A stretch of DNA of 64,000 bases from Bacteroidota bacterium (GTDB taxonomy: Bacteria; Bacteroidota; Bacteroidia; Bacteroidales; SZUA-534), in contig QKGS01000067.1 of the NCBI GenBank assembly GCA_003250355.1, positions 62,001 through 126,000 of the forward strand. The letters run 5' to 3'. Positions 1-64,000 of this stretch are shown here, in pieces (within the stretch, counting starts at the first letter, position 1; each line of letters opens with the position of its first letter). Below the pieces are notes generated by a model. That model was not told where the DNA came from. It saw only the letters and a program-made list of their open reading frames with translations, and made no database searches. Both the position numbers and the translations under genes were made by a program.

Positions 1-93
1 CTATTAATGAATGTATTTGCTCCACTTATCGACCATTATGTAGTGCAAGCAAATATTAAGCGTAGATTGAAACGAGTAACCGTAAAAGCATAA
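1..93 (+). CDS. nqrB: Na+-translocating NADH:quinone reductase subunit B, C-terminal end (partial)
   Basis: The window opens inside a gene; the last 30 codons and a TAA stop at 91-93 are visible. The peptide reads MNVFAPLIDHYVVQANIKRR followed by a short basic tail, the form expected for the end of NqrB, an integral membrane subunit that carries covalent FMN and riboflavin. The identity rests mainly on position: NqrC starts only 5 bp downstream and NqrD, E and F follow in the canonical order. The rest of the gene and any nqrA lie to the left of the window. Confidence 0.85.
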   Translation, partial: LLMNVFAPLIDHYVVQANIKRRLKRVTVKA

Positions 94-98
94 TTATC

Positions 99-821
99 AT
101 GGATAGAAACGGAAATAAATATACATTCATTTTTGCAATTGCAATGGTTTTATTGGTAGCTACTCTTTTGTCGATAGCAGCAATAAGCTTAAAGCCATTT
201 CAAGCAAAAAATATAGAGATTGAGAAAAAAACTCAAATTCTAATATCAGTAGCAAAAGCGCAGAATACAGCGCAAGCTGATAATAAAAACAAATATATTG
301 AGACAGAGTATAATAAGTATATTACAAAGAGCTTTGTAGTTAATTCAGCCGGTGATATTATAGACGGCAATGCATTTAATATTGATTTGGCAAAAGAGAA
401 TGCCAAGCCTGTTAATGAACGTCAACTTCCTGTTTACGAGTGTGCCGATGACGATGGTTCAGTAAAATATGTTCTACCTGTTAGGGGTAAGGGATTATGG
501 GGACCTATTTGGGGATACGTGTCGGTTGAAGATGATATGAATACAGTTTATGGAGCAATATTTGACCATAAAGGAGAAACTCCGGGTCTTGGAGCAGAAA
601 TAAATCAATCTTGGTTTCAAGCACCTTTTAAAGGGAAAAAACTATTTGATGAATCAGGCAAGTTGGTTTCAGTAAAAGTAGTAAAGGGTGGTGCTGCTAC
701 TAACGATATTCATGGAGTTGATGCTATATCGGGTGGTACTATTACCAGCGATGGTGTTACATATATGTTACGTGACTGTATGTCAGCATATGAAAAATTC
801 TTATCTAAATCAAAAAAATAG
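99..821 (+). CDS. nqrC: Na+-translocating NADH:quinone reductase subunit C
   Basis: NqrC is a subunit of the sodium-pumping NADH:quinone reductase in the inner membrane and carries a covalently bound FMN. The 240-residue product has one N-terminal membrane helix (about residues 8-30) and then a periplasmic FMN-binding domain. The flavinylation motif is seen near the C-terminus as D-A-I-S-G-G-T, with Thr214 the expected phosphoester attachment site; many NqrC proteins have S-G-A-T here. It lies 5 bp after nqrB and 8 bp before nqrD, so one transcript is likely. The apbE gene at 3554 would supply the enzyme that attaches the FMN. Confidence 0.95.
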
Positions 822-829
822 AGTTAATT

Positions 830-1483
830 ATGAGTGAAAAAGAATCTTTATTTTCAGCAAAAAACCGTAAGCTCATATTTAACCCATTGAGCAAAGATAA
901 TCCTATTGTTGTTCAGGTACTTGGTATTTGTTCTGCTTTAGCGGTTACGGTAAAAATGAAACCTGCATTTGTTATGACACTTTCAGTACTGGTTGTACTG
1001 TCGGTTGCCAATGTTTTGGTTTCATTAATCAGAAACCTTATTCCAAATAGAATTAGAATTATAGTTCAGCTTGTTGTAATTGCAACTTTAGTAATATTAG
1101 TTGATCAGGTTTTAAAAGCTTTTGTATATGACATAAGTAAGCAACTCTCTGTTTTTGTAGGTCTAATAATAACCAACTGTATTCTTATGGGACGCCTTGA
1201 AGCATTTGCTTTAGGTAATAAACCATGGCCATCATTCTTAGACGGAATTGGAAATGCTTTTGGTTATGGTATTATATTAATGATTGTTGCATTTGTACGT
1301 GAATTACTAGGTTCCGGTAGTGTTTTTGGTTTCAAAATTATACCCGATGCATGGTATATTAAAAATGGAGGATTCTATGAAAACAACGGTCTTATGGTAT
1401 TATCACCTATGGCACTTATAACTGTTGGAGTTATAATATGGATACACAGAAGTAGAAACAGAGATTTGGTTGAACAAAAGTAA
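830..1483 (+). CDS. nqrD: Na+-translocating NADH:quinone reductase subunit D
   Basis: NqrD is one of the two related integral membrane subunits (D and E) of the Nqr complex. The 217-residue sequence is almost entirely hydrophobic with about six membrane helices. It contains the conserved [13 protein letters not shown] segment at about residues 115-127; in the Nqr/Rnf family a cysteine here lines the membrane iron site shared by D and E. Length is normal for the family. The gene sits between nqrC and nqrE with gaps of 8 and 11 bp. Confidence 0.95.
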
Positions 1484-1494
1484 CAGACATTATT

Positions 1495-2127
1495 ATGGAA
1501 AATCTATTAAATATATTTATAAAGTCCATTTTTATTGACAATATGATTTTTGCATACTTCCTGGGTATGTGTTCATATCTTGCAGTATCAAAAACAGTCA
1601 ATACCTCATTTGGGCTTGGAATAGCAGTAGTATTTGTTCTTGGAATTACAGTTCCTGTCGATTATTTACTACATAACTATGTTTTACGCGAGGGAGCTCT
1701 TGAATGGCTTAATCCTGAATTTGGAATAAATGGTTCAAAAACTTTAGACCTTAGTTTTTTAAGTTTTATTTTATTTATTGCTGTTATTGCATCAATGGTT
1801 CAACTTGTGGAAATGGTAGTTGAAAAATTTGCTCCGGCTCTATACTCTTCACTTGGCATTTTCCTTCCACTTATAGCTGTAAACTGTGCAATACTTGGAG
1901 GTTCATTATTTATGCAGGAACGCGATTATAATAGTATTGGTGAAGCAACTGTATTTGGTATAGGTTCAGGAATAGGTTTTTTCTTAGCCATAATAGGAAT
2001 TGCAGCAATTCGCGAGAAAATTCGTTACTCCGATATTCCGGCACCTCTGCGAGGGCTTGGTATTACTTTTATAATTACCGGATTAATGGCAATTGCCTTT
2101 ATGGGTTTTATGGGAATTAATTTATAA
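1495..2127 (+). CDS. nqrE: Na+-translocating NADH:quinone reductase subunit E
   Basis: NqrE is the partner of NqrD in the membrane domain of the sodium pump, with opposite topology. The 210-residue protein has about six helices and shows two family cysteine segments, [12 protein letters not shown] near residue 26 and [13 protein letters not shown] near residue 130, which match the iron-binding cysteine positions of the family. The length is slightly above the common 198-205 residues. It is followed after 20 bp by nqrF. Confidence 0.95.
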
Positions 2128-2147
2128 CAGACTAAACTAAATAGGAA

Positions 2148-3410
2148 ATGACAATATTAGTAACACAAGGAATGACAACAGGTATGCTTAGCGTCGGAGT
2201 ATTCCTGCTTGTTATTTTGCTTTTGGTTAGCATTCTTCTTTTTGCAAAAAAGAAGCTTACTCCATCGGGCGAAGTAACAATTAATATTAACGAAGGAGAA
2301 AAAGAACTTGTTGTAGAACCGGGAAGTACACTTTTATCGACGCTTGGTAATAATAAAATTTTGCTGCCATCGGCTTGTGGTGGTGGTGGTACTTGCGCTA
2401 TGTGCCGTTGTCAGGTTGAAGAAGGTGCCGGTTCAATACTGCCAACGGAAGCTCCTTATTTTACTCGTAAAGAGCAAGCTGAAAACTGGCGCTTGGCTTG
2501 TCAGGTTAAAGTTAAAGATAACCTTAAAATGAAAATCCCGCATGAGGTTATGGGAGTTAAGAAATGGGAGTGCGAAGTTGTGTCGAACAATAATGTTGCT
2601 ACTTTTATAAAGGAATTTGTAGTGAAATTACCGGCAGGCGAAACTCTAGATTTTAAATCGGGTGGATATATTCAAATTGATGTTCCTAAAATTGATGTCG
2701 ATTTTAAGAATATGATTATTGATGAAGATTATCGTGGCGATTGGGATAAAATGGGACTTTTTGATCTTAAAATGAAAAATCCGGAACCTACTTTCCGTGC
2801 ATATTCTATGGCAAACCACCCTGCAGAGGGCAATATTGTAATGCTAAATATTCGTATTGCAACACCACCATGGGATAGAGCAAAAAATGGTTTTATGAAT
2901 GTTAATCCGGGAGTATGTTCGTCGTATATATTCTCTCGTAAACCGGGCGATAAAGTAACAGTTTCCGGTCCTTATGGTGAATTTTTTATTAAAGAGACTG
3001 AAAATGAAATGATGTTTATAGGTGGTGGTGCTGGTATGGCTCCTATGCGTTCACATATATTTCACTTGTTTCATACTGTAAAAACAGGTCGTAAAGCAAC
3101 ATTTTGGTACGGAGCACGCTCTATGAAAGAGGTTTTTTATAAAGAACAGTTTGATAAAATAGCCGAAGAATTTCCAAATTTTGAGTGGCATTTGGCATTA
3201 TCAGAACCACTTCCCGAGGATAATTGGACAGGTCCAACCGGTTTTATACATCAGGTAATTCACGATAACTATTTAAGCAAACATGAAGAGCCGGAAGATA
3301 TTGAGTATTATCTTTGCGGTCCTCCAATGATGAACGATGCTGTAAATAAAATGCTGTACGACCTTGGAGTTCCTGATGAAATGATAGCTTTTGATGATTT
3401 TGGTTCATAA
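2148..3410 (+). CDS. nqrF: Na+-translocating NADH:quinone reductase subunit F (NADH-oxidising)
   Basis: NqrF accepts electrons from NADH on the cytoplasmic side and passes them through FAD and a [2Fe-2S] cluster into the pump. Visible parts in order are one N-terminal membrane helix (about 14-33), a ferredoxin domain with Cys77, Cys83, Cys86 and Cys118 in the C-x5-C-x2-C-x31-C pattern, a FAD-binding motif R-A-Y-S at 217-220, and the nucleotide motif GGGAGMAPMRSH from about 292. At 420 residues it is full length. It is the last subunit gene, and a strong terminator follows 12 bp after the stop codon. Confidence 0.97.
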   Translation: MTILVTQGMTTGMLSVGVFLLVILLLVSILLFAKKKLTPSGEVTININEGEKELVVEPGSTLLSTLGNNKILLPSACGGGGTCAMCRCQVEEGAGSILPTEAPYFTRKEQAENWRLACQVKVKDNLKMKIPHEVMGVKKWECEVVSNNNVATFIKEFVVKLPAGETLDFKSGGYIQIDVPKIDVDFKNMIIDEDYRGDWDKMGLFDLKMKNPEPTFRAYSMANHPAEGNIVMLNIRIATPPWDRAKNGFMNVNPGVCSSYIFSRKPGDKVTVSGPYGEFFIKETENEMMFIGGGAGMAPMRSHIFHLFHTVKTGRKATFWYGARSMKEVFYKEQFDKIAEEFPNFEWHLALSEPLPEDNWTGPTGFIHQVIHDNYLSKHEEPEDIEYYLCGPPMMNDAVNKMLYDLGVPDEMIAFDDFGS

Positions 3411-3414
3411 AACA

Positions 3415-3457
3415 TAAAAAGAGGGGGTCTAAAAAGTATCGGACACCCCCTTTTTAT
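3415..3457 (+). terminator. Intrinsic terminator after nqrF
   Basis: A GC-rich stem AGGGGGT (3422-3428) pairs with ACCCCCT (3445-3451) around a 16-nt loop and is followed by a T run. An A run precedes the stem, so it could also work in reverse. It closes the nqr operon and separates it from apbE. Confidence 0.85.
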
Positions 3458-3553
3458 TTGTATACATATTCGAGACTTGTATCAAATATCTAACTTAGTG
3501 AGATATAATCAGACTTTTTGGACAGTCGCTTTTTTATATAACTATTTAATTCT

Positions 3554-4549
3554 ATGAAAATAGTCTTTAAAATATGCATTCTAACTTTTTCAATAATCTT
3601 TCTGCTACAATGTAAACCGAAAGAGAGATACATACACAATGAAGGGTTTATTTTTGGTACTACATATCATATAAAGTATGAAAGTACAGTAGATTATCAT
3701 AAAGATATAATCTTATTACTTAATGAATTTAACAAATCGCTTAGTACATACGATAAGAATTCAACAATAAGTAAGATTAATAGAAATGAGAGTTTTACTG
3801 TTGACAGTTACTTTAAAGAGTGCTTCGTAAAAGCACAGAAGATTTCTGAAATTACTAATGGTGCATTTGATATGACAGTAGCCCCCCTGGTAAATATTTG
3901 GGGGTTTGGTTTTGAGCAGTCTGCGGATAACGATAGTTTGTTAATCGACAGCATTAAGCAAATAGTAGGGTATAAGAAGATTGTATTATATGGAGATACA
4001 ATAATTAAGTCGAACCCAAATATAATGCTTGATGCAAGTGCTGTTGCTAAAGGCTATGGGGTTGATATTGTTGCTCAATACTTATTAAATAAAGGCGTTA
4101 CAAACCTAATGGTTGAAATTGGTGGTGAAATTAGTGCAAAAGGTGTTAACCAATCGGGTAAATACTGGAAAGTTGGAATTGATAAGCCAATAGATGACCC
4201 AACCGCTTTAAATAGAGAAATTCAGGAAATAGTTTTTGTTAACAATAAATGTTTGGCAACATCGGGTAATTACCGCCAGTTTTATGTAAAAGATGGTGTT
4301 AAATATTCACATACTATTAATCCTTTTACGGGATATCCTGCCCGTAATACATTATTAAGTACATCGGTTTTGGCCGACGATTGTTTAACTGCCGATGCTT
4401 TTGCAACAGCTTTCATGGTACTTGGAATTGAAGAAGGAGTAGAGTTGGCAAAATCGCTAAATTACATCGATGTTTACTTTATATATTTTTCGCCAGAAGA
4501 TAATGAATTGAAGACTTTCTATACAGAAAAGTTCTTCTTAGAAAAGTAG
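3554..4549 (+). CDS. apbE: FAD:protein FMN transferase (ApbE/Ftp), lipoprotein
   Basis: The enzyme cleaves FAD and attaches the FMN part to a threonine in target proteins such as NqrB and NqrC outside the cytoplasm. A signal peptide ends in the lipobox L-L-Q-C with Cys20 as the lipid site, so the mature protein is probably membrane-anchored on the periplasmic side. Family features seen are the FGTTYHIKYES start of the domain, DMTVAPLVNIWGFG, DASAVAKGYGVD and the C-terminal block HTINPFTGYPA with D-C-L-T-A-D-A-F-A-T-A. The length of 331 residues is normal. It lies just downstream of nqrF but behind a terminator, so it probably has its own transcript. Confidence 0.95.
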   Translation: MKIVFKICILTFSIIFLLQCKPKERYIHNEGFIFGTTYHIKYESTVDYHKDIILLLNEFNKSLSTYDKNSTISKINRNESFTVDSYFKECFVKAQKISEITNGAFDMTVAPLVNIWGFGFEQSADNDSLLIDSIKQIVGYKKIVLYGDTIIKSNPNIMLDASAVAKGYGVDIVAQYLLNKGVTNLMVEIGGEISAKGVNQSGKYWKVGIDKPIDDPTALNREIQEIVFVNNKCLATSGNYRQFYVKDGVKYSHTINPFTGYPARNTLLSTSVLADDCLTADAFATAFMVLGIEEGVELAKSLNYIDVYFIYFSPEDNELKTFYTEKFFLEK

Positions 4550-4647
4550 AATTATTGTGCTAAGCAACATATCATAATTTTATTTCTTCTCATTCATAAG
4601 TTTTATATTGAATATAATATTTCAACTAATCAATCCAAAACTTATCT

Positions 4648-5682
4648 ATGAATGTGTTTTCTCATATATTATTATGTGTAAGTTTAATATTATCGCTTAT
4701 TTCAAGTGCGCAAGTGAAAACTTCAGGAGCAGGAAATAATGATGAAATAGAGATAATTATTAATAATAAAGTTGTAGAATCAATACAGTTATCATTAGAT
4801 GCGTATGATTCATCTGATTTCTTAAACATTACAACTTACGATATAGATGCCCTTATTAAGTCTTGGGAGAAATATAATTCTAAAGAACCTTTAGTAGACG
4901 AAGTTGAGTTAACAGAAGGAAGAACTTTAACGCAAAGTGATTCAATAAAAGAAGACGTAAAACCATTTGTCTCCTCAAGCACCTTACATTATAGCAAACA
5001 AAATGAAATCAAGACTTCATCTGTAAATAAGGAGTATTCAAATGAGGTTTTATTGGGCAATAGTACAAATATTGATTATCAAAATTTAAAATACAGAGTG
5101 CAAATTGCTGCGTCAAAAGTTCCTCTTGATTCTGATTATCTGCAAAAAATATATACAGGCACTAGACAAGTCAAAGAATTTACAGAAGAAGGATGGCATA
5201 AGTACTATATTGCTGAAACAACCACATTAAAAGAAGCTTTAATAATCAGAAAAGAGTCCGCTGTTCACGATGCATTTGTTATGGCATATATGAATGGTGT
5301 TAAAGTTACCTATTATCTCCGGTATTCAGGCAAAAAAGCAGAGAGTAAAGTTGTTGACTATGAGTATAAAACTACAAATATGCCATTGAATAACTCAATT
5401 AATGATTTGGCAGAGTTGAGTAAAAATAAGATAGTTATTGTTGTTCAAATATCAGCAGAGACAAAGGAAGTGAGTATAGATAAGCTTAGAGAAAAATATA
5501 ATGGGAACGAACAAATTAATTATATATATGAAGATGGTTGGCATAAATATTCTTTTGGTAACTATTCTAAATTTTGGCCGGCCAACTATGCAAGAAGGGA
5601 TTGTGGCATAAGCGATGCTTTTGTTGTTGCATATAAAAATGGAAAAAAATATGATTTATGGGCAAATAATAATAATGAATAA
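4648..5682 (+). CDS. Secreted protein with two SPOR-like domains
   Basis: I do not know the exact role. The 344-residue product begins with a signal peptide (hydrophobic stretch at about residues 5-20). Two related segments are visible at about 149-222 and 260-340: each starts with a V-Q-I-(A/S)-A strand, then has (E/D)-G-W-H-K-Y, then D-A-F-V-(M/V)-A-Y-x-N-G. This is the layout of SPOR-like domains, which in other proteins bind denuded peptidoglycan glycans. The region between the signal and the first repeat is polar and probably disordered. It lies 28 bp upstream of a Wza-like gene and may be co-transcribed with the export pair. The SPOR assignment is from pattern only. Confidence 0.7.
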   Translation: MNVFSHILLCVSLILSLISSAQVKTSGAGNNDEIEIIINNKVVESIQLSLDAYDSSDFLNITTYDIDALIKSWEKYNSKEPLVDEVELTEGRTLTQSDSIKEDVKPFVSSSTLHYSKQNEIKTSSVNKEYSNEVLLGNSTNIDYQNLKYRVQIAASKVPLDSDYLQKIYTGTRQVKEFTEEGWHKYYIAETTTLKEALIIRKESAVHDAFVMAYMNGVKVTYYLRYSGKKAESKVVDYEYKTTNMPLNNSINDLAELSKNKIVIVVQISAETKEVSIDKLREKYNGNEQINYIYEDGWHKYSFGNYSKFWPANYARRDCGISDAFVVAYKNGKKYDLWANNNNE

Positions 5683-5710
5683 GTTTTAAACCATACTAAA
5701 TACCCAAAAT

Positions 5711-6475
5711 ATGAAACACATAACAATTAAGAATGTATTGATATTAGCAGTAATTCTATTATCATCATCATGTATACGACAAAGTAAAACATGGATTTTA
5801 CAAGACTCAAAAAATACTACATCAGGAGAATATAGTAATCCTGTAAAAACTGCTTATAAAATTAAACCCGGTGATAACTTATACATAAATGTATTTAGTA
5901 CCGATAAAGGTACCAGTGCTTACTTTCAAACTAATTATCCTCAGTTAATGAGCCAAACATATCTTCATTTGAATAGCTATATAGTAAATGAGGAAGGATA
6001 TATTTCATTTTCAGTTATTGAAAAAATGATGGTTAAGGGTTTAACAGTAGAAGAGGTACAACAAAAATTGCAATCAACTCTTAGTTCCTATTTTAAAGAT
6101 GTTACTGTTTCTGTAAAAATGGTAAGTTACATGGTTTCAGTGATAGGTGAAGTTGAAAGTCCGGGAAAATTTAGAATACCTGAAGAACAATCAAATATTT
6201 TGGAAATTATTGCAATGGCAGGTGGATTTAAAGAATATGCGAACAGAAAAGAAATTACTATTGTTAGACAAACCGATTCGGGTTCTCAAATATTGTATAC
6301 CGACTTAACGGAAAAAAATGCACTTAGTGCCGAAACTTTTTATTTAATGCCTCATGATGTCGTGTATGTAAAATCATTGAAGAGCAAATCAACAACTTAC
6401 GAAAAGCTACCTTACGGAGTACTAATTTCAACGCTTTCGTTAATTATTGCAGTACTTGCGTTAACACAAAACTAA
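5711..6475 (+). CDS. Polysaccharide export lipoprotein (Wza-like)
   Basis: This is an outer-membrane polysaccharide export protein. A lipoprotein signal ends at S-S-S-C with Cys21. The poly-export domain begins at about residue 50 (YKIKPGDNLYINVF), and an SLBB domain follows at about 140-215 (VSVIGEVESPGKFRIPEEQ). A C-terminal hydrophobic helix (about 235-252) fits the membrane-spanning helix of Wza. At 254 residues it is shorter than E. coli Wza and has one SLBB domain, as is common in Bacteroidota. Its stop codon is one base from the BY-kinase start, so the pair is translationally close. Confidence 0.9.
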   Translation: MKHITIKNVLILAVILLSSSCIRQSKTWILQDSKNTTSGEYSNPVKTAYKIKPGDNLYINVFSTDKGTSAYFQTNYPQLMSQTYLHLNSYIVNEEGYISFSVIEKMMVKGLTVEEVQQKLQSTLSSYFKDVTVSVKMVSYMVSVIGEVESPGKFRIPEEQSNILEIIAMAGGFKEYANRKEITIVRQTDSGSQILYTDLTEKNALSAETFYLMPHDVVYVKSLKSKSTTYEKLPYGVLISTLSLIIAVLALTQN

Positions 6476-6476
6476 T

Positions 6477-8807
6477 ATGAAAATATCTGATGATTATTAT
6501 GAAGAGACTATTGATATAAAAGAAATATTATTTAAAGTATTATCTCATAAGTTTCTTTTTATGGTTTTTATTCTTGTTGGCATTGTTATTGCATTTTTAA
6601 TTAATACAATAAAAACCCATAGTTACGAAGTGTATACTACGATTCTTGTTAATGACAAAAATAATACAATCACTACTCAAGACTTAATAGGGATTGATGT
6701 TTACAAAAGTTCAAATAGTATAAATAATGAAATAGAAATTTTAAAATCAGTAAGTTTATTAAAAGAGGTTTTTGGAAACTTAAATATTAATGTTTCATAC
6801 TTTAAAAAAGGTAAGCTTAATAATGTAGAGCTTTATAAGAATGCTCCTTTTGTTGTAAGTGTTGATAGTAATTGTTACTATCCGATAAACTGTTATTTTA
6901 CAGCTAAAATTATTTCGAATGACTCAATTGTAATAAGCAATAGTAGTGGAGAGTTTCTGTTTTATAATTATAAATTAAATACAGGCTTTTTAGAATCTGT
7001 TGAAAAAAAAATATTCTCAGTGAAATTTGAAGATTCTATCAAAACGAGTGTTGGAAATTTTATAATTAATAGGAATACTCTTTTTTCATCAACAGAAAAC
7101 TATATTGGGACAGAGTATCTGTTTTGTTTTAATAATTTTAGAACTAATTATTCTGAATTTAGCAATATTTCACTAAGCAATATCGACAACTCTTCTATTA
7201 TTAAGATTTCATTAAGACACAACTCTTTAGAGAAAAGTATTGATTTTTTGAATGAATTAACTACAATTTATCTAAAGAATGAACTGGATAAAAAGAATAT
7301 TGTTGCTGATCGGACTCTCGATTTTATAAATGAACATCTTATCGAAATAAATGATTCGCTTCTTTCATCAGAGCAGTTGTTGCGAAAATTTCAATCGTCA
7401 AAAAAAGCGTTACAGATTGATTATCAGACGGAAAAATCATTAGAGCAAGCCGATCGCCTGCAAGAACAACTTGCAGAAATAATTATTACAAAAAAATATT
7501 ATGAATATATAATCAAAACACTAAACTATGATAGTATACAATTTGATATTATTGTTCCATCACTTATGAACATCAATAATCAAATTTTAACTGATCAAAT
7601 ATCAAAACTTATTGAATTACAATCGCAGAAAAACAACCTAAAAATAAACTCCAATAGTGAAAACCCATATATAACATCGCTTAACGAAAAAATTAAAAAT
7701 TCGAAAGATGTAATAACTGAATACATTAACAATGAAACAAATAATATTGATACTAAAATCAATAATATAAACACAAGGATAAATAATACTTTCGATAAGA
7801 TTAATAATATTCCGGAAACACAAAGAGAGCTACTTAAATATGAGCGTAAATTCAATATATATAACAATATATACACCTTCCTGCTCGAAAAGAAATCGGA
7901 AACATTGCTTACTAAGGCTTCTAATACTCCAAATAATTATGTGATAGATGCAGCTAACAGATACAATTACAAAGTGATAACTAAAAAAAGTGGTAATATA
8001 TATTTGACATTATTATTTCTAAGCTTAATCATTCCATCTCTCTATATATTCTTTAAATATTATTTCAACAAAAAAATATTATCAGACAAGGATATTAACG
8101 GAATATGTAATTATCCGATTTTAGCTCACATTTTGAAAGGTAAATCAGAAGAAAATGCTTTTTTGGATACAAAATCAAATATTGCAGAATCATTCAGAAT
8201 GCTTCGTACTAATTTAGATTTTGCAATAAGAGATAAGAAATCAAAAATTATTCTCATAACATCGTCTATTCAAGGAGAAGGTAAAAGTTATGTTTCAGGA
8301 AATCTGGCACGGAGTTTAGCGATTAATAATAAAAAAGCTATACTGTTGGTTTTTGATTTAAGAAAACCCAAATTATATTTCGATAATATTCATAATAATT
8401 TTGGTATTACCGACTTTTTAATAAATAAGAAAGATTTAGATGAGATAATTCACAAAACAGGTAAAAATAACCCTGATATAATTACGGCAGGTACCCAGCC
8501 ACCTAACCCTGCAGAAATAATAAATACAGAAAACACAAAAAAATTATTCGATGAACTGAGGAAAAAATATGATTATATAATTGTAGATACTCCTCCAATA
8601 GGTATAATAGTTGACGGTATGCTATTAACCGACTATTCCGATGCAAATATTGTAATAGTGAGATATAACTATACGCCGGCAAAACAATTTGAGAATACTA
8701 TCAAAAACATTAACTCAAAGAATATTAATAAAACATACATTATTCCAAATTACATGGACACAAATAATAACCAATATGGATATTATTATAAATATGAATA
8801 CAATTAA
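6477..8807 (+). CDS. Wzc-like chain-length determinant / tyrosine autokinase (BY-kinase)
   Basis: The protein couples an inner-membrane chain-length (Wzz) domain with a cytoplasmic bacterial tyrosine kinase. Membrane helices lie at about residues 25-45 and 508-525 with a long, partly coiled-coil periplasmic part between them. The kinase domain shows Walker A SSIQGEGKSYVSGN near residue 600, the A-prime motif VFDLRKPKLY and the Walker B-like YIIVDTPPIGIIVDG. The C-terminus ends in a tyrosine-rich tail (YGYYYKYEYN), the autophosphorylation cluster typical of these kinases. It is paired with the preceding Wza-like gene. The coding sequence is very AT-rich with many Asn/Ile repeats. It overlaps the convergent small gene at 8804 by 4 bp. 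Confidence 0.92.
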   Translation: MKISDDYYEETIDIKEILFKVLSHKFLFMVFILVGIVIAFLINTIKTHSYEVYTTILVNDKNNTITTQDLIGIDVYKSSNSINNEIEILKSVSLLKEVFGNLNINVSYFKKGKLNNVELYKNAPFVVSVDSNCYYPINCYFTAKIISNDSIVISNSSGEFLFYNYKLNTGFLESVEKKIFSVKFEDSIKTSVGNFIINRNTLFSSTENYIGTEYLFCFNNFRTNYSEFSNISLSNIDNSSIIKISLRHNSLEKSIDFLNELTTIYLKNELDKKNIVADRTLDFINEHLIEINDSLLSSEQLLRKFQSSKKALQIDYQTEKSLEQADRLQEQLAEIIITKKYYEYIIKTLNYDSIQFDIIVPSLMNINNQILTDQISKLIELQSQKNNLKINSNSENPYITSLNEKIKNSKDVITEYINNETNNIDTKINNINTRINNTFDKINNIPETQRELLKYERKFNIYNNIYTFLLEKKSETLLTKASNTPNNYVIDAANRYNYKVITKKSGNIYLTLLFLSLIIPSLYIFFKYYFNKKILSDKDINGICNYPILAHILKGKSEENAFLDTKSNIAESFRMLRTNLDFAIRDKKSKIILITSSIQGEGKSYVSGNLARSLAINNKKAILLVFDLRKPKLYFDNIHNNFGITDFLINKKDLDEIIHKTGKNNPDIITAGTQPPNPAEIINTENTKKLFDELRKKYDYIIVDTPPIGIIVDGMLLTDYSDANIVIVRYNYTPAKQFENTIKNINSKNINKTYIIPNYMDTNNNQYGYYYKYEYN

Positions 8808-9028
8808 AACTCCTTTATGAAACTTAGTTGCTTTAAACGTAATTCTTCTTTTACTTTATTACGCTCTATTTTATCATAAGAGTTTGCACAAGAAATACCT
8901 TTTTGTTTTAATCCTTTATTTTGACCTACGTGCGTATTGGGGAAAGTCTTTTTTCTGAATATAATATTAAATGCTAATAATAATACTGCTATTATTACTA
9001 ATCCTAATGTTATTGCTATTAGTTCCAT
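8804..9028 (-). CDS. Small conserved membrane protein (74 residues)
   Basis: The product has one N-terminal membrane helix (about residues 3-24) followed by a short basic cytoplasmic tail with FPNTHVGQNKGLKQKGISC. This pattern (F-P-x-T-x-x-G-x-N-K-x-(L/M)-x-x-x-G-I-x-C) resembles small membrane proteins I know from Bacteroidota with no assigned function. It lies between two convergent BY-kinase genes, overlapping one by 4 bp. That placement suggests, but does not show, a link to polysaccharide export. Confidence 0.7.
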   Translation of the reverse strand: MELIAITLGLVIIAVLLLAFNIIFRKKTFPNTHVGQNKGLKQKGISCANSYDKIERNKVKEELRLKQLSFIKEF

Positions 9029-9080
9029 TTTATTATTTGTATATATTACACATAACAGTAGTTAAAGCAAAGTGTTCATT

Positions 9081-11480
9081 TTATTTGAAACGAGGTTTGA
9101 ATCGGTTAATTAGTGATTTTTTGACAGGTTTATCGTCATAGTAGTTCTCACCATATCCGTAACCATACCCGTAGCCATATCCGTAGCCATACCCGTAGCC
9201 ATATCGTTTGCCATAATATCCTTGTACCGATACATCGTTAACTAATACATTGAAGTCGGGAATTTTGTCGTTTTTATTTAAGTCATTAAGTAATTCTAAA
9301 GACTCTTTCTGGCTATAATTTTGGCGAATTACAAAAATATTTAAATCTGAAAATTTTGAAAACAGAATTGCATCCGATACCATTGCAACAGGCGGGGTGT
9401 CTACTATTACATAATCAAAGTTTGCTCTGGCATATTCAATAAATTTACTTAATGCTTTTGTTTCCAATAATTGGCCCGGGTTGGGAGGGATAGGTCCTGA
9501 CGGAGTAAAATACAGTCCTTCAACCGATGTTTCAAATATTATATCTTCAATATTACATTTATCAATCAAATATGTGGTCATGCCAATATCGTTCGATACT
9601 TTAAAATTATTGTGGAGTTTCGGTTTGCGCAAATCTAATCCAATCAGCAATGTTTTTTTATGTGTCATTGAAATAACAGCAGCTAAGTTTAATGCACAGA
9701 ATGTTTTTCCTTCTCCACTAATTGACGATGTAATTGCAATAACCTTTTTATTGTCATCGAATAGCATATATTGCAAATTAGTTTTTACGGCCCTAAATGA
9801 TTCCGATATTGATAATCGCGGATTGTCAACTACTACTAAATCTTTTTCTTTGTCATTATGGCCAATAGTTCCTAGAATTGGAGCTTTGGTATTGGATTCA
9901 ATATCTTTGCGTGATAATATTTTATTGTTGAAAAAATCACGAACTATTATTATTAAAAATGGAATAATCAAACCCACTGCCAATGCAATCATATAATTCA
10001 TTTTTGTCTTTGGCGATATTTTTGCCGACCTTCTAGCCATAGCTTTGTCTAAAACTATTGCATCGGGCATATTTGATGCCTGAGTTATTCCGGCTTCTGC
10101 GCGTTTCTCTAGCAGATATGTATATATTTGGTCATTCAAATCAAATTTTCTCTTTATTCTTATCATTTTGCGCTCATTGAATGGCAATTTCATTATTTCT
10201 TTATCAAGAAAACTAATTTGCTCTTCAATCTCTTCTCTCGTTATAGAGTTTGTCTCCAGTAAATTATTGACATTATCTTTAAGTACTCTTTTTAATTCAG
10301 ATATTTGTTCAGAAACTAACTCTAGTTGTGGATTTGATTTTACTGTCTGAATTTTTAAAGCCAATCTTTCAGAATTAAGCTCGTTTATTTTCATTATAGT
10401 ATTCACCAAAAGATTATCAGATATTCCTACGGAAGTTGGAACAATAATATCCTGATCTTTCCTGCCATCAAGGTAATCTCTTAAATATGTAAAGTATTTT
10501 GTTTCTAGATTTAATTGCGCAAGTTTAGTTTCATAGTGTTGATATTTTTCATATAGTGCCTGACCTTTTTTATCTAAATCAATTATCTTGTTTTCTATCC
10601 GAAAATCTTGTAATCTATTTTCAGTTACTTCTAATGAGTCGCTTATATCTCTTAATTCATTATCAATAAAATCGATTGTGCTTTTAGCGATACTGTTTTT
10701 CTCTTCTAAGCTATTTCGGATATATACTTCGGTAAGTTTATTTAAATAATCAACAGCTTTTGCCGGAACATGATTCTTAATAGATAATGTAAGAATACTC
10801 CCTTCTTCATCATACATATTGACACCTAACGATGCTGCATGGCTCGCTGCTAATTGGAATGGGTCGTTTATTGTAAAAAATATTCTATCATTATCAGGGA
10901 TAGAGAACTTTTCTATATCTCTAATTAAAATACGAAATTTGAAATTGGCATCCTCAAATATTTCTCCAAACAACATTTTTCTATCACTATTTTTGTCGAA
11001 TATTTTATAGCTTAATTTGTATTCCGAGGTTGATAGAATAGTAACATATACCGGTATACCATATCTTTGACTAAATGTGGTATCATAATCAACCATTAAA
11101 TTAGCAGGTTTGTATAATTCATGATCTCTAATTGTTCCAACACCATAGTATGAAACACCGAAATCGAGTTCAGAAAGAACTTTCTTATTTAATTCAAATG
11201 ACTTTAGAATTGCTATCTGATTCTTTAAATTAGCACCTTGTTTGAAAAGTTGCAGCGATTGAATCATTTCATCATCATAATACGAATTTTTATTGTCTTC
11301 TCTAAGTAGTATTGTAGTACTTACAGCAAATACCGGGTTGGCGTAACGATTTTTTACATAAGCTATTGATAACGTAATGAATACAAAAAGTACAAACCAA
11401 TACCAATTAGCTATAATTTTTCCAATATACTTTTTTATATCGATAGTTTCTTCAGTCAATAATTCTTCCTTATAACTCAT
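9081..11480 (-). CDS. Wzc-like chain-length determinant / tyrosine autokinase (BY-kinase), second copy
   Basis: This is a paralogue of the kinase at 6477 with the same layout: Wzz-type membrane domain with helices at about 27-47 and 515-535, a coiled-coil periplasmic region (about 270-480), then the BY-kinase domain. Walker A is SSISGEGKTFCALN near residue 590, Walker A-prime is GLDLRKPKLH, and Walker B is YVIVDTPPVAMVSD. The C-terminal tail has eight consecutive Tyr-Gly pairs and then a basic end (KKSLINRFKPRFK). It follows the Wza-like gene at 11482-12267 by one base and is read in the opposite direction to the first pair. Confidence 0.93.
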   Translation of the reverse strand: MSYKEELLTEETIDIKKYIGKIIANWYWFVLFVFITLSIAYVKNRYANPVFAVSTTILLREDNKNSYYDDEMIQSLQLFKQGANLKNQIAILKSFELNKKVLSELDFGVSYYGVGTIRDHELYKPANLMVDYDTTFSQRYGIPVYVTILSTSEYKLSYKIFDKNSDRKMLFGEIFEDANFKFRILIRDIEKFSIPDNDRIFFTINDPFQLAASHAASLGVNMYDEEGSILTLSIKNHVPAKAVDYLNKLTEVYIRNSLEEKNSIAKSTIDFIDNELRDISDSLEVTENRLQDFRIENKIIDLDKKGQALYEKYQHYETKLAQLNLETKYFTYLRDYLDGRKDQDIIVPTSVGISDNLLVNTIMKINELNSERLALKIQTVKSNPQLELVSEQISELKRVLKDNVNNLLETNSITREEIEEQISFLDKEIMKLPFNERKMIRIKRKFDLNDQIYTYLLEKRAEAGITQASNMPDAIVLDKAMARRSAKISPKTKMNYMIALAVGLIIPFLIIIVRDFFNNKILSRKDIESNTKAPILGTIGHNDKEKDLVVVDNPRLSISESFRAVKTNLQYMLFDDNKKVIAITSSISGEGKTFCALNLAAVISMTHKKTLLIGLDLRKPKLHNNFKVSNDIGMTTYLIDKCNIEDIIFETSVEGLYFTPSGPIPPNPGQLLETKALSKFIEYARANFDYVIVDTPPVAMVSDAILFSKFSDLNIFVIRQNYSQKESLELLNDLNKNDKIPDFNVLVNDVSVQGYYGKRYGYGYGYGYGYGYGYGYGENYYDDKPVKKSLINRFKPRFK
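9151..9204 (-). repeat. 6/12-bp tandem repeat encoding the (Tyr-Gly)n kinase tail
   Basis: On the plus strand the unit CCATAYCCGTAR repeats about four and a half times and reads as Tyr-Gly pairs in the kinase gene on the minus strand. Units alternate between CCATATCCGTA and CCATACCCGTA. A near-perfect in-frame tandem repeat of this kind can change copy number by slippage, altering the number of phosphorylatable tyrosines without a frameshift. Confidence 0.85.
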
Positions 11481-11481
11481 A

Positions 11482-12267
11482 TTATTTCTCTAAATATGTA
11501 AGAATAACAATAAGTGTGGTTAAGCTGGTTAGCAATAACGAAATTGAACCCATATTAACACTAAATACTTTGCTGCGCAATGGCTTAACGTATACAACAT
11601 CATTGGGTTTGAGCCAAAAATAGGGGCTTGAATAAAAGTCGGACGATGTTAAATCCAGCTCTTCGGTGGTTGATATTCCATTTATTTTTCGAATAATTAA
11701 AACACTTGACCGGTCGCCATATGTGGAAATATCACCAGCTTCTCCAAGTGCATCAAGTAAATTTACATCTCTTTTATAGAATGTATGTGTACCAGGTTTT
11801 GAAAATTCTCCGAGCATAGTAATGCGATAACTTAACAAACGAATATCAATAACAATACCCTTTAAATATTCATTAAAAGCTGATTGTAGTTTCTCTCTAG
11901 CCTGAGCTAAAGTCATATTACTGAGCGAAACTTTTCCAATTAAAGGCAACTCTACATCGCCACGTTTATCAAGTATATATCCCTGAATATAAAGTGAAGC
12001 ATCAGAATATGTTGAATGCTGTGAACCTGCATTTTTGTCGAACATATATAACTGTTTAATGTCAGTACCTGCAATGTCAATATAAATATTATCACCGGGT
12101 AATAATAATATGTCAGTATCTTCTATATTAGAGACTTTTATAGAGTCAGATGCCTCATTGTGGTATCTATCTTGTAAATAAACTATTTTTTTATAGCGAG
12201 TACAATTTGATAATAGTATAACGATCAAAAATGCGATAATTATCAGACTAGTTTCTTTATATTTCAT
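11482..12267 (-). CDS. Polysaccharide export lipoprotein (Wza-like), second copy
   Basis: This is the partner of the second BY-kinase. The signal peptide ends in L-L-S-N-C, a lipobox. The poly-export domain starts around residue 54 (LLPGDNIYIDIAGTD), and an SLBB segment (ITMLGEFSKPGTHTF) lies around residue 150. A C-terminal helix (about 236-258) corresponds to the outer-membrane helix. It resembles the copy at 5711 in length and layout. A textbook promoter lies directly upstream, so this pair starts its own transcript that runs leftwards into the kinase. Confidence 0.9.
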   Translation of the reverse strand: MKYKETSLIIIAFLIVILLSNCTRYKKIVYLQDRYHNEASDSIKVSNIEDTDILLLPGDNIYIDIAGTDIKQLYMFDKNAGSQHSTYSDASLYIQGYILDKRGDVELPLIGKVSLSNMTLAQAREKLQSAFNEYLKGIVIDIRLLSYRITMLGEFSKPGTHTFYKRDVNLLDALGEAGDISTYGDRSSVLIIRKINGISTTEELDLTSSDFYSSPYFWLKPNDVVYVKPLRSKVFSVNMGSISLLLTSLTTLIVILTYLEK

Positions 12268-12287
12268 AGATTAAAATTATAAAACGA

Positions 12288-12318
12288 CAAACTTAATTTT
12301 TTTAACTAAACTAACAAA
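12288..12318 (-). promoter_or_regulatory. Bacteroidota-type promoter for the second Wza/BY-kinase pair
   Basis: On the minus strand TTTG (12318-12315) is followed after 19 nt by TAAGTTTG (12295-12288), an excellent match to the TTTG/TAnnTTTG consensus. The predicted transcript start near 12282 leaves a leader of about 14 nt before the ATG at 12267. Confidence 0.65.
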
Positions 12319-12433
12319 GAGCCTTTTTATTTTATGCCATCATTATTGCTAAATAAAAAAGCATATATTTGCACTAATCAACGTTAATTTATATTTAATC
12401 AAAAACCCTATATATTTGTAACATTTTAATAGC

Positions 12434-12441
12434 TAACTTTG
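12434..12441 (+). promoter_or_regulatory. Putative -7 element for the T9SS cargo gene
   Basis: TAACTTTG matches TAnnTTTG and lies 26 bp before the ATG at 12468. Two more matches (TATATTTG at 12364-12371 and 12411-12418) lie upstream, so the real start is uncertain. Confidence 0.45.
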
Positions 12442-12467
12442 TATACTTTATATAAACTATTTGTATC

Positions 12468-15400
12468 ATGAGAAGAATATTATTATCATTAAGTGTCATT
12501 ACACTTGCATTGAATATATTTGCTCAGTCGGTTACCACTGACAGTAGTGTTGTTTCCGGTTTAAGTGCAACTGTATATGGAACGTACATACCTTCAGGGA
12601 TATTAGCCGGTGGTGAATTTATATATGGTACATCGCCAGATAATCTAAATTTATCAGCTAATGCTACCCCAACATTTAGTTTTTCGCATAAATCAGCAAA
12701 TGCTATATTAACACCGTCTACAGAAGTAACTTATTATTATGCTTTTAGAGCAGTAACAGCTTCTGAGGATACTGTTTATGGTGATACTTTGTCATTTCTG
12801 ATTCCAACCACCCCTTCTGTTCAAGCTCATTCGCTTAATTTGAATAGTAATATTGAACCTGCATCTATTTATGCTTTGTGGAGTAAAGGGAGTGGTGCTA
12901 GAAGAATTTGTTTGGTTAATACGGCTAATTCATTTCCAACTTCAGTTGATTTAAATACTAATGACTATTCAGCTACGGCAAATGCAAATTATTTAAGTGC
13001 TCCCTCAGCTGCCGGTTCAACAGGAGCAAAAGTGGTTTATGCTTCAAATGGCGCTAATGTTAATGTTACCGGCTTGTCGGAGAATACTCAGTATTTTTTT
13101 AAAGTTATTGAGTATAATTTTACAGGAGCATCAACCGATTATTCTGATGCTGTTGGTTCAAATAATCCTTCAAGTGAAACAACTATATTATCGGCACCAA
13201 CTATGCAAGCATACAATATTGCGTTTTCAAATGTTGAGGATAAAACCATGAATATATCATGGACAAATGGCAATGGTGCTAACCGGGTTTGTATAATTAG
13301 CGACGACAATACATTTACAAGCCTAACCGATAAAACAACATACCCGGCAAATACTGTTTATAGTGGAAGTGGCGATCAGGTTATTTACAATGGAACAGGA
13401 ACTACTGTGAGTGTGTCGGGACTTAGTGCAAGTACAACATACTATTTTAAAATAGTTGAATATAATAATGTTCCCGGTTTAGAAAAATACAATAATAATA
13501 CAGCAACAGATAATCCAAATAATCAGACAACTACCGCTGCTTATCAGGCGGAAGATGTAATACTTGCAAACCTTACAAATAATTCAGTAGATGTATCATG
13601 GACTAATGGTCAGGGAGCGAACAGGGTTTGTCTTGTGAATACATCAAATTCTTTTCCTACTTCGGTCGACCTTGATGGTCAAGATTATTCGGGTACAGCA
13701 AGTTCCGATTATTCAATAGCACCCGATGCTGCTGGAGCAACAGGTGCTAAGGTTGTATATGCAAATTCAGGGAGTAGTGTTATTATTACCGGTTTGAACG
13801 GCAATACACAGTATTATATTAAGGTAATAGAGTATAATGGTACAGGAGCCGGAACTACATATTTTGATCATGTAGGGGCTAATAATCCGAATAATGCAAC
13901 TACATATAAAGATGCTCCAGATACTCAGGCTACAGCGGTAAGTTTTGCAAATGTAGATGAAAACTCTATGGATATATCGTGGACAAACGGAAATGGTGAT
14001 GGCAGAGTTTGTATTATAAATACAGTAAATTCATTCTCAAATATAGAAGATGGTTCCACTCCAACTGCAAATACTGTATATGGGGGAGGAGAACAGGTTC
14101 TTTACAATGGTGTAGGAACCGGAGTAACTGTAACTGGGTTAAATGCTTTAACAAAATACTTTGTAAAAGTTGTTGAATATAGCAATGGTGCAGGTAATGA
14201 GATATATAACAATAGTACTGCTGTTGATAATCCGGATAGTACTACTACTACTGCAAAGCCGGCGCCAACAGTTCAGGCATTGAACTTATCGTTTTCATCT
14301 ATTACCAATAACTCAATAACTGTTACATGGGAACGAGGTAATGGCGAGGGTTGTCTTTTGCTAATAAATGAAGATAATAACTTTTGGTCGGTACCCGATG
14401 GTTTCAATAATTGTGATTATGCAAATACCGATTATACCGATTTATTTGCAAGGGCAAATGGAGAACATTTTGCATATTGCGGAACAGGAACATCTGCAAT
14501 TATTACAAATTTAAATGCAGCAACCACATATTATTTTAAAGTTGTTGAGTATAATAATTCAGGGAGCGATATAAAATATATACATAGTGCATCAACAAAT
14601 AATCCAAGTAGTTCGTCGACTTTAAAAAATGCACCTACAATACAGGCTTCGTCTATAGTGGCTGATGCAACATACAGCTCTTCGATTGATTTAAGTTGGA
14701 CTGCTGGAAATGGAGATAATAAAGTTTGTTTTATAAACACTTCAAACAGTTTTCCGGCATCGCTTACCGATGGAACAGTGTATGCTGTTGGACAAATTGT
14801 GGGTGGAGCTGAAGTTATTTATGTTGGAAGTAATAACAGTACTACGGCTACGGGGCTGTCGGCCGAAACTACATACTGGTTTCGTGTGTATGAATATAAT
14901 AATACAGGTACTGCTACTAAATATATAAACGCCACTGCAACAAATAATCCGAATAGTTTTGCAACAGTTGGTATTATAACATGGAATGGGGGGACATCAT
15001 CAAATTGGGATGTTGGTACAAATTGGTCGGGAGGAGCAGAACCCAATGGTTCTGATGTTATTATATCCGGTTTAGCAGCTAATATGCCTATAATTAGTTC
15101 AACAGGCAATACTGTAAACGATATTACAATTGAGGCAGGAGCTTCGTTAACAATTAATAATGGTTGTGCACTTTCTGTATCAGGGAATGCCATAATAAAA
15201 ACACCTGGAGATAATGGAGCAACCGGACAGCTTGTTATTCCCGGTAATGGTACGTTTAATGTAAGCGGAACAACAACTGTTGAGCGTTCAATAAATAATG
15301 ACGGAACTTTTATATTGGCACCTATTACTACTGCTAATGCTTACAGTTCTTATTACGGTTATTATGTCGATGTTTTTGACGAAAGTGCTCTAGGTAATGG

Positions 15401-16565
15401 TTATGGCGGTTGGGTTTATAAAGATTCGGCATACAACCAAACAGGGTTAGAAGCTTGCTTTATTAATAAAGGGGGAGCCTCTCCGGCAACAATTTCATAT
15501 ACAGGAACGCTTAAGAATGGAAATCAATCAATTTCAATAAATGATTCAGGGGGTGATGCCGATAATGGATGGGCTATAGTTGGTAATCCATACCCTTGCG
15601 CTATTGATGTAGAAAATGCAGGATTTAACTATGGTAATATAGAACCAATTATATATATATATAATCATGGCACATCGTATGCTCAATATGATATTTCTAC
15701 TCACTTTGGAACCAATGGAGGAACCCAATACGTAGCAGCAATGCAGGGATTCTGGATGGAAAATACTACTGGTTCGGCGCAAAGTTTACAAATATCAAAT
15801 TCATGTCGAGTTTCAGATGTTGCTACTTTCTATAAAAAGCAAACGGCTGAATTTCCATTAATAAAACTTAGAGCTTCTAATGATGTGTCGGAATGTGAAG
15901 CAGCGATACTCTTCCTTGAAGGATTTACTTCGGAGCTTGATAAAAGCGAGGCCAAGTTTATTGACGACCCTTGGGGAAGAGTATTTGGGGCTTATACCAA
16001 ATCTACCGATGGACAGAAACTTGCTATTAATAAACTGTCACTATCTGATTTTGAAAATATAAATAATGAGGACTCTATTTTTGTTGATTTAGGATTGTTG
16101 GCCAATAATTATGATTATATAACAATTGAAGCTATTGATATTAGGAATGTGCCAAGTTATGTTGATATAAGGTTATATAATAAAATGACTAATAAGTCAG
16201 TGTCGCTTATTGGTAATTCTCCAATAATTAATGTTGCTTTCAGTGAAACTAATTCCAATGATAGAGGTACAAATGAAGATTTTCAGGTTCTTTTAACTAA
16301 GAAAACTGCTATAAGCAGTGAAGATAATATTGCAGATGCCAATATTTCTTATTTTGTAAATGAAAATATTGCAACTGTTAGCTCTAATATGTTTTTAAAC
16401 AATTCGGGTACAATATTTGTTTATGATATAACAGGTCGATTAGTATCGTCGAAGAATTTAGATAATAACATTGAGTATAATATACATTTGCCTTCAAAGG
16501 GTACTTATTTAATAAAAACAGAATTAAATAATAATATTTTTACGAAGAAAGTTGTAAACATATAA
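12468..16565 (+). CDS. Large multi-module secreted protein with T9SS type A sorting domain
   Basis: This 1365-residue protein is predicted to be exported and attached to the cell surface. It has a signal peptide (about 1-19), then six related modules of roughly 100-130 residues between about 110 and 830. Each has a core such as (I/V)-x-(I/W)-S-W-T-N-G-N-G-A-N-R-V-C and ends near Y-(Y/F)-(F/I)-K-V-(I/V)-E-Y-N, a fibronectin III-like pattern. A WNGGTSSNWDVGTNWSGG segment near 840 starts a different domain seen in other Bacteroidota surface proteins. The last 75 residues (FVYDITGRLVSSKNL, then GTYLIKTELNNN, ending KKVVNI) form a type A T9SS C-terminal signal. Ligand and function are unknown. Confidence 0.85.
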   Translation: MRRILLSLSVITLALNIFAQSVTTDSSVVSGLSATVYGTYIPSGILAGGEFIYGTSPDNLNLSANATPTFSFSHKSANAILTPSTEVTYYYAFRAVTASEDTVYGDTLSFLIPTTPSVQAHSLNLNSNIEPASIYALWSKGSGARRICLVNTANSFPTSVDLNTNDYSATANANYLSAPSAAGSTGAKVVYASNGANVNVTGLSENTQYFFKVIEYNFTGASTDYSDAVGSNNPSSETTILSAPTMQAYNIAFSNVEDKTMNISWTNGNGANRVCIISDDNTFTSLTDKTTYPANTVYSGSGDQVIYNGTGTTVSVSGLSASTTYYFKIVEYNNVPGLEKYNNNTATDNPNNQTTTAAYQAEDVILANLTNNSVDVSWTNGQGANRVCLVNTSNSFPTSVDLDGQDYSGTASSDYSIAPDAAGATGAKVVYANSGSSVIITGLNGNTQYYIKVIEYNGTGAGTTYFDHVGANNPNNATTYKDAPDTQATAVSFANVDENSMDISWTNGNGDGRVCIINTVNSFSNIEDGSTPTANTVYGGGEQVLYNGVGTGVTVTGLNALTKYFVKVVEYSNGAGNEIYNNSTAVDNPDSTTTTAKPAPTVQALNLSFSSITNNSITVTWERGNGEGCLLLINEDNNFWSVPDGFNNCDYANTDYTDLFARANGEHFAYCGTGTSAIITNLNAATTYYFKVVEYNNSGSDIKYIHSASTNNPSSSSTLKNAPTIQASSIVADATYSSSIDLSWTAGNGDNKVCFINTSNSFPASLTDGTVYAVGQIVGGAEVIYVGSNNSTTATGLSAETTYWFRVYEYNNTGTATKYINATATNNPNSFATVGIITWNGGTSSNWDVGTNWSGGAEPNGSDVIISGLAANMPIISSTGNTVNDITIEAGASLTINNGCALSVSGNAIIKTPGDNGATGQLVIPGNGTFNVSGTTTVERSINNDGTFILAPITTANAYSSYYGYYVDVFDESALGNGYGGWVYKDSAYNQTGLEACFINKGGASPATISYTGTLKNGNQSISINDSGGDADNGWAIVGNPYPCAIDVENAGFNYGNIEPIIYIYNHGTSYAQYDISTHFGTNGGTQYVAAMQGFWMENTTGSAQSLQISNSCRVSDVATFYKKQTAEFPLIKLRASNDVSECEAAILFLEGFTSELDKSEAKFIDDPWGRVFGAYTKSTDGQKLAINKLSLSDFENINNEDSIFVDLGLLANNYDYITIEAIDIRNVPSYVDIRLYNKMTNKSVSLIGNSPIINVAFSETNSNDRGTNEDFQVLLTKKTAISSEDNIADANISYFVNENIATVSSNMFLNNSGTIFVYDITGRLVSSKNLDNNIEYNIHLPSKGTYLIKTELNNNIFTKKVVNI

Positions 16566-16583
16566 TATAAATGTTTATTTTTG
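16552..16583 (+). promoter_or_regulatory. Promoter of the small CTERM-protein gene
   Basis: TTG (16552-16554) is followed after 21 nt by TATTTTTG (16576-16583), matching the Bacteroidota consensus. The predicted start near 16590 lies 6 nt before the ATG at 16596. This gives the small gene its own promoter inside and after the end of the preceding gene, and argues against the TTG at 16581 as start codon. Confidence 0.6.
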
Positions 16584-16595
16584 AGGTGTCTGATT

Positions 16596-16868
16596 ATGAA
16601 AAGAATACGTATAATATTATTGTTAGTTTTCTTATTTGCTCTATCGCTTGCAGGTGTTGCTGCTGATGATGAGAGTAAAACAAATAGTGAGTTTACTAAA
16701 AGTAGCTTCAAGAAAACAAGTAGTGGTCCATCAATGATACCTGGTACCGGAGGTGCCGGTTCGGGAGGTGGAGGAGCCCCGATACCTGTATCCGGAGGAT
16801 TTATAGTATTGGTCATAGGTAGTATTATATATTTATCGAAAAAAGTGCGTGACGATATTAAAAAATAA
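16596..16868 (+). CDS. Small secreted protein with PEP-CTERM-like C-terminal sorting signal
   Basis: From the ATG at 16596 the product is 90 residues long. It has a signal peptide (about 1-22, cleavage near GVAA-DD), a polar middle and a Gly-rich linker (GTGGAGSGGGGA). It ends in a three-part sorting signal: the short motif P-I-P-V-S-G-G, a membrane helix of about 15 residues (FIVLVIGSIIYL) and a basic tail (KKVRDDIKK). This is the architecture of exosortase substrates and resembles the PID-CTERM type of small Bacteroidota proteins. The next gene encodes an exosortase-like enzyme and overlaps by 20 bp. That the two are substrate and enzyme is inference from architecture and position. Confidence 0.75.
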   Translation: MKRIRIILLLVFLFALSLAGVAADDESKTNSEFTKSSFKKTSSGPSMIPGTGGAGSGGGGAPIPVSGGFIVLVIGSIIYLSKKVRDDIKK

Positions 16869-17424
16869 CAAGTTTATTAAGATTTATAAAGAGAACCTCT
16901 CAATTAAAACCAGAAAGGAAATTGAGAGGTTTTTTTTGTCGTTTGCTGCTGCATGGTTTTTCAAAACACTATTGAATGAATTTCCTTTTTTTATTCAACT
17001 ATTTTATCTGGGGCATTTCGATACCCTACTTCAGAATATTATAATAAATGAAACACGTTTTATTCTTAATGGAATAGGTTATTCTGTTTATACAGAGGGA
17101 ATATTTTTGCAAATCGAAGATACACCGGGAGTACGGTTTGAATTTGGTTGTCTTGCTGTTCGCCACTTAACTCTTTTTGCGGTATTTATACTGTTCTATT
17201 ATGGTAAATGGTATCATAAAGTTTGGTATATAATATGTGGTGTATTTGTTATAACCGGTGTTAATGCTATTAGAGCTTCGCTTTTATGTATTTTTCAGGT
17301 TCATAAACCTGAAAGTTTTGCTACTATGCACGACATTGTTTTTCCTCCTTTTATGTATTTACTTATATTTATTCTTTGGATTATATGGGTATTATTATGG
17401 GGTAATGTCAATTTTGAAAGGTAA
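16849..17424 (+). CDS. Exosortase/archaeosortase family transpeptidase
   Basis: The 191-residue product has about five to six membrane helices. The exosortase catalytic triad can be placed: Cys101 in FEFGCLAVRHL, Arg142 in GVNAIRASLL and His161 in ATMHDIVFPPF, each at the edge of a helix. Family enzymes cut the C-terminal signal of a substrate and are thought to transfer it to a membrane or surface acceptor. The frame opens with a GTG at 16849; no ATG precedes the first helix, and a TTG at 16936 is the only other plausible early start (162 residues). The GTG start is preferred because the basic segment KTRKEIERFF before the first helix resembles N-termini of related enzymes. Codons 16-28 coincide with a terminator-like hairpin. 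Confidence 0.78.
   Translation: MTILKNNKFIKIYKENLSIKTRKEIERFFLSFAAAWFFKTLLNEFPFFIQLFYLGHFDTLLQNIIINETRFILNGIGYSVYTEGIFLQIEDTPGVRFEFGCLAVRHLTLFAVFILFYYGKWYHKVWYIICGVFVITGVNAIRASLLCIFQVHKPESFATMHDIVFPPFMYLLIFILWIIWVLLWGNVNFER
16894..16937 (+). terminator. Intrinsic terminator/attenuator inside the 5-prime part of the exosortase frame
   Basis: AACCTCTCAATT (16894-16905) and AATTGAGAGGTT (16920-16931) form a perfect 12-bp stem with a 14-nt loop, followed by seven T residues (16931-16937). It lies 26 bp after the stop of the small CTERM gene and within the sortase frame. It would end most transcripts after the substrate gene and let only read-through reach the sortase. Confidence 0.8.
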
Positions 17425-17516
17425 TTAATATTATCTGCCTTATAACATTACCAATAAAATCAAGTATTTTTACCACTTCAAATAATATATGCTTAAATTT
17501 ATATAAATACATATTT

Positions 17517-18113
17517 ATGAGAATGTCGTATAATGTAGATTTGTTTAATATAGATCATAATTTAAAAGGGTTAAGAAAAGGTAAATGTTTGATATCAGAG
17601 CCTTTTTCGCCTGATTCTTTTTTTGGTCGTTCTATAGTTTTTATTACTGAACACAATAGTGAAGAGGGTACTTTAGGATATATTCTTAATAAACCGGTTG
17701 ATATACCTATTGAAGAGTTATTTCCTGATTTTCCATCATTCGATGCGCAATGCTATATTGGAGGTCCGGTGGGAACAGATACAATTCATTTTATTCATAC
17801 CAGAAATGATTTGTTGCCTGATTGTATTCATATACAAGGTAATTTATATTTGGGCGGTAATTTTGATACATTAAAAGAGTTGGTTAGTGCAAAACAAATT
17901 TTAAAGCATGAAATACGTTTTTTTTTAGGATATAGTGGGTGGGCTCCTAAGCAACTTGCTTCTGAAATAGAAGAAAAACACTGGATAGTATCAGATATTG
18001 ATGCGGATAAAATTATGAAAATAAATGAAGAATCGTGGGCGAATATACTTACCAATATGGGTAGTTCGTATGCTTTATGGGCTAAGTCGCCATTGAATCC
18101 TACATTGAATTAA
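17517..18113 (+). CDS. YqgE/AlgH family protein
   Basis: The sequence matches the YqgE/AlgH (UPF0301) family: KGKCLISEPFSPDSFFGRSIVFI near residue 22, then GTLGYILNKP and CYIGGPVGTDTIHFIH around 60-100, and LYLGGNFDTLKEL. The molecular role of the family is not firmly known; it is cytosolic and has been linked to regulation in pseudomonads. Length (198) is normal. A second in-frame ATG lies at 17523. The gene ends 4 bp before the convergent aminotransferase gene. Confidence 0.9.
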   Translation: MRMSYNVDLFNIDHNLKGLRKGKCLISEPFSPDSFFGRSIVFITEHNSEEGTLGYILNKPVDIPIEELFPDFPSFDAQCYIGGPVGTDTIHFIHTRNDLLPDCIHIQGNLYLGGNFDTLKELVSAKQILKHEIRFFLGYSGWAPKQLASEIEEKHWIVSDIDADKIMKINEESWANILTNMGSSYALWAKSPLNPTLN

Positions 18114-18117
18114 TATA

Positions 18118-18975
18118 CTAAGTTGGGATTAACCGATTATTTAATTCTGTAATAAGTTTTTTTGATAATCGGTTTAGAAATCTCCGGTTGTTATATGCAA
18201 CACACCACCGTATTCCTGAAATTGCATTTGTTAAAAATACCTCGTCGGCAGTCTCTATAAAGTTTGGTTTTATTATATCTTCTCTATATTCAAAACCAAT
18301 TTCATTCAATATTTTTATTACATATGCTCTCATAACTCCAGGCAGACATCCGCTTTCTAGTTCCGGCGTATACACTATGTTGTTTTTGAGTGCAAATACA
18401 TTTGAAGATGTAGCTTCAGTAATATTACCATTATAATTTATCATTAGCACATCGTCGTATCCATTATTATTTGCATAAGCACCCGCCATTATATATGGTA
18501 AGCTATTCGACGATTTTACTGCCGATAGCATATTGTAGCCAACCAAAGGCTCATTAAATAAACCTAATACTATCCCTTCGGTATTAAGTATATATTTTCC
18601 TTCATTTAAAAAAGAGGCCTCTATTAAAATACTCGAACCGGTGGTATTAATCATAAATTTTCCCTGTGCATCTCTCCAAACACTCATTCTGATAGTAGCT
18701 CCTTGATATAGTCTGCATCTATGTAAAACACCTTTAATTACTTGTTTTATGTAATCGTTGGTGTATATATCGCATAAAGGAATTTTCAAAATATTTAACC
18801 CCTTACGAAAACGTTCCATATGCTTATCAAATAACTGGACTTCTCCACCATTTGAATGCATTGTTTCGAATAAACCATCACCATACCTAAATGCTCTATT
18901 GGTAAATGAAACCGAAAAATTTGAAGTGTTTAAATACTCTCCATTATAAAAAATAACGTTGTAGTTCTCTTTCAT
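18118..18975 (-). CDS. PLP-dependent aminotransferase, class IV (BCAT / aminodeoxychorismate lyase type)
   Basis: The product belongs to fold-type IV PLP enzymes. The N-terminal motif RAFRYGDGLFET (about 27-38), the catalytic Lys154 in SAVKSSNSLPYIMAG and Glu187 in GNITEATSSNVF are in place. At 285 residues it fits branched-chain aminotransferase or 4-amino-4-deoxychorismate lyase, and sequence alone does not decide the substrate. No pabA/pabB gene is nearby. The start overlaps the end of the phosphatase gene upstream by 4 bp, so the two are probably translated together. Confidence 0.85.
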   Translation of the reverse strand: MKENYNVIFYNGEYLNTSNFSVSFTNRAFRYGDGLFETMHSNGGEVQLFDKHMERFRKGLNILKIPLCDIYTNDYIKQVIKGVLHRCRLYQGATIRMSVWRDAQGKFMINTTGSSILIEASFLNEGKYILNTEGIVLGLFNEPLVGYNMLSAVKSSNSLPYIMAGAYANNNGYDDVLMINYNGNITEATSSNVFALKNNIVYTPELESGCLPGVMRAYVIKILNEIGFEYREDIIKPNFIETADEVFLTNAISGIRWCVAYNNRRFLNRLSKKLITELNNRLIPT

Positions 18976-19466
18976 AATTTTTTTACTATTTCTTTTACTA
19001 GCGGTAATATACTGGTGTTTTTGTTAATTTTAAAACCCTTAATTTCGGCAGCCTCTGCTGCATAAATGTCTTTCATGTTGTCTCCAATCATAAATGATGC
19101 CTTCTTGTCTATATTGTATCGGGCAATTGCTTTTTGTATCATTAAAGGGTTTGGTTTTCGACATAGACATTGTTCATTATCGGAGTGATGCGGGCAATAA
19201 AGAATATCATCTATTTCAATTTGCTTAATACTTAGTTCTGACAGCATGAATTTATTAGTATTTTCAACATCACTTTTGGTATATATGCCCTTAGATACAC
19301 CTCCCTGATTAGTGATAATTATTATCATATAGCCGGCATTTTTTAATAACTTAAATGCCTCAGGAATATCATTATTGAAAATAAAATCTTCAGGTTTAAA
19401 TATATAATAATGTCCGGTATCATTATTAATAACTCCGTCGCGATCAATGAATGCAGCTTTATTCAT
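18972..19466 (-). CDS. HAD-IIIA phosphatase, GmhB-like
   Basis: This looks like D-glycero-D-manno-heptose-1,7-bisphosphate 7-phosphatase or a close relative. The nucleophile motif FIDRDGVIN places Asp8 and Asp10. ITNQGG is motif II, and a zinc site is visible as C91-P-H93 with C100-L-C102, followed by R-K-P. GDNMKDIYAA is motif III/IV. The length of 164 residues is a little shorter than E. coli GmhB. It could act in LPS core heptose synthesis, but no other heptose genes are in the window. Confidence 0.82.
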   Translation of the reverse strand: MNKAAFIDRDGVINNDTGHYYIFKPEDFIFNNDIPEAFKLLKNAGYMIIIITNQGGVSKGIYTKSDVENTNKFMLSELSIKQIEIDDILYCPHHSDNEQCLCRKPNPLMIQKAIARYNIDKKASFMIGDNMKDIYAAEAAEIKGFKINKNTSILPLVKEIVKKL

Positions 19467-19473
19467 GTCGGTT

Positions 19474-20082
19474 CTAAATGTTTCCAGCTAATTTATTTAT
19501 AAAAATGGTTATTAGCTGTGGATTAATAAATAAAGGATATAGGAAGCCAAATACAGCACCATAAAAATGAGCATCGTGACCTATATTGTCAAGATTTTTT
19601 TTACTCATATAGTACGAATAACCAAGGTATAGTATTCCAAATAGTATTCCGGGAATAGGTAAGATTCCAAAAAAATAGATTTTATTTAGAGGGTCGAAGA
19701 AAATACAAGCAAATGTTACGGCCGATACAGCCCCGGATGCTCCAACTGCATTATATGCAGAGTTGTTTTTGTGTTTAATAATTGAATATACCGACGAAAT
19801 AATAATTCCGCCTACATATATACCTATAAAGAGAATAGTACTATTGATATTTGAATAAATATAAAAATACTTTGATAATGCATTTCCGAAAGAGAATAAT
19901 ACAATCATATTTACAATAAGATGTTCCCAACCTATATGTAAGAATGCATGGGTAAGTATTCTGTAATACTGTTTTTTTTTGAAAACCAGATAAGGATTAA
20001 GCTGGTAGCGATAAAATAATTCACTACGAGAAAAGACAGTAATTGAAAAAACTGCTGTAATTATTATGATAAATAAAGTCAT
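19474..20082 (-). CDS. Rhomboid family intramembrane serine protease
   Basis: Rhomboids cut membrane proteins within or near the bilayer. The 202-residue protein has about six helices. Family marks are HAFLHIGWEHLIVNM (about 45-59), the nucleophile motif G-A-S-G with Ser116, and the catalytic His172 in GHDAHFYGAVFG. All catalytic residues are present, so it should be active. It lies 7 bp before the phosphatase gene and 6 bp after the SiaC-like gene, so these minus-strand genes probably form one operon. Confidence 0.92.
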   Translation of the reverse strand: MTLFIIIITAVFSITVFSRSELFYRYQLNPYLVFKKKQYYRILTHAFLHIGWEHLIVNMIVLFSFGNALSKYFYIYSNINSTILFIGIYVGGIIISSVYSIIKHKNNSAYNAVGASGAVSAVTFACIFFDPLNKIYFFGILPIPGILFGILYLGYSYYMSKKNLDNIGHDAHFYGAVFGFLYPLFINPQLITIFINKLAGNI

Positions 20083-20088
20083 ATTAAA

Positions 20089-20463
20089 TTAATTGCGCGG
20101 ACTAAATTCAAAAGGGATATCGAGAATAGAGGCAAAATCGAGACCTAAGCGTAGCATATCGTCGTCAATTTTTTCATAAGCCCATTCTACGGTTAGCTTT
20201 CTATTATTTAAATAAAGTTCATTGAGCTTATTTAAAATATTAAATACTTTATGATGTGAAGCTGAGCTTAGATAGCGGAAAAACATTTTGCATTGACAAT
20301 TGTTAATATGAGCACCATCGGTATTAAGCCAGCTAATAACAGGGTCATAAATTTTATTAACATCTTCCGGGGTTGAATTACCAATCATTTGAAATACAGA
20401 AAGATCTGCATCCATTAGAATGTCAGGAGTATCGTCAGTGCCCGTTTTTTTATAATAACTCAA
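20089..20463 (-). CDS. SiaC-like regulatory protein (DUF1987), divergent copy
   Basis: The 124-residue protein matches the SiaC/DUF1987 family: TPDILMDAD near residue 12, YDPVISWL at about 39-46, and the acidic end (EWAYEKIDDDMLRLG, then LDIPFEF). In Pseudomonas SiaC is a phospho-switch controlled at Thr68. Here the equivalent stretch reads FFRYLSSASHHK; with the two serines aligned, the threonine position is Leu65. This copy may therefore not be phosphorylated in the known way. A second family member at 54918 keeps the threonine. Confidence 0.8.
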   Translation of the reverse strand: MSYYKKTGTDDTPDILMDADLSVFQMIGNSTPEDVNKIYDPVISWLNTDGAHINNCQCKMFFRYLSSASHHKVFNILNKLNELYLNNRKLTVEWAYEKIDDDMLRLGLDFASILDIPFEFSPRN

Positions 20464-20575
20464 TTGTAAATATTTTTTAGTTCAGTATATCTGAGTAGTT
20501 GTTGTTATCAAATATAGCAAAAAATACTTTTTGTAATTGATTAGTATTTACTGCTTATTTGTGTTGTATTTTTTG

Positions 20576-23023
20576 TTATCGCAACTTAGCCCCTAACTCT
20601 TGTTCGTATACTTGAATTATTTTACTCATTATTTTATCAATTTGTTTGTCGTTCAGTGTTTTTGTTTCGTCGAGTAAAATAAAACTTAAAGCATACGATT
20701 TTTTACCTTCTCCAATATTATTGCCTTCATATACGTCGAATAGGTCAACGTTTTTTAATAGTTTTTTTTCTGTTTTAAAGGCTAGTTGCTTTAGATTTTC
20801 AAATTTTATATTGTTATCGAGTAATAACGATAAATCTCTTCTAACTGAAGGATATTTAGGTAATTCGGCAAATTGGATTTTATGCTTTTTTATAATATTA
20901 ATTATAATTTCCCAGTTAAGTTCAGAATAAAAAACATCTTGCTTGGTTCCGAATTTTTTAAGCTCTTTTTTAGAAACAAATCCAATATTTCCAATATGCT
21001 TATTTTGATAAATAATCTCTAATCCATCAGACAATAAATCATTTGAAATAGAATTATATGTTAGATTGTCGACAATAAAGCCAAGCTTTAAAAGAATATT
21101 TTCAGTAATAGTTTTAATATAGAAGAAGCTTGCTTTTTTTGTCTCATTAAGCCACGATTCTGTATTTTTATTACCAGAAACGAATAGTGCAAGTATTTCG
21201 TTTTGTTGGTATTTTTCATCAACTTTAGTTGATTCTGAGTTGGTTATGCTGTAGCAATTGCCGAATTCAAAAAATTTGATATCAGAGTTTTGTCTGTTAG
21301 AATTGTACTCGATAGCTTCAAGTCCTCCAAATAATAACGATTGACGCATTACATTCAAATCCTGACTTAATGGATTTAGAATTTTAATGCATTTGTCTTT
21401 CTTTAATATATAAGATGTTTCGTAATAATCGGATTTTGTCAGAGAATTTGCCATTATTTCATTAAAGCCCTGAGCAACTAGATGATCTGAAATTATGTTT
21501 CTCATTTGTTGAATGTCGGGGCTTTCTGAATAACCTAATGTAGCATTTATAGTTGTGGGTATGGTTATGGTATTATATCCATATATGCGTAGTATTTCTT
21601 CAATTACGTCAGCTTCTCTCTGAACATCGACTCTATATGCAGGTATTTTTAAATCGAATGAATCGCCATTGTCTGCTATGATACCAATTTCAAGTGATTC
21701 AAGTATGTTTTTGATTTTATCTTGTGGTATGTTTTCACCAATTAATCTGGTTACTTGTGATAATCTAAGATTAACTGTAAAATCGGTTATTGGATTAGGG
21801 TAAATATCTGTTATTTCAGAGCTGATAACTCCACCAGCAATTTCTTTAATTAGAATTGCTGCCCTTTTAAGTGCATTTACAGTATTGTTAGGGTCTATGC
21901 CACGTTCAAAACGAAATGAAGCATCGGTATTTAAAGCATGACGACGAGCTGTTTTGCGTACTGAAACCGGGTTGAAATATGCACTTTCAAGAAAAATGGA
22001 AGTTGTAGAGTCAGTAACTCCGGATTCAATTCCTCCAAAAATACCGGCAATACACATTCCCTGCTCTTTGTTACATATCATTAAATCAGTTTCACTTAGG
22101 TTGCGTTCAACTTCGTCGAGCGTAGTAAATTTGGTTTTAGATGGGAGTGTTTTAACTAAAATTTTGTTTCCTATTATTTTTTCAGCATCAAATGCATGTA
22201 ATGGCTGTCCATATTCGTGTAAAACATAATTTGTAATGTCTACAACATTGTTTATTGGTTCTAAACCTATTGCTTTTAAGCGATTTTGTAACCATGCAGG
22301 GGAATTATCAACCTTGATACCTGAAATGCACACACCGGAATACCTGGGGCAAAGTATATTGTCTTCAACTATTACCTCAATATTCATATTGTTGTTATTA
22401 ATAGAGAAAGATGATATATCGGGGTATGAATAATTAATACTTTGCGATTGTTTTAAATATGCTGCTATATCACGTGCAACACCTATATGTGATGCTGCGT
22501 CAATTCGGTTAGGAGTTAAGTCTACTTCAAAAACAGTATCGCTTTCAATTTTAAAATACTCTTTTGCAAGTGTGCCAGTCGGAATTTCTTCAGGTAAAAT
22601 CATTATGCCACTATCGTCGGTACCAATTCCTATTTCGGTTTCGCCACATATCATGCCAAATGATTCCTCACCACGAATTTTTGATTTTTTTATTACAAAT
22701 GAATCGCCGCCCGAGTAAAGAGTTGTGCCAACAGTAGCTACAACAACAGTTTGTCCGGCAGCAACATTTGAAGCTCCACAAACGATTTGAGTATCTTGCC
22801 CATCGCCAAGATCAACAGTAGTAACACTTAAATGGTCAGAATTGTTGTGAGGCTTACAAGTTTTGACTTTGGCAATCACTAATCCTTCCATACCACCTTT
22901 TATTGATTCGTATGTTTCGTATCCGCCTACTTCTAATCCTATATTGGTCAGTATTTCACTTAGTTTTTCAGCCGATAAATCTATATTAAGGTATTCTTTA
23001 AGCCAGTTGTATGATATTTTCAT
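20576..23023 (-). CDS. pheT: Phenylalanine--tRNA ligase beta subunit
   Basis: PheT forms the alpha2-beta2 enzyme that charges tRNA-Phe. The start is placed at the ATG at 23023, giving MKISYNWLKEYLNIDLS, the normal N-terminus. The frame is open to 23089, but a promoter overlaps that extension. Domains in order are the tRNA-binding OB domain (VIAKVKTCKPHNNSDHLSVT, from about 40), the B3/B4 editing region (about 210-390, with VVDITNYVLHEYGQPLHAFD), the B5 domain, the catalytic-like core, and a C-terminal anticodon-binding FDX-ACB domain (FAELPKYPSVRRDLSLLL). The 815 residues are full length. pheS is not in the window. Confidence 0.97.
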   Translation of the reverse strand: MKISYNWLKEYLNIDLSAEKLSEILTNIGLEVGGYETYESIKGGMEGLVIAKVKTCKPHNNSDHLSVTTVDLGDGQDTQIVCGASNVAAGQTVVVATVGTTLYSGGDSFVIKKSKIRGEESFGMICGETEIGIGTDDSGIMILPEEIPTGTLAKEYFKIESDTVFEVDLTPNRIDAASHIGVARDIAAYLKQSQSINYSYPDISSFSINNNNMNIEVIVEDNILCPRYSGVCISGIKVDNSPAWLQNRLKAIGLEPINNVVDITNYVLHEYGQPLHAFDAEKIIGNKILVKTLPSKTKFTTLDEVERNLSETDLMICNKEQGMCIAGIFGGIESGVTDSTTSIFLESAYFNPVSVRKTARRHALNTDASFRFERGIDPNNTVNALKRAAILIKEIAGGVISSEITDIYPNPITDFTVNLRLSQVTRLIGENIPQDKIKNILESLEIGIIADNGDSFDLKIPAYRVDVQREADVIEEILRIYGYNTITIPTTINATLGYSESPDIQQMRNIISDHLVAQGFNEIMANSLTKSDYYETSYILKKDKCIKILNPLSQDLNVMRQSLLFGGLEAIEYNSNRQNSDIKFFEFGNCYSITNSESTKVDEKYQQNEILALFVSGNKNTESWLNETKKASFFYIKTITENILLKLGFIVDNLTYNSISNDLLSDGLEIIYQNKHIGNIGFVSKKELKKFGTKQDVFYSELNWEIIINIIKKHKIQFAELPKYPSVRRDLSLLLDNNIKFENLKQLAFKTEKKLLKNVDLFDVYEGNNIGEGKKSYALSFILLDETKTLNDKQIDKIMSKIIQVYEQELGAKLR

Positions 23024-23055
23024 CTGTTTATATTCAATATTTATATTTTGTTCAG

Positions 23056-23090
23056 CAAAAGTAAAGTTTTTTTGTAAAAAAAGGGACAAA
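23056..23090 (-). promoter_or_regulatory. Promoter of pheT
   Basis: On the minus strand TTTG (23090-23087) and TACTTTTG (23063-23056) are 23 nt apart. The predicted start near 23049 supports the pheT ATG at 23023. The upstream element overlaps the terminator of the preceding gene. Confidence 0.55.
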
Positions 23091-23105
23091 CCTACGGCTG
23101 TCCCT
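23076..23105 (-). terminator. Terminator of the CAP/OmpA-like gene
   Basis: Read on the minus strand, AGGGACA (23105-23099) pairs with TGTCCCT (23088-23082) and is followed by a T run (23082-23076). It ends the transcript of the gene at 23133-25577. Confidence 0.75.
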
Positions 23106-23132
23106 ATATTATTTGTTTGAAATAATCAGATT

Positions 23133-25577
23133 CTACTTTTCTACAACATTTTTGTATGTAGAGCAATGTTCACAATAAGAATTTTTTATAACAGGATTCT
23201 CAAATACTTTTAATGAAAAATGTTTTCCATCGAATAAAGAACAATATCTTTCAGGATTTATATTTCTGGCTTTTTCCATTGCATAGTTAAATTTATTGGA
23301 ATGCATTTTTTCTTCGAATTGGCTACAAAGTGAAATATATGCAAAAAGCAATTGTTCGTTATCGTCGGCATTATATAGCCATGGGTCAAGAGTTTTTAAT
23401 GCAAAAACATAGTCTTCGTTATCAATAAATAATTCAGCAAGTTTGAGAGAGTTTTCCATTGATTCATCTCGAATGTCTACAATTTCTTTTATTCTATCGG
23501 TACATTCCGACTTTAAAATTTCACCATCTTTGGTTGTTTGACCTTCTTCTGCCAGGTTTATTAATTTGAATTGGTATCGAATATTTAATCCATCGACAGT
23601 AGCTTTTGAAAGATGTGAATAATATAAACGGTCAATACTATTTTGAATTGAGTTTTGATTGGCATCATCTATTTCATCATCAATAGTTAAGAATAAATTA
23701 TTAAATGCTATATATTCATTCTTTGGGGCAATTTCCGCAAGTTTAACAACTTCTGCTTTTAGTTCGTTGCGTGATAGTAACCCTTTTTTATGCTTTAGCC
23801 AGTTGTTATTCATTATCATGCCTGCATATTGAGCGTTTTCGGGTAAGTCAAACATTATGAGAACATCAACAGGATAGCGATTGCTCAAGACTTGTTTCAT
23901 TATGTATTTTTGAATTGATAGAGCTAAGGGTAAATCATCAAACGCAATAGCTTCTTTCATTTTCTTTACAACAAAAGGCATTTCATTTTCACCTGATATA
24001 TCATAAGTTACTTTCATGTCGATTTGTGCATATCGATGTTTTTCAAAAATAGGTTCAAGCTCTTTTTGTAAACTGTAATTTCTGATATATGCTTGAGCTT
24101 CATCAATTTTCATTGAAGCTAAAATGTTATGTTTTGTTTTCTTAATATCTTGCTTAAAAGATTCCCAATTATAATCGGTTGTAATGTTAGTTTCGATTGA
24201 GTCTTTTTGTCGTTGCTTCAGAGCATTTATTATACTTTGAGCTCGGTCTTGCTGTAATTTTTTGTTCTCTTTATCGGAACCTTCAATAGATGAGAATGCT
24301 GTAATGTGAAGATCGTAAATGAAGAATTCAGGTTCGTTTAGTAGTTTTATAAATGGTTCTATGTCTTTAGTTTCATATGTCGACTTGTTTTTTTCGAAAG
24401 GGATTCTTAGGGAAAGCGACATGGAGTCGGCTATTGGTTTATAGTTAAACTTAGAATTAATAGAAACAGTATCGGCCAATAGTTTTACGTTTCGTGTATA
24501 TGTGCCACTTGTTTGGATAATGAAATTACTGGCAATTGAGCGACACATACTTTTGTTTTGGATTACAACCAAGTTGAGTTCGTATCCATGGTTAATCCCT
24601 TCAGGAAGTGAGCCGAGATTTGTTTTAAAGGCATCTTCATTTACAGTTAAATCGGCATAATTATCTTTGAAAAGCTTACTTGCATATAGTTTTTTTGTTA
24701 TTATGCCTTGTTGAAACTGATTGTGGTCGACAATATTAAAATTACCGCAAGCAAATTGTTCTTTTTGAAGAATATCAACAGCTAAGCCATCTTTACTTTT
24801 TCTGATAATTTTCTTTAGCGTTTTAATATTATTAACTTCCAAAAATATTTCATTTCCTTCAACCGAAAGTCCATTGTATAGTTCGTTTAAGGATTTTGAT
24901 CGGTTTACTTTTTTGCAGTATACTTCATCGGGGGGGAGTAGTCCGTATGTTTTTTGACTGTAAGGAACAGGTAGTTTGTCTCTAAGTGAAGCTCCTTCGT
25001 TAAATGAACGAAAATTACCCATGGTTGCAGCAATGTAAACTCTCTTAGATGCTGCATCGGTACTGGCACTAATGCCAATATATGTATTTTCGCCACTTTC
25101 CAATAATCGTGCTTTTTTTGCGCTTGAAAACCAACCGAAAACTATATCGTCGGCAAGTTTGCCATAAGTGAGGGTGATGCCACTTTGGCGTAGTGATTTT
25201 TTTTCTGTTAACTCAAAGCCAATGTTTGATCCTCCGTAATAGATTAAACGTTCAGAAAGTGTTTTTTTATTTTTTGTTTCCTGTTCTGATGTTTCTTCCA
25301 TTAATATAGCCATATATGCAGATTGGTCGTCGGCAACTTTTTGGAAAAACTCATTTTCTGTAAACTGATTCAGCCCTTTTTTCTTTAGTTCACTATTGAT
25401 TCTGTCAAATATTAATTTCTCAACAGCATTGAGATTAAAATTGTTAAAATCTATCTGATCGCGGCTGTTTATGACTTGTCCATCAACTAATACCGTGCGA
25501 TTTTCATCTTGAGAATATCCAATATATGAAGCAAGAATGAAGCAAACAAGAAGTAGGCAATTATATAATTGTGTCAT
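23133..25577 (-). CDS. Secreted protein with CAP (SCP)-like and OmpA-like domains
   Basis: The 814-residue protein has a signal peptide (about 1-22). The first 200 residues resemble a bacterial CAP/SCP domain: AVEKLIFDRINSELKKKGL, then A-D-D-Q-S-A-Y-M-A, and GYGKLADDIVFGW-type spacing. A later segment near 395-460 (LRIPFEKNKSTYETKDIEPF, then ITAFSSIEGSDKENKKLQQDRAQ) looks like an OmpA-type peptidoglycan-binding domain. The last 250 residues are helical and TPR-like. It is probably periplasmic or outer-membrane-associated. Function is unknown, and the domain calls rest on motif patterns. Confidence 0.65.
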   Translation of the reverse strand: MTQLYNCLLLVCFILASYIGYSQDENRTVLVDGQVINSRDQIDFNNFNLNAVEKLIFDRINSELKKKGLNQFTENEFFQKVADDQSAYMAILMEETSEQETKNKKTLSERLIYYGGSNIGFELTEKKSLRQSGITLTYGKLADDIVFGWFSSAKKARLLESGENTYIGISASTDAASKRVYIAATMGNFRSFNEGASLRDKLPVPYSQKTYGLLPPDEVYCKKVNRSKSLNELYNGLSVEGNEIFLEVNNIKTLKKIIRKSKDGLAVDILQKEQFACGNFNIVDHNQFQQGIITKKLYASKLFKDNYADLTVNEDAFKTNLGSLPEGINHGYELNLVVIQNKSMCRSIASNFIIQTSGTYTRNVKLLADTVSINSKFNYKPIADSMSLSLRIPFEKNKSTYETKDIEPFIKLLNEPEFFIYDLHITAFSSIEGSDKENKKLQQDRAQSIINALKQRQKDSIETNITTDYNWESFKQDIKKTKHNILASMKIDEAQAYIRNYSLQKELEPIFEKHRYAQIDMKVTYDISGENEMPFVVKKMKEAIAFDDLPLALSIQKYIMKQVLSNRYPVDVLIMFDLPENAQYAGMIMNNNWLKHKKGLLSRNELKAEVVKLAEIAPKNEYIAFNNLFLTIDDEIDDANQNSIQNSIDRLYYSHLSKATVDGLNIRYQFKLINLAEEGQTTKDGEILKSECTDRIKEIVDIRDESMENSLKLAELFIDNEDYVFALKTLDPWLYNADDNEQLLFAYISLCSQFEEKMHSNKFNYAMEKARNINPERYCSLFDGKHFSLKVFENPVIKNSYCEHCSTYKNVVEK

Positions 25578-25730
25578 TTTTTACTAATATGTTCTGTTTT
25601 AGCTTTTTACATTTAGAACGCTACAAAACTAAAAATAATATTTTAATACGGATATTTAATTGTTTTGTTATTATTATTTTGAGCACTTTCATAATTATGA
25701 GTAAACTTGTGTTTTTAAACATACTTTTTT

Positions 25731-26135
25731 ATGCAAAAGAGCGAAGATGTTAGAATTGATAAATGGCTATGGGCTATAAGGGTATATAAGACACGAAGTA
25801 TTGCTACTGATGAATGCAAAAAGGGAAGAGTCAGTATAAATGGCGATTCTGCTAAGCCATCGAAGGTTGTTAAGGTTGGCGATATTATTGAAGTGAGAAA
25901 GCCGCCAATTATATACAGGTATAAGGTTAAAGGTTTGCTTGATAAAAGGGTTGGAGCTCAACTTGTATCGGATTATATGGAAAATATTACTCCGGAGCAA
26001 GAGATTGTAAAACTAGACATGATGCGTATGGATTTGTCGGGTCGGCGCGATAGAGGTAGTGGACGACCTACAAAAAAGGATAGAAGGACAATTGATTTAT
26101 GGAAAAATTCATATGACGATGAGGACGAATTTTAG
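25731..26135 (+). CDS. S4-domain RNA-binding protein (Hsp15/HslR-like)
   Basis: The S4 domain is clear at about residues 5-55 (VRIDKWLWAIRVYKTRSIAT, then CKKGRVSINGDSAKPSK and VGDIIEVRKPP). The C-terminal tail is basic and Gly/Arg-rich (SGRRDRGSGRPTKKDRR), typical of Hsp15-type proteins. In E. coli Hsp15 binds stalled 50S subunits carrying nascent chains. The length of 134 residues is normal. It is divergent from the CAP/OmpA-like gene. Confidence 0.88.
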   Translation: MQKSEDVRIDKWLWAIRVYKTRSIATDECKKGRVSINGDSAKPSKVVKVGDIIEVRKPPIIYRYKVKGLLDKRVGAQLVSDYMENITPEQEIVKLDMMRMDLSGRRDRGSGRPTKKDRRTIDLWKNSYDDEDEF

Positions 26136-26205
26136 GGTTATATTTTTGTTGAAGTTGACAAGTTTAATGCTGTAAGTCGCGGGGTGAAAGTGTTTATTTG
26201 AAGTT

Positions 26206-26544
26206 TCAAAATTTAGAAGCTAAAGAATTGTCTTTTTTTAATTCAATAGATAATTCTTTAGTTTTTTTTGTGTTAATATTTATTGTTACGCTTTCATATC
26301 CCATAAAAGAAACTTTAATATCGTGTTTGCCTTCGGGTATGTCTAAAACAAATTGTCCATTGTTATTGGTATAAGCTGTATATGTAGTATTATCACAGTA
26401 AACATATGCCATAACTAATGGTTGTTTTTCTCCATTTATATTTTCAATAACAAAACCCTTTAAGTTGGTGATTTTCTCAGCTTCGGCAGCAAATAATGAA
26501 AAACTTGCTGCAACTAACATTAATGTAATAAATTGCTTAACCAT
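26206..26544 (-). CDS. Small secreted protein with carboxypeptidase-regulatory-like domain
   Basis: The start is taken at the ATG at 26544 (MVKQFITLMLVAASFSLFAA), which gives a normal signal peptide. The mature part of about 90 residues has the KGFVIENINGEKQPLVMAYVY and VLDIPEGKHDIKVSFMGYE patterns of a CarboxypepD_reg-like beta-sandwich. That domain is usually the N-terminal extension of TonB-dependent SusC-type receptors; here it stands alone. The function is unknown. Confidence 0.75.
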   Translation of the reverse strand: MVKQFITLMLVAASFSLFAAEAEKITNLKGFVIENINGEKQPLVMAYVYCDNTTYTAYTNNNGQFVLDIPEGKHDIKVSFMGYESVTININTKKTKELSIELKKDNSLASKF

Positions 26545-26670
26545 ATTGTAATTATTTTTTAGCAAAGTAAGTTTGTAGTTATTACCTGTTGGTTAATACG
26601 ATGTAATATTTTTGTTAATATGGAATGACAATATTAAGATTTTGTTAATAAAAGATTGCTGTAAAGGGGG

Positions 26671-27831
26671 TTAATTCTCGGTGCTATGTAGTTCGAATGA
26701 TACTACTTTGATATTCTTATAATAGAAATGGATTATTTCGTTGAATGAGAAGTTTTCTTTGGCCATTTGCATTGCTCCATCTTGCGACAGACCAACACCA
26801 TGACCATATCCGCGACCATTAAAATAAACATAACCATTTGAAGGGTAAATTGAGAACCATGTTGAACGTAATTTAAAATCGGTTCTTATTTTTCGTGTTA
26901 AAATAGAGTCGTTATTGTAGATATAATATTTTTTTCGATAAGGTTGTTCAAAGTACAGGTTTTCAATTTTTCCTTTATCGGTTTTTACATCAATTCCATT
27001 TTTACCTAAATAGGTGAGCCATTTATTTATAGGTATAGAATCGACCCATACAGCACTTCGCTGATTTAGACTGAAAGGGTCGGGAGTTGCTTTTAGGTAT
27101 GATGTTTCAGTAAGCCAGTAATCTTCCGAATTAACTGTTTCGCCACCTGAATTGGCATGGAATGTGGCAGTGATTAATTGGCTGAGAGTATCAACAATAA
27201 CCAAATTGTTGGTGTGAGTAACAGCTGTTCTTATGTCGGGATTCAAGTGGCACATTCCTTTGTATACCTGGTAATTAACATCATCGCCTAGGAAGTAATT
27301 GGTTTCTCCTTCGGCTGCAATTTTTGAATACAAATAGGTTCTACTAATTATAGCTTGTGTTTTATAAAACTCAATATGTGCTTTGGGACCCGATTCTGCT
27401 TCAATAACTCCTGCAAGGTAATTCTCTTCCGACACAAAGTTTATAATATCGAGTTTGTGTGCTTTAGCAGAGATAGAAAGATCGCCTTCATGTATGCGCT
27501 TGGGTAGAGCCGGAAAAGCCGATTCAATACTGAAAATATTATTGTTGGTTAGCCCTCGGAATTGTATCCGGTTAAATATACCAAGATGCCTGTCGGCATC
27601 CCACACAGTTATAGAATCGCCTATTGCAGTAAAATATACAATGTGATTTTTTTTTAATTTATAAATAAATCCGTTTTCGGTCGAAAATTGGTATTTGCCC
27701 TCAATTGGTGTTATTGCAACTGTTTTTATATTGTACTGATTAAAAATATGTACCCGTACAATATTTGCAAAAGCACTTGAAAAGTTTAAAAGTATAGCTA
27801 GCAGCAAAAAAAACTTAGAAATCCCCCTCAT
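26671..27831 (-). CDS. SpoIID/LytB domain protein
   Basis: The 386-residue protein has a signal peptide (about 1-22) and a SpoIID-type catalytic domain. The domain signature is AGVIEAESGPKAHIEFYKTQ (about 140-160) with ISRTYLYSK, then HANSGGETVNSEDYW, and the C-terminal GRGYGHGVGLSQDGAMQMA. In Bacillus SpoIID is a lytic transglycosylase that acts on denuded peptidoglycan during engulfment; in Gram-negative bacteria its role is not settled. The SPOR-like protein at 4648 and RlpA at 43192 could act on the same kind of glycan, which is inference. The gene lies 9 bp downstream of lpxB. Confidence 0.9.
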   Translation of the reverse strand: MRGISKFFLLLAILLNFSSAFANIVRVHIFNQYNIKTVAITPIEGKYQFSTENGFIYKLKKNHIVYFTAIGDSITVWDADRHLGIFNRIQFRGLTNNNIFSIESAFPALPKRIHEGDLSISAKAHKLDIINFVSEENYLAGVIEAESGPKAHIEFYKTQAIISRTYLYSKIAAEGETNYFLGDDVNYQVYKGMCHLNPDIRTAVTHTNNLVIVDTLSQLITATFHANSGGETVNSEDYWLTETSYLKATPDPFSLNQRSAVWVDSIPINKWLTYLGKNGIDVKTDKGKIENLYFEQPYRKKYYIYNNDSILTRKIRTDFKLRSTWFSIYPSNGYVYFNGRGYGHGVGLSQDGAMQMAKENFSFNEIIHFYYKNIKVVSFELHSTEN

Positions 27832-27840
27832 TGAAACTCG

Positions 27841-28974
27841 TTATTTTCTCAAATCATTTATAATACTTTTAGCCGCTTTGTCAGAAGCTCCGGCAGTTCC
27901 CATTTTTTGCCAAAGCAGTTCATAATTGTCGAGCATTTGCTTTCGGTATTGTGTGTTGTTTAGTATTTTATCAAGTTCGTGCGTTACAAAGCTTTCTTTG
28001 AAAGTCATTTGTACTAGTTCACGTACTATTTCTTTATCTGCAATAAGATTAGCCAAAGATATATAATCGACTTTTACAAGATATTTCCAGCCTATTCGAT
28101 ATAGTAGGTTGCCTATATTGGTATGATAACAAACAATTTCGGGCACACGGAACAATGCTGTTTCTAATGTTGCAGTACCTGATGTTACCAAAGCTGCGCG
28201 GCTTTGTTGCAATAATAAATATGTTTGTTCGTAAACGATAGGTAAGTTAATGTCTTTAATAAACGAATGATAAAAATCTTTGTTAATTCCCGGAGCACCG
28301 GCAATTACAAACTGATAATCGGGGAAATGTTTTGAAACATTAATCATAACAGGAAGCATAAGTTTTATTTCCTGTTTTCGGCTTCCGGCCAATAAGGCTA
28401 CAATTGGCTTATTGGGTAAATTATTGCTTTGAACAAAATCATTGAAAGTTTGATTTTTGTTTTCTCTGTTTTCTATTGCATCGAGTATGGGGTTACCAAT
28501 ATATTCAACATTATTGAAGCCGTGCTGTTTATAAAAATCGACTTCAAAAGGGAGAATAACGAACATTTTATCGACTGTGGCTTTTATTTTCTTTACTCTG
28601 CCAGTACGCGATGCCCATATTTTGGGTGATATATAATAATGCACTCTTACCCCATTTGCTTTGGCAAACTCAGCAATTTTCATATTAAAGCCGCCATAGT
28701 CGATAAGAATAAGAACGTCGGGTGCGTAAGAAAGTATATCGCTCTGACACAATTTAATGTTGCCCTTAATAGTGCGGATATTTGTAATAACTTTGACAAA
28801 ACCCATAAAAGCCAGTTCTGAAATATGTTTTACAGGTTCTCCGCCAATTTCTGCCATTTTATCGCCGCCCCAGAATCGAAATTCTGCTTCGCTGTCGTGT
28901 TGTTTCAGCGATTTCATAAGATTGGAGCCGTGAAGATCGCCACTTGCTTCGCCTGCTATTATATAGTATTTCAC
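27841..28974 (-). CDS. lpxB: Lipid-A-disaccharide synthase
   Basis: LpxB is a GT19 glycosyltransferase that joins UDP-2,3-diacylglucosamine and lipid X in lipid A synthesis at the inner membrane. The N-terminal MKYYIIAGEASGDLHGSNLM is diagnostic, as are YYISPKIWASRTGRVKKI, VEYIGNPILDAIE and LLAGSRKQEIKLMLPV. The length of 377 residues is normal. It forms a minus-strand cluster with a small membrane protein and surE. Confidence 0.97.
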   Translation of the reverse strand: MKYYIIAGEASGDLHGSNLMKSLKQHDSEAEFRFWGGDKMAEIGGEPVKHISELAFMGFVKVITNIRTIKGNIKLCQSDILSYAPDVLILIDYGGFNMKIAEFAKANGVRVHYYISPKIWASRTGRVKKIKATVDKMFVILPFEVDFYKQHGFNNVEYIGNPILDAIENRENKNQTFNDFVQSNNLPNKPIVALLAGSRKQEIKLMLPVMINVSKHFPDYQFVIAGAPGINKDFYHSFIKDINLPIVYEQTYLLLQQSRAALVTSGTATLETALFRVPEIVCYHTNIGNLLYRIGWKYLVKVDYISLANLIADKEIVRELVQMTFKESFVTHELDKILNNTQYRKQMLDNYELLWQKMGTAGASDKAAKSIINDLRK

Positions 28975-28985
28975 CGGAATAAAAA

Positions 28986-29285
28986 TTAATTAAAATATAA
29001 ATAAACAACAGCTACCCCATACATTAGTGTTGCAAGGAGGGCACCGCGAGCCTGATTAAGCTTGTTTTGTTTACTCCATAGAAAGAACAATCCGGCACCG
29101 GGCATAAGGCTTAGGCTTAGCATTTTATATAGTACCCCTATTTCCTGATAATACTCTATTGTTTCATTAAATGAACCAAATTGTTTGCTTAATACGCCTA
29201 TGAAGATTAGCATAAAAACGATTGGTAAAACTAACCCTGCCGATAGGCCTTTGGAAGTAATATCAGAGCTTGACTTTTTTAGCAT
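28986..29285 (-). CDS. Small integral membrane protein, unknown function
   Basis: The 99-residue product has three hydrophobic segments (about 15-34, 52-70 and 77-97) and basic loops. It lies between surE, with which it shares one base, and lpxB, 11 bp away. I recognise no functional motif. The tight operon position suggests it is expressed with lipid A synthesis, without proving a role. Confidence 0.7.
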   Translation of the reverse strand: MLKKSSSDITSKGLSAGLVLPIVFMLIFIGVLSKQFGSFNETIEYYQEIGVLYKMLSLSLMPGAGLFFLWSKQNKLNQARGALLATLMYGVAVVYLYFN

Positions 29286-30043
29286 TAGAATAATTTTTTT
29301 AGATTATCAATTGCGGTATAATTAGTAAGATCAACCTGAACCGGAACTATTGATGCATAATTATTTGCCAAAGCCCATTCGTCGTGATCGGTTGCGCCAT
29401 TTTCATGGTGAGTAAAGTAACCCATAAGCCAATAATAAGAGCTGCCTCGCGGGTCTTGTCTTTTGTCGAATTCTTCTTGCCATCGGCCTTTTGCCTGACG
29501 ACAAACTTTTAATCCTTTAAAATCTTTTTCTGCAATATTGGGAAAATTAACATTTAGGCAAGTGTTGTCGGGTAGTCCGTGTTTAATTATTTGAGCAACA
29601 ATTGTTTTTGCATATTTTGAGGCTAATGTAAAATCGGCATCGTAAGAGTCGGAGCATAGCGAAAACCCTATAGACGGAATATTATGAATGGCTCCTTCAA
29701 GAGCAGCTCCCATAGTTCCTGAATAAACAACACTTATTGATGAATTAGTTCCGTGATTAATGCCGGAAACTATTAAGTCTGGTTTTCTGTCAAGGATTTG
29801 ATAGTGAGCTAACTTGACACAATCGACAGGGGTTCCGTTTACTTTATATACAACTATCGGACTATCGGCAACTTTAGTGCAGCGTAAAGGTGTTTTAATA
29901 GTAACGGCATGCGACATTCCCGATTGTCCTAATTCAGGAGCAACTACGACCACATCGCCAAAATCTTTTACGGCGCTTACTAAAGCTAAAAGACCCGGAG
30001 CAGTATATCCATCATCGTTTGTTACCAGAATTAAAGGCTTCAT
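29285..30043 (-). CDS. surE: 5'/3'-nucleotidase SurE
   Basis: SurE is a metal-dependent nucleotidase acting on nucleoside monophosphates and short polyphosphates. The N-terminal LVTNDDGYTAPGL gives the metal ligands Asp10 and Asp11. VVAPELGQSGMSHAVT and the block KPDLIVSGINHGTNSS complete the active site, and DFTLASKYAKTIV follows. The length of 252 residues is normal. It is the first gene of the surE / membrane protein / lpxB / spoIID-like cluster. Confidence 0.96.
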   Translation of the reverse strand: MKPLILVTNDDGYTAPGLLALVSAVKDFGDVVVVAPELGQSGMSHAVTIKTPLRCTKVADSPIVVYKVNGTPVDCVKLAHYQILDRKPDLIVSGINHGTNSSISVVYSGTMGAALEGAIHNIPSIGFSLCSDSYDADFTLASKYAKTIVAQIIKHGLPDNTCLNVNFPNIAEKDFKGLKVCRQAKGRWQEEFDKRQDPRGSSYYWLMGYFTHHENGATDHDEWALANNYASIVPVQVDLTNYTAIDNLKKLF

Positions 30044-30125
30044 ATTATAAAATATCTTATTTTTAAGTTCGTAAAGATAAAACTTCGAATTGTTTTAACC
30101 CTTTATTGGCAAAAATTCTTTTTTT

Positions 30126-30887
30126 ATGAAAATACAATATGCATCGGATATACATTTGGAGTTTCAGAGTAACTCTGATTATATTAAGCATAAGCCACTT
30201 AAGCCTGAGGGCGATTATCTTATTTTAACCGGAGATATTACAGTATATAATGAGAAGTATTTTAAGAACCGGTTTTTCGATAAAGTTTCTGACGATTTTA
30301 AAGAGGTGTTTATAGTGCCCGGGAATCATGAATATTATGGAGGTTTCGATGTTTCTCTTCACGAAAATGGCTTTAAAGAATCTATTCGAGATAATGTTCA
30401 TTTTATTAATAATAGAACTGTACAAATTGATGATGTAGACTTTATATTCACAACTCTTTGGTCGGCTCTTGATTCAAAATATCTGACACAAATTGTTCGG
30501 GGCTTAAATGATTTTTACAGAATTAAACGTGGTAAGAGTACCATTGAACCAAGCGATTACGATGAGCTTTATAAAAAGTCATTGCAATTTATTAATAATG
30601 CGCTATTAAGTTCAAAGGCAAAAAAGAGAGTAGTTGCAACTCATCATGTGCCATCGCATATGTGTAACCCCGGTGAATTTGAGGGTAGTAAAATAAACTC
30701 GGCATTTGTTAATACACTCGACTTATTGATAGAGCATAATAATATAGATTACTGGATATATGGCCACCATCACAGAAACCTATCGGATATAAAACTTGGA
30801 AATACAATGCTTGTAACCAATCAGTTGGGATATGTTGATTATGAAGAGCATTATAATTTTAAACGGGGAAAATGGTTTGAGATATAA
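30126..30887 (+). CDS. Calcineurin-like metallophosphoesterase
   Basis: The five metal-binding blocks are visible in order: SDIHLEF with Asp8 and His10, LTGDITV, VPGNHEYYGG, ATHHVPS and YGHHHRN. The protein (253 residues) is cytosolic and the substrate cannot be told from sequence. It is divergent from surE and ends on a strong terminator hairpin that overlaps its stop codon. Confidence 0.88.
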   Translation: MKIQYASDIHLEFQSNSDYIKHKPLKPEGDYLILTGDITVYNEKYFKNRFFDKVSDDFKEVFIVPGNHEYYGGFDVSLHENGFKESIRDNVHFINNRTVQIDDVDFIFTTLWSALDSKYLTQIVRGLNDFYRIKRGKSTIEPSDYDELYKKSLQFINNALLSSKAKKRVVATHHVPSHMCNPGEFEGSKINSAFVNTLDLLIEHNNIDYWIYGHHHRNLSDIKLGNTMLVTNQLGYVDYEEHYNFKRGKWFEI

Positions 30888-30926
30888 ATAACAAAAGGTT
30901 GCCATTTTCGACAACCTTTTGTTATT
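30887..30926 (+). terminator. Bidirectional terminator between the phosphoesterase gene and ispE
   Basis: AATAACAAAAGGTTG (30887-30901) and CAACCTTTTGTTATT (30912-30926) form a perfect 15-bp stem with a 10-nt loop. The left arm starts on the last base of the phosphoesterase stop codon. It can serve both converging genes. Confidence 0.8.
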
Positions 30927-30941
30927 GTTAAAAATAATCAA

Positions 30942-31760
30942 TTATAATTTTGCATCCCAAACAAAGTATTCTTCGGGGAATATATAATCGAGCTTAGGTT
31001 TTTTCTTAAATATGCCATAAACCGACGAGCCACTACCCGAAAGCGATGCGTATTCGGCTCCTATTTGATACAATTCCTCTTTTATTTGTCGAATTTCAGG
31101 AAAATGTGAAAAAACAGATAATTCAAAGTCATTTTTAATTATGTTTTTCCATTCCGACAAGTCGGTTTTTAAAGCTTCTTCTAAATTGTATGATGCCGGT
31201 TTGGGGCGTACTCTGCTGTATGCCTGCGGAGTACTTATGCGAACAGGAGGAACTACTAAAACAATATATAACCCTGATAGATTTAAAGAGAAAGGAGTTA
31301 GTTTTTCTCCCTTTCCGCGAGCTATGGCAGGTTTGTTTTTAATAAAAAAAGCACAGTCGCTTCCTAAGTGTGCAGCGTATTTTTCGAGTTTTGAATCCTC
31401 AATTTTGAAATCAAATATTTTGTTTAGTGTCGATAGCATAAAAGCACAATCGGAAGAACCGCCACCCAAGCCTCCACCAAACGGAATTTGTTTTTCAAGG
31501 TGAACATTAATAGGAGGTATTGAAAAACTATTAGACAAAAGCTTATATGCTTTGTAAACAAGATTGTCTTCAAGAAACGATTCTATTCTAATTCCCGACG
31601 ACGAATATTTGAAAGCTTCGCAATTGCCCGATGCCATAACATTTAACTTGTCGTGCAAAGGAATAGGGTACATAAGTGTTTCAATCTCATGATAACCGTC
31701 GGGTCGCTTCGATAAAATATTTAAACCAATATTAATCTTGGCATTTGGAAATATATCCAT
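30942..31760 (-). CDS. ispE: 4-diphosphocytidyl-2-C-methyl-D-erythritol kinase
   Basis: IspE phosphorylates CDP-methylerythritol in the MEP pathway of isoprenoid synthesis. It is a GHMP kinase: PNAKINIGLNILSKRPDGYHE at the start, the ATP loop QIPFGGGLGGGSSDCAFML near residue 90, and the C-terminal SLSGSGSSVYGIF. The length of 272 residues is normal. It is divergent from dnaB. Confidence 0.96.
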   Translation of the reverse strand: MDIFPNAKINIGLNILSKRPDGYHEIETLMYPIPLHDKLNVMASGNCEAFKYSSSGIRIESFLEDNLVYKAYKLLSNSFSIPPINVHLEKQIPFGGGLGGGSSDCAFMLSTLNKIFDFKIEDSKLEKYAAHLGSDCAFFIKNKPAIARGKGEKLTPFSLNLSGLYIVLVVPPVRISTPQAYSRVRPKPASYNLEEALKTDLSEWKNIIKNDFELSVFSHFPEIRQIKEELYQIGAEYASLSGSGSSVYGIFKKKPKLDYIFPEEYFVWDAKL

Positions 31761-31976
31761 ACATACTTATCCTTGAAAATTAATAAATAGTTTTAGTCAT
31801 TTCACAATACCCAAAAAAAATCCCCATACTATGAAATGAATATTATGCGTTTTTATTAAAATAAATCCACATAACGGATTGTTACATAAATATTTCACAA
31901 AAATAATTTTTTTATCTAAAATTCAATATTTATAAAAATATAAATAGCTATTAAGTAAAATGTTTTTTATTCGTTG

Positions 31977-31984
31977 TAAGTTTG
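31977..31984 (+). promoter_or_regulatory. Putative -7 element of dnaB
   Basis: TAAGTTTG matches TAnnTTTG and lies 22 bp before the dnaB ATG. No clear TTG or TTTG is seen at the usual upstream distance. Confidence 0.45.
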
Positions 31985-32006
31985 CAATCTAATTACGTTT
32001 TCAAAT

Positions 32007-33572
32007 ATGGCAGAGCTTAATACTAACAGGAATTTCAACAAAGACAAGAAAATAGACATGACCAAAATAATGGCAGGTATGGGTAAGTTACCCCCGCAAG
32101 CTATTGATTTTGAGGAAGTGGTTTTGGGTGCAATAATGTTGGAAACAGAGGCTTTTTATAAAGTAAGTGGATTATTGTCGCCTGAAAAATTTTATAGTCC
32201 TGTTCATGGAATAATTTTCGAGGCCATATTGAAATTATCGACAGAGCAACTTCCAATAGATATACTTACTGTTTCGCAAAAGTTAAAACAGTTGGGTAAA
32301 CTCGACGATGTTGGAGGGCAATCGTATTTGGCTCACCTTACCAATAAAGTAGCATCGACAGCACACCTTGAACACCATTCGTTAATTATATCGCAAAAGT
32401 TTATTCAGCGCGAGTTAATTAGGGTTGGGGCTAAAATTCAGGAAAATGCTTTTGAAGATACCGACGATGTTGCCGATATACTCGATATGGCTGAACAAGA
32501 GCTTTTTAAAGTGTCGGAAGGTAATATCAAAAAAGATGTAGCTTCAATTGGTGATGTAGTAGCAGAGGCAATTAAACAAATAGAAGAGGCTGCCAAAAAG
32601 CCCGACGGACTAAGTGGTGTTCCAAGTGGTTTTACCGACCTTGACAGAATGACATCGGGTTGGCAACCTTCTGACTTAGTTGTTATAGCTGCACGTCCGG
32701 CAATGGGTAAGACTGCATTTGTACTTTCTATGGCTCGGAATATTGCAGTTGACCATAAACGTCCGGTAGCTATTTTCTCTCTTGAGATGTCGAATGAGCA
32801 ACTTGTAAAACGTATTATTTCGAGTGAGAGTGAAATATCGGGCGAAAAGCTAAAAAGCGGTAAACTGGCCGATTGGGAGTGGACTCAGCTAGAAACTAAA
32901 ATACGTAATTTGGAAAATGCACCCATGTATGTTGATGACACTCCTGCACTTTCGGTAATGGAGCTGAGGTCGAAACTTCGTAAACTTAAATTACAACATG
33001 GGATTGAACTTGTAATAATTGACTACCTTCAGTTAATGACAGCAGGTAGCAATGTAGGAAGCCGAGAGCAAGAGGTAAGTATGATTTCGCGTTCATTAAA
33101 AGCTATTGCTAAAGAGATAAATGTTCCTATTATAGCCTTGTCGCAGCTTAACCGTTCGGTTGAAATGCGTGCCGGCGATAAAAAACCTCAGCTGTCAGAC
33201 CTTCGTGAATCAGGAGCTATTGAGCAGGACGCCGATATGGTAATGTTTATTCACCGTCCTGAATATTATGGGATAACGCAAGATGAGGATGGGAATAGTT
33301 TACTTGGACTTGGTGAATTAATTATTGCAAAACACCGTAGTGGTGCCATTGGAGAAGTGTTTTTACGATTTGTAAAAGAATTTACTCGATTTCAGGATCG
33401 CGATGCAAGCTTTAGTATGATAGATACCGGAGGTAATACTTTTCAATCGAAAATGAACTCCGGAGATTCCGATTCCGGTATACCTGAATTAAGTGCTAAT
33501 AAAAATTTTAATGAAACAAGTGGATTAAGTGCAAATACCGATTTTGAAGAATCGGGTAATGCGCCATTTTAA
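32007..33572 (+). CDS. dnaB: Replicative DNA helicase DnaB
   Basis: DnaB unwinds DNA at the replication fork. The N-terminal domain starts with PPQAIDFEEVVLGAIMLE, and the RecA-like ATPase domain has Walker A AARPAMGKTAFVLSMA near residue 230, VIIDYLQLM as Walker B and the arginine-finger region DLRESGAIEQDADMVMFIHR. No intein interrupts the motifs. The C-terminal 40 residues contain two imperfect repeats (SANKNFNETSGL and SANTDFEESGN) and look disordered. The length of 521 residues is normal for the phylum. Confidence 0.97.
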   Translation: MAELNTNRNFNKDKKIDMTKIMAGMGKLPPQAIDFEEVVLGAIMLETEAFYKVSGLLSPEKFYSPVHGIIFEAILKLSTEQLPIDILTVSQKLKQLGKLDDVGGQSYLAHLTNKVASTAHLEHHSLIISQKFIQRELIRVGAKIQENAFEDTDDVADILDMAEQELFKVSEGNIKKDVASIGDVVAEAIKQIEEAAKKPDGLSGVPSGFTDLDRMTSGWQPSDLVVIAARPAMGKTAFVLSMARNIAVDHKRPVAIFSLEMSNEQLVKRIISSESEISGEKLKSGKLADWEWTQLETKIRNLENAPMYVDDTPALSVMELRSKLRKLKLQHGIELVIIDYLQLMTAGSNVGSREQEVSMISRSLKAIAKEINVPIIALSQLNRSVEMRAGDKKPQLSDLRESGAIEQDADMVMFIHRPEYYGITQDEDGNSLLGLGELIIAKHRSGAIGEVFLRFVKEFTRFQDRDASFSMIDTGGNTFQSKMNSGDSDSGIPELSANKNFNETSGLSANTDFEESGNAPF

Positions 33573-33662
33573 TATATAATTTAATCAGCCATTATAGCTA
33601 TATGGTATCAGCAAGGGTATTTTATGGTTGTTGGGAACTAGAACATTGAAAAATATTTGCAG

Positions 33663-34922
33663 ATGAATAAACTCTTTTTTCTATTTATATCACTATTTGT
33701 ATTTGTTTTTAATAGCTTTTCAGCTCAGTTGCTCATACCAATGGACAATACTCAGCAAAATCATTTGAAAGCTTATGGTATTTGTTATTGGGTATTGCAA
33801 AATGGAATAGAGGCAAAATGGCTTCTTAACTATAAAGGGGGTAGCTTTTTAGTTTCGCATAATAAAAATATTGAGGCAGAATGTATTATCAGGGGAGTAT
33901 CTTTTGAGATAATTTCTGAAGCAAGCGCAGGGGCTATACTTGCCAATATTAGCAGCGAATCGGTTAATATGGATGCTTTGAAATTGGAAAAAGCTCCCAA
34001 AATTGCGGTTTACTCCCCTAAAGATAAGCTTCCATGGGACGATGCAGTAACCATGGTTCTTACTTATGCAGAAATACCATACGATATAGTGTACGATAAA
34101 GAAGTGGTTGAGGGAGCACTTAAAGGTTACGATTGGTTGCATTTGCATCATGAAGATTTTACGGGGCAGTATGGAAAGTTTTATGCCGCATACCGAAATA
34201 TGACATGGTATAAAACTCAGGTGGCAAATTCAGAACAAAGTGCAAAAGATCTAGGTTTTTCTAAAGTAAGCGACCTAAAGCTATTTGTAGCAACAACTAT
34301 AAGAAATTATGTTTCAAACGGAGGTTTTCTTTTTGCAATGTGTTCAGCAACTGATTCTTACGATATTGCTCTTGCAGCAACCCATATAGATATTTGCGAT
34401 GTAATGTTTGATGGTGATGCTCCCGATGCTCATGCACAGGAGAAGCTCGACTTTAATAAAACATTTGCATTTAAAAATTTCAGGCTGAGTATGAATCCAA
34501 TGGAGTATGAGTACTCCGATATTGATGCCACCAATTCCAGAAAGGTTGACGAAGATGAAGATTTTTTTACTCTTTTTGAATTTTCTGCCAAATGGGATCC
34601 TGTGCCTACTATGCTTTGCCAGAATCATACATCAATTATAAAAGGGTTTATGGGGCAAACAACAGCATTCAATAAAGGGCATATAAAATCGGATGTTTTA
34701 ATTATGGGCGAATTTAAAGCAGCCAATGAAGCCCGCTATATACATGGTGAATTTGGAAAAGGAACGTGGACATTTTATGGTGGTCACGACCCCGAAGATT
34801 ACAGGCATTATGTTGGCGATAAACCAACCGATTTAAATATGCATCCTAATTCTCCGGGGTACAGACTTATACTGAATAATATTTTATTTCCTGCTGCGAA
34901 AAAGAAAAAAATGAAAACGTAA
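33663..34922 (+). CDS. Secreted conserved protein of unknown function (glutamine-amidotransferase-like fold possible)
   Basis: From the ATG at 33663 the product is 419 residues with a signal peptide (about 1-21, ending NSFSA). The region near 105-240 (KIAVYSPKDKLPWDDAVTMVLTYAEIPYDIVYD, later GGFLFAMCSATDSYD) looks like a class I amidotransferase-like Rossmann fold with a Cys in the usual elbow context. GEFGKGTWTFYGGHDPEDY near 375 resembles the closing His-containing part of such folds. Relatives in Bacteroidota are, as I recall, often labelled asparagine synthetase B, but I see none of the synthetase motifs. The function is unknown. Confidence 0.7.
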   Translation: MNKLFFLFISLFVFVFNSFSAQLLIPMDNTQQNHLKAYGICYWVLQNGIEAKWLLNYKGGSFLVSHNKNIEAECIIRGVSFEIISEASAGAILANISSESVNMDALKLEKAPKIAVYSPKDKLPWDDAVTMVLTYAEIPYDIVYDKEVVEGALKGYDWLHLHHEDFTGQYGKFYAAYRNMTWYKTQVANSEQSAKDLGFSKVSDLKLFVATTIRNYVSNGGFLFAMCSATDSYDIALAATHIDICDVMFDGDAPDAHAQEKLDFNKTFAFKNFRLSMNPMEYEYSDIDATNSRKVDEDEDFFTLFEFSAKWDPVPTMLCQNHTSIIKGFMGQTTAFNKGHIKSDVLIMGEFKAANEARYIHGEFGKGTWTFYGGHDPEDYRHYVGDKPTDLNMHPNSPGYRLILNNILFPAAKKKKMKT

Positions 34923-34925
34923 ACT

Positions 34926-35648
34926 TTATCTTAAAAAAGGATTGTTTCGTTTTTCGGCACCTATTGTACTTGATGGGCCATGTCCTGAAAAAACAATGGT
35001 TGGGTCAGGAAGGGTAAGTAGTTTTTCTTTTATGCCGCCAATTAGTTGTTCATGATTGCCCCCGGGAAAGTCAGAGCGACCAACGCTGCCTTGAAATAGA
35101 ATGTCGCCGCAAAATAACAGACCTGAAGGTTTGTAATAAAAAGCAACTCCACCTTGAGAATGACCCGGTACATGAATTATTTCCAATTCAGTATTGCCGA
35201 ATTTAAAAATATCGCCATGTTGAAAATATTTTTCAGGCTGAGGAGGGTTTTGTGCTTCCTCTAATCCATATCGTTTTGCTGTATTCATGAATTCATTTAT
35301 CCAAAATAAGTCATCTTTATGACAAGCTAACCCTATACTGTATTTATCGGCCACGTATTTTGCACCAAACAAATGGTCTAAGTGATTGTGTGTGGCAAGT
35401 ATTTGAACCGGCTTTAGATTATGTTCTTCAATAAATTCATCAAGTAGTTCATTTTCATTAGGGTGAAAATTTCCCGGATCTATTATCACTGCCTCATTTG
35501 TTTCGTCGTATAGAACAAAAGTATTTTCACCAAACGGGCTGAATGTAAAATTTTTGTATTGCATTGTATTTGTAGTTTTATTGCTACACGCAAATGTAGT
35601 TATTAGAAATAATAAAGAGACAATAACAGGTGTTTTAAGTATTTGCAT
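34926..35648 (-). CDS. MBL-fold metallo-hydrolase with lipoprotein signal
   Basis: The metallo-beta-lactamase fold is clear: THNHLDHLFG (H-x-H-x-D-H), HVPGHSQGGVAFYY, LLFCGDILFQGSVGRSD and a final FSGHGPSSTIG, as in glyoxalase II-like hydrolases. The extra N-terminus has a signal with T-F-A-C, a lipobox, so the enzyme may be anchored outside the cytoplasm. Alternatively translation could begin at the internal Met29 (MQYKNFTFSPFGENTF), which is the usual cytosolic start of this family. The substrate is unknown. It converges on the preceding gene with a 3-bp gap. Confidence 0.85.
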   Translation of the reverse strand: MQILKTPVIVSLLFLITTFACSNKTTNTMQYKNFTFSPFGENTFVLYDETNEAVIIDPGNFHPNENELLDEFIEEHNLKPVQILATHNHLDHLFGAKYVADKYSIGLACHKDDLFWINEFMNTAKRYGLEEAQNPPQPEKYFQHGDIFKFGNTELEIIHVPGHSQGGVAFYYKPSGLLFCGDILFQGSVGRSDFPGGNHEQLIGGIKEKLLTLPDPTIVFSGHGPSSTIGAEKRNNPFLR

Positions 35649-35770
35649 ATTGTGAATTTTTGAGTAAGATATATAATTTTAGATATAGGAATATAAAAAG
35701 TATTAGTGTATTGAAAATTGAGGGGTAGAGGAAATAATATAATACATATAGTTACAAAGAACAATTCCAT

Positions 35771-35778
35771 TATTTTTG
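35771..35778 (+). promoter_or_regulatory. Putative -7 element of mutS2
   Basis: TATTTTTG matches TAnnTTTG and predicts a transcript start near 35785. That excludes the TTG at 35776 as start codon and favours the GTG at 35800. Confidence 0.5.
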
Positions 35779-35799
35779 CAGCAAAAAATTTTACATAAA

Positions 35800-38295
35800 G
35801 TGATATATCCGGGTAATTTTGAGCAAAAAATAGATTTTTTAAAAGTAAGAGAACTGGTTAAGGAGTCGTGTTTGAGCGATTTGGGGCGTACTTTTGTCGA
35901 TGAAATGGAGTTTATTCAACAATATGAAGTTGCAAGAACCAGATTGCATGAAGTGGATGAATTTTTAAATATTCTTAGCAGCGACGAAGAATTTCCGGTA
36001 GAAAACTATTTTGACCTTCGCCCTGCAATATCGAAACTCAGAATTAATGGTACTTTTTTAGAAGTAAAAGAATTATTCTCGCTTCGTAAGTCGCTTCAAA
36101 CAGTAAAAAACATTTTAATTTTTTTTAAAGGAGACGATAAAGCCGGGAGATATCCGAATTTAAAGCAACTGTCAGATACCGTAACGTTGTATCCATATGT
36201 GTTTGATGGAATTGACAGGATACTTACAAGTCAGGGGAAAATAAAAGATAATGCATCGGCTGATTTAGCTAAGATACGTGCCGATTTATATAGTAAGCAA
36301 TCGACAGTTTCAAAACTTATACACCGAATAATTGCGCAAGCACAGAAAGATGGCTGGGTCGATGCCGATACCTCGCTGTCGATACGCGATGGACGTACGG
36401 TAATACCTGTGTCGGCAACAAATAAGAGGAAAATACCCGGAATAATTCACGATGAATCGGCGACAGGAAAAACCTGTTATGTTGAGCCTACTCCAGTAGT
36501 GGAGTTAAATAATGCTATTTCGGAACTTGAAGCTGAAGAACGTCGGGAAATAGTGCGTATTTTACGACAGTTTACCGATACCATACGCCCTTATGCCGAC
36601 GACTTGGAGGATAGTATTGTTTATTTAGGGATAACCGATTTTATTAGAGCAAAGGCACGTTTTGCAACCAGAATAAATGGACAACTGCCGAAATTTATAA
36701 ATGAATCGAAGGTTAGTTGGATAAATGCCCGACATCCGTTATTGTTTTTGTCGTTTCAGCAAGAGGGGCGAAAGGTGGTTCCTTTGAAAATGGAATTGCA
36801 TAGCGAGCAACGGATTTTACTTATATCAGGGCCAAATGCCGGAGGTAAGTCGGTTTGTTTGAAAACAGTGGGAATGTTGCAGTATATGTTACAATGTGGT
36901 TTGTTAATACCTGTTGAAGAAGGTAGTGAGGCCGGTTTTTTTAAAAATATTTTTATAGACATAGGCGATGAGCAAAGTATTGAAAATGACTTGAGTACGT
37001 ATAGTTCGCATTTGTTGAATATGAAGCATTTTACAAAAAATGGAGATGATAAAACACTGCTGCTTATAGATGAGTTTGGAACAGGTACAGAACCTATGCT
37101 TGGAGGGGCAATAGCAGAATCGGTATTGCAAAAGCTCAATAGTTTAAATGTATATGGGGTTATTACTACACACTATACAAATTTGAAACATTTTGCATCA
37201 CAAACCGAGGGTATTGTAAATGGAGCAATGCTTTACGATTCGCAAAAACTGGAACCGTTATTTCAGTTGGAAACAGGAAAGCCGGGGAGTAGTTTTGCAT
37301 TTGAAATAGCATATAAAATAGGTTTGCCGCAAGATGTTATTGATTTGGCAAAAGAGAAGGTAGGCGAGGAGCATTTTCACTTCGATAAGCACTTGCGTGA
37401 AATATCGCGCGATAAAAAGTATTGGGAGCGAAAGCGTGAGAATATACGAAAAATTGAAAAACGCCTTGAGGATATGATGGACAAGGAAAAACGAGAGCTT
37501 GACCATGTTCAGAGTATGCGAAAGGAGATAATATCAAAAGCAGAAGATGAGGCGAAACGCATATTAGATAATTCAAATAAGGTTATTGAAAATACTATTC
37601 GTAAAATTAAAGAAGCGCAAGCCGATAAGGAAAAAACCCGTGATGCACGAAAACAGGTTGATGAGCTGAAAGATAAAGTGTTGGAAAAGAACCTCGATAC
37701 AGAGGAAAAAATACTTAGAAAAATAGAGAAACTACGCGAACGAGAAACCAGAGTTAAGCAAGGCAATAAGGATGAAGTTACAGGTAATCGTGATAAGCCT
37801 GTTGTAGAGCCTGTGCGGGTTCAGGAGTTTACCATAGGTATGCCTGTTCGTATTCAAGGACAGTCTTCGGTTGGTGAAATTATGGAAATATCGGGCAAGT
37901 CGGTTGTAGTTGCATTTGGCGATTTAATAATGACTACTAAGCTCAATAAGCTGGAGGCTTTGAGCACAGGCGAGAAGAAGAACCTTATGAAGCGTAAGAA
38001 GTCACTGCCGGTTACCGGTAAGGCTTACGATATGAATCAGCGGCGTATGAGCTTTAAACCCGGTCTCGATGTTAGGGGTAAGCGTGTTGAAGAGGCATTG
38101 CAAATGGTTCAGGAGTTTGTTGATGAGGCAATTATGCTAGGTGTATTTGAACTGAAAATATTACACGGAACAGGAACAGGTGCATTGCGTCAGTTTATTC
38201 GCGAATATCTTAATACTGTTGATATGGTTCAGAGCGTAAAAGATGAACATATTGAATTTGGCGGAGCCGGTATTTCTGTGGTTACGTTGGGTTGA
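35800..38295 (+). CDS. mutS2: Endonuclease MutS2
   Basis: MutS2 is an ATPase that acts on branched DNA and, in some bacteria, on collided ribosomes. The GTG at 35800 gives MIYPGNFEQKIDFLKVREL, the usual N-terminus; the frame is open 8 codons further upstream. Walker A ISGPNAGGKSVCLK and DEFGTGTEPMLGGAI mark the ATPase, followed by a long Lys/Glu-rich coiled coil (about 515-680). The C-terminal Smr nuclease domain is complete, with LDVRGKRVEEALQMV and ILHGTGTGALRQFI. The length of 831 residues is full. It is not followed by a related gene. Confidence 0.96.
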   Translation: MIYPGNFEQKIDFLKVRELVKESCLSDLGRTFVDEMEFIQQYEVARTRLHEVDEFLNILSSDEEFPVENYFDLRPAISKLRINGTFLEVKELFSLRKSLQTVKNILIFFKGDDKAGRYPNLKQLSDTVTLYPYVFDGIDRILTSQGKIKDNASADLAKIRADLYSKQSTVSKLIHRIIAQAQKDGWVDADTSLSIRDGRTVIPVSATNKRKIPGIIHDESATGKTCYVEPTPVVELNNAISELEAEERREIVRILRQFTDTIRPYADDLEDSIVYLGITDFIRAKARFATRINGQLPKFINESKVSWINARHPLLFLSFQQEGRKVVPLKMELHSEQRILLISGPNAGGKSVCLKTVGMLQYMLQCGLLIPVEEGSEAGFFKNIFIDIGDEQSIENDLSTYSSHLLNMKHFTKNGDDKTLLLIDEFGTGTEPMLGGAIAESVLQKLNSLNVYGVITTHYTNLKHFASQTEGIVNGAMLYDSQKLEPLFQLETGKPGSSFAFEIAYKIGLPQDVIDLAKEKVGEEHFHFDKHLREISRDKKYWERKRENIRKIEKRLEDMMDKEKRELDHVQSMRKEIISKAEDEAKRILDNSNKVIENTIRKIKEAQADKEKTRDARKQVDELKDKVLEKNLDTEEKILRKIEKLRERETRVKQGNKDEVTGNRDKPVVEPVRVQEFTIGMPVRIQGQSSVGEIMEISGKSVVVAFGDLIMTTKLNKLEALSTGEKKNLMKRKKSLPVTGKAYDMNQRRMSFKPGLDVRGKRVEEALQMVQEFVDEAIMLGVFELKILHGTGTGALRQFIREYLNTVDMVQSVKDEHIEFGGAGISVVTLG

Positions 38296-38421
38296 TATTA
38301 AAGCCGCAGCGGAATGCCGAGTTAACTCAGCGACTTGCAATGATATTTGGAGCTGGAATGGTAGTTGTTATTATGTATAATAGTTAGTATTTAAATAAGC
38401 AAAAGCAGTATATTATAAAAA

Positions 38422-38453
38422 AAGGGAGTTCAAAAAAAGTATTGAACATCCCT
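38422..38453 (+). terminator. Possible weak terminator after mutS2
   Basis: GGGAGTTCAA (38424-38433) and TTGAACATCCC (38442-38452) form a stem with one bulged base. No strong T run follows, so termination is uncertain. The rest of 38296-38518 shows no coding signal. Confidence 0.35.
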
Positions 38454-38518
38454 AAATTCAATCATGGGGTAATAATACTAAAGGGATTCAAAATCGCTTA
38501 TGTTTTTTTGTTTAGTTT

Positions 38519-39049
38519 TTATAGAGCTGATGTTATTTGAGTATTTACAGAGCCTGAAACCTCTTGAAAAAGAGGTGCATCCTCCTCTCCTGTGTAATAA
38601 TAATAGCCATAGAAGTTGGCTACAATAGTATTGTGCTCAAGATAACGAATAAAGAAAGTGAAGTCATGTATTTTGTACTCAATGTTGTTTACTGTTAACT
38701 CTACTTGTATACCCCCATATTCGCTATTGTATTCTTCGAATAAATTTCCTTTTCCTGGGTATGCAATAGTAATATAAGATGAGGTTGAGTGTTCAATATA
38801 AATTAATGTAATGTTTTCTGTTGCGAAATATTGAGCAATATCAACATTAGATGCATTGTATATAGTGTCGAAAAACGAAAATGTAGCACCGGCGGGATAT
38901 ATTGAAAGAATATCATAAGTGTCTTGCGGTTCATCTTCTTTCTCAGTCAAATCCTTAATTTCATCTTGAACATCGTCGCGAATGTCTTCGAGTAAATCGC
39001 AGCTTATGAGTGCAGAGCAGCATAGTAAAGTGAATAATATTTGTTTCAT
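38519..39049 (-). CDS. Lipoprotein of unknown function
   Basis: The 176-residue product starts with a lipoprotein signal (FTLLCCSALISC, lipid Cys at about residue 17), followed by a charged linker with DDVQDEIKDLTEKEDEP. The rest looks like a beta-rich domain. I recognise no family. It is divergent from a membrane-bound AraC regulator. The region between them holds a TACATTTG element (minus strand, 39079-39072) and two operator-like repeats, so it is the natural candidate target of that regulator. Confidence 0.7.
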   Translation of the reverse strand: MKQILFTLLCCSALISCDLLEDIRDDVQDEIKDLTEKEDEPQDTYDILSIYPAGATFSFFDTIYNASNVDIAQYFATENITLIYIEHSTSSYITIAYPGKGNLFEEYNSEYGGIQVELTVNNIEYKIHDFTFFIRYLEHNTIVANFYGYYYYTGEEDAPLFQEVSGSVNTQITSAL

Positions 39050-39071
39050 TTAAGTATGTTTTTATTACTGC

Positions 39072-39079
39072 CAAATGTA
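39072..39079 (-). promoter_or_regulatory. Putative -7 element of the lipoprotein gene
   Basis: On the minus strand TACATTTG lies 22 bp before the ATG at 39049. The best upstream TTTG (39108-39105) is 25 nt away and lies inside the first operator-like repeat. Confidence 0.45.
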
Positions 39080-39100
39080 TAATGTGTAAGTAAGAATTGA

Positions 39101-39137
39101 ACGACAAATCGTAAATAACTTACGACAAATCGTAAAT
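39101..39137. repeat. Tandem 16-bp direct repeat, candidate regulator-binding sites
   Basis: ACGACAAATCGTAAAT occurs exactly at 39101-39116 and 39122-39137, 21 bp apart, two helical turns. Each copy contains the small palindrome ACGA-CAAA-TCGT, and in the second copy it extends to TTACGA-CAAA-TCGTAA. The pair lies between the divergent lipoprotein and AraC genes. Confidence 0.8.
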
Positions 39138-39184
39138 TGATGTTTTCTTAACTTATTCATGATAAAAAACAATATTCATAAGTG

Positions 39185-39213
39185 TTTGATATAAATTCAT
39201 TTAGTTAGTTTTG
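39185..39213 (+). promoter_or_regulatory. Promoter of the membrane AraC regulator
   Basis: TTTG (39185-39188) and TAGTTTTG (39206-39213) are 17 nt apart, a good match to the consensus. The predicted start is near 39220 and the ATG is at 39233. Confidence 0.6.
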
Positions 39214-39232
39214 TACAATTAACTGTTGGTTT

Positions 39233-40372
39233 ATGAATAAATTAATTGAATTATCGCTGCTTTTGCCGGTTTTTATACCATTTGTAATATCCGGGTTATT
39301 GTTTTTTAATTCAGAATACGGAAACAGGTCGAAGAGATTGCTCTCTATTTTTATGTTTAATATTGCATTGTTATTTGCCGGCTTATATATATTGTTTTTT
39401 AAATACTATAATTTATATGCCGCAATACTTTCGTTTCATGTTTTGCAATTGTTTCTTGTTTTTCCGGGAATATACATATATGTAAAAATGCTAATAGACA
39501 ATAATTATTCGTTTAAGTTTTACTATAAACATTTTTATCCCATTATTATAATAATTCCTACTGCTGTTGTTTTTTATTTTTTAATTGACTCAAATGAGCG
39601 GTATATGTTTGTTACCGAATTGCGTTACAGGGCAGAGTGGAGCAATTGGGCTATGGTATTTTTGTATTTTGTACGTATTATAAATATTGTGATTATAATA
39701 TTTCAGTTTGTTTTTTATTGGTTTATTACAAATAAACTTTTGCGTAAGTATACTGTCGAGATTAATAATATATTTTCCAATACCGAGGGGATTAGTTTAA
39801 ATGGTGTTAAGGTGTTGAATAACACTCTTTTTATAGGGTCGTTGTCGTGTATGGGGTTTTATGCATTTAACCCGATAAAAATATTTGAAAACGGACTGTT
39901 TTTGCTTATAGCATTGGGTATAATATCGGTTGCGATATTTTTGCTTGGAATAATTGGTTTGCGACAGAAAATGCTTCCGCAGGATATAATTGTAGAAGAG
40001 GAAATAGAACCGGTTGTTGAAGAAATTGATAATGATATTGATTTATATAAAAAGCTACTAAAATATTTCGACACCAATAAACCATATTTGAATGCTGAAT
40101 TACGAATTGAAAATCTTGTATTAGAACTTTCTACAAACAGGACACATTTGTCGAATGCAATAAATAAGTTTTCGGGTAAGAATTTTAATCAGTTTGTAAA
40201 CGATTATAGAATTGGTGAATCGAAAATAATGATTGCAAATAAAAATAGAAAAGTTTCGAGTGAAGAGATAGGTATGGCAGTTGGCTTTGGTTCGGTGCGC
40301 ACATTTGAGCGTAATTTTAAAAATATAGAAGGGGTGAGTGTAGGAGAGTATGTAAAGTCGGTTTCTTTGTAA
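39233..40372 (+). CDS. AraC-family regulator with N-terminal membrane sensor
   Basis: The first 245 residues contain about seven membrane helices and the last 110 form an AraC-type double helix-turn-helix. The HTH parts are LVLELSTNRTHLSNAINKFSGKNFNQFVNDYRI and, for the second helix pair, EEIGMAVGFGSVRTFERNFK with GVSVGEYVK. Regulators of this build stay in the inner membrane and sense a signal with the helical part. No ligand can be named. The divergent lipoprotein and the repeats at 39101-39137 suggest local control. Confidence 0.88.
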   Translation: MNKLIELSLLLPVFIPFVISGLLFFNSEYGNRSKRLLSIFMFNIALLFAGLYILFFKYYNLYAAILSFHVLQLFLVFPGIYIYVKMLIDNNYSFKFYYKHFYPIIIIIPTAVVFYFLIDSNERYMFVTELRYRAEWSNWAMVFLYFVRIINIVIIIFQFVFYWFITNKLLRKYTVEINNIFSNTEGISLNGVKVLNNTLFIGSLSCMGFYAFNPIKIFENGLFLLIALGIISVAIFLLGIIGLRQKMLPQDIIVEEEIEPVVEEIDNDIDLYKKLLKYFDTNKPYLNAELRIENLVLELSTNRTHLSNAINKFSGKNFNQFVNDYRIGESKIMIANKNRKVSSEEIGMAVGFGSVRTFERNFKNIEGVSVGEYVKSVSL

Positions 40373-40461
40373 TAAAATGAAAGGCTTTTATTTATATTAA
40401 TATGTTTCTGTAAGTTTATGTTTAATAAAATTGCTTAGTAATCATAGTTTTAAAATTATGG

Positions 40462-41655
40462 TCAATATAAAAAACCAAACATCCAAAGAGGGATAGTATT
40501 GTTAACTCCTATTTCTATTCCATCTTTTACAACAAATGACTTTTCTATACCTTTTATTTGAGTTCCGTTTTTTGAATAACCGCCTATTTCAAATGTGTAT
40601 TCTTTATTAATGACAAAATCTGATTCTTTGCTCGCATTTATTGTGTTATTTTGTTTTAACTGATTGTAAAAGAATGTTTCACGCAAATTGCCTATATCTG
40701 GTTTATTGCTAGCAAGGTTATGTATCAGATTAGTATCATTCAAATATATTTTTTCCGGTTTATTAAGGCTGTTTATTTCCTTGTTTTGAACATAAAGCAT
40801 TGATATTATGTTGGCATCGTTAAGGTATTTTAAGTAGTTTTTCATAGTGTTTATGCTTATTCCTGTTCTACTGCTTAATGCATTCATATTGGGCTTAAAT
40901 GGGACGGAATTGCTTATTATGTGCAGTAGTTTTTTTAGATATGCTATATTTGATATTTGTATTTCCTCAAATTGAGGAATGTCAACTTCAAGAACTGTAA
41001 GCAAAACTTCAGATAGTTTTAAATGGAACGAGTTCTTGTTTTCTTTAAAAAATGGATAATAACCATAATTCAAGTAACTATCGAAAAATTCTAAAGGTTT
41101 TATCTTATTTATAATTTCAGAGCTTATTTCTATGTGGTTGTTTATCAATGTCTCAATATTGTATTTAGGTAATACTATATTTTGGTCAAATTGCAAGAAT
41201 TCGCGATATGATAAGCCGGGCATTTCATACATTACAACACGTCGGCTAAGATCTGATTTTCCTTTTCGAAGTTCTAGCAGAGATGAACCTGTAAATATTA
41301 CTTTTAGCTCGGGCATATCGTCAAATATATTCTTTAGTTCCAATGACCAGTTTTTGTAACGGTGTATTTCGTCAACAACCAGTAATTGTCCACCTTTTTT
41401 ATAAAATGTATCAGCAAATATGTATAATGAAATATCGGAAAAATAAATACTGTCTAAACTTACATACAATACTTTATTGTCGGGCTTGTAATTCAACTTG
41501 ATATATTGTAATAATAAAGTTGTTTTTCCAACACCTCTGTTTCCTTTAATACCTATAAACCGGTTACTCCAATCAACTTGATTAATAAAGTCTCTGATAA
41601 GTTTTGTTTGTATGCCGGCATATTTTTCGTAAAACTTTTGTTGAATAGATTCCAT
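40462..41655 (-). CDS. AAA ATPase of the DUF4143-type family
   Basis: The 397-residue protein has Walker A GIKGNRGVGKTTLLLQY near residue 40, Walker B LLVVDEIHRYKNW near 95 and the sensor region VIFTGSSLLEL. Then comes R-R-V-V-M-Y-E-M-P-G-L-S-Y-R-E-F-L, which is typical of archaeal-type ATPases with DUF4143. A winged-helix part (SSRTGISINTMKNYLKYLNDANII) and a nuclease-like C-terminal segment (KESDFVINKEYTFEIG) follow. The family is common and scattered across genomes and has no settled function. No antitoxin-like or mobile partner is beside it. Confidence 0.85.
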   Translation of the reverse strand: MESIQQKFYEKYAGIQTKLIRDFINQVDWSNRFIGIKGNRGVGKTTLLLQYIKLNYKPDNKVLYVSLDSIYFSDISLYIFADTFYKKGGQLLVVDEIHRYKNWSLELKNIFDDMPELKVIFTGSSLLELRKGKSDLSRRVVMYEMPGLSYREFLQFDQNIVLPKYNIETLINNHIEISSEIINKIKPLEFFDSYLNYGYYPFFKENKNSFHLKLSEVLLTVLEVDIPQFEEIQISNIAYLKKLLHIISNSVPFKPNMNALSSRTGISINTMKNYLKYLNDANIISMLYVQNKEINSLNKPEKIYLNDTNLIHNLASNKPDIGNLRETFFYNQLKQNNTINASKESDFVINKEYTFEIGGYSKNGTQIKGIEKSFVVKDGIEIGVNNTIPLWMFGFLY

Positions 41656-41702
41656 AAATCAATATTATTATCAGCGTAAATATAATAAAATACCATAAAA
41701 AC

Positions 41703-41806
41703 ATCAATGCATTGATATTTTATTATGTAAATATATCTGTGTATTGATTTTTTAGCAAAATACTGCTCTGTTAAAAGCACAGTTCTAGGTCAATTGATTT
41801 TTTAGC
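41703..41806. repeat. Palindrome and 14-bp direct repeats upstream of the AAA ATPase gene
   Basis: ATCAATGCATTGAT (41703-41716) is a perfect 14-bp palindrome. ATTGATTTTTTAGC occurs at 41743-41756 and again at 41793-41806, exactly 50 bp apart. The core ATTGAT is shared by all three. The region is non-coding and lies between the ATPase and histidine kinase genes. Confidence 0.6.
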
Positions 41807-41838
41807 GATTTTAAGGTGTTATTTGGGGTTAATGTTTT

Positions 41839-43185
41839 TTATATCGGCAGCGTTATGTTTACGCTAGTTCCCATACCTTCTTTTGAGTCAATTGTTATTT
41901 CACCTTTATGCTCTTTTATAATATTGTACGATATTGATAAGCCTAAACCGGTTCCTTCGCCCGGTGCTTTGGTTGTAAAAAACGGGTCGGTTACTTTCTT
42001 TAGGTTTTCTTTTTTTATGCCTGAACCTGAATCCTTTATTGATATATAAATGTTGTTTTCTTTTCGGAATGTTAATATGCTAATAGAACCTTTTTCTGAA
42101 ATAGACTGAGCCGCATTGCTGATAATGTTTAAAAAAACCTGATGTAGCTTTCCCGAATTTCCTTTTATTATAAGTGTTTCTGTACTGAATTCTTTAGTTA
42201 TGGTTGTGTTTTCTTTCAATAGACTATTGAGCATAGTAAGGCAGCTTTCTATAATTGGATGAATATCACATATTTCATCATAGGCAGAGTTGTCTCTGCT
42301 AAATTGGTTAAGGCTTTTTACAATACCTGCTGCTCTATCAATTCCTGTTTTTATTATTGACAAAAGAGTTTGTGTTTCTTTATTGTTAAGGTTCTTGTCG
42401 TTAAGGTAATCTTCTATTCCATTGTAGCCACCCATTATATAGTTTAGTGGGTTGTTTATTTCATGAGCTACACCGGCAGTAAGTATGCCAAGCGAAGCCA
42501 TTTTCTCAGATTGTATTAGGTTAGCCTGAGTATTTTGTAATTTTTTTAGAGTTTCGGTTAATTCCTTTTCGTATCTAAAATTGAGTATTCTTAAATAATA
42601 TATTGATGAGTGAATAAATGTAAATATTGTAACTGCCGTAACCTTGTAAAATATACTAAACTCTTCAACAATTATTGCAGCTTTATATTTTACCGGCGAA
42701 AAATGAGTGAGAATATTATCTGACAATGATATTATTGTTAGATAATATAAAATAGATATGACATATAGTGTTTTATCTTTATGTGGGTGAAGAATTAGTT
42801 GCATTACAACCGATAGGGCAATAGCAATATAAGGGTAATAGAAATAGCTCTCTTCCTCAACAAAACCAACAATAGGTGAAAGTATAAAGAAAATGAAAGC
42901 AGGTATAAATATTAGCGAAATTTTTAGAAGTATAAAAAGTCTTTTATATGAAAGGTATAAGTTTAATATGCAGATACCAATTATTATAAGTAATCGTTGC
43001 GAGGCAAAAGTCATTTCAGTATCGTTAACTATACGAAGTACTTTTAGAAATATGCTTAACACAGAAATAATTATTAGCATAGCAATGTTTATTTGGTTTG
43101 ACAGAATAATGTTTTTCCTCTTGCTCGAAGAAAATTCGTTATTCAAACCAATATGCGATATGTTATGCCATAATTTATTCAACAT
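41839..43185 (-). CDS. Membrane sensor histidine kinase
   Basis: About six membrane helices cover residues 25-200 and have no large extracellular loop, so the sensor senses within or near the membrane. The HisKA motif is SLGILTAGVAHEINNPLNY with the phospho-His in AHEINNP. The ATPase domain has N-box IISNAAQSI, G1 IKDSGSGI, F-box DPFFTTKAPGEGTGLGLSI. The length is 448 residues. No response regulator is adjacent. The gene ends a minus-strand pair that starts with rlpA 6 bp upstream. Confidence 0.9.
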   Translation of the reverse strand: MLNKLWHNISHIGLNNEFSSSKRKNIILSNQINIAMLIIISVLSIFLKVLRIVNDTEMTFASQRLLIIIGICILNLYLSYKRLFILLKISLIFIPAFIFFILSPIVGFVEEESYFYYPYIAIALSVVMQLILHPHKDKTLYVISILYYLTIISLSDNILTHFSPVKYKAAIIVEEFSIFYKVTAVTIFTFIHSSIYYLRILNFRYEKELTETLKKLQNTQANLIQSEKMASLGILTAGVAHEINNPLNYIMGGYNGIEDYLNDKNLNNKETQTLLSIIKTGIDRAAGIVKSLNQFSRDNSAYDEICDIHPIIESCLTMLNSLLKENTTITKEFSTETLIIKGNSGKLHQVFLNIISNAAQSISEKGSISILTFRKENNIYISIKDSGSGIKKENLKKVTDPFFTTKAPGEGTGLGLSISYNIIKEHKGEITIDSKEGMGTSVNITLPI

Positions 43186-43191
43186 TATTTT

Positions 43192-43938
43192 TTATTTTAT
43201 TGCAACAACAAAGCAGCCATTAAATTTTGAGGCTATTTTTTCCTTGTGTTTTTGAGCATCGTCTTTGTCGTTAAATGGGCCGATAATAATTCGGTATACT
43301 TGATTTCCATTGCTTTCGCCAACTTGTACTATAACCTTTTTATCGGTTTTTTGTTTTATCTCATAGCAGCGTTGCATTAGGTTGGCAGCTTCCTGAAAAC
43401 TTGCAACCTGAATACCGAAACCCTTATTGTTTAATATCTCTGTATCAATAGTGTAATAGATATTATCGCTGTTTGATTGTTCTGAGTTATTTTCTTTATT
43501 AACAGAAGTCTCTAACGATTGTTTAGTTTGGTGTTTTGGTTTGTCCGATGAGGTTGTCTCAAACGAAGAACTGCTTCCAATACTTATAACTTCAATTTTC
43601 ACCTTGCAAGTTCCAGAATTTGAAAAATTAAGCTTTGTGGCAGCAGCTTTGGAAAGGTCTATAATTCTGTCGTCAACAAATGGACCGCGGTCATTTACAG
43701 TAACTATTACTGACTCATTATTGTCGGTTCGGGTTACTTTTACTGTTGTGCCAAATGGTAATGTCCGGTGTGCAGCAGTCATTTTATTTTGGTCAAAAAT
43801 ATCGCCACTGGCAGTTATTCGTCCGTCAAATTTATCGGCATAAAATGAAGCCAAACCTATTTCTGTAATTTGTGAAAAAGCTGATTGGAATACAACTAAT
43901 TGGAATACTGCTAATGTAATAATTCTTATAGCTTTCAT
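43192..43938 (-). CDS. rlpA: RlpA-like protein with double-psi beta-barrel and SPOR domain
   Basis: The 248-residue product has a signal peptide (about 1-22). The RlpA double-psi barrel (about 26-115) shows GLASFYADKFDGRITASGD, AAHRTLPFGTTVKVT, VNDRGPFVDDRIIDLS and AATKL. A linker and a SPOR domain follow (FGIQVASFQEAANLMQRC and YRIIGPFNDKDDAQKH type, about 168-247). In Pseudomonas RlpA is a lytic transglycosylase for denuded glycans at the septum. The active-site residues appear present. There is no lipobox, so it is soluble in the periplasm. Confidence 0.92.
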   Translation of the reverse strand: MKAIRIITLAVFQLVVFQSAFSQITEIGLASFYADKFDGRITASGDIFDQNKMTAAHRTLPFGTTVKVTRTDNNESVIVTVNDRGPFVDDRIIDLSKAAATKLNFSNSGTCKVKIEVISIGSSSSFETTSSDKPKHQTKQSLETSVNKENNSEQSNSDNIYYTIDTEILNNKGFGIQVASFQEAANLMQRCYEIKQKTDKKVIVQVGESNGNQVYRIIIGPFNDKDDAQKHKEKIASKFNGCFVVAIK

Positions 43939-44109
43939 TCTTTTTGTTTTTAATATCTTAATTATTATTTAAGTTAAATAGTTCGCGGGTTTAGTTCATA
44001 TTATTCAAATATCTAACGTTATTTGTGCATATTAACAATTCTGTTCTCTCAAGTTACTTATTTTAAAAGCTATGGCGAAGAATGGTTAACCTATAACCAG
44101 CAACCGGAA

Positions 44110-44955
44110 CTATAACGCCTTCAAACTCATATCTAAACTCATAATCTGATGTGTTAATGCGCCTACCGATATGTAGTCGACACCACACTCGGCATAGCTT
44201 CTTAATGTAGCTTTTGTAATACCTCCCGACGATTCGGTTTCGTATTTCCCGGCTATTAAGTCAACAGCTTTTTTTGTCTCTTCAATTGAAAAATTATCAA
44301 TCATAATCCGTTTTATGCCGCCGGTTTTCATTATCTCTTCAATCTCTTGAAAGTTATGAGCTTCTACAACTATTTCAAGGTTTATGTTTTTTTCTTTCAA
44401 ATACTTATGAACTCTTTTAATAGCTTGTTTTGCACCGCCGGCAAAGTCTTTATGGTTGTCTTTTATCATTATCATATCGTAAAGTCCGAAACGGTGATTT
44501 TCACCTCCACCAATTTTTACCGCCATTTTCTCAAATATACGCATACCGGGAGTAGTTTTGCGGGTATCAAGAATCTTTGTTTTTAGCCCTTCTACAAGTT
44601 TTACATATTCAGCCGTTTGGGTAGCTATTCCACTCATTCGCTGCATGAAATTGAGCGAAAGCCTTTCTGTTTGAAGTATCGACACCTCTTTGCCCGATAT
44701 TTCATATATAACATCGCCTGGTTTTATACGTGAACCATCTTTAATCAAAACATCTAGTTCTAATTCGGTATCGAATTGACTAAATACTTGTCGAGCTATT
44801 TCTACACCGGCAAGTATCCCCTCTTGTTTTGCAATAAGTCTCGCTTTTCCTTTTGTTTCACCGGGGATACAACTGAGTGAAGTATGATCGCCCGAACCAA
44901 TATCTTCATTTAGCGCATTTGCAATAAAATTGCTTATATAATCTTTATCTATCAT
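44110..44955 (-). CDS. nadC: Nicotinate-nucleotide diphosphorylase (carboxylating)
   Basis: NadC converts quinolinate and PRPP into nicotinate mononucleotide in NAD synthesis. The ATG at 44955 (MIDKDYISNFIANALNEDIGSGDHTS) is chosen because a promoter element lies just upstream; the frame is open 14 codons further. Signature parts are ISGKEVSILQTERLSLNFMQRMSGIAT, LDTRKTTPGMRIFEKMAV, KIGGGENHRFGLYD and the final CGVDYISVGALTHQ. The length of 281 residues is normal. It is divergent from rlmH with 60 bp between them. nadA and nadB are not in the window. Confidence 0.96.
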   Translation of the reverse strand: MIDKDYISNFIANALNEDIGSGDHTSLSCIPGETKGKARLIAKQEGILAGVEIARQVFSQFDTELELDVLIKDGSRIKPGDVIYEISGKEVSILQTERLSLNFMQRMSGIATQTAEYVKLVEGLKTKILDTRKTTPGMRIFEKMAVKIGGGENHRFGLYDMIMIKDNHKDFAGGAKQAIKRVHKYLKEKNINLEIVVEAHNFQEIEEIMKTGGIKRIMIDNFSIEETKKAVDLIAGKYETESSGGITKATLRSYAECGVDYISVGALTHQIMSLDMSLKAL

Positions 44956-44975
44956 TGTTATATTTAGATTTGAAT

Positions 44976-44983
44976 CAAAAGTA
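44976..44983 (-). promoter_or_regulatory. Putative -7 element of nadC
   Basis: On the minus strand TACTTTTG predicts a start near 44969, just before the ATG at 44955 and downstream of the longer alternative start. Confidence 0.45.
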
Positions 44984-45015
44984 AGTAGTTTTACCAATTA
45001 ATAAAAAATATCTAA

Positions 45016-45489
45016 TTGAAAACACTATTAATAGCAATCGGAAAAACCGACGAAGAGTATTTAAAATTCGGAATTGATAAATTTGTCGATAGGGTAAAAC
45101 GCTATATGCCTTTTGAATTTCAGGTATTACCGGATATAAAGCAGTCAAAAAACCTTTCTGAAATACAACAAAAAGAAAAGGAAGGGGAGCTGTTGCTAAA
45201 GAATTTTCAAGCAGGCGATTTTATAGTTTTGCTCGATGAAAATGGAAAACAAATGTCTTCGGTACGATTTTCGCAGTGGTTAAACAATCAAATGGTAAAC
45301 TCGCCAAAGCGATTGGTTTTTGTTATTGGCGGGCCGTATGGTTTTTCAAAGCAAATATATAATATGTCAAATTATAAATTATCACTTTCTGAAATGACTT
45401 TTTCGCATCAAATGATACGTTTGTTTTTTGTAGAACAGTTGTATAGAGCTAATGCCATATTGAAAGGGGAACCATATCATCACCAATAA
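45016..45489 (+). CDS. rlmH: 23S rRNA (pseudouridine1915-N3)-methyltransferase
   Basis: RlmH is a SPOUT methyltransferase that modifies helix 69 of 23S rRNA. The start is a TTG at 45016 (MKTLLIAIGKTDEEY); no ATG or GTG lies nearby and the N-terminus aligns with the family. The knot region has FVIGGPYGFS and the C-terminus LSLSEMTFSHQMIRLFFVEQLYRA with NAILKGEPYHH is diagnostic. The length of 157 residues is normal. The histidine kinase gene follows after 14 bp. Confidence 0.94.
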   Translation: MKTLLIAIGKTDEEYLKFGIDKFVDRVKRYMPFEFQVLPDIKQSKNLSEIQQKEKEGELLLKNFQAGDFIVLLDENGKQMSSVRFSQWLNNQMVNSPKRLVFVIGGPYGFSKQIYNMSNYKLSLSEMTFSHQMIRLFFVEQLYRANAILKGEPYHHQ

Positions 45490-45503
45490 TATAATTTCGG
45501 AAT

Positions 45504-48500
45504 ATGATTATTTTCAAAAAATATCGTCTTGCACTATTATCAATATTATTTTTTATTGTTTCGTGGTATATACATTATGAGACACGCAATGAACCTAATT
45601 TAAAGAAAATAGCTCGCTCTTTGGAGCAAAGCATTGCTTTTAAAAATAGAGTAGTGCAGCAAGCTGTTGATACGTTGGTTGAATGTGCGTTGAATAATAC
45701 TATTACCGAATATGTTGCCGATAATTATGAAACACTCGATAGTTATTCAAAAAATGAAGGTATAGTTTTTTATGTATATAGAGATAATAAACTTGTTTAC
45801 TGGACCGATAATTCATTGTCGATACCTGAAAATAATGAATGGTGGAAGAAACGGTTCTTTGCCTTGGGCAATAGTCAGGTAGTAATTTATAATAATGAAA
45901 AACAAAATTGTACAGCCATAGGTGTTATTGTAGTTAAAAACAATTATTCTATTGAAAATGAGTATTTGTTAAATGAAATGCATCCTTCGTTTTCGGTGCG
46001 TAATGGAATAAATATTACACCCGCCAATAGCAAAGCAGGCATACCGGTATGTACAACTCAGAATGAAGAATTATTTAGAGTTTGTTGTGCAAAAGAGCGT
46101 ATAGTTTCAAAAAATGTAACTCTTATAGTTTTTTTATTGTTTTTAGCGGGGGTTGTTACGTTTCTTTTATTTGTAAAAGAGCGTTTTAGCTCATTTTTAA
46201 CAGGAGTAAGAGGTGTATTTGTAATGCTAATAATACTTGTACTTATTGTATACGCTCTTTATACTTTAAGAGTACCGGCTTTTTTGTTAGACATACCGTT
46301 ATTCAATAGTGAGTACTTTAAAATTTCAGAGTTGAATATTTCGTTTGGAAATCTACTCTTACTTGTTCTTATTTCGGTTTTTACAATCTTTATTTATTAT
46401 TCATCATTAAAATATAAAATACAAAATGGTAAACTGAGAGCGAATTACCCTTTATTTATATTAATGCTTATTATAGCTATACTATTCGGAATATTAGGGT
46501 TGAATATTTTTCATAAGCTTATTCATGAATCATCATTTCAATTTGAGGCATACAATTTAGTTAACCTTTCTGTTTATAGTTTTGTAGGGTATACTATTCT
46601 GATTTTATTATACGGTGGATTCCTTTTACTTATCGATATTAGTTTGTATTATATAAGTATTAAGGCCGATATAGTGCGAACAGTAATTATTTCAAATCTT
46701 ATTCTGGTTTTGTTTTCTGTTTTATTCTTTATTCTGGTAGGGAATATAAATAAAATGGCACTTTCATTTTTGATTATACTGTTGAATTATCTTTTGTACC
46801 TTAGGTTTAAGGGGAGTATGAATCCGGGCGAAGTGGTATTGATAGTATTTTTATTTACAGTGTTTTCTACTCTTTATCTTCGTCAGCAAAACTTTATTAA
46901 GCAAAAAGTTGAGTTAGAAAAACTGGCCGAAAAAATGGTTCAGGAGCAAGACGCTGTTGCAAATACATTAATTGAGGAGCTAATTCCTGAAATAAAAACA
47001 GATTCTATAATAAAGAAGATGCTAACTGACAATGAGTTCGATTATGGCAACTTAGTACGATACACCCGAGCCAATTATTTTTCGGGATATTTGAGTAGTT
47101 ACGATTTTCAACTCACAGTATGCGACCGATACGATAGTTTACTTATAGATGAGATGCGCAATGAGTGGTTTCATTGTTATAGGTTTTTTAACTGGATAAT
47201 TTCGCATGAAGGTGAGCCAACATCGGTTGAGGGATTATATTACTTGAGCGACCAAATGGGTACTAAAAACCTGTTTTTGAAGTTGCCGGTTACATTAGGC
47301 GAAGGGTGGAATAATGTTACCCTTTTTATTGAATTGCTCACAAAACCAAACTATGAGGCACTTGGCTATCCCGGGCTGTTACTTCAAACCCCCTTAGTTG
47401 ATTCCGAAAAAAGAAATATTACTTATGCCCGTTATAATGGCAATAAGCTTGTGGCCAGTTCAGGCGATTTTGCTTATGCATTCGATTTATCGGTTTACAA
47501 CAAAACAGGCGATAAAATCAGATTTTTTCAAAGTGATGATTATGACCATCTGTTGTATACTTCAGTCAATGATGTTTCAATTATTATTAGTTATCCATCC
47601 ATAGGTTTCTACGATATTCTTGTTTCATTTACCTATATTTTTATATTCTTTCTTATGCTTATGTTTTCTATGCTGTGGATAACCAATAATTATTTGCCGG
47701 TAATAGATTTTCAGCTTACAGTAAAGAATCGAATGGTTTTAGCTATGATAGTTATTCTTATGTTGTCGTTGGTGCTTATGGGAATAGCTACAGCATTTTA
47801 TACCGCCAAACAGTTTGACGACAGACAATTCAGTATCATGAGTGAAAAAACTCAATCGGTACTTGTAGAGTTGGAAAATAAGTTGTCGGGAGTTAAGAAT
47901 ATAAATGATGTTGATATTAATTTCCTGACAAAGAATTTGGTCGAATTTTCAAATGTTTTTTATTCCGACATTAATATGTATAATCTTCAGGGTGAACTCA
48001 TAGCTACATCGCGGAAGCAGATTTTCGATAAGAATTTGATTAGCCGAAAAATGAATGCAGTTGCTTTCAGAGAACTTGTGCTAAATAAAAAAGCTAAGCT
48101 TGTGCAAAAAGAGAATATAGGTTCATTAGACTATTATTCGGCATATGTTCCGTTTTTAGGAGTCGATAATAAGCCTATTGCTTACTTGAATCTGCCATAT
48201 TTTGCAAAAGAAAAAATGCTTCAGTCTGAAATGGTTATGGTTGTTGTTGCAGTTATCAATGTTTATGCATTTTTAATATTAATTTCTGTTTTAATAGCAA
48301 TATATGTATCTGATAGGTTTACGGCGCCACTTCAAACGTTACAAGCAAGGTTAAAGGAAATTAAGTTAGGAGGCGAAAATCAACATATTGACTATGAAGG
48401 GAGCGATGAGGTTGCCGAACTTGTAGCAGAGTATAATCGTATGTTGGGAGAGCTTCAAAAGAGTGCGGTATTATTGGCAAAGTCAGAGCGTGAGTCGGCC

Positions 48501-49163
48501 TGGCGCGAAATGGCTCGACAAATAGCACATGAAATAAAAAATCCGCTTACCCCCATGAAACTTAATGTTCAGCTACTTGAACGCTCTTTAAAAAATAACG
48601 ACCCCGATTTTCTAGAGCGATTTGAAAAAACATCGGGAAATCTAATAGAACAGATTGATGCTCTATCCTCAATTGCAACAACGTTCTCTCAATTTGCACG
48701 TACTCCACTTACAAAACTTGAAAAAGTGAATATAATTGAGCGAATAAGGCAAGCTATTGAATTATTTAAGAATCATGAAAATGTAGATATAACAATTGAT
48801 AATGAGGAAAATGAAAAGCTGTACATTAATGCCGATAATGAGAAAGTACTTCAAGTATTCAATAATTTAATTAAGAATGCTGTTCATGCTGTTGCTTGCA
48901 GAGAAAATGGGGAAATTCATATATCATACACAATAGAAAGTAATACGGTAATTGTAAAAATATCTGACAATGGGATAGGTATTGAAAATAATGCAAAAGA
49001 TAAGCTGTTTCAACCTTATTTTACAACAAAAACAAGTGGTACAGGTTTGGGGTTGGCTATTGTAAAAACAATAATGGACGACCTAGATGGTGATATTTGG
49101 TTTGAGTCGGAGTTAAATAAAGGTGCAGACTTTTTTGTTAAATTTAAATTATACGATATTTAA
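45504..49163 (+). CDS. Large NtrY-like sensor histidine kinase
   Basis: At 1219 residues this is far larger than a common kinase. About ten membrane helices are spread over the first 800 residues, with two extracytoplasmic regions (about 30-195 and about 470-700) and a third sensor region of about 120 residues before the last helix near 920. A HAMP domain follows (SDRFTAPLQTLQARLKEI). The HisKA is MARQIAHEIKNPLTPMKL with the NtrY-type NPLTPMKL, and the ATPase motifs are NLIKNAVHA, DNGIGI and PYFTTKTSGTGLGLAI. An NtrX-type regulator is not in the window. It lies 14 bp after rlmH. Confidence 0.9.
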   Translation: MIIFKKYRLALLSILFFIVSWYIHYETRNEPNLKKIARSLEQSIAFKNRVVQQAVDTLVECALNNTITEYVADNYETLDSYSKNEGIVFYVYRDNKLVYWTDNSLSIPENNEWWKKRFFALGNSQVVIYNNEKQNCTAIGVIVVKNNYSIENEYLLNEMHPSFSVRNGINITPANSKAGIPVCTTQNEELFRVCCAKERIVSKNVTLIVFLLFLAGVVTFLLFVKERFSSFLTGVRGVFVMLIILVLIVYALYTLRVPAFLLDIPLFNSEYFKISELNISFGNLLLLVLISVFTIFIYYSSLKYKIQNGKLRANYPLFILMLIIAILFGILGLNIFHKLIHESSFQFEAYNLVNLSVYSFVGYTILILLYGGFLLLIDISLYYISIKADIVRTVIISNLILVLFSVLFFILVGNINKMALSFLIILLNYLLYLRFKGSMNPGEVVLIVFLFTVFSTLYLRQQNFIKQKVELEKLAEKMVQEQDAVANTLIEELIPEIKTDSIIKKMLTDNEFDYGNLVRYTRANYFSGYLSSYDFQLTVCDRYDSLLIDEMRNEWFHCYRFFNWIISHEGEPTSVEGLYYLSDQMGTKNLFLKLPVTLGEGWNNVTLFIELLTKPNYEALGYPGLLLQTPLVDSEKRNITYARYNGNKLVASSGDFAYAFDLSVYNKTGDKIRFFQSDDYDHLLYTSVNDVSIIISYPSIGFYDILVSFTYIFIFFLMLMFSMLWITNNYLPVIDFQLTVKNRMVLAMIVILMLSLVLMGIATAFYTAKQFDDRQFSIMSEKTQSVLVELENKLSGVKNINDVDINFLTKNLVEFSNVFYSDINMYNLQGELIATSRKQIFDKNLISRKMNAVAFRELVLNKKAKLVQKENIGSLDYYSAYVPFLGVDNKPIAYLNLPYFAKEKMLQSEMVMVVVAVINVYAFLILISVLIAIYVSDRFTAPLQTLQARLKEIKLGGENQHIDYEGSDEVAELVAEYNRMLGELQKSAVLLAKSERESAWREMARQIAHEIKNPLTPMKLNVQLLERSLKNNDPDFLERFEKTSGNLIEQIDALSSIATTFSQFARTPLTKLEKVNIIERIRQAIELFKNHENVDITIDNEENEKLYINADNEKVLQVFNNLIKNAVHAVACRENGEIHISYTIESNTVIVKISDNGIGIENNAKDKLFQPYFTTKTSGTGLGLAIVKTIMDDLDGDIWFESELNKGADFFVKFKLYDI

Positions 49164-49261
49164 CAACTGAATAATTATAAGCATTTTAAAAGCCAATCAA
49201 TCAATTGATAGCTTATATTATAAGTGCAGTATAATCAATTGTTTTTTGTTAAAAGGGTTCT

Positions 49262-49897
49262 TTAGTTGAACTTTTTTGCAACGTGTATAACTTTTTTTGT
49301 TTCAAAAAATGATTCTTCAAAAAAATCAGTAATGCTATATAATTTGATAGGGTCATTAATATTAGATAATTCATCATCAAAATCACCTCCTTTTAAGTAA
49401 AGCGTCCCATTTTGAATGCTGTTTTTATTTTGGTTGTGAATATTCTTTCTTGTAAGCTTATGAAACATATCGAATTGAGTAACAGCACGGCTTAATACAA
49501 AGTCGTAGGTGTTTTTATGTTTTTCAACTCTGGTTTGTTCTGCGGTAACATTTTTTAGTTGTAATGCATCAGCAATACCTTTAACTACTGTGATTTTTTT
49601 GTTAATAGAGTCTATTAGGTGAAATGTACATTCAGGGAACAATATAGCCAACGGTATTCCCGGAAAACCGCCACCGGTTCCTACATCAAGGAGTGTTGTC
49701 CCTTTTTCAAAGGTTATAATTTTGGCAATAGCTAAAGAGTGTAACACATGCCTTTCATAAAAATTGTCGATATCTTTACGGCTTATTACATTTATTTTTT
49801 CATTCCACTCGTTGTATAGAGAGCCAAGTTGTTGGAATTTGTTTTTTTGTTCGTCGGTAATTGTGGGGAAATACCTCTCTATTATATTATAGCTCAT
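49262..49897 (-). CDS. rsmG: 16S rRNA (guanine527-N7)-methyltransferase
   Basis: RsmG (GidB) methylates G527 of 16S rRNA. The SAM-binding motif is LLDVGTGGGFPGIPLAI near residue 70, and the N-terminal NEWNEKINVISRKDID and FVLSRAVTQFD are typical. The length of 211 residues is normal. Its start shares one base with the stop of the sigma-factor gene, so the two are translationally coupled. Confidence 0.95.
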   Translation of the reverse strand: MSYNIIERYFPTITDEQKNKFQQLGSLYNEWNEKINVISRKDIDNFYERHVLHSLAIAKIITFEKGTTLLDVGTGGGFPGIPLAILFPECTFHLIDSINKKITVVKGIADALQLKNVTAEQTRVEKHKNTYDFVLSRAVTQFDMFHKLTRKNIHNQNKNSIQNGTLYLKGGDFDDELSNINDPIKLYSITDFFEESFFETKKVIHVAKKFN

Positions 49898-50523
49898 TAT
49901 AGTTTTTCTCCTCTTTTCTCAAGAATGCCCATAAGTAGTTCTCTGGCTCTGTAAAGTTGGGCTTTAACTGTTCCAAGTGGCAGCTCCATTTCTTCTGCTA
50001 TTTCTTCATATGAATACTCGTCGAAATAACGCAACTTAACAAGTTGTTTGTATCGCGGTTTTAACGAATCAACAACTTCGCGCATAAGTATTCTTTTTTG
50101 GTCTTTTATTAAAGCTTCTTCAGGATCGGGCAAATCCGATTGTATTGCGAGTGAAGCATCTTCGCTAATAGCTTCACCATATATATCTTCTGTTTCGGCC
50201 GAACTGCTAAGAATGCTTATTTGTATAGCTTTCTTTTTGCGCATATGATCTATGCAGTTGTTCGATGCAATACGGAACAGCCAGGTGCTAAATGCAAAAC
50301 TGGGAGAGTATTGACTAATTTTTCTAAAAGCTTTTCCAAATGCTTCTATAGTAAGATCCTCTGCATCGCTTTGGTTGCTTACCATTTTAAGTACCATAAA
50401 GTATATAGAATCGTAGTACTTATTCATAAGCGTTGAGAAAGCAGCCTGATTGCCTTGTTGTGCTTTTTCAACAAGTTCAAGATCTTCTTTTGCTTTTTCT
50501 GAAAAATTAGAATTTACCTCCAT
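49897..50523 (-). CDS. RNA polymerase sigma factor, ECF-type
   Basis: The 208-residue protein has region 2 (YYDSIYFMVLKMVSNQSDAEDL, then FSTWLFRIASNNCIDHMRKKKA) and region 4 (YKQLVKLRYFDEYSYEEIAEEMELPLGTVKAQLYRARELL). An acidic linker of about 50 residues separates them. No anti-sigma factor gene lies beside it, which is unusual for an ECF factor that responds to a signal. The gene overlaps the upstream glycosyltransferase gene by 10 bp and rsmG by 1 bp. Confidence 0.92.
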   Translation of the reverse strand: MEVNSNFSEKAKEDLELVEKAQQGNQAAFSTLMNKYYDSIYFMVLKMVSNQSDAEDLTIEAFGKAFRKISQYSPSFAFSTWLFRIASNNCIDHMRKKKAIQISILSSSAETEDIYGEAISEDASLAIQSDLPDPEEALIKDQKRILMREVVDSLKPRYKQLVKLRYFDEYSYEEIAEEMELPLGTVKAQLYRARELLMGILEKRGEKL

Positions 50524-51650
50524 TTGGAATTTTTTCTATTTAATTTATTGACAAATATAAGACATAAATATAAAACAGGCATAAATATGTCAAATATTGG
50601 TACTAACAATAAAAACCCTTTTTCATTCAGTTTGTTCATGTTAAGTTTAAATATAATTAGCTGAAATATAAGGCGAATGCTAATTATTGTTATTGTAAAA
50701 ACTATTTCAGGAACAAGAATAAAACTTAAAATAGCTGTTGTATAAAATAAAAAACGAGACAGGTTTTCAGTAATTAGATAAAATTTATCGGCAGCACGGT
50801 AATATTTTGCAGTTGTTAAGTGGCGTCTTTTTTGTTTTATCCATTGACTGAATTTATTTACAGGTTCTGATCGAGTTATACTATCTTGCGATATTTGAAT
50901 TGTAGTATTGTCTTTTGTTGAGTGTTCATTTATAAACAGATCATCGTCGCCCGATTGGAGGTAGATATGCGATTTAAAACCTTTGCCTCCATAGAATAAT
51001 GTTTTTTTATACGACATATTTCTACCTATGCCCATATATGCTCTGCCGTTTATAGCTTTCCCAATATATTGCATTGCTATAAATAATGTTTCAAAGCATA
51101 TCATTAGGTTTAGCAATCCTTTTTGTTTTTCGTATCCGCCGTAACCTAATACTATTGATTTGTCGGAAGTGTAACTTTTGGCAATTTCACTTAACCAATT
51201 GTTAGAAACAGGATAGCAGTCGGCATCGGTAAAAACTAAATTGTCACATTTGGCCGATTTTATACCTATTGAAACAGCAAGTTTTTTGCTGTGCATAAAT
51301 TTGCGATCGGGTTCAATGGTAGTATGGCGTAGATTTTTGTATTTAAGTTCAAGCTCGCCAAGTAGAATTTCTGTATCGTCTTGCGAACAGTCGTTAACAA
51401 CTATTACTTCAAAGTCCTTATATTTTTGTTCGCATATTACAGGTAAATTCTTTCTAAGATTCTCTTCTTCGTTTTTTGCACAAATAATTACAGAAATCGG
51501 AGGTGTATTGTTGCTTACTTCTTTTTGTTTCCATAAAGCAGGTTTAAGAAAATAAAAGAAGTAGTATACTGCTTGAATTAATAATGATACAACTAATATA
51601 GCAAGGCTAACTTGTTGTATTACAGAATAGTTTAAGACTTGTTCAATCAC
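50514..51650 (-). CDS. Glycosyltransferase family 2, membrane-bound
   Basis: The GT-A catalytic domain (about 45-270) shows SVIICAKNEEENLRKNLP, VIVVNDCSQDDT, VFTDADCYP as the metal-binding DxD-like motif, and the late Q-x-x-R-W-like motif as KQKRRHLTT. An N-terminal helix (about 12-34) and two or three C-terminal helices place it in the membrane. The acceptor and sugar cannot be named. It is the first gene of the GT2 / sigma / rsmG group. Confidence 0.88.
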   Translation of the reverse strand: MIEQVLNYSVIQQVSLAILVVSLLIQAVYYFFYFLKPALWKQKEVSNNTPPISVIICAKNEEENLRKNLPVICEQKYKDFEVIVVNDCSQDDTEILLGELELKYKNLRHTTIEPDRKFMHSKKLAVSIGIKSAKCDNLVFTDADCYPVSNNWLSEIAKSYTSDKSIVLGYGGYEKQKGLLNLMICFETLFIAMQYIGKAINGRAYMGIGRNMSYKKTLFYGGKGFKSHIYLQSGDDDLFINEHSTKDNTTIQISQDSITRSEPVNKFSQWIKQKRRHLTTAKYYRAADKFYLITENLSRFLFYTTAILSFILVPEIVFTITIISIRLIFQLIIFKLNMNKLNEKGFLLLVPIFDIFMPVLYLCLIFVNKLNRKNSKWR

Positions 51651-51725
51651 TGCTTTAGGTTGTTATTATGTTTGTACAATAATAAGAAACATTTTTTGCA
51701 TTAGTTAACTAAAGTTGATTTTTGT

Positions 51726-51733
51726 TACCTTTG
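51726..51733 (+). promoter_or_regulatory. -7 element of tgt
   Basis: TACCTTTG followed by CG is a classic Bacteroidota -7 box. The predicted start near 51740 leaves a leader of about 10 nt before the ATG at 51750. No TTTG is at the best upstream distance. Confidence 0.55.
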
Positions 51734-51749
51734 CGCCTCATTTATAAAT

Positions 51750-52880
51750 ATGGAATTTAAGTTATTAAAAACCGATTCAAAGACAAATGCCAGAGCAGGT
51801 GAAATTACAACCGATCACGGGGTAATAAATACACCGATATTTATGCCTGTTGGTACTCTTGGATCAGTTAAGGGGCTTCATCAGCGCGATGTTGATGAAG
51901 ATATAAAAGCGCAAATAATATTAGGTAACACGTATCACTTGTATTTGAGACCAGGAATGGAGCTTATGAAACAGGCCGGAGGTTTGCATAAATTTATGAA
52001 CTGGAATAAGCCAATATTAACCGATAGTGGTGGTTATCAGGTGTTCAGTCTCTCCAATAACAGAAAGCTTATGGAAGAGGGAGCTGCATTTCGCTCACAT
52101 ATCGATGGTTCTAAGCATATGTTTACTCCCGAAAATGTTGTTGATATTCAGCGAATTATAGGTGCAGATATTATAATGGCTTTCGATGAGTGTCCTCCGG
52201 GTGATGCAACATATGAGTATGCTAAGAGCTCATTGGAGTTAACCACACGTTGGTTGCATAGAGGCTTGAAGCGGTTTTCACAAACCGATGGCTTGTATGC
52301 CCATAGTCAAACTTTTTTTCCAATAGTACAGGGGTGTGTTTATCCCGAATTGCGTAAAAAGGCGGCTAATGATATAGCTGAACTTGGCTGCGACGGTAAT
52401 GCAATAGGTGGGCTTTCGGTTGGTGAACCTGCCGAGGTAATGTATGCTATGACCGAAGTTGTAAATGAAATATTACCAACCGACAAACCGCGTTATCTGA
52501 TGGGAGTTGGCACCCCGGTAAATATTCTTGAAGGAATTGCACGCGGAGTTGATATGTTCGACTGTGTAATGCCTACTCGTAATGGTCGTAATGGAATGCT
52601 TTTTACTAGTGAGGGTATTATTAATATTAAAAATAAAAAGTGGGAAAATGATTTTTCGCCACTTGATCCGGATGGCACATCATTTGTTGATTCGTTTTAT
52701 ACTAAGGCGTATTTAAAACACTTATTTTCAGCTCAGGAACTGTTGGGTATGCAAATAGCAAGCCAACATAATCTGGCTTTTTATTTATGGCTGGTTAATG
52801 CCGCTCGTGAGAAAATCGAAGATGGAACGTTTTCTCAATGGAAAGATATTATGGTAAAAAAACTGGGAACAAGGTTGTAG
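51750..52880 (+). CDS. tgt: tRNA-guanine transglycosylase (queuine tRNA-ribosyltransferase), zinc cysteines absent
   Basis: Tgt replaces guanine-34 with preQ1 in GUN anticodons. The substrate pocket residues are in place: ILTDSGGYQVFSL, AFDECPP, NAIGGLSVGEP, and the nucleophile Asp in VDMFDCVMPTRNGRNG. The zinc motif C-x-C-x2-C of most bacterial Tgt enzymes is missing: where it should be (52665-52700), the protein reads LDPDGTSFVDSFYTKAYLKH. The distal His (in SQHN) is kept. Length (376) and fold motifs otherwise look normal, so the enzyme is probably active without that zinc site. It is followed by a permease gene. Confidence 0.92.
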   Translation: MEFKLLKTDSKTNARAGEITTDHGVINTPIFMPVGTLGSVKGLHQRDVDEDIKAQIILGNTYHLYLRPGMELMKQAGGLHKFMNWNKPILTDSGGYQVFSLSNNRKLMEEGAAFRSHIDGSKHMFTPENVVDIQRIIGADIIMAFDECPPGDATYEYAKSSLELTTRWLHRGLKRFSQTDGLYAHSQTFFPIVQGCVYPELRKKAANDIAELGCDGNAIGGLSVGEPAEVMYAMTEVVNEILPTDKPRYLMGVGTPVNILEGIARGVDMFDCVMPTRNGRNGMLFTSEGIINIKNKKWENDFSPLDPDGTSFVDSFYTKAYLKHLFSAQELLGMQIASQHNLAFYLWLVNAAREKIEDGTFSQWKDIMVKKLGTRL

Positions 52881-52903
52881 CTGTTTCATTTTTTATAGAT
52901 TTG
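52875..52903 (+). promoter_or_regulatory. Possible promoter for lptF/G-like gene inside the end of tgt
   Basis: TTG (52875-52877) and TAGATTTG (52896-52903) are 18 nt apart. The predicted transcript start falls at about 52910, on the TTG that best fits the permease start codon. Confidence 0.4.
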
Positions 52904-52909
52904 CATTCG

Positions 52910-53986
52910 TTGAAAAAATTAGATTTTTATATAATAAAGAAATTTTTGGGCACATTCTTTTTTGCCCTTCTGCTTATTATAGTTATAGTTATAGTTTTCG
53001 ATATTTCCGAAAAAATCGACAATTTCATTGGTAAAACTTGTACTCTTAATGAAATAGTATTTGATTATTATCTGAACTTTATACCATATTTTTCAAATTT
53101 ATTTTCATCCCTTTTTATTTTTATTGCTGTAATTTTCTTTACATCGAAAATGGCTTCCGATTCTGAAATTATTGCAATATTGAGTAGTGGTGTAAGTTTT
53201 ATCCGCTTTTTGGTTCCGTATTTTATTGCATCGTTATTTCTTGCTCTGCTGTCGTTATATATGATTAACTGGGTTATTCCAAAATCAAATGTAAAACGAC
53301 TTGAGTTTGAAAATAAGTATGTTAACGGTGTGGTGTACAATATGGATCAGAATATTCATAAGCAAGTACTGCCGGGTGTTTATGTGTATATGGATAATTA
53401 CAATACGGTATATGATGTAGGTTATAAATTTGCAATTGAGAAGTTTGAGAATGGAGAATTAATATCTAAAACCACATCGGATTATATTCAGTGGGATACT
53501 GTTTTGCAGACTTGGAAAATAATGAATGCTACTACTCGTAATTATTTAGATGGGCGGGAAGAGATTATTTATAACCGACGTATTGATAGCTTGGTTAATA
53601 TGAAACCTGAAGATTTTTCGCGGCGACATACTGTTGTTGAGGCTATGGATTTTAAGCAACTGAATGAATTTATAGCGCAGGAAACCCTTATTGGTTCCGA
53701 CAGGGTTAATCAGTGGATAATAGAAAAGCACCGACGATTTGCTTCTCCGTTTTCAACCTTTATCCTTACTCTAATTGGTGTTTGTTTGTCGTCGAGGAAA
53801 CGACGCGGCGGTATAGGTGTTAATATTGGATTAGGGTTGCTTTTGGCTTTTTCGTACATACTGTTTATGCAGGTATCTAATGTGCTTTCAACCAATGCAG
53901 GAATAAGTCCGGTTATTGCTGTGTGGATACCAAATTTTCTATACTCGGTAATTGGGGTAGGGCTATATTTTAAAGCATCGCAATAG
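52910..53986 (+). CDS. LPS export permease of the LptF/LptG (YjgP/YjgQ) family
   Basis: LptF and LptG form the membrane part of the LptB2FG transporter that pulls LPS out of the inner membrane. The TTG at 52910 gives MKKLDFYIIKKFLGTFFFALLL, the normal start; the frame is open upstream to an ATG inside tgt at 52838 and also has a TTG at 52901. Helices lie at about 10-35, 58-78 and 95-115, then a periplasmic jellyroll region (about 130-270) and three C-terminal helices. The sequence does not tell F from G. The other Lpt genes are not in the window. Confidence 0.9.
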   Translation: MKKLDFYIIKKFLGTFFFALLLIIVIVIVFDISEKIDNFIGKTCTLNEIVFDYYLNFIPYFSNLFSSLFIFIAVIFFTSKMASDSEIIAILSSGVSFIRFLVPYFIASLFLALLSLYMINWVIPKSNVKRLEFENKYVNGVVYNMDQNIHKQVLPGVYVYMDNYNTVYDVGYKFAIEKFENGELISKTTSDYIQWDTVLQTWKIMNATTRNYLDGREEIIYNRRIDSLVNMKPEDFSRRHTVVEAMDFKQLNEFIAQETLIGSDRVNQWIIEKHRRFASPFSTFILTLIGVCLSSRKRRGGIGVNIGLGLLLAFSYILFMQVSNVLSTNAGISPVIAVWIPNFLYSVIGVGLYFKASQ

Positions 53987-53998
53987 TTCTTGTATTTA

Positions 53999-54841
53999 TT
54001 AATACAACTCTATTCCGTGTCGCATAAAGAATATGTACTTTATACATTTAAGTATTTCAGTCATATATTCTTGTACTGCTTTTTCGCTTGCCGGAAGGGT
54101 GAATACAAGTGTGTTGTCCATTATTCCTGCTATGCCGGTATTTAACATTGCTATTGGGTTTTCCATTCCGTATTTTGCTCTAATGGTTTCCATTATGCCG
54201 GGCATTTCTTTTGTTAAGTAACACTTTACTACATCGGGTGTCATATCGCGAAAACCTATACCGGTACCACCGGTTGTAATTAAAATGTCTATACGATCGT
54301 GCTTAGCTTGTTCTATTTGGAATTCTATTTCGTTTTTTCGGTTGGGAATAATAGTATGCTCAATATTAGTTCGTTTGTGAAAGTTTTTGAAATATTCCGA
54401 CAGCATTTCTACTGCCTTGGCACTTCCTTTATCTTCCTCAATTTCACGGTGTGCATTTTCATTAATACTCAGAATTTTTGCCTGAATTGTTTTTTGGCTG
54501 AATTCTATTGTTTGGTCAGTGTAGAATGATGAATAACATTCTGGAATACAAACAAATGTATCTTGTTTGTCAATTTTTTTGATGTCTACAACAACAAGTT
54601 GATTGTTATTAATTGTTATGTTGTCGAATATTTCAAGATTATTTTTTTCAAATTTATCGGCAACTATAACCAATCCATATGTTGAGTCAGGAAAATTGGC
54701 AAATATTGAACTTGTATTTTCCGGAATATCTTTATCGAAAATTATAATTTTATTGGCCACTTTCTCGGGCGATATAGAAACATCGTCGATTCCTATGAGC
54801 TTTTTGCTGCTCGATATTCGGTATATTTCTTTAATTTTCAT
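53999..54841 (-). CDS. Protein with a MogA/MoaB-type molybdopterin-binding domain and an unknown N-terminal region
   Basis: The C-terminal 160 residues form a MogA/MoaB-type domain: AKILSINENAHREIEEDKG (about 120), then DILITTGGTGIGFRDMTPDVV (about 184-204), and the LPAS-E-K-A-V-Q-E-Y motif. Family enzymes bind molybdopterin and adenylylate it. About 110 residues in front (from MKIKEIYRISS) match nothing I know. No other Moco gene is in the window, so a direct role in cofactor synthesis is uncertain; regulatory relatives such as CinA-type proteins share this fold. The window gives no functional partner. Confidence 0.78.
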   Translation of the reverse strand: MKIKEIYRISSSKKLIGIDDVSISPEKVANKIIIFDKDIPENTSSIFANFPDSTYGLVIVADKFEKNNLEIFDNITINNNQLVVVDIKKIDKQDTFVCIPECYSSFYTDQTIEFSQKTIQAKILSINENAHREIEEDKGSAKAVEMLSEYFKNFHKRTNIEHTIIPNRKNEIEFQIEQAKHDRIDILITTGGTGIGFRDMTPDVVKCYLTKEMPGIMETIRAKYGMENPIAMLNTGIAGIMDNTLVFTLPASEKAVQEYMTEILKCIKYIFFMRHGIELY

Positions 54842-54917
54842 TTTGTTCCGGGTTAATGTTAATAAAACTATGCTTTGGTATCTGTTTATAATGCTAAAGG
54901 GGTTATAAAAATAAAGG

Positions 54918-55292
54918 TTATCGTTTTATGAAATTAAAAGGAAAACGGAGCATCTTTGAAAAGCCGTCGCCGGCTTCGAGCATATCTTCATCTTCTTCTT
55001 CAAAATACCAGTTTATTATTAGCATTTTGCCATTTTTCGATATCTCTTTGAACATTATCATAAGGTCAAGTAAAATCTTGGTTGAAGAGGTGTTAAAATA
55101 GTCCATTTTGAAGTTTAGTACTGTTTCCTTATTAGGATTGTTGGTGTACTCTTCAACCCATTCAATAACAGGCTTGTAGAAAGTTTTTACATTTTCGGGA
55201 ATTGAAGCTCCTTCAAAACTGAATATTCCTGATTTTTTGTCGAGAATTATACCCGGAGTGTCTTGTGTTTTGTCAAGTATTAGTGAATTCAT
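54918..55292 (-). CDS. SiaC-like regulatory phosphoprotein (DUF1987), canonical copy
   Basis: From the ATG at 55292 the product is 124 residues, identical in length to the other copy at 20089. The family segment NFKMDYFNTSSTKILLD is intact, with Thr68 at the position known to be phosphorylated in Pseudomonas SiaC. The acidic stretch WYFEEEDEDMLEAG and RFPFNF are conserved. The usual partners (SiaB kinase, PP2C-type SiaA phosphatase and SiaD diguanylate cyclase) are absent from the window. The role in this organism is unknown. Confidence 0.85.
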   Translation of the reverse strand: MNSLILDKTQDTPGIILDKKSGIFSFEGASIPENVKTFYKPVIEWVEEYTNNPNKETVLNFKMDYFNTSSTKILLDLMIMFKEISKNGKMLIINWYFEEEDEDMLEAGDGFSKMLRFPFNFIKR

Positions 55293-55340
55293 GAAGTGTA
55301 TTTTTGCTGAAATGTACAAAATTTATTAAAAAATGTACTG

Positions 55341-57563
55341 CTATTCTATTGTTTTTTGGCTATGGCAACATAAAAACAATATGTTGTTAAGCTTGTCGTA
55401 TCCTTCAAATAAATTGTGTTTCATATGTTTTAGCGCATCGGTTCTAAATCCTATTAATGTTAGTGCGGCGTCTTTGGAATGTTGGTTTATAAGAGTTTTT
55501 GGCGAAGTGTTTTCATCTTCGATAATTATTTCAATGTTTTTATTTGTAATGGGTAATCGCCCTTTTAGTACCAATTCCTTCATTCTTTGGTTTGCGCTTT
55601 CTGCTTCGTCGGGTTTAACTATTTCAAATATCTTAATATCAGCTTTTTTCCAGTCGGGATGCCCCGATATAATGAAACTCATTAATATTAAAAGATTTGC
55701 ATTTTCGTGGTCGCTGGTTTTTATCCATAAGTGAATCCCTTTTTTATAGTCGGTGGCTTTGTTGTTGCTTGAGTAAACAGCAATATCGAAATTCCCTGCC
55801 GATACCAGTGGAATATTCTCGATAACCTCTTGTAATTCGTTGCTGTTTCCTTTTTCGTATTCAAATAGAACCAAATTGTTTTCCATACCGGCTATGCCCG
55901 GTATTTGTATTGCTTGTGCTATTGCCGATGTGTTGGAAGGTGATATAATAGTATCGATATAAACGTGGTTTTTTCTAACGTGATCCGACTTTAATATCTC
56001 TTTAAGTTCTTTGTCGGCCTGTTCTACAGTCGATTTGGAGTAATATCCGCTTATGTGATGCAAATAGGTTCCGAAACCAAAGCGGTACGATACCCACTCA
56101 AGTATTTGTATTGCACAGTTACGTTCAAATGTATGCTTTGAAATACAAATAGCACTTGGGCGCCATTCGTTAGCTGTGTTTTTATCTCTTTTTTGCTGAA
56201 TAAATGTTTGAAGATTACGGTTTAGTTGAAATAATGAATTGGCATAAATATTTTCAAAGCCTTTCCTGTTTTTATGTATTTTATTTATGAGTAAATATAG
56301 TAGTATCATCATGGTTAATGCAGCGATGGCATAAGGGGTGTTAATTTTAAACATAACCCAAAATGACACAAAAAAACCAATTAGCGATATTTGCCACTTG
56401 CTTCTAAATGAAGGTCTGTACGATGGTGATGAGCCAAAGTGGTGTAAGAATGAAATTAAGCAAAGGGTTCCATATGTTACCATAAAAAACATAGATATTA
56501 TTTCGGCAACAGCATTTACATTACCTGCTGCAACAAACAGGTATGCTATAATAATGGTGATAATTGATGCGTTTATTGGTTCGTCATCTTTTTTTCTGCT
56601 TTTAGCAATCCAATTATTCAGTATAGGTATAGGAAATGATTTGTCAAGAGCAAGGGCTTGTAAAGTTCGGGGTGCTACCATTATAGAACCCAATGCCGAT
56701 GATATGGTTGAAGCGGCAAGTCCAATTGGTATTAATACAGCTCCGCCAATTGCAATTTTACCCATTACCAATTGCTCGTTTAGTAGTTCGTCAATAGTGG
56801 CCGATGCCGCAAGCTTGTAAACAACGAATATATATATTATCATTCCCATTATGGTTGCAACCATTGTGCCTATGGGGATTGATTTTGAAGGTTTTTTTAG
56901 CTCGCCCGATAATCCAACTCCGGCTGTCATGCCGGTAAATGCCGGGAATATTATTGCAAAAACCATGAAGAAATCGGTTGAATTTCGAAATGAAGCCGAT
57001 GTTATGGAAAAATCGCCGGTGGTGTTATACTCGGTTGTCCCTACAAAAAATGTTATAAGTGAAATAGCAAGGATTCCGGCAACTATATATAATGCTTTTA
57101 CTCCAAGGTTTGCGCCTCGTTTTAGAATCAGTATGGCTAAAATAGTCATGGCCGGAATGCTGATTATTTGACGCGGTAGTATTATGCTGTATTTTATTTG
57201 CATTAGCTTGAATAAAAACTCAAAGGCTTCGGTAAATGCGATAACGTAAAATGCAACACTAATAGCTTGCGAAAGGTATAGTGCAAAACCTATTGCAGCT
57301 CCTATATTTAAACCAAATGAACGGGAAATAATAAAGTATTCGCCACCTCCTTCAACGCGTTTGTTGGTTGCAAGTTCCGATATTGCCATTGCTGTGGGTA
57401 TAGTTACCATATGGCCTAATATAATTATGGCTATTACTCCCCAAAAGCCGAGTGTGCCAACCGCAAAGCCAAAGCGTAAAAACAGTATTGCTCCTAAAAT
57501 TGTACTTATGGCTGTTATGAATACTGGTGCAGTGCCAAATCGTTTTGAAGTAGTTTCAGGCAT
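55341..57563 (-). CDS. APC-superfamily transporter with SLC12-like C-terminal domain
   Basis: About twelve helices occupy the first 440 residues. The start TAPVFITAISTILGAILFLRFGFAVG and the next GHMVTIPTAMAISELATN resemble cation-chloride cotransporters and related amino acid permeases. The C-terminal 300 residues are soluble and resemble the regulatory tail of the SLC12 family (around GIHLWIKTSDHENANLLILMSFI). The transported ion or solute cannot be assigned. The gene is monocistronic as far as I can see and is followed by a promoter for the cupin gene on the other strand. Confidence 0.85.
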   Translation of the reverse strand: MPETTSKRFGTAPVFITAISTILGAILFLRFGFAVGTLGFWGVIAIIILGHMVTIPTAMAISELATNKRVEGGGEYFIISRSFGLNIGAAIGFALYLSQAISVAFYVIAFTEAFEFLFKLMQIKYSIILPRQIISIPAMTILAILILKRGANLGVKALYIVAGILAISLITFFVGTTEYNTTGDFSITSASFRNSTDFFMVFAIIFPAFTGMTAGVGLSGELKKPSKSIPIGTMVATIMGMIIYIFVVYKLAASATIDELLNEQLVMGKIAIGGAVLIPIGLAASTISSALGSIMVAPRTLQALALDKSFPIPILNNWIAKSRKKDDEPINASIITIIIAYLFVAAGNVNAVAEIISMFFMVTYGTLCLISFLHHFGSSPSYRPSFRSKWQISLIGFFVSFWVMFKINTPYAIAALTMMILLYLLINKIHKNRKGFENIYANSLFQLNRNLQTFIQQKRDKNTANEWRPSAICISKHTFERNCAIQILEWVSYRFGFGTYLHHISGYYSKSTVEQADKELKEILKSDHVRKNHVYIDTIISPSNTSAIAQAIQIPGIAGMENNLVLFEYEKGNSNELQEVIENIPLVSAGNFDIAVYSSNNKATDYKKGIHLWIKTSDHENANLLILMSFIISGHPDWKKADIKIFEIVKPDEAESANQRMKELVLKGRLPITNKNIEIIIEDENTSPKTLINQHSKDAALTLIGFRTDALKHMKHNLFEGYDKLNNILFLCCHSQKTIE

Positions 57564-57647
57564 AGTATTAATAGTTATTATGCGAGTTATTTGAATTTGA
57601 ATGCAATTAAATTAGTAAAACTACTGTTTATTACATAACAATTTATG

Positions 57648-57655
57648 TAAATTTG
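57648..57655 (+). promoter_or_regulatory. -7 element of the cupin gene
   Basis: TAAATTTG matches TAnnTTTG and lies 23 bp before the ATG at 57679. No clear upstream TTTG is seen. Confidence 0.45.
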
Positions 57656-57678
57656 TGTGTTTTAAAAAATGAAATAAT

Positions 57679-57945
57679 ATGTCAATTACTGTAAGAAAAA
57701 TAACCCCGCAAGAGTTAGATGATTTAGGTGTAAAGTACTGGCCTGTATGGGAGAAAGAAATTTCATTCTTCGATTGGAAGTATGATGAGGGTGAGGAATT
57801 TTATGTGTTAGATGGAGAGATAATAATATATGCAGGTGGTAAAGAGTATAAAATAGTGCCGGGCGATTTTGTTTCTTGTTTTAAAGGTTTGGAGTGTAAA
57901 TGGAAAATAGTAGATCCGGTGCGTAAGCATTACAGGTTTATATAA
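57679..57945 (+). CDS. Small cupin-domain protein
   Basis: The 88-residue product is a single cupin barrel: FDWKYDEGEEFYVLDGEIIIYAG covers the first conserved motif and IVPGDFVSCFKGLECKWKI the second. The usual two histidines of the metal site are not present, so it may not bind metal. Its length is at the low end for a cupin. The nearest relatives by look are the DUF861-type cupins. The function is unknown. Confidence 0.85.
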   Translation: MSITVRKITPQELDDLGVKYWPVWEKEISFFDWKYDEGEEFYVLDGEIIIYAGGKEYKIVPGDFVSCFKGLECKWKIVDPVRKHYRFI

Positions 57946-57972
57946 ACAATAATAATATTAAATAAATAGAGA

Positions 57973-57996
57973 AAGGCTGTCGGTTGACAGCCTTTG
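57973..57996 (+). terminator. Terminator of the cupin gene
   Basis: AAAGGCTGTC (57973-57982) pairs with GACAGCCTTT (57987-57996) around the tetraloop GGTT and is followed by a T-rich run. Confidence 0.8.
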
Positions 57997-58018
57997 TTGT
58001 TTGTTCTTTAAAAGAAGA

Positions 58019-58064
58019 AACCCTCCAAATAAGGTAAGTTGAGCAAGATGGGGTATGGAGGGTT
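58019..58064. repeat. 9-bp inverted repeat in the cupin-amt gap
   Basis: AACCCTCCA (58019-58027) and TGGAGGGTT (58056-58064) are exact reverse complements with 28 nt between them. No coding signal lies inside. The region between the two flanking terminators is otherwise empty. Confidence 0.5.
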
Positions 58065-58102
58065 TTCTACAAGGAAGCAACTTCTTTTATAAGTTTATGT
58101 GA

Positions 58103-58132
58103 AAAGGGACAGGGGTTTATGCCTGTTCCTTT
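58103..58132 (-). terminator. Terminator of amt
   Basis: AAAGGGACAGG (58103-58113) and CCTGTTCCTTT (58122-58132) pair with one G-T wobble. The hairpin lies just after the amt stop codon on the minus strand; the T run is weak. Confidence 0.6.
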
Positions 58133-58139
58133 ATTGTTA

Positions 58140-59390
58140 TTAGTTGTAAACACTTTCTCCGTGTTCGTATACATCAAGACCCTCTTCTTCAACAATGCTT
58201 TCAACTCTAAGTCCGTTAGTAGCTTTAAGTATTTTGAATAGAATGAATCCTGTTCCAAAAGCCCAACCACCTATGGCAAGTACACCTACTGCTTGTATTC
58301 CAAGTTGGGCAAAGCCGCCACCGTTGATAAGACCACCTTCGGTTGCAAATACTCCAACAAGTAAAGTACCTAGAGCACCACATACACCGTGTACCGAAAT
58401 AGCACCTACGGGGTCGTCAACTTTAAGTTTTTGGTCAATAAACTCAACTGCAAATACAAGAACTACTCCGGCAATTAAGCCTATAACTAAAGCCGATAGA
58501 GGCGATACTGCTGCACAACCGGCAGTGATAGCAACTAAACCGGCTAAAGCACCGTTTAGCGATAGCGAAAGAGTAGGGCGTTTGTAACGAACCCATGCGG
58601 TAAGCATTGCAGCAACAGCACCACCCGCAGCCGAAAGGTTTGTTGTTAAGGCTACTTTTGCAATTGCACTAGTACTGCCACCTGTTGCAGCTAACTCTGA
58701 ACCCGGGTTAAAACCAAACCAGCCGAACCATAGTATGAATACACCAAGTGCACCTAAGGTTATGTTGTGCCCGGGTATAGCTTTTGCTTTTCCTTCTTTT
58801 GTGTATTTTCCAATACGAGGCCCAATAAGCATAGCTCCGGCTAAACCTACCCATGCACCAACAGAGTGAACTATTGTCGAACCTGCAAAGTCAATAAAGC
58901 CAAGTTCGCTTAACCAGCCGCCTCCCCATGTCCAGTGACCTGAAATAGGATAAATAATTAGTGTAATAACTAAGCTGAATGCAAGGTATGCGGTAAATTT
59001 AGTACGTTCTGCCATTGCTCCTGATACAATAGTTGCAGCAGTTGCAGCAAATACGGTTTGGAACATTAGGTCGGTCCAGTCAGAGTATCCTGCACCAAAA
59101 CTATCGGAGGCAGGATTAAATGCAGCTAAGCTAAAGTCGCCAATAAATGAATTTCCTGCTCCGTACATTATTGAGTAACCAATTAGCCAGTAAGTTATAG
59201 AACCAATAGCAAAGTCCATCAGGTTTTTCATTAGTATGTTTGCAGTGTTTTTGCTTCTGGTAAAACCGGCTTCAACTAATGCAAATCCGGGTTGCATAAA
59301 CATTACCATAAATGTGGCAAGTAACAACCATATGTTGTTTATTGATATGTCTAGCCCAATCTCGGGGGCTGCTTGTAATATTGTTAGCAT
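58140..59390 (-). CDS. amt: Ammonium transporter (Amt family)
   Basis: The 416-residue protein has about 11 helices and the Amt signature GSTIVHSVGAWVGLAGAML around residue 170, with the first pore histidine in T-I-V-H-S-V-G. FNPGSELAATG and the second pore histidine in GAISVHGVCGALGTL (about 330) are present. The N-terminus MLTILQAAPEIGLDISINNIW is short and unusual. It is the last gene of a porin / PII / Amt operon, the standard arrangement in which PII shuts the channel when nitrogen is ample. glnK lies 32 bp upstream. Confidence 0.96.
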   Translation of the reverse strand: MLTILQAAPEIGLDISINNIWLLLATFMVMFMQPGFALVEAGFTRSKNTANILMKNLMDFAIGSITYWLIGYSIMYGAGNSFIGDFSLAAFNPASDSFGAGYSDWTDLMFQTVFAATAATIVSGAMAERTKFTAYLAFSLVITLIIYPISGHWTWGGGWLSELGFIDFAGSTIVHSVGAWVGLAGAMLIGPRIGKYTKEGKAKAIPGHNITLGALGVFILWFGWFGFNPGSELAATGGSTSAIAKVALTTNLSAAGGAVAAMLTAWVRYKRPTLSLSLNGALAGLVAITAGCAAVSPLSALVIGLIAGVVLVFAVEFIDQKLKVDDPVGAISVHGVCGALGTLLVGVFATEGGLINGGGFAQLGIQAVGVLAIGGWAFGTGFILFKILKATNGLRVESIVEEEGLDVYEHGESVYN

Positions 59391-59422
59391 AATTCTAATT
59401 TTTTAAATTTTAAAAATTTTTG

Positions 59423-59773
59423 TTAGTCGTTTTCTCCTTTTACTGAGTCGTCGCCACTAGCTCCGGTTCGTATTCTGTATCCCTCTTTTACTTCGGATAT
59501 GAATATTCTACCGTCGCCAACTTCGCCTGTTTTTGCCGATTTTAGTATTGCATTTATGGCTGGGTCAACAAATTGATCACGACAAACAAAAGTTATCATC
59601 ATGCGTTCAATAGTACTTGTGTCGTATCTTATACCGCGATATACTCTTGCCTGAGTAGCTTTACCAACACCACGAACGTCGTAGAAGGTAATAAAGTCGA
59701 TGCCTACTTCATGTAAAGCTTCTTTTACAGCGTCGAACTTTGTCTTGCGTACAATTGCTTCAATTTTTTTCAT
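59423..59773 (-). CDS. glnK: PII-type nitrogen regulator (GlnK/GlnB) with divergent T-loop
   Basis: PII proteins bind ATP/ADP and 2-oxoglutarate and plug the Amt trimer. The first 30 residues (MKKIEAIVRKTKFDAVKEAL) and GDGRIFISEVKEGYRIRTG are typical. The T-loop reads GVGKATQARVYRGIRY (about 35-50): one residue shorter than in E. coli GlnB, Gln39 is missing, and Tyr50 matches the uridylylated Tyr51. The segment after it (DTSTIERMM) lacks the P-K pair. The tail (GASGDDSVKGEND) is extended and acidic. It lies 116 bp after a porin gene and 32 bp before amt. Whether it is uridylylated here is open. Confidence 0.93.
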   Translation of the reverse strand: MKKIEAIVRKTKFDAVKEALHEVGIDFITFYDVRGVGKATQARVYRGIRYDTSTIERMMITFVCRDQFVDPAINAILKSAKTGEVGDGRIFISEVKEGYRIRTGASGDDSVKGEND

Positions 59774-59804
59774 TATTTTTGCTTTTTATTTTTTAACATC
59801 ATTC

Positions 59805-59860
59805 AGGCTCAGGGTTTGCAACGAAAATATTGCCGTATTTTCGTTGCCGGAGCCTTTTTT
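59805..59860. repeat. Strong compound hairpin between the porin and PII genes
   Basis: GCAACGAAAATA (59818-59829) and TATTTTCGTTGC (59836-59847) form a perfect 12-bp stem with a 6-nt loop; an outer AGGCTC/GAGCCT pair (59805-59810 and 59850-59855) encloses it. On the plus strand six T residues follow, but the flanking genes run on the minus strand, where no T run follows. It may act as an RNA-stability or processing element. Confidence 0.7.
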
Positions 59861-59889
59861 ATAAGTTTGGTTTGGTATTTTATTCTATA

Positions 59890-60822
59890 TTAGAATGATA
59901 CACCAACAGTTGCAAAGAATCCTCCTGTTGCAGGGTTAAGTGTTACTGAGCCGCTTAGAGGTAGTGAAAACTTATCGGTTATTTGTATCTCTTTTGCTAC
60001 GCCAAGAGTAATGTTACATATCATAAATGCTCCATCTTCAGCTAAGTCACCTTTGCCTTTTTCGTCAAGAACTTTTTCGCTGTCTTTAGTTATAACTACA
60101 CTATTTGCATCTACGTATTCTAGTCCGTTCGCATCCATTTTATAGGTATCGTCACCATCGTTAGTGTATGCTCCATTTCCGGCACCTATTGTAAGACTAA
60201 CAGCATCGCTGAATGAATACGATGCTTCAAAATACAAGTCAATGCTTGAGCCCGCATCTTCTGCAAGAGTTGCCATTTCGTCATCGCTTCCCGGAGTAAT
60301 CTGACCATATGTTGGGCTAGCTGCATTCATATCGATAGATGCAAGAGAGCCGGGCGTACCTGCGTTATAAAATACTGCGTCAGAAGCGGGATTAAGCATG
60401 AATGCTGCTGTAAATCCAAGATTACCGGTTTCAAAGCTAAGAGATGGTTCAATAAAGTGATTCATTTCGTCCATCCATGCGCCACCAAAATAGTAGTCGG
60501 TAACAGTCAGGCTTAAGCCAAAGTCAAATGAGTAACCTGCATATAAATCCATTTCGAACGCCTCGTCAGTACTTGAGTTTACTGAACCCCAAGCTCCTAC
60601 AGAAAATCCTCCGAAACTGCCTTCAACCCATGGCTGGAACGCCGGACCTGAGCCAAATTTAAGACCACGCCAGATATAGCTACTGTAAATGTCTAAACCT
60701 GCGTCAAATGCTGAACTTGTTTCTGCTTCAGGAGCAGAAGCTTCTTCTTGTGCAAATGTTGTTGCACTACTAGCTAGTAATAAGCTACCTAACAAAACGA
60801 ATGATAATAATCTCGTCTTCAT
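59890..60822 (-). CDS. Outer-membrane porin-like protein (TorF-type) of the ammonium operon
   Basis: The 310-residue protein has a signal peptide (about 1-24, ending ATTFA). After it, SAFDAGLDIYSSYIWRGLKF is the start typical of TorF-type putative porins. Alternating aromatic and polar residues and a final strand FFATVGVSF ending in F indicate an outer-membrane barrel. Its place as first gene before glnK and amt suggests it helps ammonium or other small solutes cross the outer membrane. It is transcribed away from the FtsB-like gene. Confidence 0.8.
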   Translation of the reverse strand: MKTRLLSFVLLGSLLLASSATTFAQEEASAPEAETSSAFDAGLDIYSSYIWRGLKFGSGPAFQPWVEGSFGGFSVGAWGSVNSSTDEAFEMDLYAGYSFDFGLSLTVTDYYFGGAWMDEMNHFIEPSLSFETGNLGFTAAFMLNPASDAVFYNAGTPGSLASIDMNAASPTYGQITPGSDDEMATLAEDAGSSIDLYFEASYSFSDAVSLTIGAGNGAYTNDGDDTYKMDANGLEYVDANSVVITKDSEKVLDEKGKGDLAEDGAFMICNITLGVAKEIQITDKFSLPLSGSVTLNPATGGFFATVGVSF

Positions 60823-60858
60823 ACTTAAATGGTTTTAGTTATTAATTGTTGTTCGATA

Positions 60859-60866
60859 CAAATGTA
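60859..60866 (-). promoter_or_regulatory. Putative -7 element of the porin-glnK-amt operon
   Basis: On the minus strand TACATTTG predicts a transcript start near 60852, about 30 bp before the porin ATG at 60822. No TTTG is seen at the standard distance, so an activator may be needed. The inverted repeat at 60884-60902 lies just upstream. Confidence 0.5.
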
Positions 60867-60883
60867 GAAATTATTTTTAAACT

Positions 60884-61008
60884 ACCCCTATAAAAAGGGG
60901 GTAAAAATTCAAAAAAGTAATAAAAATTATACGCAAACGATATAAAAATAGGGGGAGTATTGTGTAAAAATGCAATAATATCAAAAATAACCCCATTATA
61001 TAGGGGGT
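60884..61008. promoter_or_regulatory. Two ACCCC-N8-GGGGGT inverted repeats, candidate operators
   Basis: ACCCC-N8-GGGGGT occurs at 60884-60902 and at 60990-61008 with the same 8-nt spacing and unlike centres. A third G5 tract (60951-60955) lies between them, so the three G5 tracts are 54 and 52 bp apart, about five helical turns each. They lie in the 286-bp divergent gap between the porin operon and the FtsB-like gene. The rest of the gap is AT-rich without coding signal. Confidence 0.6.
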
Positions 61009-61080
61009 GTTCTAAAAAAAACAAGAAGGAAGATTTAGTTTTTATATATATAATTAATATGTATTGTAATAAGTGAATGT

Positions 61081-61088
61081 TATTTTTG
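61081..61088 (+). promoter_or_regulatory. Putative -7 element of the FtsB/DivIC-like gene
   Basis: TATTTTTG lies 20 bp before the ATG at 61109 and fits the consensus. A TTG at 61064-61066 is 14 nt upstream, which is a little short. Confidence 0.45.
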
Positions 61089-61108
61089 TAGTATAAATCA
61101 ATTTTAAA

Positions 61109-61417
61109 ATGATGAAATCGTTTTGGCAAAAGTCATTTCCGGTACTTAGAAATAAGTTTATACTTACTACTCTTGTGTTTTTGGTGTGGTTATTATTGTT
61201 TGACCAGAATAATTGGGTTGACCGCATATCGGATCGTAAGAAATTGAATCAATTGAAAGAGGAGCGGGAGTATTTTATTCGTAAAATAGAGGAAGATCAG
61301 CGTCGGCTCAATGAGCTTGAAACTAATAGGGAAAATCTTGAAAAATTTGCCCGTGAGCAATATTTAATGAAACGCGACAATGAAGATGTTTTTATTGTTG
61401 TAGAGGGTAAAGATTAG
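61109..61417 (+). CDS. Septum formation initiator family protein (FtsB/DivIC-like)
   Basis: The 102-residue product has one membrane helix (about 17-33, ending LLLFDQNNW) and a coiled coil (about 40-80) rich in Lys, Glu and Arg. It closes with NLEKFAREQYLMKRDNEDVFIV, the typical end of FtsB/DivIC proteins that bridge FtsQ and FtsL at the divisome. The length is normal. Its last 26 bp overlap the convergent glycosyltransferase gene. Confidence 0.88.
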   Translation: MMKSFWQKSFPVLRNKFILTTLVFLVWLLLFDQNNWVDRISDRKKLNQLKEEREYFIRKIEEDQRRLNELETNRENLEKFAREQYLMKRDNEDVFIVVEGKD

Positions 61418-62657
61418 GATTTGATTCTATTTTTCGCAGTTCTTTCAAAATATCTTCCATGTTATTGTTTGTATATATATTATATATATGGTTTAATAAG
61501 TTTGTGGCTGCTATACTAATTGCTTTCTTTTCAAAATAACTGGTGTGTGTGTGGTTTAGGTATTTTATAATTTTGAATGCGTTAAACCAGCTGAAGAATT
61601 TTTTTGTGAAAATAACTTTTGATACACAGTTGCAGTTAATTTCATTTATGGCTTTAATAAAGTCATCTTCTTTTAAATAATATTTAATGGCAGAATCAAA
61701 ATTACAATATAGCTGCCTTAGTACTTCGGGGTTAGCTTTGTAGAATTTTTCAACCTGTTCAAAAAATGTTCGTAGTTTAATAAATGCGTTTGGGTTATAT
61801 GTATATAATTCGGTTTCATGCATTATTTTGCTTATGGCAGGCCCTGTGCCAAATGGAACTCTGTTTGAAGTTCTCGACGCCGGTTGTACATATATATTAT
61901 ATATATACTTGGTTTTATTCAGAGTAAATATTTTGTGTAGAAAGTAAAAGTCTTCGCCTCCCTGCTTTTTGTTCATACCCCCTTGTTGAGAGTATGTAAT
62001 GGCTCGTACAGCAAAGCAGCTTCCAATAGTGTGAAATGCATACGGAAATTGGGTGTATTTTAAAGCCAGATTGAAGTATCGTAAGTGCGATTCGTATTTT
62101 GTTATGGCACCTATAGTTTCGGTGTTGTATATTTCAGGGTTAGTGTCATGTTCAAAATTAAATACGGCACAGTTTATTGTTTTTGTTTTTAAAAATGAGT
62201 TTTCAATTTCTGTAAAGTAATTTTTTGATACGGTACAGTCGGCATCCAGCGAAACTATTACCCCGTTGGGGTTGTTAATGCTATTGAATCGCCGGCACGC
62301 TTCGTCCATAGCTATTTTTCGGGCAAGCCCTACTCCGGAGTGTTTGGCAGGTAAATTCGATATGTGAATCGCAAAAAGTTTGAAAAATGGGTTGTTTTCA
62401 TTTTTCCATTTTTCAACTTTTTTGAGTGTTTGTCTGTTTGTTTCAATTATAGAGTTAGGGGTGGTTTCAGAATCATTAAATACAATTATTGCTTCGCAGC
62501 TGAGCTTGGGCTTATTGCATAGGGCTAGCGAAATGAGGGTGTTTATAATATCCGGTTCGTTAAATGCCGGAATTATTACAATGATATTGATATTTGGGGT
62601 TGGTTTTTCCTTAATTAGGTGAGGGTATATTGTATTGTTTTGAAGGTAGCGTTCCAT
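61392..62657 (-). CDS. Glycosyltransferase family 2 (GT-A), unknown target
   Basis: The 421-residue protein has the GT-A start NIIVIIPAFNEPDIINTLISLAL near residue 26 and the metal motif VSLDADCTV near 157. Around 215-240 GSCFAVRAITYSQQGG and GEDFYFLHK form the ED-type catalytic region. There is no clear membrane helix, so it is probably cytosolic or peripheral. The donor and acceptor are unknown. It ends inside the FtsB-like gene on the opposite strand. Confidence 0.82.
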   Translation of the reverse strand: MERYLQNNTIYPHLIKEKPTPNINIIVIIPAFNEPDIINTLISLALCNKPKLSCEAIIVFNDSETTPNSIIETNRQTLKKVEKWKNENNPFFKLFAIHISNLPAKHSGVGLARKIAMDEACRRFNSINNPNGVIVSLDADCTVSKNYFTEIENSFLKTKTINCAVFNFEHDTNPEIYNTETIGAITKYESHLRYFNLALKYTQFPYAFHTIGSCFAVRAITYSQQGGMNKKQGGEDFYFLHKIFTLNKTKYIYNIYVQPASRTSNRVPFGTGPAISKIMHETELYTYNPNAFIKLRTFFEQVEKFYKANPEVLRQLYCNFDSAIKYYLKEDDFIKAINEINCNCVSKVIFTKKFFSWFNAFKIIKYLNHTHTSYFEKKAISIAATNLLNHIYNIYTNNNMEDILKELRKIESNPNLYPLQQ

Positions 62658-62664
62658 TTGTAAT

Positions 62665-62694
62665 AAAAAAAGCCGGTCAAAAATGAGCCGGCTT
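62665..62694 (-). terminator. Terminator of the OmpH/Skp-like gene
   Basis: Read on the minus strand, AAGCCGG (62694-62688) pairs with CCGGCTT (62676-62670) and is followed by seven T residues (62671-62665). It separates the OmpH-like gene from the glycosyltransferase gene. Confidence 0.85.
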
Positions 62695-62713
62695 GCATTA
62701 TTTTATGTGTTAT

Positions 62714-63307
62714 TTATTCTTTGTTGTAGTTTTTGTTCAATCCTTCAAGAATAGTTTCAGTTATATCAATTTGTTCAGAGCCATACAGAATGTTTCCACC
62801 TTGAGCAAGCCCCATTATAACCTGAAATTTTTCGGGTGTGTTATATGTATTTATATAACTATTGATACTGTCAAATATGCGCGAGTTCATTTTTTGTTGT
62901 TCGCGGGCAAGTTCATCGCTATATTCCATTTCAAGCTTTTGTATTTCGCGTTGTTTTACCATTAGTTCTTGCTGAGCTTCTTCTTGGCGTTGCTGGGTAA
63001 GGAATATTCCTTTTTGAGCTTTGTCTATAAATGTTTTGTAGTCTTTTTCAAAATCGGCCATTTGTTTTTCGAGTCGCGACTGCATGCTGCTCCCTTTTTG
63101 TGTTAGTTCGGTATTAAGCTCGGTTGCAAGGGTGTAGTTTGCGAAAATAGAATCAATGTTAACATATGCTAAACTTATGCCTGAAGCGTTGGCGTCTTGT
63201 GCTGCTATCTCTTTTTTTGAGGTTTTAGGAGTTAAAAAATGGAGAATAAATAAAACAGCAACAGCTGCTATTAATACTGCATTAATAATGATTGTTAATT
63301 TTTTCAT
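62714..63307 (-). CDS. OmpH/Skp-family periplasmic protein
   Basis: The 197-residue protein has an N-terminal membrane helix (about 5-25) and no clear cleavage site, so it may stay anchored. The start of the mature part, SLAYVNIDSIFANYTLATEL, is the OmpH/Skp signature. Two long helices follow (about 70-150) with heptad patterns, rich in Gln and Glu, that in Skp form the tentacles of a trimeric outer-membrane-protein chaperone. bamA is not beside it in this window. Confidence 0.85.
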   Translation of the reverse strand: MKKLTIIINAVLIAAVAVLFILHFLTPKTSKKEIAAQDANASGISLAYVNIDSIFANYTLATELNTELTQKGSSMQSRLEKQMADFEKDYKTFIDKAQKGIFLTQQRQEEAQQELMVKQREIQKLEMEYSDELAREQQKMNSRIFDSINSYINTYNTPEKFQVIMGLAQGGNILYGSEQIDITETILEGLNKNYNKE

Positions 63308-63333
63308 TGTATTTGTTTTAAAATTTTGCTAGC

Positions 63334-63341
63334 CAAAAGTA
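63334..63341 (-). promoter_or_regulatory. Putative -7 element of the OmpH/Skp-like gene
   Basis: On the minus strand TACTTTTG predicts a transcript start near 63327, 20 bp before the ATG at 63307. No TTTG is seen at the standard upstream distance. Confidence 0.4.
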
Positions 63342-63586
63342 TTATAAAAGAATGATTATATGAAGTGCAGAAAGTGTTTTTCTAAATAAAAGTCATAAGT
63401 ATTTTTTTTTTTGTTAATAATACGATGGTTGTATTTAAAAGGTGTTTATTTAACTAAATAATTCCGAAAATAACAAACTGTTTTGATTTTAAGATATATA
63501 TTTGGATAAATTTTCAGAATAAAATTTTGTCTAGTGTAAATAATCTTTAGTCAAAAAAATGTAACCATTAGTGTTGAATGTGAGTA

Positions 63587-63613
63587 TTGCATAATACAAA
63601 TATGATACTTTTG
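63587..63613 (+). promoter_or_regulatory. Putative promoter of the last gene
   Basis: TTG (63587-63589) and TACTTTTG (63606-63613) are 16 nt apart. The predicted start is near 63620 and the ATG is at 63642. Confidence 0.5.
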
Positions 63614-63641
63614 TGAATAAGGTTTTTAAAAATATTGTAAA

Positions 63642-64000
63642 ATGAGACAGAAAATTACCTTGCTAGCATTAGGGCTAGTGTCTATATTGCTGGTGTTTGG
63701 ACAGAGTGGACCTGCCGGAGTAGGTAATGCTTCAATTAATGAAGTGTGGTTGAAAGCTTCAGATATATCGTTGGCAGTTGGTAGTAATGTTCAGGAGTGG
63801 ACTGATGCTTCCGGTAATGGCTATGGTATGATTCAAAATACCGCATCAAACCAACCGGTGCTTCAGGAGCAGGATGGGATTCGTGTTTTAAGGTTTGACC
63901 CCTCCGGAGGTACTTCTGGACACGACTTTATGAGTAATAGTTCAAGTTATACTGCTCGTACAGTAATAATTGTATTTAGGGTTGACCTGAATACACACGA
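63642..64000 (+). CDS. Secreted protein, N-terminal part (window-truncated)
   Basis: The frame is open from the ATG at 63642 to the end of the window (119 codons). It begins with a signal peptide (MRQKITLLALGLVSILLVFG, cleavage near GQS). The following WLKASDISLAVGSNVQEWTDASGNGYG resembles the first strand region of LamG/concanavalin-like modules found at the start of many T9SS-secreted Bacteroidota proteins. The C-terminus, where a sorting signal would be, lies beyond the window. Confidence 0.75.
   Translation, partial: MRQKITLLALGLVSILLVFGQSGPAGVGNASINEVWLKASDISLAVGSNVQEWTDASGNGYGMIQNTASNQPVLQEQDGIRVLRFDPSGGTSGHDFMSNSSSYTARTVIIVFRVDLNTH

Follow-up and report, generated by a model that had tools for sequence, protein, structure and literature searches.

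A Relative of Exosortase XrtX Encoded in One Row with a Small Tail Protein and a T9SS Cargo in Salinivirgaceae

Introduction

The described exosortase systems closest to the locus reported here are XrtX with its PID-CTERM targets (models NF046081 and NF046080) and XrtF (TIGR04128) of Flavobacterium johnsoniae. Targets of XrtX are usually secreted proteins of 60–95 aa with a Pro/Gly-rich middle and a tail composed of an xPxDGG motif, a helix, and basic residues. Those of XrtF are stated as unknown in the excerpted text of PMC12188702. According to excerpts of PMC10936215, surface colonization and biofilm formation by F. johnsoniae depend on xrtF and its partner gene as well as on T9SS genes. 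In excerpts on other systems, the PEP-CTERM proteins of two floc formers are described as stabilizing the contact between the cell surface and polysaccharide (PMC12188702), and ArtA as attaching a lipid to cut C-termini (PMC7157517). A pairing of T9SS cargo genes with exosortase-tail genes was not found in the excerpts of PMC7468200 and PMC10936215.

The locus was recognized in a 64,000-nucleotide stretch of a Bacteroidota genome, hereafter the window. The original prediction described a dedicated exosortase with one substrate, whose gene has its own promoter, and raised the possibility that two surface-sorting routes meet there. The features of the locus are collected in table 1.

Table 1. 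Coordinates of the Features of the Locus in the Window
Feature	Position	Strand	Basis
Wzc-like tyrosine kinase, GYGYGYG C-terminus	9081..11480	-	TIGR01007, 146 bits, above cut-off
Wza-like polysaccharide export protein, divergent neighbor	11482..12267	-	PF02563 and PF22461 above cut-off
Partner gene, T9SS cargo of 1365 aa with fibronectin-III-like repeats	12468..16565	+	TIGR04183, PF00041, PF16656
Undescribed domain of about 155 aa before the T9SS sorting domain, residues 1113–1266	15804..16265	+	Profile match
Bacteroidota-type promoter-like site, TTG-N21-TATTTTTG	16552..16583	+	TTG at 16552, TATTTTTG at 16576–16583
Tail protein, 90 aa, ATG at 16596, stop at 16866–16868	16596..16868	+	ORF, motif comparison
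F-x4-F-x-K at residues 33–40, within the mature part	16692..16715	+	Conservation
PIPVSGG, presumed exosortase recognition site, residues 62–68	16779..16799	+	Conservation
XrtX-related exosortase of the Salinivirgaceae clade, 191 aa, starting with GTG	16849..17424	+	Profile matches
Cys101 codon, likely catalytic	17149..17151	+	Invariant 33/33
Arg142 codon, likely catalytic	17272..17274	+	Invariant 33/33
His161 codon, likely catalytic	17329..17331	+	Invariant 33/33
YqgE/AlgH-like protein	17517..18113	+	PF02622, 138.6 bits

Results

A Distinct Clade of Exosortases

The start of the exosortase gene overlaps the tail-protein gene by 20 bases. In the exosortase profile searches that the original prediction had proposed, the product passes the cut-offs of both superfamily models, with 42.7 bits for TIGR04178 (cut-off 23) and 33.1 bits for PF09721 (cut-off 25.7), and misses those of the specific families: 85.6 bits for XrtX, where 170 are required, and 67.3 bits for XrtF, the second-best specific model (cut-off 90). 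Five close relatives score 59.9–90.0 bits with the XrtX model. The Cys101/Arg142/His161 triad stands exactly at the predicted positions and is invariant in two alignments, the first of 11 and the second of 33 exosortases. We take the Cys, Arg, and His of exosortases to be their catalytic residues. AlphaFold2 models the enzyme as helices, with a mean pLDDT of 90.1; comparisons with solved structures gave no sequence relative at E 1 and no Foldseek match at E 0.001. In the source genome, the profile search returned one exosortase above the family cut-off. Weak matches in G000:C83 (E 0.3, with stops inside) and in G008 (E 0.007 over 46 residues) were not counted.

In a quick phylogeny that included 63 sequences out of 103 usable ones, with SH-aLRT support and no bootstrap, the six Salinivirgaceae exosortases form a clade of their own (support 99), outside the PID-CTERM-linked clade. 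They are the sister group of the PID-CTERM-linked XrtX enzymes, the joint group having a support of 96. An assignment to XrtX, XrtF, or PID-CTERM was rejected because the cut-offs were missed. Judged from its sequence, the window enzyme is an undescribed relative of exosortase XrtX.

Two Tail Proteins in the Source Genome

All the elements of the 90-residue protein described in the original prediction are present: a hydrophobic signal-peptide-like N-terminus, from which secretion is judged, a Gly-rich linker, and a tripartite sorting tail made of PIPVSGG, a helix, and the basic stretch KKVRDDIKK. In addition, F33-x4-F38-x-K40 precedes the linker. AlphaFold2 predicts helices at residues 2–22 and 67–89 around a low-confidence middle (mean pLDDT 65). 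The exact F-x4-F-x-K pattern and the residues corresponding to P64 and G68 of the tail motif are conserved in all seven tail proteins of the family, two of which belong to the source genome. The window protein matches no NCBIfam or Pfam family above cut-off. With the PID-CTERM model NF046080 (cut-off 26 bits), also proposed originally, the window tail protein, L004, L006, L007, and L008 give no match at E 1, L055 and L047 none at E 0.1, and the whole source genome none above the cut-off. Tail proteins were identified with profiles, since our first regular expression overlooked some loci and over-called others.

The statement that no other protein carries such a tail holds for the window and fails for the genome. 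The genome-wide motif search suggested in the original prediction revealed on another contig a second protein (G000:C92:161599-161934) with the same tail and F-x4-F-x-K motif (E 4e-5 with the full profile and 5.3e-18 with the tail profile), which has no adjoining T9SS cargo. The source genome thus combines one exosortase above cut-off with two such proteins, contrary to the proposed one-substrate pair. An enzyme dedicated to one target and independent of T9SS would accord with the adjacent, overlapping genes, the single exosortase, and the one tail protein found in each of five related genomes. We set this reading aside because of the second tail protein and, as the pairing with a T9SS cargo also speaks against it, hold it to be very unlikely. 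A single neighboring target is not special in itself: PID-CTERM matches occur in 77 of the 294 Bacteroidales genomes searched and, among the matches listed, 37 of these genomes have one and 40 have 2 to 6. Tail matches with E > 0.07 in other parts of the genome and family were considered weak and not accepted as targets; those inspected were L048, L049, L057, and L061. Of these, L049 corresponds to the G009 locus, which has its own PID-like tail.

Conservation of the Locus in Salinivirgaceae

Close relatives of the enzyme (E < 1e-80) are found in six of the 20 genomes of the family, each with a tail protein directly upstream of the exosortase; in G001 the two genes lie at facing contig ends. 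The remaining genomes have no tail match better than E 0.075. Upstream of the tail gene, all six have a large T9SS cargo gene, so that the gene-order comparison proposed in the original prediction finds cargo, tail, and exosortase in the same order throughout. In the 12 checkable genomes without the enzyme, pabC is directly beside wza and the cargo-tail-exosortase-yqgE block is missing (12/12); two of the 20 genomes were undecided. Gain or loss of the YqgE/AlgH-like gene accompanies that of the unit in the family; the gene occurs in 0/11 genomes of genus g4. This joint presence or absence within the family may reflect a single event.

The promoter-like site that the original prediction assigned to the substrate gene is present, and a [TC]ANNTTTG box (−7), a one-letter relaxation chosen after inspection of the loci, ends 10–25 bases before the ATG in 6/6 related loci; the corresponding share of random 40-base windows is 3.8%. 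In the window, the TTG half falls within the cargo gene; G004 and G001 have no equivalent of it at N17–23. The pattern TTG-N17..23-TANNTTTG is not rare, with 21 occurrences on both strands of the window versus 16.5 expected under a dinucleotide Markov model.

The wza and wzc genes adjoin the locus in 6/6 Salinivirgaceae genomes, and a Wzc-type kinase is the divergent neighbor in six of the seven XrtX-type loci examined. Together with the link between PEP-CTERM proteins and polysaccharide in the excerpts of PMC12188702, this neighborhood is what would be expected if the exosortase and tail protein acted in polysaccharide assembly alone, the peptide being attached to, or helping to hold, the Wza/Wzc polysaccharide while the T9SS cargo is co-expressed in the same surface program and never touches the peptide. 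We consider this rather unlikely: Wza is kept in 20/20 genomes of the family, including those without exosortase (in G011 by a distant match only), and 31 PID-CTERM loci combine a T9SS cargo neighbor with no exosortase found in the stretch, their cargos sharing one domain (see below).

A T9SS Cargo with an Undescribed Domain

The T9SS cargo gene noted directly upstream in the original prediction is real. Its product ends with a T9SS type A sorting domain (TIGR04183, 28.7 bits, cut-off 23), as do the cargos of the five relatives (34.9–46.3 bits), so that the upstream gene is above cut-off in 6/6 loci. PF00041 and PF16656 each match six stretches of the window cargo. Before the sorting domain, we identified a domain of about 155 aa with no Pfam match, which is absent from Pfam and NCBIfam. 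The domain was searched for with a profile, since a regular expression had failed to recognize any of the six Salinivirgaceae cargos. With a profile built without it, the window cargo matches at E 1.4e-9. Independent tests of the profile are the six Salinivirgaceae cargos, none of them in the seed and all matching (E 1.4e-9 to 5e-29), the cargo of G009 (E 4.7e-28), and that of the Flavobacteriales locus L103 (E 4e-22). In two of the six (L075 and L076), other repeats separate the domain from the sorting domain. The source genome has 82 T9SS sorting-domain matches, and 0/28 of its other T9SS cargos carry the domain below E 1e-3.

Pairing of Tail and Cargo Genes across Bacteroidales

We extracted the best-scoring 60 PID-CTERM loci among the listed matches in Bacteroidales, three of which have no upstream gene on the contig. 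Of the 57 upstream genes, 32 match TIGR04183 (E 0.01), compared with 4/140 control genes drawn at random from 197 in the same stretches. This enrichment (Fisher 4e-17) covers 17 genomes of 10 families. Our own cargo profile, refined on the upstream set, also retrieves 32/57, versus 6/197 controls, and provides the names of the 32 paired loci. As 28 of these paired cargos are the seed of the domain profile, the presence of the 155-aa domain in 32 of 32 partly follows from the way the profile was built. The other 25 upstream genes are not T9SS cargos, and most such tails adjoin an exosortase or neither of the two. The side-by-side arrangement of tail targets and T9SS cargos points to a cooperation between two routes of surface display. 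The possibility that such routes meet at the locus is supported, with a cargo directly upstream in 6/6 related loci and in 32/57 PID-CTERM loci.

Separation of the tail and exosortase genes had been named as evidence against the original prediction. It is observed in the wider PID-CTERM group, where 46/60 loci examined have no exosortase within 600 bases, and not in the Salinivirgaceae clade. The 31 loci with a cargo neighbor and no exosortase in the stretch, together with the shared cargo domain, are not predicted by plain co-expression.

At the level of genomes, PID-CTERM and exosortase co-occur (71/77 PID-CTERM genomes, Fisher 4e-27); in the other six, no exosortase was detected. The cargo domain is encoded by 113/123 exosortase genomes versus 53/171 others. 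A test for a strict link between the two was negative, the domain being more widespread (166 versus 123 of the 294 genomes). We examined the region downstream of 44 domain cargos, 36 taken at even steps along the list, after two further cargos were dropped where the contig ended, and eight picked for genomes without exosortase. In exosortase genomes, a downstream tail gene was not detected for 13/33 cargos; nine of these 33 were already among the 60 loci, and the new part gives 11/24 with a tail gene. Where no exosortase was detected in the genome, 4/11 cargos still have a tail gene. One locus, L306, where the contig continues for 319 bases, was counted as lacking a tail.

These four cases would be expected if the small protein were not a target at all, and instead a helix-anchored membrane protein aiding cargo secretion, with the exosortase acting elsewhere. 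Its tail does resemble a plain C-terminal anchor, and cleavage in this family is itself a prediction. We give this explanation hardly any credence, as tail and enzyme are jointly present or absent in Salinivirgaceae and the two co-occur across the order.

Discussion

We consider it probable that the unit represents an exosortase system linked to both a T9SS cargo and polysaccharide export, in which the exosortase matures the small partner or tether of the cargo. The small protein would be exported by Sec and lose its signal peptide, the C-terminal helix holding it in the inner membrane. The exosortase would then cut at or near PIPVSGG by means of Cys101, and the new C-terminus would be joined to another moiety, probably lipid- or glycan-linked. 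The released Gly-rich peptide of about 40 residues, carrying F-x4-F-x-K, could then bind the neighboring large T9SS cargo as its partner or tether at the cell surface, with a putative role in adhesion or in the matrix. Alternatively, it might be a partner or tether of both this cargo and the polysaccharide that Wza/Wzc export.

Extending this proposal to Bacteroidota, we see an even chance that exosortases of the XrtX group serve T9SS. A cargo with the 155-aa domain and a small exosortase-matured partner would then form one surface complex from two unrelated sorting routes, perhaps on the adjacent polysaccharide, and the window locus, where a single row of genes encodes cargo, partner, and enzyme, would be the compact version. 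The gene pair would provide a concrete, testable cause for the resemblance between xrtF and T9SS mutants, whose routes may converge on one surface complex. The domain predicts which of the many T9SS cargos of the genome belong to the pairing, and the locus itself represents a compact four-gene system.

Compared with XrtX/PID-CTERM, the locus has a similarly short exosortase with the same triad, placed in the sister clade, and a target of similar size and layout. It differs in its tails, which read PI[PN]xSGG or alike and have no PID-CTERM match, in an enzyme that, like its relatives, scores below the XrtX cut-off, and in a target gene located between a T9SS cargo and the exosortase. XrtF is likewise a Bacteroidota exosortase and, in the excerpts of PMC10936215, shares a surface-colonization phenotype with T9SS mutants, but the window enzyme lacks the adjoining gene for a membrane partner of about 160 aa seen in L103, L106, L130, L142, and L144. 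With the PEP-CTERM/EpsH systems of Gram-negative bacteria, it has in common the enzyme superfamily, the tripartite tail, and the link to polysaccharide genes, whereas there are two tail proteins rather than dozens, the tail motif is not PEP, and the partner gene is a T9SS cargo. Finally, the upstream gene resembles T9SS type A cargos with PorU-attached anchoring in its sorting domain; unlike an ordinary cargo of this type, it is directly followed by an exosortase-type tail protein, and a further shared domain marks its cargo class.

A Tail Gene and an Exosortase Gene behind a T9SS Cargo Gene

The window encodes a small secreted protein with a motif, a helix, and a basic C-terminus (hereafter the tail protein) and a putative exosortase (see table). 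As originally predicted, the enzyme is an exosortase by family models, scoring above cut-off with both TIGR04178 (NCBIfam) and PF09721 (Pfam), and the residues of the proposed triad Cys101/Arg142/His161 are invariant in 11/11 and in 33/33 aligned relatives. AlphaFold2 gave a confident helical model of the enzyme (mean pLDDT 90.1), with no PDB match by fold (E 0.001) or by sequence (E 1). The tail protein is modeled as two helices flanking a low-confidence middle.

Coordinates of the features discussed
Feature	Location	Strand	Description
Tail protein	window 16596-16868	+	90 residues; hydrophobic N-terminus, Gly-rich middle, tail PIPVSGG-helix-KKVRDDIKK
Exosortase	window 16849-17424	+	191 residues
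Open frame antisense to tail gene	window 16505-16816	-	103 aa; listed mechanically, nothing supporting gene status
Further gene row	window 99-8807		includes the next two features
Second Wza-like match	window about 5738-6460
Second Wzc-like kinase	window 6477-8807
Second tail protein	G000:C92:161599-161934 (L055 1318-1653)		111 aa; E 4e-5 (whole-protein profile), 5.3e-18 (tail profile)
Second, distant exosortase of a relative	G002:C263:1138-1689 (L193, L041)		adjoins polysaccharide deacetylase-like and FemAB-type-looking genes
Small peptide/PqqD-type locus behind domain cargo	L307 749-1197
Small peptide/PqqD-type locus behind domain cargo	L334 1931-2221	-
Small-peptide locus behind domain cargo	L330 758-931
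Small-peptide locus behind domain cargo	L321 741-932
Small-peptide locus behind domain cargo	L323 743-967

The T9SS cargo gene noted just upstream proved to be constant in the Salinivirgaceae genomes that carry the enzyme. In 6/6 of these, divergent wzc and wza are followed by the cargo, tail, exosortase, and yqgE genes, and then by a pabC-like gene and further genes on the opposite strand; in G001, a contig break falls between the tail gene and the exosortase, whose contig ends face each other. The cargos range from 853 to 2588 aa, and all six carry a T9SS type A sorting domain above cut-off. In the 12 enzyme-less genomes with the site assembled (11 of genus g4, and G006), pabC directly adjoins wza, cargo, tail, exosortase, and yqgE being missing together. 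Two of the 20 family genomes were left unassigned: in G009 the block falls precisely on an assembly break, and G011 is an incomplete genome. G006 has a distant yqgE copy elsewhere, and none of the 11 g4 genomes, all of them lacking the exosortase block, has a YqgE/AlgH match at E 1e-5. This distribution may reflect a single gain or a single loss. Counting the Wza-like and Wzc-like genes of the further gene row, two export pairs lie within 12 kb.

The tail gene had been credited with its own promoter. The pattern TTG-N21-TATTTTTG is present at the predicted place; with 21 occurrences against 16.5 expected, bipartite patterns of this kind are frequent in the AT-rich window. A [TC]ANNTTTG box just 5' of the start codon occurs in 6/6 loci, compared with 3.8% of random windows. 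A separate promoter is plausible, and the tail gene may also be transcribed by read-through of the cargo gene, whose end lies 30 bases upstream of it in the window.

More than One Likely Target for the Exosortase

Whole-protein and tail profiles searched over the 20 family genomes gave one strong tail match in each of the six enzyme-bearing genomes and a second one in the window's own genome; the next best match had E 0.075 (tail profile). This second protein has a hydrophobic start and the F-x4-F-x-K motif of the first, and it carries the tail VPVHGGFIVLAVGSAVFIACRVRRDMK behind a long linker of Gly and Asn. It is encoded far from the exosortase, among a DNA polymerase IV-like gene and others apparently unrelated (named by resemblance), and no T9SS cargo was found among its neighbors. 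The pair is therefore not a one-target system, and the dedicated single-substrate unit originally proposed has to be abandoned. F-x4-F-x-K is matched exactly by 7/7 tail proteins of the family, which speaks for a conserved function of the mature peptide.

Pairing of Tails with T9SS Cargos across Bacteroidales

PID-CTERM, the nearest known target family (NF046080), was matched in 77/294 Bacteroidales genomes and exosortases in 123/294, with 71 genomes having both (Fisher 4e-27). Among the 60 best-scoring PID-CTERM loci, 57 had an upstream gene, and at E 0.01 a type A sorting domain of the T9SS was recognized in 32/57 of these upstream C-termini, versus 4/140 control genes of the same stretches. 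This supports the earlier hint that two surface-sorting routes meet. By an in-house profile, 31 of the 60 tails lie behind a T9SS cargo, 13 beside an exosortase, one has both, and 15 neither. The 32 cargo-linked tails come from 17 genomes of 10 families, and all 17 genomes encode an exosortase. Outside these loci, comparable rows occur in L103 of Flavobacteriales, with genes for an exosortase, a membrane protein of 162 aa, a T9SS cargo, and a PID-CTERM protein, and, with a longer, XrtY-like enzyme, in G009 of the window's own family.

A Marker Domain of the Paired Cargos

Ahead of the sorting domain, a stretch of about 155 residues is common to the paired cargos, with one invariant Phe and near-invariant Lys, Pro, Asp, Leu, and Arg (alignment A10). 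A profile seeded with 28 paired cargos matched 6/6 Salinivirgaceae cargos (window 1.4e-9, the rest 5.5e-25 or better) and the cargos of G009 (4.7e-28) and L103 (4e-22). The domain stands directly ahead of the sorting domain in 4/6 Salinivirgaceae cargos, other repeats intervening in L075 and L076. It was found in 1/315 other ORFs of the 60 loci, that one adjoining a tail gene, and, below E 1e-3, in none of 28 further T9SS cargos encoded by the genome that holds the window. Ten stretches scanned matched no Pfam family, and NCBIfam gave a single weak match, in 1/28 domain sequences.

Across the order, 166/294 genomes encode the domain: 113/123 with an exosortase and 53/171 without. In a survey of 44 domain cargos, a tail gene lay downstream of 20/33 in exosortase genomes (11/24 leaving out loci already seen) and of 4/11 in genomes without a detected exosortase. 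Since the domain occurs in exosortase-less genomes and tail genes follow part of the cargos, it is linked with the exosortase system but wider than it.

Behind some tail-less domain cargos stands a small peptide that lacks a helix and is of the type KIKIDN-I-MMSE-DPP-NPFK, and L307 and L334 have a PqqD-family protein (PF05402 above cut-off) after the cargo. No exosortase was detected in four of the five genomes behind L307, L334, L330, L321, and L323; these loci look like cases of a peptide-modification system replacing the exosortase tail. L332 (G217:C23) has a tandem of two small tail-like proteins, nearly identical to each other, behind a domain cargo; they end SDSLW-helix, the GG missing, and no exosortase was detected in this genome.

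Proposed Mechanism

An exosortase tail anchors its protein in the inner membrane after export, pending cleavage. Exosortases cut at the motif and pass the new C-terminus to a carrier. Archaeosortase A attaches lipid to cut C-termini (PMC7157517). By analogy, the exported tail protein would be held in the inner membrane until the exosortase cuts at the motif, and its new C-terminus would be transferred to a carrier. What is released would be a short Gly-rich peptide that looks disordered and carries a single conserved motif. Such a peptide, together with the cargo–tail gene pairing, leads us to favor, with some reserve, a cargo-specific partner or tether of the T9SS protein as the best reading.

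Polysaccharide could instead be the whole story of the exosortase–tail pair: Wza/Wzc are neighbors of the loci in Salinivirgaceae, and 6/7 XrtX-type loci examined adjoin a kinase of the Wzc type that ends in GYGYGYG-like repeats and is divergent to the exosortase or tail genes (L103, L106, L130, L142, L144, and L150; not L112). We consider this unlikely. Because of the same neighbors, polysaccharide is likely a third party to a system of T9SS cargo and tail peptide.

According to the available text of three sources, surface colonization by Flavobacterium johnsoniae requires xrtF, its partner, and T9SS genes alike (PMC10936215), XrtF targets are stated as unknown (PMC12188702), and T9SS cargo glycosylation has been compared with exosortase systems (PMC7468200). 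No report of the cargo–tail gene pairing was found in that text or in the literature search, and the biological link between exosortase and T9SS is possibly new.

Relationship to XrtX and PID-CTERM Systems

The best specific model for the window exosortase is XrtX (NF046081), at 85.6 bits (cut-off 170), followed by XrtF at 67.3 (cut-off 90). Five close relatives score 59.9-90.0 with XrtX, and enzymes adjoining true PID-CTERM proteins 124-180 (examples scanned: L010, L011, L013, L106, L142). In a quick tree of 63 sequences, the six Salinivirgaceae enzymes form one clade (SH-aLRT 99), sister to the PID-CTERM-linked clade (joint group SH-aLRT 96). Among the 80 loci kept from a contig scan, close exosortases (E <=2e-26; next 3e-19) occur only in five MAGs named Salinivirgaceae, Marinilabiliales, or Bacteroidetes, Salinivirgaceae being a family within Bacteroidales. 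A relative, G002, encodes a second, distant exosortase (see table). The window system is assigned to the exosortase superfamily, outside XrtX, XrtF, and PID-CTERM by NCBI definitions. The unit would work in the manner of XrtX/PID-CTERM systems.
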